64,000 bases of DNA, from NCBI GenBank assembly GCA_964019425.1, contig OZ025825.1:317001-381000 (forward strand), in the 5' to 3' direction. The notes under the pieces were generated by a model. It saw only the letters and a program-made list of their open reading frames with translations. It had not been told where the DNA came from and made no database searches. This DNA comes from Flectonema sp. DT1601. Taxonomy: Eukaryota; Euglenozoa; Diplonemea; Diplonemida; Diplonemidae. Numbering within the stretch: the first letter of the stretch is position 1; the number at the start of each line of letters is the position of its first letter. Position numbers and translations under genes: made by a program. Positions 1 through 64,000 of the stretch are shown here, one piece after another.

Positions 1-2147
1 ACTTGAATTCATGTTGAGACTTGCATTAGAAAACAGCAGTGTCAACAATCACAAAAGGTCAGTAGGTCGGTATTGGAGTGACAGTAATTGCAAAACTTGT
101 TTCAGAATTGCCAGACGGGGAGTCTGTTCAATCACCGACTTGACCATCGCATGTTGGGATGAGAAAAGAGAAACATGGATGGTGCTACCTTCAGGAATAC
201 TATTGATGAGACACACACACATAACGGCATCATAATCAAAAACTGAGTGACTTTATATTCGTACATTGCGACAATAACTTTCTCAAGTGTCGCATCAACA
301 ACAATTAAAGAGGTCATTCATATTAACTACCTCCATCAGATCACTCTACGATGGAGGAGGTCTGAAAAAGTGTTTATCTACCAACACGTCAAGTTGGCTG
401 AGGGATCGATAACACCAGGTTTCCGAAGTCGCACAGAGCGGAGCCATTTCTTGTCATAACAATGAACAGGTAACCTCTCAATAAAACCAACATTCGTACA
501 AAAACAAAGAATGTGAATCGAGGCTTACTCTGCTATGTCTAACAAAAGGGGAGAAAGATCGGAATACAACTGTGGGGGTGTGTTTTGAACGTGTTTTAAA
601 TAATAAATTCCTCTACGAAACAAAACAGAAACACAAAGTCGATGTTGACATAGCACGTCTTTAACCACCTTTGAGGAAGGCAGGAAAAAATACAGAAGAA
701 CAAAGAAAAAGAGGGAGTAAAAAAAAAAATAACGAAACCTACAAGTGACATTAGACAATTCTCCTTCGATGGTTGGACGAGGTTCCCTCAGAATTCTATT
801 AAGCCAAGCCATTGGGAAAATAATAAATGTGTGTCACAAAGAAAACAAATATTAACCAAAATAAAAAAAAAAAAAAGTGGGGTACTGTGTGTCTTTTGTA
901 AAAAAACAGAAAAATATAATAATAAACAAATAATATTTTTTTAAAAAAAAAAAAATAAAAAAAAAAGAAATATCAAACAGCGGAACGGACAAAGATGACA
1001 TTTTTTTTGACATTTTTTTTTAAAAAAAACAAGAGGAAAAAAAAAAAAAGAGTGTGTGCTAAGCTGAAAGCACTTTAACATACTTCAATAAAACACAGAA
1101 TCGCAAAAAAGAAAAAAAAAAAAAAAAATTAAAGTAAATTACTACATTATCTTAAGAACAATAATCCCATATTTGATTCTGATCACTGTACTGAAGACAA
1201 GATCCATGTACCTCAAATCGGCTCATCAAATAAATGAAACCAACGACAAACATTATCAAAACGTACCTCTGCAAATCACATTTACCACCTTCCTCACTTC
1301 ATTTCTCACTTCTATCCTTTTATTCCTTCTTTTTATATAGAAAATAAATTTTTAATAAGGATAACGACAAAGAGAATTTTTTTTTTTTTTTTTGTGATGA
1401 AACTCGAACATCAGGTCGTCACAAATTGAAGAGATCGACTTGAAAAAAAAAATCGAAAAAACGGAGGATTGAAATGTTGAAATGAAAGATTCGCAGAACA
1501 TAAACTACCAGTCATAATATAGCCAAACGTTACTGCATATTCGAGAGTGCTCTAGGAGGGTAACTCACAGTAACAGAGGACCCAATCCGTAGGCCATATC
1601 CGAAATTTTTAGCAATGAATTTGTTGAATAACTGATATTGTATCATTATTAACAATAAAACTGATAATGTTAACAATCTGTTAAGGATACAGTGAACTAT
1701 GGTGATGCTTAACTTAAATCCTTTTTTTTTTAAATAACTTATTATTAGAAGAACGGAGGGAGGAGAGAAAAAAAAAATTCTCCCCCCCCACTCCCCTCAG
1801 TTGATATGCCACACACTCCGAACAATATACGCAAACTAATCAGCAGCTGCCTTTCAACTACATAAAAATTTAAAAAAAAATTTAAAAAAATAAGAAAAAT
1901 AAAAAAAATATATTCTTCTCAAATCGACGAGGTTTTCTGTTGTACACTCCTCCCCGACTGATGTAGGACGGTGACGCAAAAAATTAATTACCCACAACAA
2001 GAAAAACAACAAAAAAAAAAAAAAAAAAGAAGAAAAAAAACCATTCGCAAAGAAAACTAAATTAGATTGGTTTCATTTATTGTAAAAAAAAACAAAAAGG
2101 AGAGAGGGAAAAAAAAGTGGGAAAGAGAAAAAAAAAAAGAGAGATCA
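1..2147. other. Gene-free AT-rich flank
   Basis: This stretch lies downstream (3') of the minus-strand surface-protein gene. It is dominated by A and T homopolymers, for example near 920-1050, 1105-1130, 1378-1394 and 2010-2040. The short open frames in it are low complexity or show no family resemblance. The only recognisable content is a decayed LINE tail at 1526-1632. I see no further gene. Confidence 0.6.
1526..1632 (-). repeat. Diverged LINE 3'-tail fragment
   Basis: About 105 bases match the 3' untranslated region of the complete LINE at 50000-56229, in the same orientation, against roughly 50028-50125. Shared landmarks include the blocks TAACTCACAGTAACAGAGG and CCCAATCCGTAG. Several small indels separate the two, so this is an old, 5'-truncated copy or a SINE that borrowed the LINE tail. 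No target duplication could be recognised. Confidence 0.7.
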
Positions 2148-5100
2148 CTACAGCTTTGTTACAGTAACTTGTCTGCTTCTCGGTGTTCTTGGCGTGGAAG
2201 AACCGTCCAATACAAACCCATCAAAAGGCGAAGCGAGTCGCATTGCACGACCACGACCAGCAGGAGTCCTGCTGTGAGAAGACGTTTCAGACGTTGGTGA
2301 ATCAAATAGTTGATCTTGTGGAGAGAAAAGCTGATGTAAATTCAAAATACGTCCCCGTCTTCTACTACGGGGACTCTCTTGAGTGAGGTCTTCATCAATT
2401 GGGGCAATTGATCCAGGGCTACGAATATCTGAGAGTGGAGTAGCCACTTCTAAAGACTTTTGAGTGTCAGCGAGTGCGACAATAGTAGCACTTACTAAAC
2501 TTTGAGGAACAGAACTGAGCGGGGAACCCAACTCGAGATCAGATTTTCGATGCTTTCTCGAAGGCGGTACAACAGGTGTTGTTGCGCCCAACCTCCCCCC
2601 TCTTCCAAAATTAAGAAATTTCGGAGGTTGACGAAAACTAGTTTTCGCACGTTGTCTGCGAAAATTCTTTCTTTGCGGTGTTGGTGTTGGTGATCTCGAA
2701 GTAGAAACTGGAGGAATACCAGAACGAGAACGGGCCTGAGATTGATTTTCTTCGTCTGAGTCGAATTCAGAATCGACATTTTGAATTAGTTCTGAATGAA
2801 TACCAAAAGATTCATTATCTGGTTTGTAATTAAAACTCCAAGGCTCACCACTAACTCTACTGCTATCACTCTGTTCCCTAACTGGAGTAGGTGATACCGA
2901 TGACATAGGAGTCGCAGACAGAGCACGTTGTGTAGTACTACTACCCGATAGCAGGGTATTGTCTCTTGGGCTAATCAGTTTTTTCTTGGCAATTGCAAGT
3001 TGACTAGCAAATGTTAAGTCAGCTTCTTTTAATCCTGACTTAGTCGTTCCCTGCATGAAAGAACTTTTTTCTGTCTTGAACACAACATCTTCTGGAGGTA
3101 GTAAAGGATGCTCACTACCACTTTCCATCTCATCCAAGCTTCTCATCCTCGGCGTTGCTAAACATGATTGCAGCCCACCGTTAGTGTCTGCTGCAGTGTA
3201 GACTGCTAAAGTTTGATTAAATTTAAATTCTTCTGCTTCATCTTCAAGAGAAAGTACACCATGACCAAGTTTGTTCGCATCGAATTGTTTTTGTAACAGT
3301 GGTTGACGGTTAGTTTTATAACGATATATTTCAGTGAATATATCTAAGAAAGCTTTAAGACCACCAGCAATCGCGGAACAAAGAACAAAATAATTCGCAA
3401 CATCGAAACAAGGGCTTTCAGTGTCTCCAGCGAAGAAGGCGACACCTCGAAGGAGGACGGCTGTTCCTTGACATATTGATTGAATGATTTCATGATGAGC
3501 ATCACGAGGTCTAGCGAAAGGTCTAAACACAAGTGTTATAACAGTTAGCGAGTACAGAGCTGCTGCCAGTGTCATATTTAGCATTCCACAAAACAACAAT
3601 GAATTTTTCGGTATCGCCGTGACCAAAGACAAATACATAGCCACAGCTAACCATGCTGGAAGCATCACCAATCTCCCTGATTCAGAAAAAGGCTTAAACA
3701 TGGTCCCCCAGTATTGTAAGAATTCACCTTTTCGTCCAACCCATTCACCGTGACCCAATACCCATAGTTTTATTTTACCAGGTGGAGGGTACTCTGGCTC
3801 AAAACAGGCGTTGCTCTTTACCTTCTTCAGGACCACGTAAATTAAAAACGGAAATCCAGCACCGACAAGTAAAGCACCCATCATCCCTATAAAATATTCC
3901 CAAGTAGCTAAAGGAGATACAATCATATGCCAAGATGCTAACGTGATACCTTGATAAAGGAAGATTGCTATAAAAACGGAACCGCCAGGGAATCGAACTG
4001 AAGCTATGCCAGTGGCTGCTTCAGATCTCCACCAGGAAATTAGTTTACCGATTAGACCATGGAGAAGTGAAGTTCCAACAATGACCACAATGTTCATAAT
4101 AACGGCAGCAGCATAAACACTTCCAAATGTTAATTGCGTTGGATGAAGAAGAGGTGATAAAGAAGGACGATCATGATTCCTACTACAGTGTTTGTTACTG
4201 AGAAGTGAAAGACGAACAACAGAAGACGCGCCTGCTGCTGACAACGGACCTGTCAGTGCTACGATACCACCCGTTGCTACGACAGCTGCTTCAGTCGCTC
4301 GTTGAGATATGTGAATAGCAGGTTCAATCTTTATAACATATTCATAAGAATGATTAACACTTGTCACTAAAGCTTTGGGTAATAATGACAGTGTTACTGT
4401 TTCCCCAAAGTCTGACTTCGTATACTTTGCTGACGGTCCGATCAAAATAGCAATTTCAGTTCCATTGGCACTCCTCTTAACAGAAACGAAGTTATTAGCA
4501 CAACACTCAAATAATTTAGTTGTGGCTGTTCCACTTCCTAAACTGTTACCATAAAGTACGATGTAATTCTTCAGATCAATATTTGGGTTCATTAGGTCAC
4601 TAGAAAAAGTACCTCCCGAGACCGTCGCTGTAACTACGTATCCGGTTTCTTGAATCACTGCTGCTGTACTCGAGACAGCACCTCCGAAAACAACTAACGG
4701 GAGTGGCTCAGGACTAGCAGTATCAACAGCTGGTATCGTAGTTGGTATTTGTGTATCAATCGCCTTAACAGGAACATTAGTCGAAGCTGCAGCTGGAGCT
4801 GCCGTCGGTGCAGCTGTTGGAGGTCGAGGGGTTGATGACTGTGGGATGCCAGTTGCCGGGATTCTAGTCGGAGGAAGTTCAGTCGGTTCAGTTGGTCTTG
4901 GTGTCACAACTGTAGGAATTGCTGTTGAAGGCAGCGCAGTAGTTGGCACAGTTGTGGGCACAGCTGTAGGTACTGCAGTTGGTACAGCTGTAGGTATCGC
5001 AGTGGGAATTGAGGTAGGGATTGCTGTCGGTATTGCAGTAGTTGGCACAGTAGTAGGTACTGCAGTTGGTACAGCGGTAGGTATCGCAGTTGGAATGGCC

Positions 5101-6047
5101 GTCGGTACTGCAGTCGGTACAATAGGGACCGATGTGGGTATCGCCGTCGGTATTGCAGTCGGTATCGCAGTAGGGACTGCAGTCGGTACCGCAGTGGGGA
5201 CTATAGTCGGTGCAATGGTGGGCACCGCAGTAGGAATTGCAGTGGGCACAGCCGTAGGTACTAACGTGGGAAGGCAGGCCCAAGTAAGTGAGAAGGAATC
5301 AAGTGGCCCTGTGTTCTGAAAGAAGTGAATTACTATTGGCCCAACAGCTGTTGTTTGCATACCCAATCTGGTAGTGGAGGAATCGATGATTTCTATGTTG
5401 TTCGTGTTGGCTACGGAAGTAGTCCACGTCAGCTGAATAGCAGACGGGCACTGAATTCTCCAACACTTCGTCTCATAAACAGATATCGCAGTATGTGAAA
5501 TCACATCATTCGTAACAGTCGGGATGGCATCGTTTACATAAAATCCTTCACAAGAATTCGGGTCAACAATTCCTCCAACAAACAATCCACCACCAGGAAA
5601 GTTCCTCTTACAAAGTACATCTACGGACATGGTGTAAGGAGTCATTTGGAATGTGGGGTTGCTCAAAACATTTACGAACTCAACGTTCATGGTAACATTA
5701 GAAATGAATCCCAAAGGACCGAGAGCACCATTTCCACATATTTTACCTGACTGAAGCATGTTGTTACCATCCCAGTAGTGAATCTTTGCGTACATACATC
5801 CGCATTCCTTACACTTCTCACAGTCACTTGTGTTACCTCCATTGATCAGACATTGTTCAGCGTCTTCTAGGTTTGTTGATAAAGTGACTGTACTGTACTG
5901 AGAAGGGCAATCAACAAGAGTACATGCAGTGTGTCCAGGACCTCCTGTATTTGATACCGTCCATCTGTACCCCATTCCAGTTGAGGAGCAGGTTGCCGCA
6001 CCACATAACACGATGTGTGCAGCTAGTAGTAGCTGGCGGGAGATCAT
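2148..6047 (-). CDS. Multipass surface glycoprotein with Thr/Pro repeat stalk (bodonid-type membrane protein)
   Basis: 1299 residues. A hydrophobic signal peptide (about 1-21) is followed by a Cys-rich ectodomain (30-260, with C-x2-C and C-x-C pairs around 76-84), then a stalk of VPTA/IPTA/VPTT repeats (about 261-385) and a second Thr/Pro/Ala-rich linker to 450. A beta-rich segment (450-580) precedes several hydrophobic spans, clearest at about 644-668, 689-710, 716-741, 818-842 and 884-905. The last 380 residues are hydrophilic, Ser/Pro/Arg-rich and probably cytoplasmic. Large proteins with Thr/Pro stalks and a multipass C-terminus recall surface families of free-living kinetoplastids such as Bodo; that comparison is from memory. 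The start is supported by a trans-splice-like acceptor 34 bases upstream. The ligand or role is unknown. Confidence 0.8.
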   Translation of the reverse strand: MISRQLLLAAHIVLCGAATCSSTGMGYRWTVSNTGGPGHTACTLVDCPSQYSTVTLSTNLEDAEQCLINGGNTSDCEKCKECGCMYAKIHYWDGNNMLQSGKICGNGALGPLGFISNVTMNVEFVNVLSNPTFQMTPYTMSVDVLCKRNFPGGGLFVGGIVDPNSCEGFYVNDAIPTVTNDVISHTAISVYETKCWRIQCPSAIQLTWTTSVANTNNIEIIDSSTTRLGMQTTAVGPIVIHFFQNTGPLDSFSLTWACLPTLVPTAVPTAIPTAVPTIAPTIVPTAVPTAVPTAIPTAIPTAIPTSVPIVPTAVPTAIPTAIPTAVPTAVPTTVPTTAIPTAIPTSIPTAIPTAVPTAVPTAVPTTVPTTALPSTAIPTVVTPRPTEPTELPPTRIPATGIPQSSTPRPPTAAPTAAPAAASTNVPVKAIDTQIPTTIPAVDTASPEPLPLVVFGGAVSSTAAVIQETGYVVTATVSGGTFSSDLMNPNIDLKNYIVLYGNSLGSGTATTKLFECCANNFVSVKRSANGTEIAILIGPSAKYTKSDFGETVTLSLLPKALVTSVNHSYEYVIKIEPAIHISQRATEAAVVATGGIVALTGPLSAAGASSVVRLSLLSNKHCSRNHDRPSLSPLLHPTQLTFGSVYAAAVIMNIVVIVGTSLLHGLIGKLISWWRSEAATGIASVRFPGGSVFIAIFLYQGITLASWHMIVSPLATWEYFIGMMGALLVGAGFPFLIYVVLKKVKSNACFEPEYPPPGKIKLWVLGHGEWVGRKGEFLQYWGTMFKPFSESGRLVMLPAWLAVAMYLSLVTAIPKNSLLFCGMLNMTLAAALYSLTVITLVFRPFARPRDAHHEIIQSICQGTAVLLRGVAFFAGDTESPCFDVANYFVLCSAIAGGLKAFLDIFTEIYRYKTNRQPLLQKQFDANKLGHGVLSLEDEAEEFKFNQTLAVYTAADTNGGLQSCLATPRMRSLDEMESGSEHPLLPPEDVVFKTEKSSFMQGTTKSGLKEADLTFASQLAIAKKKLISPRDNTLLSGSSTTQRALSATPMSSVSPTPVREQSDSSRVSGEPWSFNYKPDNESFGIHSELIQNVDSEFDSDEENQSQARSRSGIPPVSTSRSPTPTPQRKNFRRQRAKTSFRQPPKFLNFGRGGRLGATTPVVPPSRKHRKSDLELGSPLSSVPQSLVSATIVALADTQKSLEVATPLSDIRSPGSIAPIDEDLTQESPRSRRRGRILNLHQLFSPQDQLFDSPTSETSSHSRTPAGRGRAMRLASPFDGFVLDGSSTPRTPRSRQVTVTKL
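4908..5258 (-). repeat. Coding minisatellite, VPTA/IPTA repeats
   Basis: Degenerate 12-base units encode four-residue repeats (VPTA, IPTA, VPTT) in the stalk of the surface protein. The units also stay open in other frames on both strands, which produces spurious overlapping open frames here. Such arrays change length readily, so the stalk length is probably polymorphic. Confidence 0.9.
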
Positions 6048-6081
6048 TTTTCTTTTCTTTGAAGGGGATCTTCACCCGCAC

Positions 6082-6113
6082 CTGATGGGAAATTAATAAT
6101 AAAAAGAAAAGTT
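6082..6113 (-). promoter_or_regulatory. Candidate trans-splice acceptor, surface-protein gene
   Basis: Read on the minus strand, a T/C-rich tract (CTTTTCTTTTTATTATTAA) runs into CCCATCAG, and the ATG follows 34 bases later at 6047. A pyrimidine tract followed by the first AG is the kinetoplastid spliced-leader acceptor signal. The site is inferred, not proven. Confidence 0.55.
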
Positions 6114-6269
6114 TGCATTGCAGACCTGAGAACTTTAGTCGCTCCCAGTCGTAAACACAATTTCTCACATCAGATTCTGAAGGAGGAAGAAGAGATAAAT
6201 TTATGATAATAAATAACTCCAGGAACAATACGTATATAAAATAATAAGCCAAAGTGTAAATTGCATCCG

Positions 6270-8918
6270 CTATTTTCGATTCTCATCTCTACTTAAATTC
6301 AGAAAATCTCTCTTTCTTACGACCTTAACTCTTCGCTGAGGTATTTTTATTTTTATTTTATCTCTGCACGCAGGATGATTTCCTATCCGTAATTCATCGT
6401 GAAGCGGTGGGGGTTCCGAAGCTGAAAATGCTTTTCTAATTAAACCAGAACGACTCCTCTTTGAATAAAGGGATGAAGAAGGAGGAGGCGTCGGTACCAC
6501 AGCAACAAACGAATCAGGTTCTGACGAAGCCGTGTGAAGAGCTGCTCTAAAGCGATGGAATAGTTGGGAATTCGTACGTCTGATGACCCCCAGGCCAACA
6601 TCCATTGTATGGTCTGTGACGTAGTCTATAATTGCGTTATTTTGAAATCGATTACCGTCAGTTATTGAATTTGATAGCCTTTCAAGTAACACCTCCTCAA
6701 GTTTATATTTAGCATCGCTCATCTTTATTGGAATTTTACTTTTTTGATGACCTCTACTTCCACTTGCGTGATATGCATCAGTCACCGCAAGTGTCTCAGC
6801 TGCTTTCTGTAGCTGTTTGTTGATTTCAAACGATCTTGTTTTGTCAATGGGTGAATTGTCCATTGCTGAGTATTTCTCTAAGGACTTTTTACTGTTGATT
6901 ATTATTTTATTAACAAATTCTGGTTTGATATCCGTGATTGGTAACTCGAAATCCTGAGCCTTGTTAATCTCCGAGAGGGATATGCAGTTGTTGTCAGTAG
7001 TGTATTCTCCTTTTAGTAGGTTTGGTATCTCACACGCAGTTTCACTTATTTCAGTTTCTGATTGGTAGTCGGGTCTAGATATCGGCCTCTGAAGATCTTT
7101 GTTTGATGTGTTTATCGGTGAGATTGAGGTTTCAAATCGAACTCTGTGTCCACAAAAAGAAGTATCAACCAATAACTCTTTACTACTCGGCATCACATCA
7201 AACGGAAGTGTATCGTCCGTCAAGTCGAGTAGGTGGTCTGGTGTACTTGTAGTTGATGAGTTGTCTTTAGTCATTTGATCTTTATCATTATCAGGTAGAG
7301 AGTTTAATGATGTCTCGCAGGTAATATTTGACAAGTCTAATGCTGAAGTTGAAATATTTTCTCGCAACTTGTTGTCTCGATGAGAAGCTGCAGTCGGTTG
7401 GTTGTCAAAACTCGTCTGATCCACAGAGTGTGTTGACAAGGAGTGTGATTGTAACTTCTCATTAGTTGACATCTGAAAGGAGAGGTCAGAACATTTACTC
7501 ACAGCTGACTGTGTCAAAGGTAAGTGTTGTTCACTATAAGACAAGCAATCACTTGGACTCGGTGATGATGCCTTCTGACGATCAGAAACAATGGACGCAG
7601 ACATCTGATCTCTACGAGAGTCACCATCATCAATAGACGATAACTTTAAGCTGGGGATACGTATGGGACAGGTAGGTTCAGATGTTTCTGAATTATCATT
7701 TATTGTAGTGGTGGAATCATTCTCACTCAGGTCAACAGTATTCGACTCATCAACATCATCACCACAGAGAGTACTGACATCGTCTAGTTTTGAGACATTC
7801 GTATCGCAGATATCATTTCTACCACTCGAAAGAGAGTTCACTTCACTCTTCGGTGTTGAATTGGATTTACCGTCGAGACCAACAGTCGGAGGCGATGCAC
7901 TTTCAGGTCTCAGCGAACAACTGCCATCAGCTGTGGTACTGCAAGTCAGATTGATATCAGTTTTCGATTCTTCACAAGATTTACTTTTGAATAGAGAGTT
8001 CACTGGAGAATGATCATCCTCATCGACGTCGTGTAAAGGTGATTCATGTTGTGATTCATGATGTTGTTGTTGTAAGAAGTTATAAGAATCTGACTCAGTG
8101 CGATAAGCCTCCTCATTCGAATCCTTCGATGAGAATTTAACGAAAGCCTTTCTACGTGACAATGATTCAAAAGATCCGGGTGGGCTTATCGCACAATACA
8201 GTTCCCTCAGGAATTCCAACGCCTCCGATTCGGAATCAGTCTCGACCCAGGCATCGACAATAGTAATGAGAGCAGAAGAGAAGTTTTCACGAGACATGTT
8301 CTTACCATCCGGTGAGACGTGACGATTAAATTCAAACCTACCATTTACTGTGAGTGTTTCTTCAATGTTTGGTACGCTACCGTAAAGTAACAGTCGATAA
8401 ATCTTAACATAAAGATCTACAAAATTAACAACCGTCACATGACAAAAGACACTACCACGAGTCACAACCGTTGACCACATTAACCAAAATCTCTCTACTA
8501 ACATAAATATATCTCTTGAGCCAAGCAGAGATCCTAAGGTCGGATTTGATAGTTTTTTCATATTTGACGGATGCCAGTAAGGAGCACTCTGTATAGCTAC
8601 GGAAGACCCCACTCTTTTGAATGTTAAAGCAACAGCTTTGCGTACATGTTGATTAACATCGTTGTGGGTGTAGTTTCTTGTCTTGCCGCAGTACACTTTG
8701 ATCATTAAATCAGTTCCTACTTTTGTTATTCCAGTTGTTAATATTTTTCTAAATAACATTGAAATTAGTGTTTTTCGTACTTCACTTTTAAACAGGTCAT
8801 CTTTAAATAAAAATATCCACGATGGGTTTTGCTTTCCGTTAGTACTCCACTTCGTAACTTTTCTTTGTGTTGGAACCACAGCAATGGTCGCATCAAAACT
8901 GAATTCGAGTCCCAGCAT
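6270..8918 (-). CDS. Conserved-looking protein of unknown function with long disordered Ser-rich tail
   Basis: 882 residues. Residues 1-255 look folded: mixed hydrophobic helices with many aromatic residues, including a stretch rich in W and F around 140-155 and a block near 180-255 reading like helices linked by a D-G-K-rich turn (PDGKNMSRENF). Residues 260-740 are rich in S, D, T and N with scattered acidic patches and look disordered. A basic Arg/Lys-rich end follows (about 815-882, with RRTNSQLF and QRRVKVVRKR). I recognise no named domain. It sits 222 bases upstream of the surface-protein gene and has a strong acceptor-like tract at 8993-9050. It might be a cytoskeletal or signalling scaffold, but that is a guess. 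Confidence 0.75.
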   Translation of the reverse strand: MLGLEFSFDATIAVVPTQRKVTKWSTNGKQNPSWIFLFKDDLFKSEVRKTLISMLFRKILTTGITKVGTDLMIKVYCGKTRNYTHNDVNQHVRKAVALTFKRVGSSVAIQSAPYWHPSNMKKLSNPTLGSLLGSRDIFMLVERFWLMWSTVVTRGSVFCHVTVVNFVDLYVKIYRLLLYGSVPNIEETLTVNGRFEFNRHVSPDGKNMSRENFSSALITIVDAWVETDSESEALEFLRELYCAISPPGSFESLSRRKAFVKFSSKDSNEEAYRTESDSYNFLQQQHHESQHESPLHDVDEDDHSPVNSLFKSKSCEESKTDINLTCSTTADGSCSLRPESASPPTVGLDGKSNSTPKSEVNSLSSGRNDICDTNVSKLDDVSTLCGDDVDESNTVDLSENDSTTTINDNSETSEPTCPIRIPSLKLSSIDDGDSRRDQMSASIVSDRQKASSPSPSDCLSYSEQHLPLTQSAVSKCSDLSFQMSTNEKLQSHSLSTHSVDQTSFDNQPTAASHRDNKLRENISTSALDLSNITCETSLNSLPDNDKDQMTKDNSSTTSTPDHLLDLTDDTLPFDVMPSSKELLVDTSFCGHRVRFETSISPINTSNKDLQRPISRPDYQSETEISETACEIPNLLKGEYTTDNNCISLSEINKAQDFELPITDIKPEFVNKIIINSKKSLEKYSAMDNSPIDKTRSFEINKQLQKAAETLAVTDAYHASGSRGHQKSKIPIKMSDAKYKLEEVLLERLSNSITDGNRFQNNAIIDYVTDHTMDVGLGVIRRTNSQLFHRFRAALHTASSEPDSFVAVVPTPPPSSSLYSKRSRSGLIRKAFSASEPPPLHDELRIGNHPACRDKIKIKIPQRRVKVVRKRDFLNLSRDENRK

Positions 8919-8992
8919 ATAATCTACAGTTTAAATATCATTATTATGAATGATGCGTTGTCCCACCGCAAAACATAATCTTTTTTTAGTTG

Positions 8993-9050
8993 CTGTGGTT
9001 TTTGAATATAATAATTTAAAATAAAAAAGAGAAGAAAAAACCAAAGGAAG
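8993..9050 (-). promoter_or_regulatory. Candidate trans-splice acceptor, 882-residue protein gene
   Basis: On the minus strand a long T/C-rich run (CTTCCTTTGG, then TTTTTTCTTCTC) is followed by a T-rich stretch and ACCACAG. This leaves a 5' leader of about 74 bases before the ATG at 8918. Confidence 0.55.
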
Positions 9051-11236
9051 AGACATCGACAAAGACAGTCGCTAAATGCACGACGAATATATGGAAAAAA
9101 AATTAACAAATAACGTAAATATTAAAGTATAAACGATGAGAAAGGGGTAAAAGCAAAAAAAAAAAAAAAAAAAAAAATACCCTCAAACACAATAATCAGA
9201 CAGACTTAGGGAAACACCACATCGGTCACAAAAAAAGCAAATAATAACCGAAGGGAATTTCAAAAAATTAAAAATTTAATAAAAAAAAAACGGTGAGGCA
9301 TCCCAACTTACCTTATTTATTTATATATTTACAAAAAAACCCAGAAAGCCAAAAAATGCTCAACAACGGGTAACCAGTTAGATCGCCCTACCAGCCAACC
9401 GTGAGACTCTCACAGACGATAAAGAGACGTAAAATAACCTGGAACAAGTGACCTTAAAATTAAGAATTAGACCTAGAATTAGTACCCATCTCGGATTACT
9501 AATACGTGAGGACCCTGGTTAACATCAGAGATGAGATTTATATTGTAGCAAGCGGCACGGTTGAATTGTAAGAAAAATTAGAAGAAAGTCCGAATCCGTG
9601 AAGATCTCATGTGAGGATGAAGAATAGATATTCAACGTGCACACATCACGAGACTTAAAACTTAACTACGAATTGACATTCCCCAACAAGGAAAGGAAAG
9701 GGGGGAGGGGGGAAATGGAAACAAAAGAAAAAATACTGCATTATGATTGTTTCTTTTGCTACATATTTTGCTCTCAGAACGCTTCAATTCTTTGAATAAA
9801 AAGTGATAAGCGAGTAAACTAACAGAACCTATGGCAACAAGAATAGGGGAAAAAAAGACACGCAAACGATTCATGGGAGGGAAATAAAAACACGGAAAAA
9901 ACAAACAGCATTGAGCATAAGCAAGTTAACGCGCGCGCCCATCCCACACTAAGACGGGATGTCAGTGCTAGGTAACATTCGAAAAAAAAAAAAACACACA
10001 CACGTTTTTTTTTTTTTGTTTTTTTTTCTTGAAAATAATTAACACGTTTTTTTTTTTTTTTTTTTTTTTTATTATTGTATTTCTTTCCTGATTTCTTCTG
10101 TCACAATTGTACGTTATTGTTGCATGAGATGAAGCGCAAAAACAAAAAAAAAAAGGAAAAACCTATTTTTTTGTTTTTTGCTTACATGTGATACCGAACA
10201 GCGGTCAACGTTTGAATTTTTTTTTTTTATTTTTTTTTTCTCTTAGTTTTTTTTTTTATTTTTTTTTTGTACCCTAATTTAAATTTCCCATTGAACACGC
10301 CAGACCACCAGACGCGATCTTCTTACCCGCATTGGACTACAACGGGGATTGTTAGACGTGCTTTGGTCTCCATGTTAAACAGTGATAAGCTTAGAGGACC
10401 GAACAATAAGGTTTTGCTCAATTTGATCATCAATGACTGCTACCAGTCACTATTTGATGATATCTTTTTTCACATGTGTTTACTGCGAAAGTATTGTGAA
10501 ATCATTGTGAAGTAGAGAGAGGGTTTTGTTACTCTGATCTCACTTCTGAGGACACACATCCAAAACATGTGTCTGACTATATGATTAGATACACTCCGTA
10601 ATTCGAACCCAGAAAATCAGGTTTCGATCATTTTTTAAAAAAAAAAAAAATTATTATTATTATTTTGTTATGTAAGAGGGAGAGTGCAATGGGCAAGGGC
10701 TAAACAGGATAGCTCAGAGGAAAAATTGTTGTTTTTTTGTTTTTTTTTCAAGTCACCATAAGACACACAATATTAAAGTTGGGCTACCCTCCAAAATTCC
10801 GAGAGGCAGTCCAACTATGCAATATAGAATAAAATAAATACGGCTGTTTGGATAGATTTTTCGGAGTATCTTCGCTGAGTTAACATTCACAACACACGTC
10901 ACATTCACGACATATATAAACAATTTTCTTTTTCTTTTTTTTTTTTTTTTTTTTGTTCTTTATTATTATTATTTACATTGTTCCAAAACCCGCCACTACA
11001 AAAAAAAAAAAAAAAAACCCATAGAGGCAGATGGCTAAGTCAGATGAGCTAACCAAAAGCGAATGCTAGCATACAAACATCAAACAGGTAATAAGATGGC
11101 TACGAAAAACAGTTGGGAGAAACAATTAGTGCTGACGCGTATTTCAACTTTAAATTATCATCAATAACAGAACTGCGGGTTGTCTCAACGCAGACCAAAA
11201 CTTTGTTTCGAACCAAAACATGCAACGAGAATCTGT
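9051..11236. other. Intergenic low-complexity region
   Basis: About 2.2 kb between the 882-residue gene and the FYVE gene. It contains long A and T runs (9155-9177, 10046-10070, 10928-10950) and an ATT microsatellite near 10652-10664. A plus-strand open frame of 82 codons at 10267-10515 shows no family features, runs against the local gene direction and is not called. I see no RNA gene. Confidence 0.55.
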
Positions 11237-11533
11237 TTAATATTTCACTCGAGGTGGTCCTCCTACGCCAGGCTTCAGTCCTTTAGGAAGCTTCATGGTC
11301 AGACCACAACCGTAACAAACTCTAATTTTACAACATATTCTCGCAGGTGCACACTTATTACACACAACTGTTCCACATCGCCTGCAATGATGTTTTCTGC
11401 GGACTACAAAGAATCCACGATCACAATTACGACATCTGTCCCTGGCGGTATCGGGTTCCCAATTTTCCATTAGCATAAGTGGACCACAACAGTTTTGCTG
11501 TTCAGGACTTGGCTCAGATGGTCCTTGACCCAT
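11237..11533 (-). CDS. Small FYVE zinc-finger protein
   Basis: 98 residues, almost entirely one FYVE domain. The WxxD motif is W25-E26-P27-D28, the basic R/KHHCR motif is residues 45-51, and RVC is 71-73. Eight zinc ligands are present: C34, C37, C50, C53, C58, C61, C73 and C76. FYVE domains bind phosphatidylinositol 3-phosphate on endosomal membranes. The protein has no other domain, so it is either a minimal lipid-binding adaptor or part of a larger complex. All signature residues are intact and the gene reads in the same direction as its neighbours. Confidence 0.9.
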   Translation of the reverse strand: MGQGPSEPSPEQQNCCGPLMLMENWEPDTARDRCRNCDRGFFVVRRKHHCRRCGTVVCNKCAPARICCKIRVCYGCGLTMKLPKGLKPGVGGPPRVKY

Positions 11534-11981
11534 ATTTAGATATCTTTTGTGGGGAGTGGGTCTTAAGTCTTTTTTTTTAAAAAGAATGAATTAATTTAAT
11601 AAAAATTATTATTATTATTATTTTGGCTTCATTTGTTTCTCCTCCACACATTTTTTTTTTTTTTTTTTGTTATTTATTTCTTTCCTGGGAAGGCATATCT
11701 TCATTAATTATAAAAATAAAATAAAATAAAAATATTTAAATAAAATAAAAAAAAAATCACTAAAATACTTTTCAAGACTGGTTGTGTCAAGAAAGTAAGT
11801 TTAAATCACAATGGTAACACAGTTCACTTTCCCATTTATTGTTTATGTGTCTTTTGTTTTTTTTTTTCAGTACGCCTTAATTCGGTGAGACTGAAAACCC
11901 CAGAACGTTGAAAGCAGCATTGAGGATGCCCTTCATTCAAGAAAGTCGAACATATCACATAATAGACAGATATAATTAAAA
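11534..11981. other. Intergenic spacer
   Basis: 448 bases between the FYVE gene and the carbonic-anhydrase-like gene. They hold an ATT repeat (11607-11621), a long T run (11651-11668) and an AAAAT-rich block (11711-11757). Nothing coding is seen. It presumably contains the 3' untranslated region of the upstream gene and the acceptor of the downstream one. Confidence 0.5.
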
Positions 11982-12569
11982 CTATTTCGTCGGTTCCTCA
12001 ACCACGGTGAGTTCTTCAGCAAATCTTTTTGAGTTGCTGCGGTAGTGAGGCGCAGAGTGTTTCAGGATTGCAGCTTGCAATGGTGAGATTTCCTTTACAA
12101 CTTTTGCAGGTGATCCCATGATTAAACTGTTAGGAGGAAACTTCTTCCCCTCTGCGATGAAAGCATTAGCTGCTACTAAACAATTCTCACCAATGACCGC
12201 ACGGTTGAGGATGACGGCTCCAATACCTACGAGACTACCATTTCCGATAGTACATCCGTGAAGCATCGCCATATGACCAACTGTTACGTTATTACCAATC
12301 ACTGTTGGTGATCCTTTGTCTGCATGAATGACAGAACCATCTTGAATGTTTGTATTCTCTCCGATTGTAATCTGTTCCATGTCACCTCTAACAGTTGCAT
12401 TAAACCAAACACTGCTTCCTTTCTTCATTGTAACGGTTCCTATGACGGCAGCATTCGGGGCTATCCAGGTGTTCTCTTCTCTGACTGGTACTCTCCCTTC
12501 GAGTGAATATGAAATACCCCTTCGAGCTGTGACAGCGCGACGAGCTGCAATGGCTGAGTTTGATTTCAT
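11982..12569 (-). CDS. Gamma-class carbonic anhydrase-like protein (left-handed beta-helix)
   Basis: 195 residues. Hexapeptide-repeat turns run from about 37 to 155. The gamma-class zinc ligands line up as H82 (SVIHAD), H99 (TVGHM) and H104 (MLHG), with R61 and D63 in the usual VRGD motif and Q76 in NIQDGS. The active site therefore looks complete. The first 25 residues are rich in Arg, Ala and Ser and lack acidic residues, consistent with a mitochondrial presequence. In plants and Euglena such proteins are part of respiratory complex I; the same location here is inference. A free-standing enzyme or acyltransferase-like function is possible. It starts only 88 bases after the PTH2 stop. Confidence 0.88.
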   Translation of the reverse strand: MKSNSAIAARRAVTARRGISYSLEGRVPVREENTWIAPNAAVIGTVTMKKGSSVWFNATVRGDMEQITIGENTNIQDGSVIHADKGSPTVIGNNVTVGHMAMLHGCTIGNGSLVGIGAVILNRAVIGENCLVAANAFIAEGKKFPPNSLIMGSPAKVVKEISPLQAAILKHSAPHYRSNSKRFAEELTVVEEPTK

Positions 12570-12613
12570 AATTAATTATGTCTGATGAGATAATAATTAA
12601 ATAGTAAACACAG

Positions 12614-12640
12614 CTGAGAGTTTATAAAACAAAAACTGTC
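12614..12640 (-). promoter_or_regulatory. Candidate trans-splice acceptor, carbonic-anhydrase-like gene
   Basis: Inside the 88-base gap after the PTH2 stop, the minus strand reads CAGTTTTTGTTTTATAAA then CTCTCAG, about 44 bases before the ATG at 12569. So short a gap leaves little room for a promoter and fits polycistronic transcription. Confidence 0.5.
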
Positions 12641-12657
12641 TTTTACGATCGATTTCA

Positions 12658-13212
12658 TCATTTTAATAACGACAAGTGACGAGTTATCAAATCAACAACA
12701 GAAACAGGTGCAGGTCCGATTGCGAGTACCGTCGGAGTGTTAGAAGCGACTTCTGTACGACCAGCATCGCGTACCAAATATGATGGAATGTTTGCTGTGT
12801 GAGCTTTTGATTGCAGTTCGTGAAGAATTGATTCAGAATCAACGGAGACGGCAATCTTTGCCATTCCTGTATTAAACCACGAAGTATAAAATAATGGAAA
12901 GTCTTGTTCAGCACTCTTTGAACACGATACTGCAGCATGTGCTGTCTGGGCTACTATTTTTCCAATACTCATTCTCAGATCCGTTCTGACTACCAGCATC
13001 ATTTTAACATCCTCATCAGTATCACGTGATGAAGTTGTCTGTGGTGATAACTCTGTCGGTACAAGTCCTGACATAATCAGCTCTGCGGCTTTGTTTATTA
13101 TCTCTTCTTCAGTACCCATTGCGCCAGACATGTCCATCGCTATTTCACATGTCTGTCGATCAAATCCAAAGTCGATTAGTCGTTCAACGCCTCTCTCTTT
13201 TTGTGTTGACAT
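12658..13212 (-). CDS. Peptidyl-tRNA hydrolase, PTH2 family, with N-terminal UBA domain
   Basis: 184 residues from the chosen ATG at 13212. Residues 6-50 resemble a UBA domain (VERLIDFGF, then a helix ending AAELIMSG). Residues 69-184 are PTH2: KMMLVVRTDLRM, then GKIVAQTAHAA with H92, then VRDAGRTEV with D149, and TVLAIGPAP. PTH2 frees tRNA from prematurely released peptidyl-tRNA. The frame is open to 13440, but the extra 76 codons translate a splice-acceptor poly-T tract into a run of Phe. That part is therefore leader, and the internal Met is the better start. The stop is TGA, which argues for a standard code. Confidence 0.9.
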   Translation of the reverse strand: MSTQKERGVERLIDFGFDRQTCEIAMDMSGAMGTEEEIINKAAELIMSGLVPTELSPQTTSSRDTDEDVKMMLVVRTDLRMSIGKIVAQTAHAAVSCSKSAEQDFPLFYTSWFNTGMAKIAVSVDSESILHELQSKAHTANIPSYLVRDAGRTEVASNTPTVLAIGPAPVSVVDLITRHLSLLK

Positions 13213-13750
13213 ATGAAGCCTGGTCTGAGTCCCTCCTATGCAGCAAAGTAATGCCAAGGATTTCCGAATAATTATATTTAAAGTAACCCCTCCCTCCCTG
13301 CGGTAAGGATATTTAACTGGCTTAGCTTCCTGATGTGTGTGAAAGAAAAAAGTTTTTTTAAAAAAAAAAAAAAAAAAAAAGGGGGTATTTCGCCTTTCTT
13401 CTTTTTTTTCACACATAATTTCTACGACTTGACCAAACACAAATAACGTAACAAAACTAAATCATTTATAATTATTGTTTTTTTTTTTTTTTTTTTTTTT
13501 CCATTCCCAACATACATGATCAACAGCAAGGTAACCTGTACTCACAACAACCCACCAACCCTAAAATATGCACAAGGGTAACGTTATATCAAAAACTACA
13601 CACAGGGCTAGTAAACAAAGGTAAGTAGTTAACCACTCACAGAAGTGGGTGAGGCATAACAATAATATAAACCAATAAAGAATCAACAAAGACTGATGAA
13701 TACAATCTTTGATTGAATAAAGTAATTAGTTATGTTATGTGTTAGATAAG
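13213..13750. other. Intergenic spacer
   Basis: 538 bases between the DysF-domain gene and the PTH2 start. Contents are the acceptor tract at 13330-13380, a T run at 13480-13500 and otherwise unremarkable AT-rich sequence. No gene is seen. Confidence 0.5.
13330..13380 (-). promoter_or_regulatory. Strong trans-splice acceptor, PTH2 gene
   Basis: On the minus strand a T tract of over 20 bases, a short A run, then CTTTTTTCTTTCACACACATCAG (23 bases, here split as CTTTTTTCTTTC and ACACACATCAG). The ATG at 13212 lies about 117 bases downstream. This is one of the clearest acceptors in the window and decides the start of the gene. Confidence 0.6.
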
Positions 13751-14512
13751 CTATGCTTCAAAGGTAACGTCAGGTTTCTTTGTGTGGTCTCTCCACCATC
13801 GCCTCCGTCTCACAACATCAACTTTCGTACAGGAATCAGAAAAGTTTGCTAGAAAAAAGTCTTTTGAGTATTCCCATCCTTCGTCCATATCACCACAGCC
13901 GCTGTCTATTTGCCAGTTTCCGCACCAGGTTGTGTTGGGAGGAGGAGTTACTTTAGTACAAGGTTTAGTTTTCTTACCCGTAGTAGCATCCGTCCATGAA
14001 GGATATATTAAAGGTGAGCTCCATCCGAGAAGAGGAAACCATCTTTCATTTTGAAAAATGACGACAGATGATCGGTAGGCTGGATTTTGTGGCTGCAGTC
14101 CAAAATCGTTCCAAACATCTTGAGAAAGAGACTCCTCAGCTCTAAGTTGTTCTTGATAACTTTTGCTGTGGTTATCTTGTTCACGAGATAGCTCTTGGGC
14201 TTCGATTTTTCCGATTTCTTCTTTCACGATGATCCATTCGTCCTTCTCACTCGCTTCGTCATGAGGCTTCTCCATTTCTGATATCGAAACGAATAAAACT
14301 GCGTTTGCCTCTTTTTTCTTTTGTGAAAATATTACGTCACCCGCTCCTTTATAAAAAGAACAAACCCTTCCTCTCAGAACAGCAGCAGAGTAGCCGTACG
14401 AAGTGCAATATGATTGGATTTGTCTTTCAGAAACGTGGATTTCAGATGTTTCATCATCAGCCTTGCGACTTCCCAAACCCATGTCTTCTAACTGAAGCCA
14501 TTCGGGTCGCAT
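13751..14512 (-). CDS. DysF / peroxin-domain protein
   Basis: Up to 253 residues. The C-terminal part carries the DysF signature: NERWFPLLGWSS (155-166), DEGWEYSKDFF (210-220) and the Arg/Trp block VRRRRWWRD (234-242). DysF domains occur in dysferlin, TECPR1 and fungal peroxisomal peroxins. Their shared role is poorly defined but membrane-linked. No transmembrane span or C2 domain is visible. The start is uncertain: the first Met is preceded directly by an A run, while Met80 (14275) lies just after a T-rich tract ending in CAG, so the protein could begin there. Residues 90-135 are acidic and probably helical. Confidence 0.75.
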   Translation of the reverse strand: MRPEWLQLEDMGLGSRKADDETSEIHVSERQIQSYCTSYGYSAAVLRGRVCSFYKGAGDVIFSQKKKEANAVLFVSISEMEKPHDEASEKDEWIIVKEEIGKIEAQELSREQDNHSKSYQEQLRAEESLSQDVWNDFGLQPQNPAYRSSVVIFQNERWFPLLGWSSPLIYPSWTDATTGKKTKPCTKVTPPPNTTWCGNWQIDSGCGDMDEGWEYSKDFFLANFSDSCTKVDVVRRRRWWRDHTKKPDVTFEA

Positions 14513-14817
14513 TTTTTTTTTTTTTTTGTTATTTAGTATCCTATTATTACCAATTAATTACTGTTAAATTTGATTATATTTATGTGTTCCAAAATAGACA
14601 GCAGAGAAGGACATTTGTGAGCATCGCAAAACTTTTTATTAGTTTGCTCCAACGTTGCTGAAAGCTGTCTTGCAATTCCTTTTTTTTTTTTTTTTTTTTT
14701 TTTTAAACTAATTAATACTTTAAAAAAAATAAAAGAGAGGTGTAGAAAACTAAGGGACCTGCGCTGCCTCCGAACGGAAATCGGAAGAGGGTCAGATTTG
14801 TCCAGCTTTATAGGTCC

Positions 14818-14844
14818 CTTAGAGAAAAGAGGGAAAAAAAAAAA
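14818..14844 (-). promoter_or_regulatory. Candidate trans-splice acceptor upstream of DysF gene
   Basis: The minus strand reads a T run, then CCCTCTTTTCTCT, then AAG, about 306 bases before the first ATG of the DysF gene. A second candidate acceptor (AG at 14279-14278) would serve the internal start at 14275. Confidence 0.4.
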
Positions 14845-16124
14845 TGAACAACAAAACATAACTTGCAGGACACAAGTTCAACAGATCACAAAGAAGACAC
14901 AGAAATTATAACTTGTGGTTTCAGACGTAACGAGTAGTGTTATGAGGCCAACTACTTTGAACCTGCATGACTCCATCATAGAACAACAAGAACACATAAT
15001 TTATAGATAACTAATAAAGTAAAATTTGTATAAAAATTCCCTCAAAGGAACCGAATTCTGACTTTTAAAAAAACAAAAAAAAAACCTCAACAAAACAAAA
15101 CCTTTTTTTTTTTTTTTTTCTTTTTTTTGATAAAGCAGATAAATTGCAACAGCCGCAGACTGACTTTTGTGTTGTTGTTTTATTTATCTTCTTTTTTTTT
15201 TTCGTTCACGAATCACACAGAAACCAGACGACAGTTATGTGTAGGACTGTGCTGCCTCACCAGATACGGAAGTGAGACAGGTTTTAGTTAATAAATAATA
15301 CACAAAACCCGTCAAAGGGGAATAGAAATGGTATCGATAGATAGATAGATAGATAAGGAAGTCCAATACATTGCATACTGTGGGTGGTGATGTAGACAAT
15401 CAATAAATATTGGGAAATTATGCTTAGTTAAACGTCAAAAACAAAATAGTATCAAAGTTCAGTACCCGTTGGCAAACGGGCACTGAACTGGGGGGGAAAA
15501 AAAATGTAATCGGAAGAGCCTGTCTGTTTGCACAAGACAAAGCAGTGGTAAACGAAGTTAGAAAGGAATCTTGTGTCGACATAATTATCATAAAATTGCC
15601 ATAAGTACGAACGGCAACTCACAATACAATCGAAACACAATAATAATCAGTACGGACACAAGATCCACACCAAGGGCTAGACAGGAAAGACTTTTTTAAA
15701 AGTAATATTCTTCTCGCGAGTTATCAGTACCTCGGATTTCCTTTTTTTTTTTTTTTTTTTTTCAAAAAGTCGAGACTGTGAAACTGATGGGAAGGTGTGC
15801 TGACACCCCCAGGAACTGAACCACACACCCGACTTTAGATTACGAGACTTCCGCACAGACAAAAATTAATTAAAAATCCGTGAGTTGGTAGGGTCTCGTG
15901 TAATGGGTTTTTCGGAAATAAAGGACCTTTGACAAAACAATATCAAAGATGAAAACAAAACAAAAATCAACCTTGGGTACCGGCTGGCAGGATAATCTGC
16001 TCGGCTAGAAGTGTCCGGCGCGCCACATGTGGTTATTTAAACGCATTAAAAATAAAAAAAAGGAATATCGGATTTTTTTTTTTTTTTTTTTTTTTGTCAC
16101 CTCGTCAAAAAAAAGGAAAAGAAA
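14845..16124. other. Intergenic low-complexity region
   Basis: About 1.3 kb between the PB1-like gene and the DysF acceptor. It contains T runs (15103-15119, 15741-15762, 16073-16095) and a GATA microsatellite (about 15336-15354). Short open frames here mostly translate homopolymers. No gene or RNA is recognised. Confidence 0.5.
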
Positions 16125-16862
16125 TCACTTCAACCATTTCATACACTCACATTCAATAACTTCTCGCACAGAAGATTCAAGTTCCACTAGTGTTTTGATA
16201 TCCTTACGAACTTGATGTGAAATTATTTGACTACCAACTGAGTTAATCCATTGCTCAACCCTGACTGAGACATCACAACGTTGAATGCTAACTAAATTAG
16301 AAAGGTCTGATCGACGAGGGACAGTATTTGGAATCGTTGCATTGTCTTTAGTGGCATGTTCTTGATCTCCAGAACAGTAAATATTATTTCCATAATACTT
16401 ACTACCCTTTGGGATATCTTCTTCTATGGTCACTGCACCAGAACTGTCACCGATAGCGGTGGTGTTTGTTTCTATTTTAGATATTTGAATTGAAGAAGAC
16501 GCATCTTTTGAGTTCATTTTTGGTTTACACTTTACATCAGAATCACCATCATAAGTAATTGGTGTGAATAGATACTTCTGTTTTGAGGATATGTTCGCAT
16601 TGGTGTTGATCATGATTCTCATGTTCTGATTTGAAGATCGTTTCCAGTCAGAAACGCAACTCATCCAATCATCTTCATTAGCTATCGTTGTTAAAGTACC
16701 ATCAGCGTTGGTGTTTTTTATTAATATTTCTTGAGGATGTTTCGTTCTTAACACTCTGACTATAATATCGTATAGAGTTGGATTTCGTATAGTCATCTGA
16801 GTAGCGGTACTCCTTCCATTTTTTAAAAGCATCACCTCTAACGGTACAAATGAATCCAACAT
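16125..16862 (-). CDS. PB1-like domain protein
   Basis: 245 residues. Residues 8-85 have the shape of a PB1 domain: a first strand with a Lys (LLKNGRSTATQMTI), a helix with LYDIIVRVL, and an acidic OPCA-like loop (NADGTLTTIANEDDW, about 52-66). PB1 domains mediate front-to-back protein pairing in signalling scaffolds. Residues 90-195 are polar and probably disordered. The last 50 residues look helical (VRVEQWINSVG to REVIECECMKW). The PB1 call is moderate; another ubiquitin-like fold would also fit. The gene is co-directional with its neighbours. Confidence 0.6.
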   Translation of the reverse strand: MLDSFVPLEVMLLKNGRSTATQMTIRNPTLYDIIVRVLRTKHPQEILIKNTNADGTLTTIANEDDWMSCVSDWKRSSNQNMRIMINTNANISSKQKYLFTPITYDGDSDVKCKPKMNSKDASSSIQISKIETNTTAIGDSSGAVTIEEDIPKGSKYYGNNIYCSGDQEHATKDNATIPNTVPRRSDLSNLVSIQRCDVSVRVEQWINSVGSQIISHQVRKDIKTLVELESSVREVIECECMKWLK

Positions 16863-16903
16863 ATCAATAGCTGTGGAATAGTTAAGAATTTATTCTGAGA
16901 AAC

Positions 16904-16927
16904 CTGAAAAAATGTCACAGAAAACTG
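16904..16927 (-). promoter_or_regulatory. Candidate trans-splice acceptor, PB1-like gene
   Basis: The minus strand reads CAGTTTTCTGTGACATTTT then TTCAG, about 41 bases before the ATG at 16862. Two further AGs lie closer to the ATG and could also be used. Confidence 0.4.
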
Positions 16928-16985
16928 TATCCTCTGAAACCCTTTAATTGGGCTTCAGTAACAAGATTTATTTCCATAAAATAAT

Positions 16986-17017
<32 letters not shown>
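16986..17017. repeat. (AAC)n microsatellite
   Basis: A near-perfect run of about ten AAC units in the 366-base gap between the aldo-keto reductase and PB1-like genes. Next to it at 17119-17143 is a long A run, which on the gene strand is a poly-T tract. Confidence 0.9.
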
Positions 17018-17227
17018 CCACAACAAAAGAATGAATTATTAAAAAAATAGCTAGAGTTATAATACTTTTACGGGTGCTGTAAATAAGTTATATCGCGATG
17101 TGTACGGAAAGAAATGTTTTAAAAAAAAAAAAAAAAAAAAAAAATGGTTTTCTCCCTTCACTAACATCCAAGGCAGGGAGGGACATCGCGGGGGAAAAGC
17201 TAAAAGTTGATTTGCGTATCTATTGGT

Positions 17228-18055
17228 CTACTCCCACGTGGTTGGATTCCAACAAGAACAGTACTGTTCTTCCCAACTATTCATCTCTTGTTTTATTGAA
17301 TCACTTATTGGAGGAAGTTTCAAAGTATCAAAATTTTGTTGAATCCGACTTGGTGTTGTTGACTTAGCAATTGGAATATTACCACACTTGAGTGACCACA
17401 GAAGCAATAACTGTGCTGGTGAGACTCTAAGTTTTTCAGACAAGGCCACTAGTCTAGAATCACTCAATCGTGTTGCTCGTGTTAGAGGTGAGTACGCTTC
17501 AATGTGGATGTTGTTTGATTTACAAAATGATGTTATGATTTCCTTTTGACCAAAAGGATGAATTTCAAGCTGATTAACACTCGGCATCATAATTGGTATG
17601 ATCTGTTTTAGATGACCAACTCCAAAGTTAGAAACACCAGCAGACTTGATCAACCCGTCTTCTTTCAGTTTTTTAAACGCTTTCCAAGTGTCTGTACGTT
17701 TTGACTTATGTTCTGGTGCGTGGATCAAGTATAAATCTAAATAGGTAACACCCAATTTCTCAATACTCTTTTTACAAGCATTTATAGTTTCATTATACCC
17801 GTGATCTCGTTTCCATAATTTAGTTGTTATGAATATTTCTGCTCTTGGAATTCCACTATCCCGAATTGCCCTTCCAACATCTTTCTCATTCTTATACAGA
17901 TGAGCAGTGTCAATGTGCCTGTATCCACTTTTCAATGCTGTTAAAACAGCATTATATGTTACATCGCCTGGTTCAGTATCGTAAACTCCGAATCCAAGCT
18001 GAGGAATAACCGAGTTATCATTTAAGATGACAGTCGGGTTTGGGGTAGTCGACAT
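17228..18055 (-). CDS. Aldo-keto reductase
   Basis: 275 residues, the usual size for the family. The catalytic tetrad is D49 and Y54 (GYRHIDTAHLY), K79 (FITTKLW) and H112 (DLYLIHAPEH). The cofactor-site region near the end reads IPIAKSTTPSRIQQN, close to the usual IPKS..P.RI.EN. The sequence resembles the AKR5 group, which includes the trypanosomatid prostaglandin F synthase-like enzymes that reduce ketones and aldehydes with NADPH; the exact substrate cannot be read. The start is supported by a poly-T tract and AG upstream (18074-18126). Confidence 0.95.
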   Translation of the reverse strand: MSTTPNPTVILNDNSVIPQLGFGVYDTEPGDVTYNAVLTALKSGYRHIDTAHLYKNEKDVGRAIRDSGIPRAEIFITTKLWKRDHGYNETINACKKSIEKLGVTYLDLYLIHAPEHKSKRTDTWKAFKKLKEDGLIKSAGVSNFGVGHLKQIIPIMMPSVNQLEIHPFGQKEIITSFCKSNNIHIEAYSPLTRATRLSDSRLVALSEKLRVSPAQLLLLWSLKCGNIPIAKSTTPSRIQQNFDTLKLPPISDSIKQEMNSWEEQYCSCWNPTTWE

Positions 18056-18073
18056 GTTGCTACTGTTGAGTCT

Positions 18074-18126
18074 CTTGTTTAAATGGTATTCATAATTTTT
18101 TCAAAAAAAAAAAAAAAAAAAAAAAA
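18074..18126 (-). promoter_or_regulatory. Strong trans-splice acceptor, aldo-keto reductase gene
   Basis: On the minus strand a poly-T tract of about 24 bases is followed, with no intervening AG, by ACAAG. The ATG comes 18 bases later at 18055. This matches the kinetoplastid acceptor pattern well. Confidence 0.6.
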
Positions 18127-21084
18127 TTGTATGTCAAAATAAATAAATAGTAAATAGCTAGATGAGAGATAAAGAGAGGTAGGAATCCAACTTTACGAGA
18201 GTAGAGTACTAATTTTATAGAAATATCTAAGCTCTCTGATGAATTCGATATAGGCGTGCGCAAGAGCAAGCAGAAAGGGAGGAAAAAGGGTTTTTTTTTT
18301 TTTTCTTTCGGGAAAATAAAATGGAAACTCCATTCTTTGTCCTTTTGCATCATACCGTAAATTAGTACAATTTTTCTACTGACTCTGATCGTTGTCGACA
18401 TACAGCGACAGGGAAAACCCGCGAGCTGGGGACGACAGTCTTCTTTAGTATTTAAGCATTTCTCGACTTTTTTTTGTTCTTCTCAACATTAAATAAGTCG
18501 CAGAAATGACCAAAAACAAAAAAAAAAAAAAAAAAAAAAAAAGGGAACCACCTGCTTGTTTAGAAGAGAAACTCCACTATTCTGTGAACCTAATAAGACA
18601 AGTTGAACGAAGCTCTTAATAAGTTCCAGATAGTGGTTGAAGGTAGTCACTATAACTAAATTTTTTTTTATTCGCAGAACCCCAAAAAGCATAAAGTAAA
18701 GTAAAAAAAAAAGGGAAAAATACGTATCATTAATGAAGTGGATTATTATTATTATTTTATATTTTTTTTTTATTTTTTTTTTTTTCGGATGGACAACAAC
18801 AACACTACATGTCATTGATTACTACTGTCGTGGATTTTATTTTATTTTTTTTGTTGTAAATTCAACTTGCCAATGAATATTGTTACCACAAGCATCGAAT
18901 ACGCTTGAGACAGACGATACATACCTCAAGTTAAAATTAAGTGGAAAAAAATGATTAACTCTGAAACACCCCAAACTGACCATTAAAATATGGCTTAAGA
19001 GAGAGTACAACCACTGAAGTATGCGCGCGCGTTCTACGAGGCGCGGCATGCCCCCAAGATAGATGTTCGAAAAATCAGATTTACTTTTATTCATCTTTTT
19101 TTTTTTAAAATTTTTTTATTATTTTTTTTTTTAAAGACAAGAATACAAGTAAACAGAAGGGTCGAAAGATGTAAATACAAGTCTGAGCTAACAGAAAAAA
19201 AAAAAAAAACAGAGCGACACATTTCCAAGAAAAAGAATATAATACCCAAAAAAGTCAATAATGTTTTCTGAAATAATATCCAACAACACAATTCAACATA
19301 ACATAAATTGAGAGTCTGGCGCAATCAGAGTGAAAAGAAACACAATGACCGAGAGCAATAATAACAGAGAGGGAGAAGAAAAAAAAGAATAAATAACCAC
19401 AAGATACCTGAACTACTTCAGGACAGGTAACTTGCTATTTCAAATGAGGAGAGGAAAATACAGATATTTAAAAATGCCGCTACCAGAGTATGTTTGCAAA
19501 AGGATGGTTAGACACAACATACACTCATGATAGAGCCGTCGAGTGTTCTCTATTGAAAAAAAAAAGATTGTCACTGAAAATGCTCGCCTTTTCAAGCAAA
19601 CTGTTTTTTTTTTTTTCTCGCAAAATCTTTTTTTTTTTTTTGCAAGATCTATAGAGCTTCAAGATTACCGAGTCTATATATCGTCGGGCAATAAAAAAAA
19701 CAAGCTTGTTGGTCTTCACATCAGTTGCAATAAAATCCTTACCCAATTAATCCAGAAGAGCTCCCGTAATGGTTATTATTTCTTTTCTTTTTTTTTTTTT
19801 TTCTGTGAGGCAGTCAATAAAGAGGTAACTTTAAAAAAAAAAAAAATCACAAAAAAACAATTACAACACACGCAAAGGGTTGTTAAATGAGGAATTGAAT
19901 TAGCAATCAAGGTTAACTTCAAAACGAAATCCAGCGTGTTAGCAGTCATTCAGTTCAAAGCAACCATTAGATAAAAAAAAAATGTCTATCACATGCGTGA
20001 AACGAGTAATGCTAGGGAAGCTAGCAGTATACAAAAAACTACTTCACACGTTGGTAGGCGGACAAGGAGCAGAATCGTTTCAGTTACCTAAAACAGAAAC
20101 AGAATATTTTATTTTTTATTTATTTTTTTTGTTTCTCTCGGTTTTGTTTCAATTGCTTGTTAAGGCTTTCCCAAATTCCTTGATTGCCTTTAAAAAAAAA
20201 AAATTCAAGTTTTTTTTTTTTTTTCGTTTTCTTTTTTTTTTCGTGAATGACAATGCACTAAAAAAAAAAAAAAAAAAAAGCCCACTCGATACCGCAGGCA
20301 CAACACAAAGCTCTTTTTTTTTTTTTTTTTTTTTTTTTTCGCTGAAGCGAAGATGCCCGGAAGAAACCACATGCTAGTACAGTTCTTTTACCTTTCTTTG
20401 TCTGCTGGAATTCTATCTGAGAAAACCGGTAGTCTTTAAAATTGTACAAGTTGCCTCCTGACGGGTATATTGTGGGTAGTTCGAAAACGTTGCGCTCCAA
20501 AATATAACAAGACTCTACTCCACCCGCGTCAGGCGCATCTCTTGTCTTAGCCCTAGCATGCTACGTTGGAACATTGTCACCAGCCCGGTGGACCAAGTTG
20601 TAATTATTGGTCCTGGTTTACTCATCACTCTTCCGTGTGACGGGTATGCTTTACCTAAGTCTTCGCACGCTGTCGGTTTCCACCTTCGATGCAGTCAAAC
20701 TTGTTCCGCCTTAGTTGTTTTTGGAAGAGCTATGCCAAGTGGCAAGGTTTCACTAACAGATCGACTTTTTGTCAGCATCTCAGGCTTCTTTTTGCCGAGG
20801 ACGTGCGGCTTTCTTTGTGGTCTCACAGTGACACTCTTTTTTTTTTCAAATTCACGACTACAACAGAGACACTGCCGAGGTCAACTCTCGTTGACTTGTC
20901 AGTGTGCTTTAAAAAATACGTTGACTATTGAAGCCTATGGATTATTCGGGTCGAAAATGATTCCCGAACTCCGTTCACTTGCTTTTTCAAAAAAAATAAT
21001 TTCAATTTTGCGATGCAACTAATTTCCAGTTTAGGTCTGTGTCAATAAATTTGTTTTCTATTTCTTTGTTCTTTTTTTTTTAAT
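18127..21084. other. Long gene-free region
   Basis: About 3 kb without a supported gene. From 18.1 to 20.4 kb it is poly-A/poly-T with short frames that translate homopolymers. From about 20400 to 21040 the base composition is more balanced and holds an unassigned plus-strand frame of 154 codons (20558-21022). That protein resembles no family I know, contains a homopolymer-encoded Phe run and runs against gene direction, so it is not called. The segment may be a decayed mobile element next to the piggyBac copy. Confidence 0.5.
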
Positions 21085-21088
21085 TTAA

Positions 21089-22832
21089 CCCTTACACCAC
21101 CGTAAGAACCCCCAAAACAACGGGTCCAAAATTTTACTGTTTTTTCAAAAAGAGAAAAGGTACCCCCCCAGAAAACCTATGTACCAAACCGGACACAACT
21201 ACTCCTACGGGTCAATAGCACCTGTCACCCACACACCTAACGGTGCGTACCTTGGTGCGTTGTTGCACATTCAGCAGAACTAACAAAGTCGGCAGTGTCG
21301 CAATAACGTACTCAACGGTTTCCATTCATAGCAGCTGCATGTTATTCCCTTCCCGTATTTTGAAAGGGATGATGTTTCTGCGCAACATCATGTCAGAGGG
21401 AGCCCAAGTAAAGAGAATGCCAAATCACGGCCGATATTAAATCGAAAAATCAGATTTTTTCCCTGTTTTTTGAGCTTGTAAAAGCCCTCTGTGGTCGCGG
21501 AAAATACACAAACAACCCGCATCATGGCACAGCAGGTTCAGACACACAGGAGGATTACCGCATCGGGGTTGATAAGCTCGAAAAATACAAATAACATCGA
21601 TCCCAGATCATGGAACTTCATTAGTAACAGTGCAGCTACTTAGATCAGACCGTGTTGGGCTGGATCTATAAACTTCCACCTCTTTACCCCACCAGTCTGG
21701 CATACTGGATTTTTGGGAAGTTGGCGGTTTAGGAACATCACAAGGAATTTTGTAGTTTTGGAGGATGTGATACCTTTTGAAATATGGGTAAGCACAAAGC
21801 GCTTGGTTGCATCGCTCACAGTAATCTAGTGATTGTGCGCGCTTTGCGCGAACTGCACACTGACGAGCCTTTTCCATCTTTCCGGGGTAGTGTCCCAAAG
21901 CTGGCTTGAGGCGATCAGGGATTGATACTGATTGTGGAGAAGGCGGTACTGATGGTGTTATTAATAGTGTTGGTGCCGCTCTGGTACGTTTAAATGTACC
22001 TAAGCTGCCCAAAACAAAGCCAATTTGAAGGATAAGAATCTCTTGCTTCTCCAGCCAGATTCACTACTATCCGTCCAAATTCCACCATGCCCACGTCGCA
22101 TCAGGATAAAGGAATTCAAAATACACGTCTCCACTTCGGATCCTCATGCTCGGGAGCAGGTAATATCGCAGAGAAGTGTAAGTTCCTCAGTATTTCGGCA
22201 AAGCGATTACGTGAAAACACTTGCGGAAAGAACAACAGGGGGGTCAACAGCATGTCATTCAAACCCCAGGAATCCCCTAGGTTAGATTTTATTGGGAGGC
22301 GCGTCAGTAGTGTTGTGTCAACAAAGGCCCTTCGCTCCTGCGTACTGGTTTTAAATTTTCTTCCCCTCTGTGAGGCATAGACCTCAGAGTTTTTCTTCAT
22401 CAGCTGGAAAACTGACTATCCGAAGAAAAACTCAAAAACCTGCAGCTCCGACTTGCGTGCAACTCTAATCTTTAACGTTTCTTGGAAACGCGTTTTTATT
22501 CTTGGTAACCCTTGTTACCTCCCCTCCCCATTTGGAGTCAGATACTTCGTCAAGTGACGAATCGGAGCACACCGACGATGGATTAACAAATACTGTTGCA
22601 TCCTCATCAGAACTGTGGACCGACATATTTCCCAAGTTGATTTTGGCCAGCTTTAGCAAATGGAAAATTTACCATTTAATAAAAACTATTGCGGCGCAAC
22701 ACGTAAGGAACATAAAAGACATCTCAATAATACCTCTCCCGTGAAATCGTTGTACTCAAAAATGCAAAATTTTCACTTAGCAAAAAAAAAATTTTTTTTC
22801 AGACTGATATATCAGCTCCGGTGGTGTAAGGG
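21089..22832 (-). mobile_element. Decayed piggyBac-family DNA transposon
   Basis: The ends are 14-bp perfect inverted repeats, CCCTTACACCACCG, at 21089-21102 and 22819-22832. The left end is preceded by TTAA (21085-21088); the right end is followed by TCAA, one base away from the TTAA duplication expected of piggyBac. Inside, the minus strand encodes recognisable transposase pieces in different frames. At 1744 bp the element is shorter than a complete copy, so it carries at least one internal deletion. Confidence 0.85.
21608..22659 (-). pseudogene. Broken piggyBac transposase
   Basis: Three pieces appear in order on the minus strand. An acidic N-terminal segment lies at 22465-22659 (SSDEDATVFV). 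A piece at 22116-22400 contains FSRNRFAEILRNLHFS, matching the conserved piggyBac motif 'srnRFeeilryLHf'. The C-terminal Cys-rich finger lies at 21608-22012 (SLDYCERCNQALCAYPYFKRYH). The central region that would hold the catalytic Asp residues is largely missing between the second and third pieces, and the frames do not join. No active enzyme can be made. Confidence 0.85.
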
Positions 22833-23303
22833 TCAAAAAAAAAAGAATGAAACTGCAAAAGAGAAGAAGAAGAAAAATACGAAAGCGACGAACTAAAGCG
22901 ACGTATGGAAGAAACCAAGTGGATGCGAGTCCCTATAATGACGTGTAGCAAGGCTATGGTTACTACAAACGAACACCTGGAACGCAACAATGACTATAGA
23001 CAAGAGTACGGTTGAAAGTAATTATTTATATAACTCATTTTATGTTTATCGAAGCGAAGGAAATAAAAGTTCAACAAAAGCTCACGCGATGGGGATACCA
23101 GTTATTCGGTACTACCACAACCGTGAAACTAGAAAAAAAGTTAGAAATAAATACCTATATTTACCTTTTCTTTTCTTTTCATTTTTTTTTTTTTTTTTTC
23201 ATTTTTTCTCCTCAAAAGTGTTGTTGTTTGTTGCAGACTACACACTACGGTTGCATACTATAATAACATGGGGGGGAAAAAGAAAACAAAAAAGAATAAA
23301 AAA

Positions 23304-23361
23304 GAAGAAGAAGAAGAAGAAGAAGAAGAAGAAGAAGAAGAAGAAGAAGAAGAAGAAGAAG
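23304..23361. repeat. (GAA)n microsatellite
   Basis: Nineteen or so uninterrupted GAA units. GAA/TTC arrays can form triplex DNA. The run also produces spurious Lys, Glu or Leu runs in open frames. Confidence 0.95.
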
Positions 23362-24040
23362 GGAAGGGAAAATTCCCAAGCTCCAGTACGGTTGATATGT
23401 TCTTCGCCACAACTGAGGCACTTTCCAATAATTCAGTTCCCAGTAATACAGAACAAGACTAAAATTAGTACAATAAAACAAATAAAAAACTGTTACAGAA
23501 ATGAAGGTAAGACAACAAAAAAAAAAGAAAATTTTCCTATTTTTTTTTTCAGTGAAGCACCTGCATACAATTAAATGAAATTACTACCCCCCTTTTTTTT
23601 TATTTTTTTAATAAAGTTTTTTTTTTTTTTTTATACCCTTCCCATACAACTGTATTTTTCATTCACAGTATGCTAAAATGGTTGCTTTATGGTACAGTGA
23701 CTAAAACAATAAGGCTAGGTATAACACAAGCTGTAAATTAGAGACCATTCTTGATAAAATAAACTTGTCAGCAGGCTCACATATGGAACAATGAAAAAAG
23801 ACGAACACCATAAATTCTTAATCTCTCTCTCTCTCTAATCTTTTTTTTTTTTTTTTTTTTTTCCAACTCACACTGGACTGAAGATTAACGCGTCAGCGGT
23901 GTGTTACACTCGCCAAGCTAAGCGTTTGCTTGCACATTATATTATCGTTGTTAGTTCTTCATCGATAGCAGTGGCACTATTTGTAGGTTACTTGACCATA
24001 TAATAATTATACTACCGAAAGAAAAATAGTAATAAAAAAG

Positions 24041-24120
24041 ACCAACAGTTGAGTATATCGATATAATCCCATACGTGCTGTCGAACATGGGAATTCTAGC
24101 AACGTACTGCAAGGACGAGG
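24041..24120. repeat. Relic of Penelope-element terminal repeat
   Basis: About 80 bases align with the middle of the 314-bp terminal repeat of the element at 31559-37561. Shared blocks include TATCGATA, AATCCCATA, GTGCTGTCGAA and ACGTACT. The copy is clearly diverged, so it is older than the intact element. Confidence 0.7.
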
Positions 24121-24305
24121 AATGGATTATCTGACTGAAAAAAAAAAAAAAAAAAAAAAAAGCTTTCTCAAATGTATCAAGCAGCTACACCACTGGGAGA
24201 GTAGAGTGTTCTGACATTACAGAAATACCCCTTGATGACCATCAAGCGTGTGATGATTTACGCTGGCTAAGTTTAATAATTTAATTTACTTATTTATAAA
24301 ATAAT

Positions 24306-25014
24306 CATAGATGGAAGTGCCCTCCAAATTTGGAGGGCGCCTGGTGAAAATCAGCCACAAAAATTTGTAGGGCCAAAATAGGGCGCTGGAGGGCGCGTAG
24401 GGCGCTTTTTTAATTAAATTTAATATAATGCCGAGCTCATTTTGACACACCTGCCCTCAGCGAGGTCATCTTATTTGACTTTTCTCCGGTTCGCCCGATC
24501 AAATGCGTCTCTGGGATATCAGTTCACTTGCCACCAGTAAACTTCTTTTTTTTCTCACAAGGTACCGTGAAGACCGGCCTATTAACAGGTTAGCAGGAAC
24601 GCACTCTCCCTCCTCGAATCCCTCATTCGACTCGGTGCATTCTGCGGGCTAATCAGCTCCTTGTAGATCTGGGATGCATCGTCCACTGAAATGAGTTTCA
24701 GCTTCAGGGATTGCAGCAGGCTCCGGAAGCTCTCAAGGAGTGGCCCATTGTTTTTGCCATTGCTGACCGTCGAACCATGACCTGGAGGTCTCGGGTTCGA
24801 ACCCCGTGACACCCTTTTTTCTCTTTTTCGAAAGACTGCCAAGCATGTCAAAAAAAGATTTTGGCTTCTGCGTCAAAATACTTGTGCGTCCAATTTAGCT
24901 GTCTTATAGTAATAAAAAAGGGGAAAAAAAGCGCCCTCCAAAATAATATTTATATTAAAAGCGCCCTACAAGCGCCCTACACGCCCTCCAAATTGTAGGG
25001 CACTTCCATCTATG
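24306..25014. mobile_element. Non-autonomous hAT-like transposon (MITE), 709 bp
   Basis: Inverted termini start CATAGATGGAAGTGCCCT and continue with GC-rich subterminal motifs (GGAGGGCGC and GCGCCCT repeats). The flanks AAAATAAT (24298-24305) and GAAATAAT (25015-25022) match in seven of eight positions, which suggests an 8-bp target duplication and hence hAT or a related superfamily. No transposase is encoded. A tRNA-like B box lies inside. Confidence 0.75.
24794..24803 (+). other. tRNA-type B box in the MITE
   Basis: GGTTCGAACC matches the polymerase III B-box consensus. Four matched bases flank the T-loop-like core, and a T run follows within 11 bases (from about 24814). Upstream bases do not fold into a full tRNA cloverleaf. 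A tRNA-derived SINE or captured tRNA fragment inside the MITE is the best reading. Confidence 0.45.
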
Positions 25015-25022
25015 GAAATAAT

Positions 25023-25024
25023 GA

Positions 25025-25059
<35 letters not shown>

Positions 25060-27308
25060 CTTGTGATTTTGTTTCACAGCAACTTATAGCGGTGGTTTGA
25101 TCATGAAAACGAAACAGAATAACGGATGCCAAGGAAGAGTTAGAGTGACCCACAGCAAAGTAGAAGGCAGATTGACAGTGAAGAGAGAGAAAACGAGAGA
25201 GAGAGACTAAGTAACCTTCGGCTAAGTCAGCCCTCAGTAAAATTACATTTTTAAAACCTTCGGTGAGAAAACAAAAAGATGAAAAAAGGAAATTACTTTT
25301 TTTGTGGTTTTATAGTAACAAACATTTTCCATCAAAAAAAAGACATCATTCCGAGTGAACCAACAGAAGAAATTTTTTCCGAACTCTCAAAATAATTATT
25401 TATCAAAGTCAGGGAATGCTACACCCCTTATTATTATTACACAAAAAAGTTTTTACTGGTGTTTCTACGCTGGGAATACTTAAAAAAAAGTTATTACGAA
25501 AGGGAAAAAAAAAAATTTTTTTGGGGGAAACAGAGAGAAGGACGGGGAGGATTAAAATATGAGCTATTGTTCGTTATTGAGATAAAAATAGTGAAACAGA
25601 GTTAGGAGGAAAGAGAAAACAGTACTACTTTTTTTTTTTTTTTTTTTTTTGTTAGTTTTTTAAAGTGACTTTCATACGAACTAGTAGAGAATCAAATGTG
25701 TTTCTTTTTTGTTTTTTTTTTTTTAAAAAAAAGCAGAATAATAGAACTGTTAACAGTCTGAATTCAATTTCTATATAGACCTGAAAACACCAATCGGAAC
25801 CGTTACCAGTACAATTAGAGTTGAGGAGAAAATCCAAACAAACACATTTCCCTTCCACATTACAAAAAAAAAAAAAAATTTAGAGCAAAAAATACCACAA
25901 AATTGACACACCCTTACTTTATAGGCTTGTTTCCGGTTGCGCACAAACAAAAACAAAGTGTGAGAATTATTTAGTGAGGTGCCGATTCTTTTTTTTTTTT
26001 AAAATTGATATTCACTTCAGAAGCTTATCGCGGAATTGTGTGGCTTCCGATGACGAAAAAAAAAAAAAAAACGAGAAAAAGAATTGGCTTTATCTTCAAC
26101 TATACAGAAAATAATGATATAACAACTGTGATTTTTTTTTGTTTTGTGTCACGAAACCGTGAACCGACTTAAACTGATAAAGCTAAAGGAGGTTTACGTG
26201 TGCTGCCAACATTCTTTTTCGTTCTTACAATACTTGTTAAATGCAAAAAAAAATACAACCTAGTCAGAGACCCCCAGCGCCGAGAGTAGCGTTGTACCGT
26301 TTGTTGGTCCACTAGAAGAGCACAAGTATAAATAATAGAGAGTTCGATGTTGTCAGGACGGGATCGACAAGAAATTTCCTGGATTTTAAGTTGAAATAAT
26401 TCACAAGTACAGAACTGATGAAGGAGGGCCTGGGTGACCACACCTGGGGCAATACGGAGATTGTGTTTTATAGTTTTGGACATCAACAGGTTGAAAAACA
26501 AAAAAAAATAAAATGATGTTCGGGGATTACCTGTGTGAACATTTATAATAATATAAATATATGTGTAGGGAAGGACTGCAGTAATAAATAAAACATTTTT
26601 TTTTTTTTTTTAATCACATATAAGAAACCCGGCCTTTTTTTTTTCTTCATGAAATAATCAAACGTGTGTCAAACACCGTCATACCACGAAAGATGAAATT
26701 TTCAAAAAGAAACCGAGAACAGGACTGCCAGGGGGGACTTGGATAAATAAATCAAGGTTAACACGCAACAAATTAGACATGAATCATTATAACTGGATTC
26801 TGTCCACACAAAATCGCATGCTTTAAATAAACTACCAGAGAAAGAAATGCTGTCAAGTCAAGTTGACCCGGGGACCACGCACTACAGGTTGAGCATCCCA
26901 TGCCCTGCAGCTTGAAAACAGGGGGGGGTGATCGTCCCATACATTAATGTCATCAGATGCCTGCAGAAGGCTTTCAAAAAGTATCATAAAAATTGAGCAA
27001 CACGCCAAACTACACCAATCCGTAAGAAATAAAACGCGCTTGACTAAACTGAGGTCGCAAACCTACGAAGGTCTTCGGAAAAAAAAAAGAAACCACAGTC
27101 AGTCTAAGGCCTTATCCACAACCAGACCATGGGAAAATATATAAAGCTGACAAACACAAACCGCTATTCTTGAAAAAAAGGGTATAAAAGAAAGGCTGAA
27201 GTCTCACTTGGTGGGTTCACCCGCTTAAATAAAACGATCACCGTGTCGCACTAGGATTTTTTCGGGTATCAATTGGATCCAACAGCACGTAACGGAATAA
27301 GGTAATAG
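25023..27308. other. Intergenic region
   Basis: About 2.3 kb with homopolymer tracts (25628-25650, 26597-26611) and a GA-rich stretch near 25182-25208. A minus-strand frame of 110 codons (26169-26501) has no recognisable features. A second Penelope terminal-repeat relic lies at 26866-26925. No gene is supported. Confidence 0.5.
26866..26925. repeat. Second relic of Penelope-element terminal repeat
   Basis: Sixty bases align with the hairpin segment of the 314-bp repeat, sharing ACTACAGGTTGAGCA and CCCATGCCCTG with several substitutions elsewhere. It is another old copy of the same family. Confidence 0.65.
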
Positions 27309-27317
27309 AATATATAA

Positions 27318-27490
27318 GAGATTTTCGCTATTGGGGGGTCCAATAATTCCATTTTCGCTATTCAGTAAAAGAGTTTTTTTTTTTTTCGCTGTTCACTGAA
27401 TATGATAATTTTTTTTCGCTATTCACTGAAAGTGATAATTTTTTTTCTCCATTCAGTAACAAAAAAAAAAAAAATTTCGCTGTTCATGAA
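27318..27490. repeat. Left MULE terminal array
   Basis: About six copies of a unit containing TTCGCTATTCACTGAA plus a T-rich spacer, spaced near 30 bases. Such subterminal repeats are likely transposase-binding sites. The array mirrors the right end. Confidence 0.85.
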
Positions 27491-27613
27491 AAAAAAAAAA
27501 AAAAAAAAATTCAAAAAAAAAAAAAAAAAAAAATTGACACTTTTTTTGCCACCAAAATATCCTTGAACATTTTCATACAAATCTGTGAATAAATGGAAAA
27601 AAATAAGGAGGCG

Positions 27614-28574
27614 TTAAAGCTCTCCGCCAGGTTGGAACGACTTTTTCATCGCTGTGTCGAGGCCTTTCTGCTGGTCTGACATCAGTGCATACCTGTCGAA
27701 AAAATCTTCACCAGGCGTGCTGCGACACTTGTCAAAAAACCATCCAGGTTTTTTTGCTCTCGTTTCCTGTGATGGCAAAGGCAACTGGGAACTCTCGCCC
27801 AGAAGCATCCATGCCCAACAACGTTAGAAAGTTCCCGACGTAGTACCCTTTCAGGGAGCACCCATCGGTCACCCCAAAACCTTGGGGACAATGTTTTGCG
27901 AAAGGGCGAGGAACAAATGACAAAATCGTCCGTCCTTGTCCGCAATGTGCCACTTAGTCCCAGGGTTTGCCACCTCCGCTGCGCGGCACCACGACTCTAA
28001 GAATTTGTACCCGTCGTGGGGATCCCCGTTGATCTCCCTATCCGCCTTCTGCAGCGCGCGATAGGCGGTGTCCTTCTTTATCACGACCCCTTCTCCTTCA
28101 TGTCTGCGATTAAACACGCCGCGGTGTATTTCTCTCCTAGAGACCTATGTTTAGTGTTGTGGCAAAAACTAATAGTAACCAACCAGACAATTATGAGGCA
28201 GGCAGGCATACCTACACTTTTCAGCAGCAAGGTATGAGACAGTATTCTTCATACCGTAGGAGCTGCTTTCTCCAGCAGCACACGTGCTGTCGTGCCGGAG
28301 AACCACACGCGTTATGTGGTAGCAACCTTCGTCTGTTGCTGTGGCACATACTTTCCACCCACATGTGTTTGTGCACGTGAATGTTCACCCTTTTCCCCAC
28401 TACGTGGCTTGTCTTAAACCCCCTTCCCGAAGAACAAGAAGCGAGGGTTACCCTCGCGCGAAGTGCATCAAAGGATTGAAAGGTTCCCTCAATACTAGGT
28501 CTTGTGTCAGCCAAAGCTGAGGCAGGCTGAGTTTCAGTGGCAGCAGGTTGAGTTTCAACTATGTTTCCGGGCAT
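27614..28574 (-). pseudogene. Broken MULE transposase
   Basis: Pieces in three frames follow the MULE order. An N-terminal region (28221-28574) has FQSFDALRARVTLASCSSGR followed by scattered Cys and His. A central piece (27869-28117) reads KKDTAYRALQKADREINGD and NPGTKWHIADKDG. A DDE-core piece (27732-27953) has GVTDGCSLKGYYVGN and GMDASGREFPVAFAI, and the segment ending at 27614 has MSDQQKGLDTAM. The last matches the third catalytic-region motif, 'sDr.kGL'. At least two frame breaks separate the pieces, and the usual C-terminal SWIM finger is not seen, so the enzyme is inactive. Confidence 0.85.
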
Positions 28575-29354
28575 CTTAGAGATTGAGAATAAGAGTTCGT
28601 AGTAAAAGAGTAAAAGCCTAGAGAGAAAGAAAAACGTTTATGATTAGGAACTTGTACGTTTTACCGAACGAAGCATCGTAGCCGACCAGTTTCCTTCGAG
28701 AATCCGCAGATGGTGCAGGGCTAAACCGAGATGAGGAAGATAACACCCGCACACGGATGTTGAGATAACGTTTGTGTGATGTTCATCTGGCTTGACGAGA
28801 TTAGCAAAGACAAGTACTCACGGAAAGGTTGGGTTGTTCGTCAGGTCCTGATAGTGTGCTCAGCCTCTGAAAAATTTACTGAGTGCATGCAAAGAACGGT
28901 ATGTGTGCAGGGCTGGGTCACCTTACAGAGAACTGTTGTCCTCTTACACGTCATTCCAACCGAATTTCAAAGTCAAGACACCTGCGAGTTACAGACAGCC
29001 TGGTCGCAAGCGACACTCCTGTTTCTGACCGGGTTATCAGGGTATCTAACTCATGCAGGCATGAGAGCTTTTTTAAGGCTACTTTGAATTATCAAGAGCG
29101 CAGTACTGCCCGAAGGGTTCCCGCGTGTCAAGATGCATTTGCATGTACTGAGCAGAAGTTCCAGAAAGATTACTTTTATCACTTCCCAAGTCATCACATC
29201 TTTGACCGTTTGTGTTATTGGCTTTCAATCAATCCATTATCATAAATCCACAGATGAGTGTGCTGAATAGAAAGTAAAACGGCACAAAGCTTTTGTCCAA
29301 GTGACAAAAAAAATTGTTCAAGGTACCAGCATGTTCCCAGCAAAGAAGAAAAAG

Positions 29355-29389
<35 letters not shown>

Positions 29390-29429
29390 AAAAAAAATTT
29401 TTTTTTGGCAGTGGAAAAAGTTGTAACTT

Positions 29430-29664
29430 GTAGTGAACAGCGAAAAAAAAATTTCAACTTCTAGTGAATAGCGAAAAAAAATTTATAACTTGTAGTGAAT
29501 AGCGAAAAAAAATTTGTAACTTGTAGTGAACAGCGAAAAAAAAAATTTTCTTTTACTGAACGGCGAAAAAAAATTATCACTTCTAGTGAACAGCGAAAAA
29601 AAAGTTACTGCTTTTAGTGAATAGCGAAAATGACATTATCAGGCACCCCAATAGCGAAAATCTC
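29430..29664. repeat. Right MULE terminal array
   Basis: About eight inverted copies of the terminal unit (AGTGAATAGCGAAAA type), complementary to the left array. The sequence just inside (29350-29410) is a long A run followed by a T run. Confidence 0.85.
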
Positions 29665-29673
29665 AATATATAA

Positions 29674-30518
29674 AGATGGCTAAAAAAAAAAGGATTTTGA
29701 TCAAATGTCCCACGATTCGAATGAAGGTAAAACGTACTTTGATTGCCAGGCAACTCAATGTTATGATATTCGCAAAAGGAAGATTTCTGAAAAATACCCG
29801 ATCAGACTTCGTAAGGCAAATTAACACGATTTTAAATCTCCTCTCCACAATAGTCCTCTTTTACAGTATTAAGAAAATGGGATAAAACAACTCAAAAAAA
29901 AAAAAAAAAGGGAAGAAAACCAAGTTTTTTGTACAGTACCGAGGGCTAGGTAAAAGCTACACAAAAAAAAAAACTTCCCACCGAATCATGAATCAAAAAA
30001 AACGACGCCAATAATTATATAAAGACAAATAGTATGACTGACAGACATGTGATAATAAAAAGAATCCAATGCTGCTGTCGAGCTTAAGGTAGTCAGGTCT
30101 CAATACACAGCAGCGAAGCATCAAATCTTAGTTTAGCTACGACATAGTTTAGTAATTAAGAGTGAACGATCTCTCTGGTTGTTGTTTTCTTGTTGTTTCA
30201 CTTATCGACGTCACATTCGCACGAAAAGTACTATGTAAGATGAGGTAATTTGTTAAACAACAGAAAATTGATAAAGAACAAGTATCGTAATTATTATTTT
30301 TTTTTTTGTTTTTTTTTTTTTTTAAAAAAGCACAGAATCGATAGTATTTAAAGCAAAAGGATGCTGTGACGTAACCCCGCATACTATCACACTCAGAGTA
30401 TCTGTTCGTTCACCAGTTGACACCACATTCGCACGAAAAGTACATCAAGATAGCAGCAATTTGTTAAACAACAGATCATTAAGAAAGAACAAAAGTATTG
30501 TGATCGCATGACGCATAA

Positions 30519-30556
<38 letters not shown>

Positions 30557-31558
30557 AGTCCGAGATAAATTGATACGATTTTCGAGGGAGAGACAGAGAG
30601 ATCAAAAAAAAAAAAAAAAAAGTTAATTACCGATAGAAAAGTACAAAAAAAAAAAAAAAAAACCATTCAGATAAGCCTTATATTTTGTTGATCGCAGCTA
30701 GTTTTACTGGCGCACAGGGAAATAGATAACATGACATAATAAATAACGGCTCTTAATCTGAATAGTTTCTTCTCCGACTTCGTCGGTGCAAAAAAAAAAA
30801 AAACGCCCAATTTTGTGGCGCGAGGACGCGGGCTGCCTCATGCAGTTCAACAACATGTTAATACTGATGTACTAAGCACCTCCGGGGTAATAGATTCATC
30901 TTCGCAGTCAGTCGCTTTGAATAAAGGAATAAGCGACCAGGACATACAAAATGACTTTTTGATTTTTTTTTAAAAAAGAAACACCAGGCCAACTTCATCG
31001 TCGCGCACAGCAGTTAAACAACGGATAGCAAGAGAGACATGGAGGCTGTGTACTCCATCGCAGTAACTACTACTTCCATGGCGAGCAGAATGACAAAGCT
31101 GAAATAAATAAATAAAAGAGCTTTTTGTGTTGTTAGTTAGTATTTTGCACTAGCGGGAGTTATCACAAATGAATAAATAATCAATAACGGCAAGTCTAAA
31201 AAACTGATAAATGGAGAGTCTGGGTGACCCAGTTTATTGTGTGTTTAGTTTGTAAAGAAATTTTGAAACAAAAAAACAAAAACAAAAATAAGTTCATCCA
31301 TTAAGGTCTGTTTTCCTATTTAGGATAATTCAGATAACATAAGCGGATTTTCAAGAACAAAAAGTCTTCTCTGCTATATGGGTGCTTAGAAAAGAAATTT
31401 CATAAGAGAGAGGAAGAAGAATCGGCAAGATACCAACAGCTGGCAAGATTACGAAAATGGTATAAAAAATAACACACAAGAGTACAATAAGTTTTCAGGA
31501 ACTACACAACGAAGTTGTTAAGCCGTCAGTCAGGACCTATCTTGCGAAAAAGACAGGA
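29674..31558. other. Intergenic region with a diverged duplication
   Basis: AT-rich, with long A runs (30521-30555, 30604-30621, 30646-30662). Two copies of a roughly 95-base segment lie at 30205-30295 and 30418-30510, sharing CACATTCGCACGAAAAGTAC and AATTTGTTAAACAACAGA. No gene is supported. Confidence 0.55.
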
Positions 31559-31872
31559 GGGGGTAACTTGATACTAATATTAAATGGAAAGCAACTTGAA
31601 ACTGGCAAAAACGAGAATAGGGTTCGGCCAAACCTGGTTGCAATATAAGAAATCAACAGTTGGTATCGATAGAAAATCCCATATGTGCTGTCGAATATGG
31701 GGATTCGGGGGCCACGTACTACAGGTTGAGCACCCCATGCCCTGTAGCCCGTTACAGCTTAAAATAGTATTCCTTCACACTTCAAAGGTAAATAAATATT
31801 AAAGGAAAATTAAAAAAAGAAAACTATTTTTGCAAAAATAATAAAAGAAATAAAGAATAAAAATAAAATATA
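31559..31872 (-). repeat. Penelope pseudo-LTR, left copy
   Basis: 314 bases identical to 37248-37561. Two potential hairpins lie in the middle: AATCCCATAT pairing with ATATGGGGATT (one bulged G), and CTACAGG pairing with CCTGTAG around a 16-base loop. No canonical hammerhead core (CUGANGA...GAAA) was found by eye on either strand. Confidence 0.92.
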
Positions 31873-31939
31873 AATTATTTCTGGTTCGTAGCACACTACC
31901 AGTGGAGCACATCTCGCAATACTTTGCTGCGAGTGATAA

Positions 31940-34900
31940 TTAACTACGTTCGCTTTGCTCTCGAAAGACTGTACAATGAGTTTGGTGTGATCTTAAGCCT
32001 CGTAAATTAAATTGTCTTCCGGCCTGAGATTCCGTGGCACCACACGCAGTACAGATGAATAATCCCAAACAACTCAAACAAACATCATAATCACAGTCTT
32101 TTTGTCTACATTGGAATGCAAGATTATAAGTGGTTTGTGGCAAGTTGCGATCACAGATATTACAGTACATATTACTACTTACCTTCGCAAATTTCAGGTT
32201 GTGTCTTGCTGGACATAAGTGGAGCTCTTCTTTAAAGATTAGAATGTCTGAATCTTCTAATAAATTAATAAGTACATCCACAACTAGCTCTTCATCAATC
32301 GTATTAGAACTTGAGGAAGTAGTTGAGGAAGATGAATCGGAAGAGGTCACAGATACGGTTTCTGAGGTTAAATCTGAGCAACTTGACATTGTTGTGGCTG
32401 CTTTCATTTTGATCTCATCGAAGTACCAGTAATGCAACAGTTCGTAAACATCATAATTAACGTTGTCGAAGGTTAAAAGGTTCATAGTGGCACCCGCTTT
32501 CGATAGAAGAGTATCAGCGTCGACAAAATTAGGACACATTTTCGCTAATTCAGGTACTATTAAATTCATGAAAGCCTCATAATTCCATTGCGACATAGTA
32601 AATATGGTGCATTGTTTTCCGTGACTTCTCGGTAAAATTGGCATATAGTGCTCAGAAGTAGTATGGTACGCCATTACACCGATCGTACCCCAAAAATATG
32701 TATCTTGTGTACTGGCTGGGGAAATCCATCGTAAACTTTTTTCCTGCACGCTATTAATAGTGATTAGTATTAAAGAACAACCCATTTCATCTAAGAAAGC
32801 TTGAATATACACATGATCTGTATATGTATTACTGTCAAGTACATCTTCTGTGAATTTTTCATAATCTGTGTCTACAAAACTTTGGTATTGCGCCTTCTTT
32901 AAAGTCAGTCTACGATGTATAACTCTACGTACCCATTCAGCGTTTATGACTCCATTTTGACAAATTATTAGTGCCATAGATTCAAAGAAACAATTACCTG
33001 CTGTGTTTACCGAGGGTATTGTTAAGTCCCAGTCCATAGTTTCTAGTAGAGTTTTCATATCCCGAAACGTAAAATAAGAAACCAACTCGTCCAAATGTCC
33101 CAGATTCACCTTGGCATCCGAATTGGTAGGGGATGACAATTTTTGAACTAGGACAGCTGTTCTGTCGGTTTCAATTTCATCTTTTTCGATGGGCGGGTAC
33201 ATTATATAGTTTCTTTCACCAGTCGGGTAGTAATAATCTTTCTTCAAGCCTTCAAGGATCCGGTAGAAAAGATTGATGCATCTTTTATTGACAAAAGGAT
33301 ATTCTTCATAGAATTCGTCACAAAATTCCTTGTAGCCGGTTGATATGTGATGCTTTTTAAATTTTCTAGTAATCATCCGATAAATTATCCATTCAAACTC
33401 TATTAGTAGGTCAGAGAGGTTGTTACAAATCATGCTGGCTCTATACATCGCTCCTTTAACTATACCTTTGGGTATGGAATCAGGCATCGTGGAGTCTGCA
33501 TGCACGTACTGTAAAGGTTTGAAGTTCCACTCTTTCCGATGAACGGAGAGACGAATAAATTTCTTTTTCACTTTCACTTCTTCCCTTGCAATGTCTTCCT
33601 CGACCCGTATCCGTGCACCAAGAAACACCACATCATTACTATCTAGGGAGGTATCTTTGTAGTCCATGCCGTACATCTTTTGCGGCGGTGGTTTTGTCCC
33701 CCAGCATAAAAAATCATCAATATATCTTACTGTTAAAGTATGTGACTTCGCAATTTCCAGAGTTGACTGTTCTATAAATTTCTTCTCAACTGCATAACAA
33801 TACAAGTTAGCTAGAAGCGGGGAGGCATTACCCCCCATGGGTATCCCTTTCGTTTGACGGTAGCATTGATGACTACCAATCGGTTGGATTAAAGAATAGT
33901 CGATACACATGTCAATTAGTTTACCAATCATTTCGGAAGTGTATTCCTTTGTGTTTGCATCAACTCCGTCTGTGAAAAAGAAAGTCTTGGACTTTCCACG
34001 TGCTCTGCTATTTCGTGCAATATGTTTCTTACCGGAAAATCTAAAAGCTTCATCTACTGCTTCTTTGCAATTTCGTTTAAGTACCTTATGCTTCAGGTTG
34101 CTGTACATGGTGGTGAAGTCATAAGTTTTGGGTTCAGCGTATTTTAAAAATTCAGGGTAGTTGGATTTAATCCGTTGTATTACCTCATCTACTGAGTCAA
34201 CAATAAAATATTTTCTAACACCAGTCTTTACATATTCCATATGGTCCTTTGATTTTAGTGTGAGCAGTATTAACTTAATAATTCCAGTAAGTTCTTGTTG
34301 AGCGTGTGTCATTACATTGGATCGAAAAACTCTCTCTCTTGTATTGGTCAACTTCTTTGATTCGTCAGTCTCTTTGTCAGGTTCTTTCGTTTCCTCAATC
34401 AAAGTTTCACAGTTGACAGAAGTACCTGCAATCCATCTAAGGCGGATGTCTGGGATCTTATGCAGTTTAAAAATCCCATATAAGTACGGCACTGCGCCAG
34501 TGATTTTTGGAAATTTGAGTTCCTTATTTGTTTTCATTAACCCGTCTGTTAATACATTTTCTACTTGTTCGTAACTTTCCATTTCATTTTTCAATAGCTC
34601 ACAATAATAAGCTTTGCACATTACTGCGCAATCATGTCTTGCTTTATCCACTGGGAGGAATACGACATGTTTTTTTAGGTCCTTTAATTCTCTCATACAC
34701 TTTGCTAAAGTTGCATCGTTGGGTAAGGGTTTTAATTGTATTTGTGAAGTGAATTCTTCCTTCAGCCATCTATTTAAGACTTCGGCGTTTGCTTCTCTGT
34801 CGCTTTTAGTTGTCCCAATCATGAATCTCGTTACTTTTTCGGTAAATCTATCAGCTGCTTCATGAAGTTCTTGTGTCATCTCATGTTGTGAACAGTGAAT

Positions 34901-36226
34901 ACGGTAAAGCATTCCTAACTTTAGTACCTCTTTTAGTTGATCACTACATTTCAAAGAAGAACAATGTCCTGCAACATGTTTGGTATTACAATTATCTTCT
35001 TTGTATTGATAACAAGGACATTGTTTATCATTTAGTGGAGGTGACTTTTCTAACTCAATCGTATTTGTGTTAAATATTTTCGATCCTAAAGTTCTGCTGA
35101 GTCCATAGGATGTTTTGGTAGGTAAACCAGAGGGTAGTAACTTCTTATACTTTTCTTTTATGAATACTGCATTAAAGTCCATTTTCTTCACACAAGGGTG
35201 CAGCATCTTCAGACAAAACCAGTGGCAATCAACCACACGATTCTTTTTTCTTTCTCTTTTAATTTTAAGAGCCTCGTTGAGTGCTACAATGATTGCTTGC
35301 ATTTTATTATTTTCTTTCACTTCGTGACTTGCAAATCTTCGGATCCAGTGAAACATTCGTGAAATTCTTGTGAAAGACCAGTCTTTAATAACTTCAACAT
35401 TAAGTGCTTCAAGATTGCATAAATGCTGTAGTTGTTTCCTTAAGCCATAGAATAGGCGAAACTTTGGGTTCGGTCCGACATCAGTGATGATCACTCGACC
35501 ATTATTTATTTTCGTCCAATTTGAAGGGGGTTCGTTAGTATTCTTTTTCCGTCTTCTTCTTTTTATCTTTTCCGTCGGGACTTTCGTTCGTGTGGATGCT
35601 TTTTTGTTATTTTGTACTTTCTTCTTTCCCAGTATATTATAATGCGGTTTGAAATGACTGATCCAAAACCTCTCGGCTGGGTCAGCCATATTACGGAATA
35701 GGAAACTGTTGTTTTTCAGGAAGTCGGGTTCATTAATTACTTCCAGTGTCACTGGGAATAATGGATATTTTCTCTTACGTATGAATTTGTATAATGGTTG
35801 AGTACATTTCCCCTGTACTGAGCGATTGCTCCAGTGTTGTTTTTCTCGATCTCTCGCAGTTTTATAAGTTTGACCAACATAACGGATATGTCCTCTCTCA
35901 CACAATAAACCATAAATTACACCTTTACAATCTTGAGGCTGTGCTTCAAAAGAGAGTCCACGTTGTTGGCGTGCTGTCCTTAACTTCTTTGAATAGTTCT
36001 GTTCAAACTTTCGTCTTGCTTCTTTTAATGAAACTTCGTACTGATCATCTCTACGTTGGTTCTTTTCTAAGATCTTCCGGTCTTTAAATGCAACAGTGTG
36101 AACAGAACTTTCATCTTTGGCTCTGCGAACTACTGATTTGGCAATTCCAAACGGTATATGGTCAAGAGCTAAAGATAATTGGGATTTGGGAGGTGAAGTA
36201 TTTTGGGATAAATTATAATTTTGCAT
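31940..36226 (-). CDS. Penelope-like polyprotein: GIY-YIG nuclease, reverse transcriptase, OTU-like domain, zinc fingers
   Basis: 1428 residues without a break. A GIY-YIG nuclease fills about 100-200 (GVIYGLL 102-108, YVGQT 116-120, E185 in AERFW, N197). A Cys-rich segment follows (403-445). The RT spans about 520-900: PVDKAR in the place of the DKG motif, YGIFKLHK 583-590, motif A YDFTTMYSN with D703, motif B GIPMGGNASPLLANL 794-808, and motif C YIDD 835-838. An OTU-like cysteine protease covers about 1066-1200, with C1079 in AGNCFF and H1193 in EHYMPIL; Ala replaces the Asp usual before GNC. An acidic Ser-rich linker (1280-1312) leads to Cys fingers (1338-1386) and a C2H2-like pair (C1392, C1395, H1414, then H/C). 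N-terminal GIY-YIG matches the Naiad/Chlamys clade, whereas most Penelope elements carry it C-terminally. Confidence 0.92.
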   Translation of the reverse strand: MQNYNLSQNTSPPKSQLSLALDHIPFGIAKSVVRRAKDESSVHTVAFKDRKILEKNQRRDDQYEVSLKEARRKFEQNYSKKLRTARQQRGLSFEAQPQDCKGVIYGLLCERGHIRYVGQTYKTARDREKQHWSNRSVQGKCTQPLYKFIRKRKYPLFPVTLEVINEPDFLKNNSFLFRNMADPAERFWISHFKPHYNILGKKKVQNNKKASTRTKVPTEKIKRRRRKKNTNEPPSNWTKINNGRVIITDVGPNPKFRLFYGLRKQLQHLCNLEALNVEVIKDWSFTRISRMFHWIRRFASHEVKENNKMQAIIVALNEALKIKRERKKNRVVDCHWFCLKMLHPCVKKMDFNAVFIKEKYKKLLPSGLPTKTSYGLSRTLGSKIFNTNTIELEKSPPLNDKQCPCYQYKEDNCNTKHVAGHCSSLKCSDQLKEVLKLGMLYRIHCSQHEMTQELHEAADRFTEKVTRFMIGTTKSDREANAEVLNRWLKEEFTSQIQLKPLPNDATLAKCMRELKDLKKHVVFLPVDKARHDCAVMCKAYYCELLKNEMESYEQVENVLTDGLMKTNKELKFPKITGAVPYLYGIFKLHKIPDIRLRWIAGTSVNCETLIEETKEPDKETDESKKLTNTRERVFRSNVMTHAQQELTGIIKLILLTLKSKDHMEYVKTGVRKYFIVDSVDEVIQRIKSNYPEFLKYAEPKTYDFTTMYSNLKHKVLKRNCKEAVDEAFRFSGKKHIARNSRARGKSKTFFFTDGVDANTKEYTSEMIGKLIDMCIDYSLIQPIGSHQCYRQTKGIPMGGNASPLLANLYCYAVEKKFIEQSTLEIAKSHTLTVRYIDDFLCWGTKPPPQKMYGMDYKDTSLDSNDVVFLGARIRVEEDIAREEVKVKKKFIRLSVHRKEWNFKPLQYVHADSTMPDSIPKGIVKGAMYRASMICNNLSDLLIEFEWIIYRMITRKFKKHHISTGYKEFCDEFYEEYPFVNKRCINLFYRILEGLKKDYYYPTGERNYIMYPPIEKDEIETDRTAVLVQKLSSPTNSDAKVNLGHLDELVSYFTFRDMKTLLETMDWDLTIPSVNTAGNCFFESMALIICQNGVINAEWVRRVIHRRLTLKKAQYQSFVDTDYEKFTEDVLDSNTYTDHVYIQAFLDEMGCSLILITINSVQEKSLRWISPASTQDTYFWGTIGVMAYHTTSEHYMPILPRSHGKQCTIFTMSQWNYEAFMNLIVPELAKMCPNFVDADTLLSKAGATMNLLTFDNVNYDVYELLHYWYFDEIKMKAATTMSSCSDLTSETVSVTSSDSSSSTTSSSSNTIDEELVVDVLINLLEDSDILIFKEELHLCPARHNLKFAKVSSNMYCNICDRNLPQTTYNLAFQCRQKDCDYDVCLSCLGLFICTACGATESQAGRQFNLRGLRSHQTHCTVFREQSERS

Positions 36227-37247
36227 GAGTGTTATTAATAAAGGTAACTGTTAACTCTAAAATGGTTAACTATTTTTTTGGGAAGCTTGACCCTAAAACT
36301 GCTTTTTTAAGAAAATAAAAATGGTAAAAATTAAATAAAAATAATGAAAAGAGATTAAAGCTTTCTCAAGAAGGCTAAGGAAATGAAAGGGAAAAAGGTT
36401 GTCAGGGGATTATTGAAAGCAGGGGATGAAGGTCGGGTCAGGGCTACTTCCCAGCCACAAAACCTTCATCCTAAAACCCCTGCAGCACTTGATGACTGCT
36501 CCTCATCTAATATGGGATCTAACCTACTAGTCCGCAGACGACTACCCTACTGACGGTGTTCCTATTAGTCAGTCAATAGTGTCCATCTACGACAGCGGGT
36601 CATCAAATACACAAGATAATAGAAAGAGAAAGAAAAGAGAGAATTGACTAACCCTGTACTGAACAACCATCTCAGAACGGAAGACGGTTGTTGACAATAA
36701 ATATTTATTGAACATTTTAAAAAAAATAAAAAAAATTAAAAAAGTAAACTTAAACTTAATCTTCGTTGAAGATCTCGAAATTAATTCGTACTCATATCTC
36801 TGAATAAGGTACATAATATTATGTGTCCCAAATTCCAATTAAAATTCATAGTAATTCATCATGGCGGTACATTTGTACTCCGAATCAGCCAAATTATTCA
36901 GTACCAATTGGTACTTAGGACTAAGTTTACAGCTTTGAATTGTATATACTCTTCTTAGCTGCAACTGCCTCTAAATAAACATTTAAAATCAACCAAATTA
37001 TTATTGAAAAACACAGTAGAAACGATTATAACTTTAAAACAAATTTCTTCCAAACAAACGAACGATAACCAACCGAAGATACGCCCTTAAAGAAACAGGT
37101 AACAAAAGCTACCGTTTAGTTCAAATCCTCACACTTTATGGAGGGATGAGGCGTATAATAAAATATGAAATACAAATCCATGCAATTCATTTATTTTGAT
37201 ACATACTCCACACGAAGGCATGATTGTCCTCCGGGTATATGTATAAG
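36227..37247 (-). other. Penelope element leader
   Basis: About 1.0 kb between the right pseudo-LTR and the ORF start, non-coding. The element's promoter is expected in the upstream repeat or here, but no specific motif is recognised. A 13-base AT-rich core and a short region around 36440-36580 with balanced composition are the only visible contrasts. Confidence 0.5.
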
Positions 37248-37561
37248 GGGGGTAACTTGATACTAATATTAAATGGAAAGCAACTTGAAACTGGCAAAAA
37301 CGAGAATAGGGTTCGGCCAAACCTGGTTGCAATATAAGAAATCAACAGTTGGTATCGATAGAAAATCCCATATGTGCTGTCGAATATGGGGATTCGGGGG
37401 CCACGTACTACAGGTTGAGCACCCCATGCCCTGTAGCCCGTTACAGCTTAAAATAGTATTCCTTCACACTTCAAAGGTAAATAAATATTAAAGGAAAATT
37501 AAAAAAAGAAAACTATTTTTGCAAAAATAATAAAAGAAATAAAGAATAAAAATAAAATATA
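37248..37561 (-). repeat. Penelope pseudo-LTR, right copy
   Basis: Identical in all 314 positions to the left copy, including the same 72-codon chance open frame. It is followed directly by GGGGGGAAAAG. Confidence 0.92.
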
Positions 37562-37736
37562 GGGGGGAAAAGAAATCACAATTTTTTTTTTTTTCCACCA
37601 ATTATGCTATTGAGCATGCGCTCGTTGAAGGATCGTGATTTCGTCGCAAGCAACCAACAGACTATTCTAAAAGGTAAGAAACCAGCGATATCAACACGAC
37701 CAATAACATAAAGCAGAGATAAATTAAAATAAAATA

Positions 37737-38207
37737 TTATTTCGACGCCTTTGAGTAATTGTGAAGACGCATTCCAATTCGAGTCACCTGCGAATGACTG
37801 ACATAAAGTTCCCATCGTAAATGAATTAAAGTAATTTTTTCCATGTAGTTTAAATCACATAAAGAAACCAATCCAATCTTAGCATAAGAAGAGTTATCTA
37901 AACAATAATCGTTCAGTGTTTTGTCAGCGATCACTAAGCAGGCTAGTAGTATTCTGTGAACCGTTAGTTTCGTTAAAGGAATTCCTTTTGATAGCAATCG
38001 AGAAATCAATTCTGATGCAGTCATCCAAGTGCTTTTATCTTCAACAACCGAGTATAGGGTTTCAATATAACTTTTAACATCCACTGCGGGTATTTCTACA
38101 CTCTCAAGAGCACTGAGAGGATCATCGCTATTCAAAGTCTGACTGCTTCCTTGACTTGCAACAGCCATTGCAGTTCCTAATCCGTCCAACCAGCTTGGTA
38201 CTCGCAT
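37737..38207 (-). CDS. PHO80-type cyclin
   Basis: 156 residues. The core reads VHRILLACLVIADKTLNDY followed by NSSYAKIGLVSL, matching the PHO80/P-type cyclin pattern in which a conserved HRLLL...A.K...D helix precedes NN.YAK.GG. A leading helix (SYIETLYSVVED, then ISRLLSKGIPL) fits the start of the cyclin box. Kinetoplastids use several such cyclins with CDK-related kinases in the cell cycle. The protein is slightly short at the C-terminus, and the GG usually seen after AK.G is GL here. It lies just outside the Penelope insertion, 175 bases from its right repeat. A partial copy of its 5' end lies immediately upstream. Confidence 0.85.
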   Translation of the reverse strand: MRVPSWLDGLGTAMAVASQGSSQTLNSDDPLSALESVEIPAVDVKSYIETLYSVVEDKSTWMTASELISRLLSKGIPLTKLTVHRILLACLVIADKTLNDYCLDNSSYAKIGLVSLCDLNYMEKITLIHLRWELYVSHSQVTRIGMRLHNYSKASK

Positions 38208-38265
38208 GATTGTGTTGTGTTCTGTTTTAAGATTTATATAGTTAGTACTTCACTACCCGTTTTAC

Positions 38266-38406
38266 TTATTTATTTATTATTATTTTTTTTTTTTTTCCAC
38301 TCTCAAGGGCACTCAGAAGATTATTGCAATTCAAAGTCTGACTGCTTCGTTGACATGCAACAGCCATTGCAGTTTCCAGACCGTCCAACCAGGTTGGTAC
38401 TCGCAT
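38266..38406 (-). pseudogene. Truncated duplicate of the cyclin 5' end
   Basis: A 199-base tandem duplication placed a second copy of the cyclin leader and first codons upstream. It starts MRVPTWLDGLETAMAVA versus MRVPSWLDGLGTAMAVA in the gene, then runs into an A tract and stops after 46 codons. Divergence of roughly 10-15 per cent shows the duplication is not fresh. The duplicated leader could act as a second trans-splice region or an upstream reading frame. Confidence 0.8.
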
Positions 38407-38982
38407 GATTGTGTTGTGTTCTGTTTTAAGGTTTACATAGTTAGTACCTTGCTATCCGTTTTATTTATTTATTTTTTTTTCTAACTCATGGTTTGACATA
38501 TCCCTATATGAGAGAAATATTTGATGATTTTTAATTCTTTTTAATTTTTTTCTTTTCATCTACGTAAATCGCAAAAAAACAACAACAACAATAAACAAAC
38601 AAACAAACATTTCTACATTCATTGCTACAGGGGTTGAGGCTTGGTGTTATTTCTTCTTTCCTTGCATCATTTTTTTTTTTTTTAATTTTACTATTTTTTT
38701 TTCGATTTTTCGTCGCCTTATACGGGAATGGGAGCAAGCTTCACGGATACAAACAAGAAGAAGCAAACAAGGGAGGAATTAAGGTTGGGAAGGGATGCAC
38801 ACATTAAATGTGTCTCATAAAAAAAAGACATGACCAGTAAAATAATAATGGACAACAAAATATGGAGAAAAAAAAAGGGCACTCACACAAACTACAAGTA
38901 GTACGATAGATGACAAAACTAAACTGTGATAAGGAAGGGCTTTATAAACAATCTCTTGTTCATATTAAATATAAATAGATGT
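38407..38982. other. Intergenic spacer between BILBO1-like and cyclin genes
   Basis: AT-rich sequence with the rest of the duplicated cyclin leader (to about 38480), an AAAC repeat near 38592-38609 and T runs. No gene is seen. Confidence 0.5.
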
Positions 38983-40578
38983 TTACTTCATGTAGTGTGG
39001 TGATCCAGGGCTGTAGTAGAGCTTGTTCCAAGCCTCACGCTCAGCAGCCTCGGCATCTTCCTTCTGTCTGCGAAGTTCATCCGCACGACGTTTTGCAGAT
39101 TCGTACTCACGGCGAGCGTTATCACCAGCAGGACTTGGTGGCTGAGTGTACATCTGTTGCTGAGGTGGCGGAGAGTAACTCATCATTGCTGCTGCGCGCT
39201 CAGCAGCAGCACGTTCTGCTGCATCCCGTTGAGCACGTTCAGCGGCTTCTCTGGCTGCCTGCTGTTGTGCTGCCTGCTGGGCAGCTTGTTGAGCGGCCTG
39301 GGCAGCTGCAACTCTCTCAGCCGCCTCTCTCTGCGCTCTCTCTTGTTCAGCAGCTTCTCTCTGAGCAGCAGCAGCTGCAGCCGCGGCCTGCTGTGCCTGA
39401 ACCGCTGCCTGCTCGGCTGCTCTCGCCTGTCTTACTTCTGCTTCAGCAGCCTGCGCGACTTCATGCGCCTGTCTGATTGCAGCCTGCTGCTGTGCCGCAT
39501 GTTGCTCTGCAGCGTACTGAGCCGCAGCTTCCGTGTCAGCTTGTTGCTGGGCTGCGTGCTGCTGGTGTTGAGCCTGCTGAAGCGCATTTTCTGCCGCCTT
39601 CTTTTGTTGATCGGCGGCGTTAATAGCTGCCTGAGCTGCATCGACAGCGGCAGCCTGTTCACTCGCATGTTGCCGGGCGGCAGCATGTTGATGAGCATGT
39701 TGCTGCGCGATATTCGCCGCATGTTCTGCTGCGGTTTGATGATCTACTGCAGCCCTCGTCGCGTCATCCTTGCGACGGTTCGCTTCATCAGATCTCGCCT
39801 GCAGGTAATCCTTTTCTTGCTTTTCTCTTCCACCTCCAGGAATCCAGGAGTCGTTGTAGAACTTGCGAAGCTCATTCTGACGAGCCATTTGATCATCATA
39901 TCCAGGAGGGGAGTTAGGAGCACTACCTACCATGTCACGCATTCTAAAGAATAAAGCATCAACAACTGATGGACAACGAACAGCGAAGTTTACCCACTCG
40001 TCATATGTAATGTGACGCGATGAGTTGGCATCAGCGAGGGTGAAGAGCTCACCAGCGCTGGAGTTGTTGAATTCCATGTCGCAACGACGAAAGGCAGCTT
40101 CAAGATCTTGGTAGACAAGATATCCTTTGTCTTGGCCATCAATTTGAAAAAACACGGATCTCAACTTCTCTGAAAGAGTTGGTGGCACACCAGCATCAGC
40201 TGCAATACGTGCCCGTCTTGGGGATCCCAGCGGCGTGGTCCAGGTGACTGTTGGTTTTTCGGCTTGTGGAATGACACCCTGAGCATCACTGTGCCAAATA
40301 CTCTCCGGCTGAAAACACCAAATCTGAACTCCGTGCTTGAGCTGTTCCTCATTGTAAAGATCAACCCATCTGAGTAACTTATCATCGAATAGTTGAAAGG
40401 TTTCAATCTTGTAAGGCATATCAGGATATCCTGCTGGTCTTGATGATCTACTCCTAGTGTCAAAGTACGACTCAGCAGCCGCAGTCAGCTCAGCAACAGT
40501 TGGTCTGGAAGGAAAGTTCAAAGTAGTATTGCATTTGGTACCAAACAAGTCGGTTCCGATATCAATGTGGAATGCCAT
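38983..40578 (-). CDS. BILBO1-like flagellar pocket collar protein
   Basis: 531 residues (Trypanosoma brucei BILBO1 is 587). Residues 1-110 match the globular N-terminal domain: MAFHIDIGTDLF, LNFPSRPTVAEL, LLRWVDLYNEEQL with W71, and CFQPESIWH (88-96). Two EF-hand loops follow at 147-158 (DGQDKGYLVYQD) and 183-194 (DANSSRHITYDE); the second has less standard ligands. From about 254 to 526 comes a long coiled coil unusually rich in Ala, Gln and Glu, interrupted by a Pro/Gln patch near 470. BILBO1 polymerises into the ring at the neck of the flagellar pocket. The match to the N-terminal domain and domain order is convincing; a BILBO1 paralogue is possible. It is the most upstream host gene in the window. 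Confidence 0.9.
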   Translation of the reverse strand: MAFHIDIGTDLFGTKCNTTLNFPSRPTVAELTAAAESYFDTRSRSSRPAGYPDMPYKIETFQLFDDKLLRWVDLYNEEQLKHGVQIWCFQPESIWHSDAQGVIPQAEKPTVTWTTPLGSPRRARIAADAGVPPTLSEKLRSVFFQIDGQDKGYLVYQDLEAAFRRCDMEFNNSSAGELFTLADANSSRHITYDEWVNFAVRCPSVVDALFFRMRDMVGSAPNSPPGYDDQMARQNELRKFYNDSWIPGGGREKQEKDYLQARSDEANRRKDDATRAAVDHQTAAEHAANIAQQHAHQHAAARQHASEQAAAVDAAQAAINAADQQKKAAENALQQAQHQQHAAQQQADTEAAAQYAAEQHAAQQQAAIRQAHEVAQAAEAEVRQARAAEQAAVQAQQAAAAAAAAQREAAEQERAQREAAERVAAAQAAQQAAQQAAQQQAAREAAERAQRDAAERAAAERAAAMMSYSPPPQQQMYTQPPSPAGDNARREYESAKRRADELRRQKEDAEAAEREAWNKLYYSPGSPHYMK

Positions 40579-41593
40579 GTTGTTAATGTAAATATAATTA
40601 AAGCTGTTTTAAGTAAAATATCAAACAATACCAGTGACATAAACCTATCTCAGATTAGGTACAAGTTAACATACGTTTTCAGGGTAGTATTTCTGTGAGA
40701 CTAGTGAAGTTTAATACGAAATTGGCTTGGAAGGAAATAAGAAGAAAAAACAACGCGGAGATTGCGATGGAAAAAAAGAAAACCCCACCAAAAAAAAAGG
40801 GGGGGGGGAAAAAAGAAGAAAAAAAAAGCAAAAAACTGTTGCCCTTGCCAGAGATTTCTGCTGAATATGAAAAGGAAAGCGAACTTTTTTTTTTCTTTTT
40901 CTTTTTTTTTTTTTTCCCCTCTCCCCTTTTGCTTCGCTTGTTTGAAGTTGGACAGTATGTTTTGATTAATGTCGTCCCTTGCGATTCCATAGACTTTAAC
41001 ATGGAAACGTGCCGACACAATGTGATCATCAAATCACACAAGTCAGCATTGAAAAAAAGGAACAGAAAAAGAAGAAATCAAAAAAGAAAGGGAAAAAAAA
41101 AAAAAAAAAAAAAAGTAACGTCTGAAATTAGAAATTATCAGCTCTCCGTCGCGCAAGGGGGGGAGGAATCACAAGTCGCAAGGCGGCTTCTCGCAAACAG
41201 ATCACCCACCGTGTTAACTACGGTAGTTGACCCTAACGGAGTCATTGCGTTGACCAACATAAAAGGATCCTACGTTGATATACCATACTTTTATAGTCAG
41301 TTGCTCTTGTCCTACTTTCTTTGTTTTTTGTTTTGTTTTTTTTGCTTTTCCTTTTTTTTTTTTTTATTATTCCTAAGAACAGTAGCAGATGGTCAATTCC
41401 AATGATAGCAAATGTTATAAATCAGAAAAGCACGTAGTCAAAAGCACATAATTAATAAGGAACAAGCGACTCTGCCGGAGTCTTTTTTGAGGGAACACAA
41501 GAAACTCTAAACGAAAGATAATAATACAACTGCCGCTCAAATTGAGAGAATAAATTAATACCAGAATTTGCAATCTCTAAAATTTCAATTGCT
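40579..41593. other. Gene-free region upstream of BILBO1-like gene
   Basis: Purine- and pyrimidine-rich blocks (for example 40735-40840 and 41040-41115 purine, 40885-40920 pyrimidine), then AT-rich sequence. Open frames here translate these tracts. This is the junction between the unidirectional gene cluster and the macrosatellite, so it may contain a transcription start; no motif is visible. Confidence 0.5.
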
Positions 41594-42070
41594 CTTCAAG
41601 AAGGGTGTTTCATGATTTGTGGTTGCGCGTGCGAAACCTCACGAGAACCTGACGGGAAGGACAAAAGAAATACCTGCACAGTATCAACATAACTAACAGT
41701 GCGTGGGATTATGTCTGGCAAACGAGGACTACCAACCTGAATAACCTTCAAGTTGAGAGCCGCACGATTAGTGATTGCGTACCTCCACAATCTCATGAGC
41801 CCCTTTGCAAGTGGATAATATAAAGGAGAATAAACCTAGCCAAGTCTGAAAGAAGTCTGCCTCGAGAAAAAAAAAAGAAAAAAAAAACTTGGGGATAGGA
41901 GTCTCGTGATTTGTGGTTGCGCGTGCGAAACCTCACGAGACTCCGACAGGAAGTGCAACTAGACTCTGGATAAGTTACCACTCCCGAAAGAAATTACGAA
42001 TTTATTATTAGTAATCTTCAGTAAAGAATCATTATGATTTTTGGCTGCGCATGCGAAACCTCACAAGATC
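41594..42070. repeat. Diverged, dispersed copies of the hairpin repeat
   Basis: At least three degenerate copies at 41594-41660, 41888-41953 and 42028-42070, recognised by TGGTTGCGCGTGCGAAACC-like cores and the CGACAGGAAG end. The 41888 copy has a perfect 12-bp stem: GGAGTCTCGTGA (41898-41909) with TCACGAGACTCC (41933-41944). They flank the tandem arrays and look older. Confidence 0.85.
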
Positions 42071-42324
42071 AAAAGACTGAAGATAAGGGTGTGGGTGCGT
42101 GTGTGCGTTTTTGTGGATTACGTGTTGGTGGATTTGTGTATCTGCTGCGCATGGAAAAGTAGGAGTCTGAAGGAATCTCACAGGGGTATAATTACGTGAA
42201 AAAAGCCAACAGAACCAACAACCACAACCAATATCAGTACTTCAATTATTCTGCGAAGTGTGACTTGGTTGTGGCAGTGATTACGAGTAGGGTAACTATT
42301 AGAATGGAATCTGCCAACTTCTGA

Positions 42325-44354
42325 CCTTCAGGATGGGAGTTCTATGATTTTTGGTTACGCATGCGAAACCTCACGAAACTCCGACAGGAAGGAAAAGGCG
42401 TAGCTACATTACAAACAATAAATAAGATATATCAAGCATAAAACGGGAAGAGGTTAACAACAGTAACAAATATTTTTGAAGCCCCAGCAACCTTCAGGAT
42501 GGGAGACCCGCGAAGAATGGTTACGCAAGCGAAACCTCGCGAAACTCCGACAGGAAGGCGTAGCTCATTGCAAACAATAAATAAGATATATCAAGCATAA
42601 AACGGGAAGAGGTTAACAACAGTAACAAATACTTTGAAGCCCTAGCAACCTTCAGGATGGGAGACTCGCGAAGAATGGTTACGCATGCGAAACCTCGCGA
42701 AACCCCGACAGGAAGGACGAGGCGTAGCTACATTGCAAACAATAAATAAGATATGTCAAGCATAAAACGGGAAGAGGAACAAATACTCTTAAAGCCCTAG
42801 CAACCTTCAGGATGGGAGACTCGCGAAGAATGGTTACGCGTGCGAAACCTCGCGGGACTCCGACAAGAAGGAAAAAACGTAGCTGCATTGCAAACAATAA
42901 ATAAGATATGTCAAGCATAAAACGGAAGAGGTCGGCAACAGTAACAAATACTTTTAAAGCCCTAGCAACCTTCAGGATGGGAGACCCGCGAAAAATGGTT
43001 ACGCATGCGAAACCTCGCGGTCCCCGACAGGAAGGTTACAGTAACAAATACTTTTAAAGCCTCAGCAACCTTCAGGATGGGAGACTCGCGAAGAATGGTT
43101 ACGCGTGCGAAACCTCGCGGTCCCCGACAGGAAGGCTACAGTAACAAATACTTTTAAAGCCTCAGCAACCTTCAGGATGGGAGTCTCGCGAAGAATGGTT
43201 ACGAGTGCGAAACCTCGCGGGACTCCGACAGGAAGGCGTAGCTCATTGCAAACAATAAATTAGATATATCAAGCATAAAACGGGAAGAGGTTAACAATAG
43301 TAACAAATACTTTTAAAGCCCTAGCAACCTTCAGGATGGGAGACTCGCGAAGAATGGTTACGCATGCGAAACCTCGCGGTCCCCGACAGGAAGGTTACAG
43401 TAACAAATACTTTGAAGCCTAACAACCTTCAGGATGGGAGACTCGCGAAGAATGGTTACGCGTGCGAAACCTCGCGGGACTCCGACAGGAAGGAAAAGGC
43501 GTAGCTACATTGCAAACAATAAATAAGATATGTCAAGCATAAAACGGGAAGAGGTTAACAACAGTAACAAATACTTTTAAAGCCCTAGCAACCTTCAGGA
43601 TGGGAGACTCGCGAAGAATGGTTACGCATGCGAAACCTCGCGAAACTCCGACAGGAAGGTTACAGTAACAAATACTTTGAAGCCCAACAACCTTCAGGAT
43701 GGGAGACTCGCGAAGAATGGTTACGCGTGCGAAACCTCGCGGGACTCCGACAGGAAGGACGAGGCGTAGCTACATTGCAAACAATAAATAAGATATATCA
43801 AGCATAAAACGGGAAGAGGTTAACAACAGTAACAAATATTTTTGAAGCCTCAGCAACCTTCAGGATGGGAGACTCGCGAAGAATGGTTACGCATGCGAAA
43901 CCTCACGAAACCCCGACAGGAGGGACAAGGCGTAGCTACATTGCAAACAATAAATAAGATATGTCAAGCATAAAACGGGAATAGGTTAACAACAGTAACA
44001 AATATTTTTGAAGTCCTAACAACCTTCAGGATGGGAGACTCGCGAAGAATGGTTACGCATGCGAAACCTCGCGGTCCCCGACAGGAAGGTTACAGTAACA
44101 AATACTTTGAAGCCCTAACAACCTTCAGGATGGGAGACTCGCGAAAAATGGTTACGCGTGCGAAACCTCGCGGGACTCCGACAGGAAGGAAAAAACGTAG
44201 CTACATTGCAAACAATAAATAAGACATATCAAGCATAAAACGGGAAGAGGTTAACAATAGTAACAAATATTTTTAAAGCCCAACAACCTTCAGGATGGGA
44301 GACTCGCGAAGAATGGTTACGCGTGCGAAACCTCGCGGGACTCCGACAGGAAGG
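42325..44354. repeat. Hairpin satellite, array A
   Basis: Tandem short (about 99 bp) and long (about 165 bp) units in mixed order. Every unit ends in a core of about 63 bases from CCTTCAGGATGGGAG to CGACAGGAAGG; the long unit adds a segment with GCAAACAATAAATAAGATAT. The array starts at a boundary (ACTTCTGACCTTCAGGATGG) also used by arrays B and C. Confidence 0.95.
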
Positions 44355-46679
44355 GAGCAACAGGCTGACTAAGTAACTCAAATTATTCAAAATGGGAGTC
44401 ACGCGACTAAGTTGGTTATAAGAAACCTCACGAACCCCGACAGGAATAAAAAAATAAAGTTTAAAAAGCGCATTCAGAGGGCGGCCTATCATAAAATAAT
44501 ATCGCAATTTAGAATCTGATTGGTTACCGTGACCAAAGACATCTTCTTCAGAATGAGAATCGTGTGAACGGCAGTTGTGTGAAACCCCCACAAGACTCCA
44601 ACAAGATGATACCCTTGAATCCACACAGAGAGCATCATAGTTTAAACAACTCTCAAATATAATAACATAATTCATCAGATAAAAACACAACTAAAAAATA
44701 TTAACAGCGTCTGGGCGGTTACATCTCATCTGTAGAGACAACATTAACCCGAGACATTTGTTACATTAATTATCAATAATAATAAAAAAACACGCTCGTT
44801 AAAAAAAACGAGAAAAAAGTGAGTGAGAGAGAGAGAGAGAGTAAGAGAAGAGACTAAAAAAGGTTGCACGTATTTTTCTCGACAACTATTCTCCAGCAAG
44901 AAAAACTAGAAAAATCAATGATTGTCGGAAAATATGGAAACAGGATAACAACAGGAGTCCATAAGTCCGTTACAGTAAGTGCATTTTTTTTTATAAACTT
45001 TAAAAAAAAAAAAAAAAAAAAAAAAATAGTTAGTTAAATGTCGAGCAGTATCTCAAACAAGAGAAGAAGGAGGTTACAGTAAACAACAATAATTATAATA
45101 TTAAAAAAAGAAGTTTCAATAAAAAGCTAAATTGCGTTCAATACTTCTGACACACATGTTCTTCAGGATGAGAGCCAATGCGATTAATAGTTCATTGCAA
45201 GAACCTCACAAGACCCCGACAGGAAGAATTGTATGTAACAATCTTTAGGTAGAACTTAATAGGATATGACCGCCATCTGTGTTTTTAAAGAAAATTAACG
45301 AAATTCTGACACGAAGAATCCACTGTGAGATTTTATTGATAGGTACACAAGTAGGTCAACAGATATAGTATAGATGTCATCTTATTATCGTTTTTATCAC
45401 CAACACGATTTTGAGTATTTGCGCGAGAAAAAAAAAGAAGAAAAAAACAGGCGCAGAAAGGTTGCACGACTTCCAAGAATAATCTCCCCAAGGACGGGAA
45501 TCACATGATTTTGTGGTTCTATTTGAGAAGACTCCCTCTCACCATTCTTTTGACCCCGACAGGGAACAATGATTTCACTTTTATTTTTTTCCTTTTTCTT
45601 TTTTTAAATAATTCCCCTCTAAAGACATGATTAATATACCATCTGTAAAAAGTTTTTTGTGTAGAATGCTGATGCGGGAATAAGTGGTCCATCCGCAACT
45701 CTCAATTATAATATTATAAGCAAACTATCTTCAGGATGGGGGAGTCATGATTTTGTAGTTCTTTAAGGTCCTCACGTGATCCCTTTACATTTGTCAACTT
45801 AAATAGGAACAGCTAATTACGAACGAATAAAGAGGAGTGCACTAGTACGTCTTGACTGGGTTATATGAAGTAACAGCCTGCAGGATTATCTAAACGACAT
45901 GTGTAGTAAAAAACAATAAATTAGTTTTCCGTTATTAGAGAACAACGGTTAGCTTCTTTTGAACGTGAAAAAAATAAAGGAAGCGATCTGACCCTTCAGC
46001 ATCCCCCTCAGTCATTGTGCAGCTCCTAAGAAATCATTTTTTTTTTCTTTTTGTACAACCTATATCAGGGGAATAACACTAATAATAATAAGATTTTTTA
46101 GCTTCACAACTGGTTTATTTAATTCAACTCTTTTGCAAAAAAAAAGATAACTAGAAAAGCATCAAAACCTGCTGATGTATGTAAAAACGGAACAGAGACA
46201 CGCCCCACAGTACAGTACAACTGAGTTACTGCAACTGGAAATATTACTGCGTGAAAAAATTAATGCGGTTTCTTCCACTTAGTGGTAGAAAAAAAATTAT
46301 TTGCTTTTTTGCTGTGTAAGGCACCAGCAGAAAAATGCAGCTGGAAAAAAATTAATTCTGAGCAGAAATATTAGTGCGTAGAAAAATTAGTGCGGTTTTT
46401 TCCAGATTTGGAAATTAGTGCGGCTTTTTCCACGCAGCAATATTGCCAGTTGCAGTATCGAAAAATGGTAATTAGCTTTTCTTATGCTGTATGCACCTGG
46501 AAATGAAAGGAAAATATAAAATAAAGAACCAGTATAAGATTACTAACTTCGAAGCATCAATGCCGTGGTGCAGATTACTTCTGTGTAGCAGTTGGACCGA
46601 GACCGTTTCGATTCGACGGTACACCGGCACCACCACCAGAGAGAGGGAAACTATTAGAATGCAATCTGCCAACTTCTGA
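44355..46679. repeat. Macrosatellite spacer, copy 1 (2.3 kb)
   Basis: Near-identical to 58689-61017. It contains progressively decayed hairpin copies (about 44396-44456, 45160-45226, 45490-45570, 45729-45785), a GA repeat near 44823-44840, A runs and a small MITE. A 153-codon frame (44229-44690) is conserved between copies only because the DNA is duplicated; it has no coding character. No gene is recognised. Confidence 0.92.
46229..46455. mobile_element. Small MITE with TA target site, copy 1
   Basis: Inverted ends CTGCAACTGG(A/C)AATATT with CTGCGTG, about 25 bases long, flanked by TA on both sides (46227-46228, 46456-46457), which suggests the Tc1/mariner group. The interior repeats TTAGTGCGG and TTTTTCCA motifs. 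No coding capacity. Confidence 0.75.
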
Positions 46680-49600
46680 CCTTCAGGATGGGAGTTCTAT
46701 GATTCTTGGTTACGCATGCGAAACCTCACGAAACTCCGACAGGAAGGAAAAGGCGTAGCTACATTGCAAACAATAAATAAGATATGTCAAGCATAAACGG
46801 AAGAGGTCGGCAACAGCAACAAATTCTTTTAAAGCCCTAGCAACCTTCAGGATGGGAGACCTCAGGATGGGAGACCTTCAGGATGGGAAGCCTCAGGAAG
46901 GAAAAAACGTAGCTGCATTGCAAACAATAAATAAGATATGTCAATCATAAAACGGAAGAGGTCGGCAACAGAAACAAATACCTTTAAAGCCCTAGCAACC
47001 TTCAGGATGGGAGACTCCCGAAAAATGGTTACGCGTGCGAAACCTCGCGAAACTCCGACAGGAAGGACGAGGCGTAACTACATTGCAAACAATAAATAAG
47101 ATATGTCAAGCATAAAACGGAAGAGGTCGGCAACAGCAACAAATACTTTTAAAGCCCTAGCAACCTTCAGGATGGGAGACTCGCGAAGAATTGATACGCG
47201 TGCGAAACCTCACGTGACTCCGACAGGAAGGAAAAAACGTAGCTGCATTGCAAACAATAAATAAGATATGTCAAGCATAAAACAGAAGAGGTCGGCAACA
47301 GAAACAAATACTTTTAAAGCCCTAGCAACCTTCAGGATGGGAGTCTCGCGAAGAATGGTTACGCATGCGAAACCTCGCGGGACTCCGACAGGAAGGACAA
47401 GGCGTAGCTACATTGCAAACAATAGATAAGGTATCAAGCATAAAACGGGAAGAGGTTAACAACAGTAACAATTACTTTTAAAGCCCCAGCAACCATCAGA
47501 ATAGGAGACTCGCGAAAAATGGTTACGCGTGCGAAACCTCGCGGTCCCCGACAGGAAAGTTACAGTAACAAATTCTTTTAAAGCCTAGCAACCTTCAGGA
47601 TGGGAGACTCGCGAAAAATGGATACGCATGCGAAACCTCGCGGGACTCCGACAGGAAGGCGTAGATCATTGCAAACAATAAATAAGATATATCAAGCATT
47701 TGAAGCCCTAACAACCTTCAGGATGGGAGACTCGCGAAGAAAGGTTTCGCGTGCGAAACCTCGCGAAACTCCGACAGGAAGGTTACAGTAACAAATACTT
47801 TGAAGCCCTAACAACCTTCAGGATGGGAGACTCGCGAAAAATGGTTACTAGTGCGAAACCTCGCGAGACTCCGACAGGAAGGAAAAAACGTAGCTGCATT
47901 GCAAACAATAAATAAGATATGTCAAGCATAAAACGGAAGAGGTCGGCAACAGTAACAAATACTTTTAAAGCCCTAGCAACCTTCAGGATGGGAGACTCGC
48001 GAAGAATGGTTACGCATGCGAAACCTCGCGAAACTCCGACAGGAAGGTTACAGTAACAAATACTTTAAAGCCTCAGCAACCTTCAGGATGGGAGACTCGC
48101 GAAAAATGGTTACGCATGCGAAACCTCGCGAAACTCCGACAGGAAGGTTACAGTAACAAATACTTTAAAGCCTCAGCAACCTTCAGGATGGGAGACTCGC
48201 GAAAAATGGTTACTAGTGCGAAACCTCGCGAGACTCCGACAGGAAGGAAAAAACGTAGCTGCATTGCAAACAATAAATAAGATATGTCAAGCATAAAACG
48301 GAAGAGGTCGGCAACAGTAACAAATACTTTTAAAGCCCTAGCAACCTCCAGGATTGGAGACCCGCGAAAAATGGTTACGCATGCGAAACCTCGCGAAACT
48401 CCGACAGGAAAGTTACAGTAACAAATACTTTTAAAGCCTAGCAAACTTCAGGATGGGAGACTCGCGAAAAATGGATACGCGTGCGAAACCTCGCGGGACT
48501 CCGACAGGAAGGAAAAAACATAGCTGCATTGCAAACAATAAATAAGATATGTCAAGCATAAAACGGGAAGAGGAACAAATACTTTTAAAGCCCTAGCAAC
48601 CTTCAGGATGGGAGACTCCCGAAAAATGGTTACGCGTGCGAAACCTCGCGAAACCCCGACAGGAAGGACGAGGCGTAACTACATTGCAAACAATAAATAA
48701 GATATGTCAAGCATAAAACGGAAGAGGTCGGCAACAGAAACAAATACCTTTAAAGCCCTAGCAACCTTCAGGATGGGAGACTCCCGAAAAATGGTTACGC
48801 GTGCGAAACCTCGCGAAACCCCGACAGGAAGGACGAGGCGTAACTACATTGCAAACAATAAATAAGATATGTCAAGCATAAAACGGAAGAGGGCGGCAAC
48901 AGCAACAAATTCTTTTAAAGCCCTAGCAACCTTCAGGATGGGAGACTCGCGAAGAATTGATACGCATGCGAAACCTCACGTGACTCCAACAGGAAGGAAA
49001 AAACGTAGCTGCATTGCAAACAATAAATAAGATATGTCAAGCATAAAACAGAAGAGGTCGGCAACAGAAACAAATACTTTTAAAGCCCTAGCAACCTTCA
49101 GGATGGGAGTCTCGCGAAGAATGGTTACGCATGCGAAACCTCGCGGGACTCCGACAGGAAGGACAAGGCATAGCTACATTGCAAACAATAGATAAGGTAT
49201 CAAGCATAAAACGGGAAGAGGTTAACAACAGTAACAATTACTTTTAAAGCCCCAGCAACCTTCAGGATGGGAGACCCGCGAAAAATGGTTACGCGTGCGA
49301 AACCTCGCGAAACTCCGACAGGAAGGTTACAGTAACAAATACTTTGAAGCCCAACAACCTTCAGGATGGGAGACTCGCGAAGAATGGTTACGCGTGCGAA
49401 ACCTCGCGAAACTCCGACAGGAAGGTTACAGTAACAAATACTTTGAAGCCCAACAACCTTCAGGATGGGAGACTCGCGAAGAAAGGTTTCGCGTGCGAAA
49501 CCTCGCGAAACTCCGACAGGAAGGTTACAGTAACAAATACTTTGAAGCCCAACAACCTTCAGGATGGGAGACTCGCGAAGAATGGTTACGCGTGCGAAAC

Positions 49601-49999
49601 CTCGCGGGACTCCGACAGGAAGGAAAAAACATAGCTGCATTGCAAACAATAAATAAGATATGTCAAGCATAAAACGGAAGAGGTCGGCAACAGTAACAAA
49701 TACTTTTAAAGCCCTAGCAACCTTCAGGATGGGAGACTCGCGAAGAATGGTTTCGCGTGCGAAACCTCGCGAAACTCCGACAGGAAGGTTACAGTAACAA
49801 ATACTTTGAAGCCCAACAACCTTCAGGATGGGAGACTCGCGAAGAATGGTTACGCGTGCGAAACCTCGCGGGACTCCGACAGGAAGGAAAAAACATAGCT
49901 GCATTGCAAACAATAAATAAGATATGTCAAGCATAAAACGGAAGAGGTCGGCAACAGTAACAAATACTTTTAAAGCCCTAGCAACCTTCAGGATGGGAG
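46680..49999. repeat. Hairpin satellite, array B (part before the LINE)
   Basis: Same unit types as array A, with many long units. The array is interrupted at 49999 inside a core (…GATGGGAG) by the LINE and resumes at 56230 after the duplicated GGGAG. Confidence 0.95.
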
Positions 50000-50353
50000 T
50001 TAGTTAGTTAGTTAGTTATTTAATCCAACGTTACTGTATATTATGAGTGCTAGGTAACTCACAGTAACAGAGGACCCAATCCGTAGCCATATCCGAAGAT
50101 TTCGCATGGATTGTTGAAGTAGCATCGACTGAAAGATTAATAAATACCAATCTCCAGCTTTCCGCCTCGCCTAGCTTATTAAACTATCGAACTAAAAAAA
50201 AATAAAAAATAAAAAAAATATAAAATAAAATAAAATAAAATAAACAAAAAAAAAAATTAATAATAAATAAATAAAAATCATCAAAATTAAAACGGGATAG
50301 AACAATTACACTGATAATATACTAAAGCACTCGTAGAGCATTAACAATTAACG

Positions 50354-53300
50354 CTAGGTTGGCAGCAGCCATTTATTTGAATCGAACCACACTGGATCGA
50401 TCCGAGTAAATTTAGAAGACCTTATCTTCTCCAGGAATGAGTTAAAATGTTGGTTTTTGTTTTTATCCGAATTCAAGAAACAGTATAACTCCAAGTCCCA
50501 CAAATGGTCGTAGACTTTTTCGATTTCATTTGCGTTATAAACTTCTGAGATCAGTTTTCTGACTTCCTCCTTACACTTCGAATCAAGTGTGGTAACAGTG
50601 GAATGAACGGACAAATATTTGACAAGACGTTGTCGAGGGACCGCTCGACGTAACGGGAAGCTGTCGTGTAGGCTCCTGAGGTCATTCAAGAGCGATATGA
50701 GAGCCAATTGGTTTTCAGTAGCAAAAAACTTGTGTAGATGTTGACCCACATCCTCATCTTGATCATTAAATACCATCTGTGGGAAGTGAATTTGAACAAA
50801 CATCTTAGTCTCCGGACATTTCGATAGTAAATGGTGAGTATCTGTATCTCTTTTATTACAGAAGAGACAGTTTGATAATCCCTTTCTTGGTTGCTTCACA
50901 AGCGGATGGTGTCCAGTCCTGAGGCGGGCGATTTGCATTTCTCCCTCACGGTTAAGATCCGGGTGGAAGCGTTGAGCACCTCTGCCCATTGTCGATAAAG
51001 AGTGCACATGTGATGTACTGCGCTGCTCGTACCAGTTTCTTCGGATTTTATTATTCACTGAACATTGGGTCATCCTGTAGTCAAACTTGACCACTGTTAA
51101 GGGAATAGCAGAAGCCGCTGCTTTGTTGGCGAGAGAATCGGCCATTTCATTTCCGATGATCCCACAGTGTGAGGGGACAAATTGTAGGGTGATCGGACGC
51201 TGGAGCAGCGATATTCTCCTAAATAATTCGGCATTAGTCGCTGAATGTTGCTTCAGATGTCCACGCTCAAGACTTCGAAGTGCTGACTGACTATCCGTGA
51301 TTATATTAATCCTCCCACTTGGCAGGCAAGACGAATACTTTTCAATCAAATTCACTGCTGATAACAGAGCCTGTTGCTCGGCATTATAAATCATCAGAGA
51401 TGGGTCGTAACGATGTATTTCTTTGATGCATCTCTTTCCAAAGATTAAAACTGCTGCATTACCACAATGGTAGTTACTTTCTTTATCTTGGAAGTAGGAT
51501 GCATCTGTATACAGCGAGGCCACTGACTTTGGGAGGGTCTTAATTTTTCCAAGTGCAGCTAACAAATTCTTGCATGGGTCCATGGACTTACGGAAATCTG
51601 CCCAGGAATTGATAATAACATCCGGGGGTGGTCCCCAAGGAGTCTGGTGATGCGGTAGGCAGAGCATTGATCTTTCATTAGGGGTCACATAAGTCTTGGC
51701 ATGGGGTTCTGCGTAGAGTTTCCACGAGCTAGACTTTTCAGGGTGAACCAACGACCGAGTCGGGCAATCGTCTGGGAGCCTCAGGAAACGTTCGTAGGAT
51801 AAAGCCAGGACTTTAGCCACGTGTAGTTTGAACGGGGGAATACTAGATTCTACCGATAATGCAGTTGAGGAGGTCGATTTGGAGCATCCCGTCAGTCTTA
51901 GTTGAAGTGAACGAAGTGTATTCTCAATAAGTTTCAAAGAATTCTGCTTGATATAGGGTGCATAAGAAGCTAGTCCGTAATAGGCCCTAGAGAGGATCAG
52001 CCCATAGATTGTTTGTCGGAGAACTTCCGTTTTGATTTTAAAAGATGAAACTATCGAAATCAAGCCGATTCCCCGCTTTAGGGTATTTGATAGGTGAGCT
52101 AACTGCGATGTAAAAGATAAATCATCGTCGATAATTATGCCTAGATACCGCGACTGCGACACACGCCTTAGAGGGATTGCAGCCTTTAGAACGAAAGAAC
52201 CCTTTGGCGTCCTTTGTGAAAGTTGAGAGCGGGTCTCAAGGTAGTTACCATTAATTGCAAGTGGGTATACCGGTCCTGTTTTGAAATTGAGCAGAGCTGC
52301 GGCACCATCATCCTGATGTATCCTGATGAAGTCGGCAGAGCCACGGGGAAGGTCGATATCGTCCACCGTAGAGGGAAAATAAAGTCTTGGAAGTCTACAA
52401 ATACTTCTGTCTGAGAAACGTCCTCCGAATGCCAAAAATTCAGTCTTGTTCAGAGAGAGGGACATTGCTGAATCAGCGAGCCAGTTCTCCACTTGTCCTA
52501 TGGCATTGTTCGCCTTGGATTCCAAATCACTAACCGAAGAGCCACTAACAAACACTGTCAAGTCATCCGCGTATAACAGCTTTAAATCGGCTGTGATGGC
52601 ATCCGGTAGGGAGTTCACGTACACACGGAATAAGAGCGGTCCTAGAATACTGCCTTGTGGGACCCCCTTTTTGCAAGAAATCGGGCCTGTACGGTTATGG
52701 CCGTGGAGAAGATGCGCTACTCGGTCCGAGAGGAAATTACCAATCCACCTTACATAAGGGACTGGGATGAGTGTTGTAAGCCTACTCATTAGAATATGGT
52801 GATCCACATTATCAAACGCACCCGAGATATCGAAGAAAATCATCGTTGCACATTTCTCATAATTGTTTTTAACTTCAGCTGCAGCTTCGATCATAACGGC
52901 TATATTTTCCTCCGCTGACCTACCAGGAACAAACCCAGATTGTTTAGGGTCTAGTTTAGAAATCAGCAGATGTTCTAATCTAAAATGGACAAGGGATTCA
53001 ATGAATTTAGCAACTACTGAGGTCAATGAGATAGGACGATAGGAGGCGGCATCAGTCGGGTCCTTTTTGCTACCTTTTAGAATAGGGAGAACATGTGCTA
53101 CTTTCAAACATTTCGGGAAGGTTCCTCTCTGGAAAGACCAGTTTGCAATACGTAGGAGAACTTCCTTAGCCATATCTCCAAAATGATAAATCATGTTGTT
53201 ACTTATAGAATCCGGACCGGAGCCGTCAGACTTTTTCAAAGAATTAAAAACTGCTTGGGCCTCTGCCATTGTAAAAGGAGAGCAACTGGGTTCTGAAAAA

Positions 53301-54361
53301 TCCACCTTTGAAGTATGCGGAATAAGCAAGGGACGATTGTCAGAAGAATCAGGGAAAAAGCGACGTTTGAGCGCTCCGACGTTCACCTGCGGGGTCTCAA
53401 TAACCGTTGACTCTCCTTTCAGTTCTCGTAATTTCTTATAAGTCCAGCTAAAGCCCTTCTTACAACCGTCGATTAGAATAAGTTCAGGGTCCAAATGGCG
53501 ATGTTTGCGTTTAACCCGGAAAGATTCTTTGTGCCACTTATTTGGAAGAGTATCAATCGCAACAGATTCTATTGTTCGAACAAAACTGTCACAGAGTTTA
53601 TTTAAAGATCGTATCCTTTTAAGTCTAAAACAATGGGAGTCAAGTTGTGCGGAGAAGGAGGACCAATGAGATTCCGTAAAACTGTTTTTGAACCATATAC
53701 GATGAGCCGGAATAGCTACCGGTACAGTGAGGGGAGTCACATTAAAATCTGCAACAATTGGGGTATGATCGGAATTAACTTGCCCAGCATCAATCTGCAG
53801 CGAACGCAGACACTTGAACTGCGGCGAGTGCAATAATAAATCGGGCGTTGTACCATGAGCAGGAATAGAAGGAGCCAGAGGTTCAATAGCTAATCCATTA
53901 TTTATAATCCATTCATTTACTATCCTTCCTGAAGAGACGCACCCCTTAGGAATTCGACGCGACCAAGATTCATGATGTGCATTGAAATCACCTACTGCTA
54001 GATCCCCCAAAAACATAGAAGAGGGCAGCTGGCACACCTTCGGTGGGATGTAAATATTAAAAGTTCTAAATATGCCCATGGAAGTCGAGAAACTGCAATG
54101 GATAACCTCAACAGCGGATGGATGCTTACCTACTTCTAATTGGACCGTACCAAGAGACTTTTTGAAATAAGAAAGAAGTCCACCGCCTCCCATTTTAGAA
54201 GAGTCGCACCTATCACGGCGGAATAATGAATATCCTGTAATACCAAGTTGATCATCGGTTACGTCTGCTTTCAACCAAGTTTCCTGGAGGTGGATAATAT
54301 CAGGGTCGTGAGCTTCGATAATAGCATCGAGATGTGAACGCGATGTTTTATAAGCTCTCAT
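50354..54361 (-). CDS. LINE ORF2: AP-type endonuclease, reverse transcriptase, RNase H
   Basis: 1335 residues counted from the first Met, but the frame is open upstream to 54478 and the nuclease fold begins there (VLSWNMRAY), so that Met is not the true N-terminus. Endonuclease: E27 in LQETW, GDFNAHH with D125 and N127, SDHTPIV with D198 and H199. RT: SYRPISLTS 440-448, motif A FFDISGAFDNVDH with D511, motif B KKGVPQGSILGPLL 564-577, YADD 597-600. RNase H: D953 (YTDAS), E995 (NAEQQAL), D1023 (ITDSQSAL), D1075 (NEMADSLAN) and HCGIIGN. A Cys/His finger lies at C1165, C1168, H1176/1177 and C1182. All catalytic residues are present. Confidence 0.95.
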   Translation of the reverse strand: MRAYKTSRSHLDAIIEAHDPDIIHLQETWLKADVTDDQLGITGYSLFRRDRCDSSKMGGGGLLSYFKKSLGTVQLEVGKHPSAVEVIHCSFSTSMGIFRTFNIYIPPKVCQLPSSMFLGDLAVGDFNAHHESWSRRIPKGCVSSGRIVNEWIINNGLAIEPLAPSIPAHGTTPDLLLHSPQFKCLRSLQIDAGQVNSDHTPIVADFNVTPLTVPVAIPAHRIWFKNSFTESHWSSFSAQLDSHCFRLKRIRSLNKLCDSFVRTIESVAIDTLPNKWHKESFRVKRKHRHLDPELILIDGCKKGFSWTYKKLRELKGESTVIETPQVNVGALKRRFFPDSSDNRPLLIPHTSKVDFSEPSCSPFTMAEAQAVFNSLKKSDGSGPDSISNNMIYHFGDMAKEVLLRIANWSFQRGTFPKCLKVAHVLPILKGSKKDPTDAASYRPISLTSVVAKFIESLVHFRLEHLLISKLDPKQSGFVPGRSAEENIAVMIEAAAEVKNNYEKCATMIFFDISGAFDNVDHHILMSRLTTLIPVPYVRWIGNFLSDRVAHLLHGHNRTGPISCKKGVPQGSILGPLLFRVYVNSLPDAITADLKLLYADDLTVFVSGSSVSDLESKANNAIGQVENWLADSAMSLSLNKTEFLAFGGRFSDRSICRLPRLYFPSTVDDIDLPRGSADFIRIHQDDGAAALLNFKTGPVYPLAINGNYLETRSQLSQRTPKGSFVLKAAIPLRRVSQSRYLGIIIDDDLSFTSQLAHLSNTLKRGIGLISIVSSFKIKTEVLRQTIYGLILSRAYYGLASYAPYIKQNSLKLIENTLRSLQLRLTGCSKSTSSTALSVESSIPPFKLHVAKVLALSYERFLRLPDDCPTRSLVHPEKSSSWKLYAEPHAKTYVTPNERSMLCLPHHQTPWGPPPDVIINSWADFRKSMDPCKNLLAALGKIKTLPKSVASLYTDASYFQDKESNYHCGNAAVLIFGKRCIKEIHRYDPSLMIYNAEQQALLSAVNLIEKYSSCLPSGRINIITDSQSALRSLERGHLKQHSATNAELFRRISLLQRPITLQFVPSHCGIIGNEMADSLANKAAASAIPLTVVKFDYRMTQCSVNNKIRRNWYEQRSTSHVHSLSTMGRGAQRFHPDLNREGEMQIARLRTGHHPLVKQPRKGLSNCLFCNKRDTDTHHLLSKCPETKMFVQIHFPQMVFNDQDEDVGQHLHKFFATENQLALISLLNDLRSLHDSFPLRRAVPRQRLVKYLSVHSTVTTLDSKCKEEVRKLISEVYNANEIEKVYDHLWDLELYCFLNSDKNKNQHFNSFLEKIRSSKFTRIDPVWFDSNKWLLPT

Positions 54362-54382
54362 ATTCCATGAGAGTACCCTAAG

Positions 54383-54418
54383 AGGCCCAGGATTAGGGTG
54401 GATCCCTGAGCGTAAGAG
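54383..54418 (-). other. 2A-like ribosome-skipping motif
   Basis: Twenty-one to thirty-two codons after the ORF1 stop, in frame, the sequence reads LLRSGIHPNPGP and is followed at once by LRVLSWNM of the endonuclease. NPGP is the invariant core of 2A peptides; GIHP replaces the usual D(V/I)Ex. 2A sequences are known at the N-terminus of trypanosome ingi and L1Tc proteins. Activity of this variant is uncertain. Confidence 0.65.
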
Positions 54419-54472
54419 GTTAATACGGGCTGTTACTGTTTCATGAAATATGTTGTCAGGAATGGGAGCGAT

Positions 54473-54481
54473 TGATTGCTA
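54473..54481 (-). promoter_or_regulatory. UAG stop in a CARYYA readthrough context
   Basis: ORF1 ends CAG UAG CAA UCA. UAG followed by CAR-YYA is the tobamovirus-type leaky context. The downstream frame is the same and open through the 2A-like motif into ORF2, so occasional readthrough would make an ORF1-ORF2 fusion. Confidence 0.6.
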
Positions 54482-56188
54482 CTGGGCTGACTGGTTGTGC
54501 TTCAGTTGAGCCGCCATATCAGCGTGAGAGTTGGCCCGAGGGCGCTGGTCGGTGGAATCTCTACCGCTGCGGCGTTCGCGATCTTTGTTGGATTTACCCA
54601 GTTTATCTCTAAGTTTCTGATTTGCTTCTTTCTCCGCGGCCAGTTCCCTTCGTAATCCATCTATGGTAAGGTTGAGCGTCTGCAGTTGCTGCATGATCTC
54701 AGCATTGGAAGGCTCAGAGGGCTGACTAGGGAGTTGTAAAGGGGTTCCAATCGGCGTGTCAATAGGTGTTTTGTAACACTGGCTGTTATTATCCATTGCC
54801 ACATCCCCATCCGACTTTCCCAAGGCCGGGAAATCTTTCTGCGTTGGAAGTGTTGAAGACACAGCATTCACTGTGATGAAGAAGTCATCAGCCCACAGGA
54901 CCGAGCTGGGAGGCGACGTCCGTGCCACTACTATACAATGACTAGACCTCATGTTCGTCTTCGAATTTTTCCTGCTGAAGTGGGTACAGGTCGAAATTTC
55001 CCAACCATGGCTATTACAGATTTGCCATAGTTGGCTCCGAGAAAGGCGGCCCACATGATCACCAGAGATTCTGTATTTATCTCCTACCGGTGGAGCAGGA
55101 CATGCAAGCTCTCCAAGCGATGAACGTGTTTGGTCAGTCATTGATGCCGAACAGATTATTCCTAGTTTGTTTGTACCACGTAAGAAAGTCACCGGAGAGT
55201 TGAGGGACTTCCCGATGTTTTTCGCCTGCTGAAGATCGTTTGTCTGTAGCATGATGATGCTTAATTTTGCATCTATACTGTCCTGGGTAAATTTCGGCAA
55301 TGTGACAAAATACCCGTCTGGGCCGTTGACTGTGACCTCCAACGACAGCTTGTGAACGCGCGTACACGGAATTCGCATGTTCACCGTTCTAATTTTATTA
55401 GAGGTTTCCCTCTGTTTTGATGGCCACACCAGGTGACTGTCGATCTCTTCGCCGAACGCACTGAGGTATGCTGCTCGTGCGCGTGTCATCAGAAAGTCCG
55501 GAGTGACTTCCACCTTCTCAGCAAAATAAGATTTATGCGCGTGAAATAACACTACGCAATTTTTAACGTTTCTCTCAGACTTCTGTTGGGTTCTGAGAGG
55601 GGCTTTCGTGCTGCCGTAGGACGAGATCCAACCAGTACGCGACGACGTTTTTCCGTTGATGATTATTGGAAAAGTCAGCCGAGTGCTACCTTCCAACTGT
55701 TTGTGAGTGATGACTGAAAAGTCACCTTGTTTGCGAGACGCCAGGACTGCGTCTGCTGGGTTACAAATAAAAATACCAGAGGTATTGCTAATACTTGAGA
55801 AGGCTGTCGTAGCAGTGACAACCGGTAAAACCCAGTCTTCTGGTCGTAAAGTGATGTTCTGCCATGAAGGTGGCAGAGTTTTTAACGGAGGTGTCTTAAT
55901 CAGCGGGGTCTTAATCTGCTGGGTCGACTTCGTATCAGGCTTCTTCGCCATATTCAGTAAGGCGCCATAGTATCCGTCCTTCTTACCCGGAGCAATGGCT
56001 GTTCTCTTCGCTGAGCTTTCTATTTTTTGCGGACCTCTAACTTTTTGCCACTTGGCTTCTGTTTTTTCCGCCTCTCCCTTCTTCTTCTTCGTTCTCTTCT
56101 TCTCAACACTCAGTTCCTCACTCAGGAATTTCCTGAAGAGGGACAACAATCGGGCCTCATCAAGAGACCCGACCGGCTGTACTTTCAT
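54479..56188 (-). CDS. LINE ORF1 protein
   Basis: 569 residues. The N-terminus is strongly basic (KKRTKKKKGEAEKTEAKWQK). A middle region mixes strands and helices without a named domain. The C-terminal 77 residues form a coiled coil (EIMQQLQTLNLTIDGLRREL, then AAEKEANQKLRDKLGK) with a basic end. No CCHC knuckle is present. ORF1 proteins of this kind bind RNA and form oligomers. The ATG lies 41 bases from the element end. The stop is UAG in a readthrough-prone context. Confidence 0.85.
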   Translation of the reverse strand: MKVQPVGSLDEARLLSLFRKFLSEELSVEKKRTKKKKGEAEKTEAKWQKVRGPQKIESSAKRTAIAPGKKDGYYGALLNMAKKPDTKSTQQIKTPLIKTPPLKTLPPSWQNITLRPEDWVLPVVTATTAFSSISNTSGIFICNPADAVLASRKQGDFSVITHKQLEGSTRLTFPIIINGKTSSRTGWISSYGSTKAPLRTQQKSERNVKNCVVLFHAHKSYFAEKVEVTPDFLMTRARAAYLSAFGEEIDSHLVWPSKQRETSNKIRTVNMRIPCTRVHKLSLEVTVNGPDGYFVTLPKFTQDSIDAKLSIIMLQTNDLQQAKNIGKSLNSPVTFLRGTNKLGIICSASMTDQTRSSLGELACPAPPVGDKYRISGDHVGRLSRSQLWQICNSHGWEISTCTHFSRKNSKTNMRSSHCIVVARTSPPSSVLWADDFFITVNAVSSTLPTQKDFPALGKSDGDVAMDNNSQCYKTPIDTPIGTPLQLPSQPSEPSNAEIMQQLQTLNLTIDGLRRELAAEKEANQKLRDKLGKSNKDRERRSGRDSTDQRPRANSHADMAAQLKHNQSAQ

Positions 56189-56229
56189 TTTAGGGGTTGT
56201 GTTGGGAAATCAATAAAGTTATACAATAA

Positions 56230-58688
56230 GGGAGACTCGCGAAGAATGGTTACGCATGCGAAACCTCGCGAAACTCCGACAGGAAGGTTACAGTAACAAA
56301 TACTTTAAAGCCTCAGCAACCTTCAGGATGGGAGACTCGCGAAGAATGGTTTCGCGTGCGAAACCTCGCGGGACTCCGACATGAAGGAAAAAACATAGCT
56401 GCATTGCAAACAATAAATAAGATATGTCAAGCATAAAACGGAAGAGGTCGGCAACAGTAACAAATACTTTTAAAGCCCTAGCAACCTTCAGGATGGGAGA
56501 CCCGCGAAAAATGGTTACGCGTGCGAAACCTCGCGGTCCCCGACAGGAAAGTTACAGTAACAAATACTTTTAAAGCCTAGCAACCTTCAGGATGGGAGAC
56601 TCGCGAAAAATGGATACGCGTGCGAAACCTCGCGGGAATCCGACAGGAAGGTTACAGTAACAAATACTTTGAAGCCCAACAACCTTCAGGATGGGAGACT
56701 CGTGAAAAATGGTTACGCGTGCGAAACCTCGCGGGAATCCGACAGGAAGGTTACAGTAACAAATACTTTGAAGCCCAACAACCTTCAGGATGGGAGACTC
56801 GCGAAAAATGGATACGCGTGCGAAACCTCGCGGGAATCCGACAGGAAGGTTACAGTAACAAATACTTTGAAGCCTAACAACCTTCAGGATAGGAGACTCG
56901 CGAAGAATGGTTACGCGTGCGAAACCTCGCGGGACTCCGACAGGAAGGAAAAAACATAGCTACATTGCAAACAATAAATAAGATATGTCAAGCATAAAAC
57001 GGGAAGAGGAACAAATACTTTTAAAGCCTAGCAACCTTCAGGATGGGAGACTCGCGAAAAATGGATACGCGTGCGAAACCTCGCGGGAATCCGACAGGAA
57101 GGTTACAGTAACAAATACTTTGAAGCCCAACAACCTTCAGGATGGGAGACCCGCGAAAAATGGTTACGCGTGCGAAACCTCGCGAAACTCCGACAGGAAG
57201 GTTACAGTAACAAATACTTTAAAGCCTCAGCAACCTTCAGGATGGGAGACCCGAGAAAAATGGTTACGAGTGCGAAACCTCGCAGGACTCCGACAGGAAG
57301 GAAAAAACGTAGCCGCATTGCAAACAATAAATAAGATATGTCAAGCATAAAACAGAAGAGGTCGGCAACAGAAACAAATACTTTTAAAGCCCTAGCAACC
57401 TTCCGGATGGGAGACCCGAGAAAAATGGTTACGAGTGCGAAACCTCGCAGGACTCCGACAGGAAGGAAAAAACGTAGCCGCATTGCAAACAATAAATAAG
57501 ATATGTCAAGCATAAAACAGAAGAGGTCGGCAACAGAAACAAATACTTTTAAAGCCCTAGCAACCTTCAGGATGGGAGACTCGCGAAGAATGGTTACGCA
57601 TGCGAAACCTCGCGAAACTCCGACAGGAAGGAGAAAACGTAGCTGCATTGCAAACAATAAATAAGATATGTCAAGCATCAAACGGGAAGAGGTCGGCAAC
57701 AGTAACAAATACTTCTAAAGCCTCAGCAACCTTCAGGATGGGAGACCCGCGAAAAATGGTTACGCGTGCGAAACCTCGCGGGACTCCGACAGGAAGGACA
57801 AGGCGTAGCTACATTGCAAACAATAGATAAGGTATCAAGCATAAAACGAGAAGAGGTTAACAACAGTAACAAATACTTCCAAAGACCCAGCAACCCTCAG
57901 AATAGGAGACTCGCGAAGAATGGTTACGCGTGCGAAACCTCGCGGTCCCCGACAGGAAAGTTACAGTAACAAATTCTTTTAAAGCCTAGCAACCTTCAGG
58001 ATGGGAGACTCGCGAAAAATGGATACGCGTGCGAAACCTCGCGGGACTCCGACAAGAAGGCGTAGCTCATTGCAAACAATAAATAAGATATATCAAGCAT
58101 TTGAAGTCCTAACAACCTTCAGGATGGGAGACTCGCGAAGAATGGTTACGCATGCGAAACCTCGCGAAACTCCGACAGGAAGGTTACAGTAACAAATACT
58201 TTGAAGCCCAATAACCTTCAGGATGGGAGACTCGCGAAGAATGGTTACGCGTGCGAAACCTCGCGGGACTCCGACAGGAAGGCGTAGCTCATTGCAAACA
58301 ATAAATAAGATATGTCATGCATAAAACGGAAATAGGAACATATACCTTTAAAGCCCTAGCAACCTTCAGGATGGGATACTCGCGAGGAATGGTTACGCAT
58401 GCGAAACCTCACGGGAATCCGACAGGAAGGTTACAGTAACAAATACTTTGAAGCCCAACAACCTTCAGGATGGGAGACTCGCGAAGAATGGTTACGCGTG
58501 CGAAACCTCGCGGGACTCCGACAAGAAGGCGTAGCTCATTGCATACAATAAGTTTGATATGTCAAGCATAAAACGGGAAGAGGTTAACAACAGTAACAAA
58601 TATTTTTGAAGTCTAAGCAACCTTCAGGATGGGAGACTCGCGAAGAATGGTTACGCGTGCGAAACCTCGCGGGACTCCGACAGGAAGG
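56230..58688. repeat. Hairpin satellite, array B (part after the LINE)
   Basis: Continuation of array B. Runs of the 99-bp unit are frequent at 56590-57240; since 99 is a multiple of three, open frames run through several units in more than one frame. It ends with the same boundary as array A (GACAGGAAGGGAGCAACAGG). Confidence 0.95.
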
Positions 58689-61017
58689 GAGCAACAGGCT
58701 GACTAAGTAACTCAAATTATTCAAAATGGGAGTCACGCGACTAAGTTGGTTATAAAAAACCTCACGAACCCCGACAGGAATAAAAAAATAAAGTTTAAAA
58801 AGCGCATTCAGAGGGCGGCCTATCATAAAATAATAACGCAATTTAGAATCTGATTGGTTACCGTGACCAAAGACATCTTCTTCAGAATGAGAATCGTGTG
58901 AACGGCAGTTGTGTGAAACCCCCACAAGACTCCAACAAGATGATACCCTTGAATCCACACAGAGAGCATCATAGTTTAAACAACTCTCAAATATAATAAC
59001 ATAATTCATCAGATAAAAACACAACTAAAAAATATTAACAGCGTCTGGGCGGTTACATCTCATCTGTAGAGACAACATTAACCCGAGACATTTGTTACAT
59101 TAATTATCAATAATAATAAAAAAACACCAGCTCGTTAAAAAAAACGAGAAAAAAGTGAGTGAGAGAGAGAGAGAGAGAGTAAGAGAAGAGACAAAAAAAG
59201 GTTGCACGTATTTTTCTCGACAACTATTCTCCAGCAAGAAAAACTAGAAAAATCAATGATTGTCGGAAAATACGGAAACAGGATAACAACAGGAGTCCAT
59301 AAGTCCATTACAGTAAGTGCATTTTTTTTTATAAACTTTAAAAAAAAAAAAAACAAAAAAAAAATACTTAGTTAAATGTCGAGCAGTATCTCAAACAAGA
59401 GAAGAAGGAGGTTACAGTAAACAACAATAATTATAATATAAAAAAAAGAAGTTTCAATAAAAAGCTAAATTGCGTTCAATACTTCTGACACACATGTTCT
59501 TCAGGATGAGAGCCAATGCGATTAATAGTTCATTGCAAGAACCTCACAAGACCCCGACAGGAAGAATTGTATGTAAAAATCTTTAGGTAGAACTTAATAG
59601 GATATGACCGCCATCTGTGTTTTTAAAGAAAATTAACGAAATTCTGACACGAAGAATCCACTGTGAGATTTTATTGATAGGTACACAAGTAGGTCAACAG
59701 ATATAGTATAGATGTCATCTTATTATCGTTTTTATCACCAACACGATTTTGAGTATTTGCGCGAGAAAAAAAAAGAAGAAAAAAACAGGCGCAGAAAGGT
59801 TGCACGACTTCCAAGAATAATCTCCCCAAGGACGGGAATCACATGATTTTGTGGTTCTATTTGAGAAGACTCCCTCTCACTTTTTTTTTGACCCCGACAG
59901 GGAACAATGATTTCACTTTTATTTTTTTCCTTTTTTTTTTTTTAAATAATTCCCCTCTAAAGACATGATTAATATACCATCTGTAAAAAGTTTTTTTGTG
60001 TAGAATGCTGATGCGGGAATAAGTGGTCCATCCGCAACTCTCAATTATAATATTATAAGCAAACTATCTTCAGGATGGGGGAGTCATGATTTTGTAGTTC
60101 TTTAAGGTCCTCACGTGATCCCTTTACATTTGTCAACTTAAATAGGAACAGCTAATTACGAACGAATAAAGAGGAGTGCACTAGTACGTCTTGACTGGGT
60201 TATATGAAGTAACAGCCTGCAGGATTATCTAAACGACATGTGTAGTAAAAAACAATAAATTAGTTTTCCGTTATTACAGAACAACGGTTAGCTTCTTTTG
60301 AACGTGAAAAAAATAAAGGAAGCGATCTGACCCTTCAGCATCCCCCTCAGTCATTGTGCAGCTCCTAAGAAATCATTTTTTTTTCTTTTTGTACAACCTA
60401 TATCAGGGGAATAACACTAATAATAATAACATTTTTTAGCTTCACAACTGGTTTATTTAATTCAACTCTTTTGCAAAAAAAAAGATAACTAGAAAAGTAT
60501 CAAAACCTGCTGATGTATGTAAAAACGGAACAGAGACACGCCCCACAGTACAGTACAACTGAGTTACTGCAACTGGAAATATTACTGCGTGAAAAAATTA
60601 ATGCGGTTTCTTCCACTTAGTGGTAGAAAAAAAATTGTTGCTTTTTTGCTGTGTAAGGCACCAGCAGAAAAATGCAGCTGGAAAAAAATTAATTCTGAGC
60701 AGAAATATTAGTGCGTAGAAAAATTAGTGCGGTTTATTCCAGATTTGGAAATTAGTGCGGCTTTTTCCACGCAGTAATATTGCCAGTTGCAGTATCGAAA
60801 AATGGTAATTAGCTTTTCTTATGCTGTATGCACCTGGAAATGAAAGGAAAATATAAAATAAAGAACAAGTATAAGATTACTAACTTCGAAGCATCAATGC
60901 CGTGGTGCAGATAACTTCTGTGTAGCGGTTGGACCGAGACCGTTTTCGATTCGACGGTACACCGGCACCACCACCAGAGAGAGGGAAACTATTAGAATGG
61001 AATCTGCTAACTTCTGA
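58689..61017. repeat. Macrosatellite spacer, copy 2 (2.3 kb)
   Basis: Collinear with 44355-46679 throughout, differing by scattered substitutions and homopolymer-length changes. Carries the same decayed hairpin copies and MITE, and no gene. Confidence 0.92.
60567..60792. mobile_element. Small MITE with TA target site, copy 2
   Basis: The counterpart of 46229-46455 within the duplicated spacer, flanked by TA at 60565-60566 and 60793-60794. It was duplicated with the spacer and is not an independent insertion. Confidence 0.75.
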
Positions 61018-64000
61018 CCTTCAGGATGGGAGTTCTATGATTCTTGGTTACGCATGCGAAACCTCACGAAACTCCGACAGGAAGGAAAAGGCGCAACTAC
61101 ATTGCAAACAATAAATAAGATATGTCAAGCATAAAACGGAAGAGGTCGGCAACAGCAACAAATTCTTTTAAAGCCCTAGCAACCTTCAGGATGGGAGACT
61201 CGTGAAAAATGGTTACGCGTGCGAAACCTCGCGGGACTCCGATAGGAAGGAAAAAACGTAGCTGCATTGCAAACAATAAATAAGATATGTCAAGCATAAA
61301 ACGGAAGAGGTCGGCAACAGAAACAAATACCTTTAAAGCCCTAGCAACCTTCAGGATGGGAGACTCGCGAAAATTGGTTACGCGTGCGAAACTTCGCGAA
61401 ACTCCGACAGGAAGGACGAGGCGTAGCTACATTGCAAACAATAAATAAGATGTGTCAAGCATAAAACGGAAGAGGTCGGCAACAGCAACAAATACTTTTA
61501 AAGCCCTAGCAACCTTCAGGATGGGAGAGTCGCGAAGAATGGTTACGCGTGCGAAACCTCGCAAAACCCCGACAGGAAGGACGAGGCGTAGCTACATTGC
61601 AAACAATAGATAAGGTATCAAGCATAAAACGGGAAGAGGTTAACAACAGCAACAAATACTTTTAAAGCCCCAGCAACCCTCAGAATAGGAGACTCGCGAA
61701 AAATAGTTACGCGTGCGAAACCTCGCGGTCCCCGACAGGAAGGCGTAGCTCATTGCAAACAATAAATTAGATATATCAAGCATAAAACGGGAAGAGGTTA
61801 ACAACAGTAACAAATACTTTTAAAGCCCCAGCAACCTTCAGGATGGGAGACTCGCGAAAAATAGTTACGCGTGCGAAACCTCGCGGTCCCCGACAGGAAA
61901 GTTACAGTAACAAATACTTTTAAAGCCTAGCAACCTTCAGGACGGGAGACTCGCGAAAAATGGATACGCGTGCGAATCCTCGCGGGACTCCGACAGGAAG
62001 GCGTAGCTCATTGCAAACAATAAATAAGATATATCAAGCATTTGAAGCCCTAACAACCTTCAGGATGGCAGACTCGCGAAGAATGGTTACGCATGCGAAA
62101 CCTCGCGGGACTCCGACAGGAAGGTTACAGTAACAAACACTTTGAAGCCCTAGCAACCTTCAGGATGGGAGACTCGCGAAGAATGGTTACGCGTGCGAAA
62201 CCTCGCGGGACTCCGACAGGAAGGAAAAAACATAGCTGCATTGCAAACAATAAATAAGATATGTCAAGCATAAAACGGGAAGAGGAACAAATACTTTTAA
62301 AGCCCTAGCGACCTTCAGGATGGGAGACTCGCGAAAAATGGTTACGCCTGCGAAACCTCGCGAAACTCCGACAGGAAGGTTACAGTAACAAATACTTTAA
62401 AGCCTCAGAAACCTTCAGGATGGGAGACCCGCGATAAATGGTTACGCATGTGAAACCTCGCGAAACTCCGACAGGAAGGTTACAGTAACAAATACTTTGA
62501 AGCCCTAGCAACCTTCAGGATGGGAGACCCGAGAAAAATGGTTACGCCTGCGAAACCTCGCAGGACTCCGACAGGAAGGAAAAAACGTAGCTGCATTGCA
62601 AACAATAAATAAGATATGACAAGCATAAAACGGAAGAGGTCGGCAATAGTAACAAATACTTCTAAAGCCCTAGCAACCTTCAGGATGGGAGACCCGCGAA
62701 AAATGGTTACGCCTGCGAAACCTCGCAGGACTCCGACAGGAAGGAAAAAACGTAGCTGCATTGCAAACAATAAATAAGATATGACAAGCATAAAACGGAA
62801 GAGGTCGGCAATAGAAACAAATACTTCTAAAGCCCTAGCAACCTTCAGGATGGGAGACCCGCGAAAAATGGTTACACCTGCGAAACCTCGCAGGACTCCG
62901 ACAGGAAGGAAAAAACGTAGCTGCATTGCAAACAATAAATAAGATATGTCAAGCATAAAACGGAAGAGGTCGGCAATAGTAACAAATACTTCTAAAGCCC
63001 TAGCAACCTTCAGGATGGGAGACCCGCGAAAAATGGTTACGCCTGCGAAACCTCGCGAAACTCCGACAGAAAGGTTACAGTAACAAATACTTTGAAGCCC
63101 TAGCAACCTTCAGGATGGGAGACCCGCGAAAAATGGTTACGCGTGCGAAACCTCGCGGGACTCCGACAGAAAGGACAAGGCGTAGCTACATTGTAAACAA
63201 AAGATAAGGTATCAAGCATAAAACGGGAAGAGGTTAACAACAGTAACAAATACTTTGAAGCCCCAGCAACGCTCAGAATAGGATACTCGCGAAAAATGGT
63301 TACGCGTGCGAAACCTCGCGGTCCCCGACAGGAAAGCTACAGTAACAAATACTTTTAAAGCCTAGCAACCTTCAGGATGGGAGTCTCGCGAAAAATGGAT
63401 ACGCGTGCGAAACCTCGCGGGACTCCGACAGGAAGGCGTAGCTCATTGCAAACAATAAATTAGATATGTCAAGCATAAAACGGGAAGAGGTTAACAACAG
63501 TAACAAATACTTTGAAGTCCTAACAACCTTCATTATGGGAGACTCGCGAAGAATGGTTACGCGTGCGAAACCTCGCGGGACTCCGACAGGAAGGTTACAG
63601 TAACAAATACTTTGAAGTCCTAACAACCTTCAGGATGGGAGACTCGCGAAGAATGGTTACGCATGCGAAACCTCGCGGGACTCCGACAGGAAGGTTACAG
63701 TAACAAATACTTTGAAGTCCTAACAACCTTCAGGATGGGAGACTCGCGAAGAATGGTTACGCATGCGAAACCTCGCGGGACTCCGACAGGAAGGTTACAG
63801 TAACAAATACTTTGAAGTCCTAACAACCTTCAAGATGGGTGACTCGCGAAGAATGGTTACGCATGCGAAACCTCGCGGGACTCCGACAGGAAGGCGTAGC
63901 TCATTGCAAACAATAAATGAGATACGTCATGCATAAAACGGGAAGAAGAACAAATACCTTTAAAGCCCTAGCAACCTTCAGGATGGGATACTCGCGAGGA
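61018..64000. repeat. Hairpin satellite, array C (runs off the window)
   Basis: Starts at the same boundary as arrays A and B. It includes a homogeneous run of four nearly identical 99-bp units near 63520-63890, a sign of recent local amplification. It continues past the end of the window. Confidence 0.95.

Follow-up and report, generated by a model that had tools for sequence, protein, structure and literature searches.

Judged from its sequence, the locus described here is an autonomous, recently active Penelope-like retroelement that encodes an N-terminal nuclease and carries an OTU domain after the reverse transcriptase (RT). The interval originally singled out, 31940..36226, is the ORF alone (minus strand, 1428 aa, ATG start, uninterrupted in the ORF listing of the window, i.e., the whole 64,000-nucleotide stretch analyzed); the element itself spans 31559 to 37561, and the ORF is the sole long gene within its 6,003 bp (Table 1). 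The encoded protein reads GIY-YIG nuclease, CxC linker, RT, OTU, and zinc fingers. Pfam matches and motif positions uphold the order proposed in the initial annotation (GIY-YIG, RT, OTU-like, zinc fingers), and every motif quoted there (GVIY/YVG, YGIFKLHK, YIDD, and GNCFF...EHYMPIL) was located in the protein. We regard this anatomy, comprising the unit, its pseudo-LTRs, and the domain order, as close to certain. The whole explanation developed below, in which such an element inserts at oligo-C runs and is protected by its OTU domain, is on balance probable when its parts are taken together.

Table 1. Features of the element and its insertion site
Feature	Position	Strand	Basis
Whole element (6,003 bp; 5' terminus, 37561)	31559..37561	-	Exact terminal direct repeats; L002, L004, L005, L006
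5' pseudo-LTR, 314 bp	37248..37561	-	100% identical to 31559-31872
3' pseudo-LTR, 314 bp, terminating ...AAGTTACCCCC	31559..31872	-	Direct repeat; 6/6 full-length copies
Leader, 5' pseudo-LTR to start codon, without long ORF	36227..37247	-	ORF listing
Single ORF, 1428 aa	31940..36226	-	Six intact copies
GIY-YIG endonuclease domain, residues 95-200	35627..35944	-	PF01541 E 2.2e-4
CxC linker C403-P-C405 and subsequent Cys/His residues	34961..35023	-	Motif reading
Reverse transcriptase, residues 500-1000, YIDD at 833-840	33227..34729	-	PF00078 E 2e-5; RT relatives
OTU domain, residues 1060-1204	32615..33049	-	PF02338 E 5.6e-4; joint profile vs PDB; folds
C-terminal zinc-finger cluster, residues 1337-1418	31973..32218	-	C1_2 E 2e-4; Cys/His pattern
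Oligo-C target run immediately upstream of element (GGGGGG on + strand)	37562..37567	-	Junction reading

A search of the same genome retrieved the stop-free 1428-aa frame in six copies on six contigs, and the 6,003-bp unit recurs at 99.5-99.8% identity in the genome copies L002, L004, L005, and L006. In a direct-repeat comparison, the two pseudo-LTRs of the window element proved 100% identical; among the six full-length copies, the 5' pseudo-LTR is present in five, the 3' pseudo-LTR in all, and both in five. These copies differ at 27 codons (15 changing and 12 silent), with fewer changing variants than expected without constraint. The notion of an assembly or annotation artefact, or of a passenger piece of a host gene, had nothing in its favor and is refuted because six full-length copies exist, and its probability is practically nil; the identical domain order also recurs in a sister family and in proteins of other organisms. 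No canonical hammerhead ribozyme was detected at gathering scores over the window, nor was one among the three matches obtained when 30900-38000 was searched with E values as high as 5. Matches to BILBO1_N and DGF-1_C, both subthreshold, and prostaglandin F synthases among the closest relatives of known structure for a neighbor of the element were taken as modest evidence for a probable kinetoplastid host. A kinetoplastid spliced-leader pattern had no match.

Similarity of the N-terminal region to GIY-YIG nucleases had been set beforehand as a test, and it was kept on profile search: PF01541 matches over its full length at residues 101-197 (E 2.2e-4, 21.9 bits), 0.7 bits short of the cutoff of 22.6. 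The GVIY...YVG motif lies at residues 102-118, and by motif Y105, Y116, R127, and E185 are the likely active-site residues; the residue pattern recurs in the relative proteins P0010 and P0012. The profile found no match in the PDB, and the structure model is uninformative (pLDDT 36.5). The CxC motif, which here stands between the nuclease and the RT, was also read by eye in P0004, P0007, P0009, P0010, L018, L031, and L040. For the RT (about residues 500-1000), the PF00078 match falls under the Pfam cutoff (E 2e-5), and a sequence search returned RT relatives down to E 2.8e-31; YGIFKLHK lies within residues 580-590 and YIDD within 833-840, and no RT match was found in the PDB. The C-terminal zinc fingers proposed at the outset are borne out by cysteine clusters at 1337-1418 that resemble C1_2 below its cutoff (E 2e-4, 22.1 bits; cutoff, 26), with a Cys/His pattern that, by eye, is common to L018.

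Penelope-like elements with an N-terminal endonuclease (permuted elements), Chlamys and Naiad, were reportedly described by Craig and colleagues in 2021. Such elements have a GIY-YIG domain before the RT, a CxC motif, pseudo-LTRs, an insertion-in-fingers domain, and a bias toward simple sequence, and they lack a canonical hammerhead. With Chlamys and Naiad the window element shares the N-terminal GIY-YIG, the CxC linker, the RT, pseudo-LTRs, simple-sequence sites, and a hammerhead not found, which makes it a candidate member of their group by domain order and shared features; our RT trees hold relatives without named Chlamys or Naiad references. It differs from both in its OTU domain after the RT, its C-terminal zinc fingers, its oligo-C target, and its probable kinetoplastid host. 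Canonical Penelope/Poseidon elements, such as PAc of Anolis, likewise have pseudo-LTRs, one ORF with RT and GIY-YIG, and probable target-primed synthesis; PAc, however, has a C-terminal GIY-YIG, a hammerhead, and an AT-rich target, and the available part of its description mentions no OTU (PMC11167929). Canonical identity was rejected because the GIY-YIG at 101-197 precedes the RT. Ginger1 DNA transposons (PMC2836005) and Helentrons (PMC6431247) also carry a C-terminal OTU on a mobile-element protein (in Ginger1 an OTU or Ulp1, never both), but according to the portions available of these sources they are DNA transposons without a comparable RT and without GIY-YIG; Ginger and Helitron identities were ruled out on domain content. 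In the literature searched, in which coverage of N-terminal-endonuclease elements was partial, we found no OTU in any Penelope-like element.

The OTU identity of residues 1060-1204 is, at the level of sequence comparison, firm. When the domain segment was scanned alone, it matched PF02338 at E 5.6e-4 and 20.9 bits, below the cutoff of 23.3, and a Pfam scan of the whole 1428-aa protein gave no OTU match. The OTU of a sister family in the same genome (46-48% identical, OTU after RT) scores above the same cutoff, at 32.4 bits, and matches the window OTU at 1.1e-7. A joint profile of the two OTU domains matched 26 PDB sequences: 10 carry an OTU or ubiquitin thioesterase name, and the other 16 are chains of viral L/RNA polymerase, of which 11 have OTU in their titles. 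The OTU-like segment of the initial annotation does have a profile match. By phmmer, the segment alone gave two chance-like PDB matches and nothing else; profile-profile comparison of the two families' OTU with those of P0003 and others gave a weak 13.9%; and the structure model is poor (pLDDT 44.7).

The catalytic-type residues C1079 and H1193, which lie in GNCFF (within residues 1076-1081) and SEHYMPIL (1191-1198), are retained and align with P0002, P0003, and P0005; the pair is likewise kept in the sister OTU despite 25% identity between the domains. As first noticed, the Asp preceding GNC is Ala: A1076 is invariant in all six copies, none of the 27 variants lying at that codon. M1195 replaces Asp/Asn at His+2, and the sister family has Phe at both positions. 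P0002 and P0003 retain D-G-N-C and H-[YF]-D, so the loss of both Asp positions is peculiar to the window and sister families. A single one of the 27 variants falls inside the OTU, too few to gauge constraint on this domain.

The window OTU may be catalytically active, a conclusion that is not firm. According to the portions available of its description, the PRO/DUB of Turnip yellow mosaic virus (TYMV), an OTU-fold enzyme with a Cys-His pair only, is active without Asp elements, protects its viral polymerase from proteasomal disposal, and performs both processing and deubiquitination (PMC3744425). TYMV is an RNA virus, and beyond the fold we claim no homology of its PRO to the window OTU. A pseudoenzyme that cuts nothing but guides the RNP by binding either ubiquitin or some host partner would suit the substitutions flanking both catalytic-type residues, at positions canonical in P0002 and P0003; we consider it rather unlikely, however, given that Cys and His, unnecessary for a pure binder, persist at 25% identity and that TYMV PRO functions lacking the same Asp elements. 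Cleavage of the element's own polyprotein, e.g., freeing the zinc-finger tail or the nuclease, is suggested by the processing activity of TYMV PRO and by the position of the OTU within one long polyprotein. This role is unlikely, as the window protein offers neither a cleavage site nor fragment evidence, and canonical Penelope-like elements work as one protein in vitro, according to the part available of one account (PMC11167929). For the OTU/Ulp1 of DNA transposons, the available part of one source (PMC2836005) suggests action on repair or chromatin factors of the host where the element inserts; for the window OTU such targets, in place of the RT, seem quite improbable. We tentatively prefer a deubiquitinating OTU that protects the element.

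Proteins of other organisms, seen in overlapping pieces, combine an N-terminal GIY-YIG, RT, and C-terminal OTU, and the RT-OTU order is found in P0002, P0003, and P0005. No relatives were found in viral contigs or prokaryote genomes. Comparing one OTU origin with grouping by genome rejected neither (AU p 0.419 and 0.567). In other sister families, a different, protease-like Cys/His domain occupies the OTU slot, and a separate RT element of the same genome carries OTU and USP domains; protease capture by retroelements therefore appears to recur in this genome. The slot domain had suggested Josephin by eye, an identity rejected on the absence of PF02099 in four domain scans and of any PDB match; the one PF02099 match in the genome (13.5 bits; cutoff, 26) lies outside the elements read. 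A divergent OTU was rejected at hhalign probabilities of 0.1 and 0.2%, and the top Pfam match is Peptidase_C39 at 0.022, below cutoff. It is possible, if somewhat doubtful, that retroelements of the host protist repeatedly captured ubiquitin-pathway cysteine proteases as exchangeable cassettes, the common cause being a host defense that ubiquitinates retroelement proteins and sets the ubiquitin system and transposons in an arms race.

Of the 11 insertions whose junctions could be scored, 8 are directly preceded by an oligo-C run, compared with 0.445% of random positions; the remaining three junctions have no C-run. Oligo-C targeting by the element is very likely, and GGGGGG (+ strand) at 37562..37567 together with C5 at the 3' end is probably a target duplication. 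In the mechanism we propose, the element protein would bind its own RNA, and its GIY-YIG part would nick T(n)C(n) tracts. The RNA would pair with the C-run through its C-rich 3' end, and extension by the RT from the nicked site would produce a C-rich duplication some 5-8 bp long. The steps of which we are least sure concern the OTU, which, within the element RNP, might act as a weak Cys-His-dyad deubiquitinase and spare the RT complex from proteasomal disposal, much as TYMV PRO does for its polymerase.

OTU and Ulp1 proteases occur on DNA transposons, and the available part of that source (PMC2836005) raises the possibility that the ubiquitin pathway plays a role in their transposition. Here, a compact element that combines an OTU with its RT and nuclease and is present in several intact copies renders the ubiquitin question testable through one substitution, at Cys1079. 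The element also shows insertion next to oligo-C runs, and its OTU domain is a hint that elements of this kind may shield their machinery from cellular protein disposal.

The open reading frame (ORF) called in the initial annotation was borne out: it is stop-free over 1428 codons, and all of the motifs quoted for its protein were found in the translation. The ORF lies in a 6,003-bp unit with exact direct repeats of 314 bp at both ends. A search with the element protein against the genome to which the window belongs, 89.5 Mb in 92 contigs, returned at least 44 matches, of which at least 6, on 6 contigs, are full-length and stop-free; the remainder are relatives, decayed copies, or fragments. 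The 3′ repeat is present in all six full-length copies and the 5′ repeat in five, with a start that shifts by 0 to 5 nt; one full-length copy (locus L003) starts inside the leader. Codon variants among the six copies number 27 (15 changing, 12 silent), one of which, a changing one, falls in the OTU domain. With ≤1 mismatch allowed, the final 20 nt of the repeat match the genome at 257 places and the reversed control at 0; each full copy contributes two of these places, and at least 11 of them lie at regular intervals in an array on contig C18. Five short element pieces (97 to 99% identity), each comprising residues 1-116 with one TGA, perhaps represent a non-autonomous derivative.

Features of the element, its genome, and the window (window positions unless a locus, L, or a contig, C, of the window's own genome, G000, is named)
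Feature	Coordinates	Strand	Remarks
Element ORF	31940-36226	-	
Direct repeats of element	31559-31872 and 37248-37561		exact copies
Residue 1-116 pieces	G000:C80:584556, C48:831548, C7:31974, C64:673697, C64:689396		
Tandem array including element piece	G000:C18:1347579-1384158		eleven element 3′ ends, ~3.64-3.66 kb spacing
Conserved Cys/His domain, C-terminal slot	L031:5403-5939, L038:3794-4315, L039:3722-4249, L040:3148-3645		
L036	G000:C6:1257501-1266500, ORF 1334-8998	+	open frame >2,555 aa
LINE-type element	50354-56188	-	endonuclease, RT, RNase H at 50354-54361; likely first ORF 54479-56188
Large tandem and higher-order repeats	~42350-64000		99-100 and 165 bp; flank LINE on both sides
Cyclin gene	37737-38207		5′ part, followed by second copy, 189 bp at 87%; feature noted at 38093-38480

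We take the element for a Penelope-like element, the protein of which would use target-primed reverse transcription, with oligo-pyrimidine tracts as its sites. Among 13 loci examined, the 5′ junction was scorable in 11 (that of L009 lies outside its locus, and that of L015 in a rearranged copy). At least five C within 15 bp upstream were present at 8/11 junctions versus 0.445% of random window positions (binomial tail of 2.5e-17, insertions taken as independent); the junctions of L004, L010, and L016 have no upstream C-run. The eight C-run junctions are consistent with C-rich duplications of 5 to 8 nt, of which the target-derived share is unsure because C5 belongs to the repeat itself. In two other families (L031 and L035; L032, L033, and L034), too, the 3′ end continues into at least four C.

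Neighboring genes gave BILBO1_N and DGF-1_C matches below cut-offs, and the nearest solved relatives of a neighboring aldo-keto reductase include the prostaglandin F synthases 1vbj, 4fzi, and 4f40, which we take to be trypanosomatid. A query with a spliced-leader pattern gave no match. We read the host as a likely kinetoplastid.

Ginger1 transposases are described as having OTU or Ulp1, “but not both” (PMC2836005), and OTU is already known in Helentrons (PMC6431247). In the papers found on Penelope with OTU, protease, or deubiquitination, judged from passages or from the title and opening of the abstract, a Penelope-like element with an OTU is not reported; these papers do not include the principal one on the permuted clade (GIY-YIG nuclease before the RT), which might mention such a domain.

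Among related proteins from protein searches, P0001 is a copy of the element's own family (29 member sequences). Pfam OTU or Peptidase_C65 matches were found in P0002, P0003, P0005, and P0006, the last three above a cut-off; P0008 has no Pfam match, its GDGNC being recognized only by eye. P0007, P0009, P0010, and P0012 stop short of the OTU place, P0004 stops soon after the RT, and in P0011, where no OTU was found, the sequence continues from the RT into a J-domain. Since P0010 aligns with the nuclease of the element (no match in the Pfam scan) and overlaps P0003 at 96% identity over 21% of the latter's stretch, it is very probable that the order GIY-YIG, RT, OTU occurs beyond this genome, as read from overlapping pieces rather than one protein. 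The RT proteins P0011 and P0006, the latter with OTU too, have a J-domain (DnaJ) at the C-terminus, a case of a Penelope-like protein equipped with a chaperone module. From the string GEASNPGP in P0011, we suspect dinoflagellates.

Within the genome, a sister family at 46 to 48% identity (L018, L028, and L029) has RT, OTU, and zinc fingers, its nuclease half being seen partially, in L041. RT trees (10 and 9 rows) did not decide between one and two OTU gains. Further N-terminal-EN families (L031/L037, L038, L039, and L040) have another domain in the position following the RT, with an invariant GECGW Cys and TH[YF]I His; one such domain as query retrieved 123 genome places (E up to 0.001). It gave no match to Josephin, PDB, or OTU profiles, and a Josephin identity, suggested by likeness to the eye, was set aside. 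PF02338 matches 71 places in the genome (69 above cut-off), many within open frames of 2,600 to 5,400 aa. The sole one of these read, the retroelement L036, has OTU, RT, UCH (USP, peptidase C19), and RNase H1-N, each above cut-off, plus C2H2 fingers by eye; PF02338 matches in many frames of similar length suggest that it has many copies.

In alignment, the catalytic pair of P0002, P0003, and P0005 corresponds to C1079 and H1193 of the element. A1076 precedes G-N-C and M1195 occupies His+2; the sister family has Phe at both positions. TYMV PRO is active without an oxyanion hole and third catalytic residue, serving both polyprotein processing and ubiquitin removal from the viral polymerase, and in the viral OTU compared with it, the main-chain nitrogen of the Asp before G-N-C serves the oxyanion hole (PMC3744425). 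Catalysis by the element OTU is thus possible. Most likely, this domain would strip ubiquitin-like tags from the element's own complex, or would formerly have done so.
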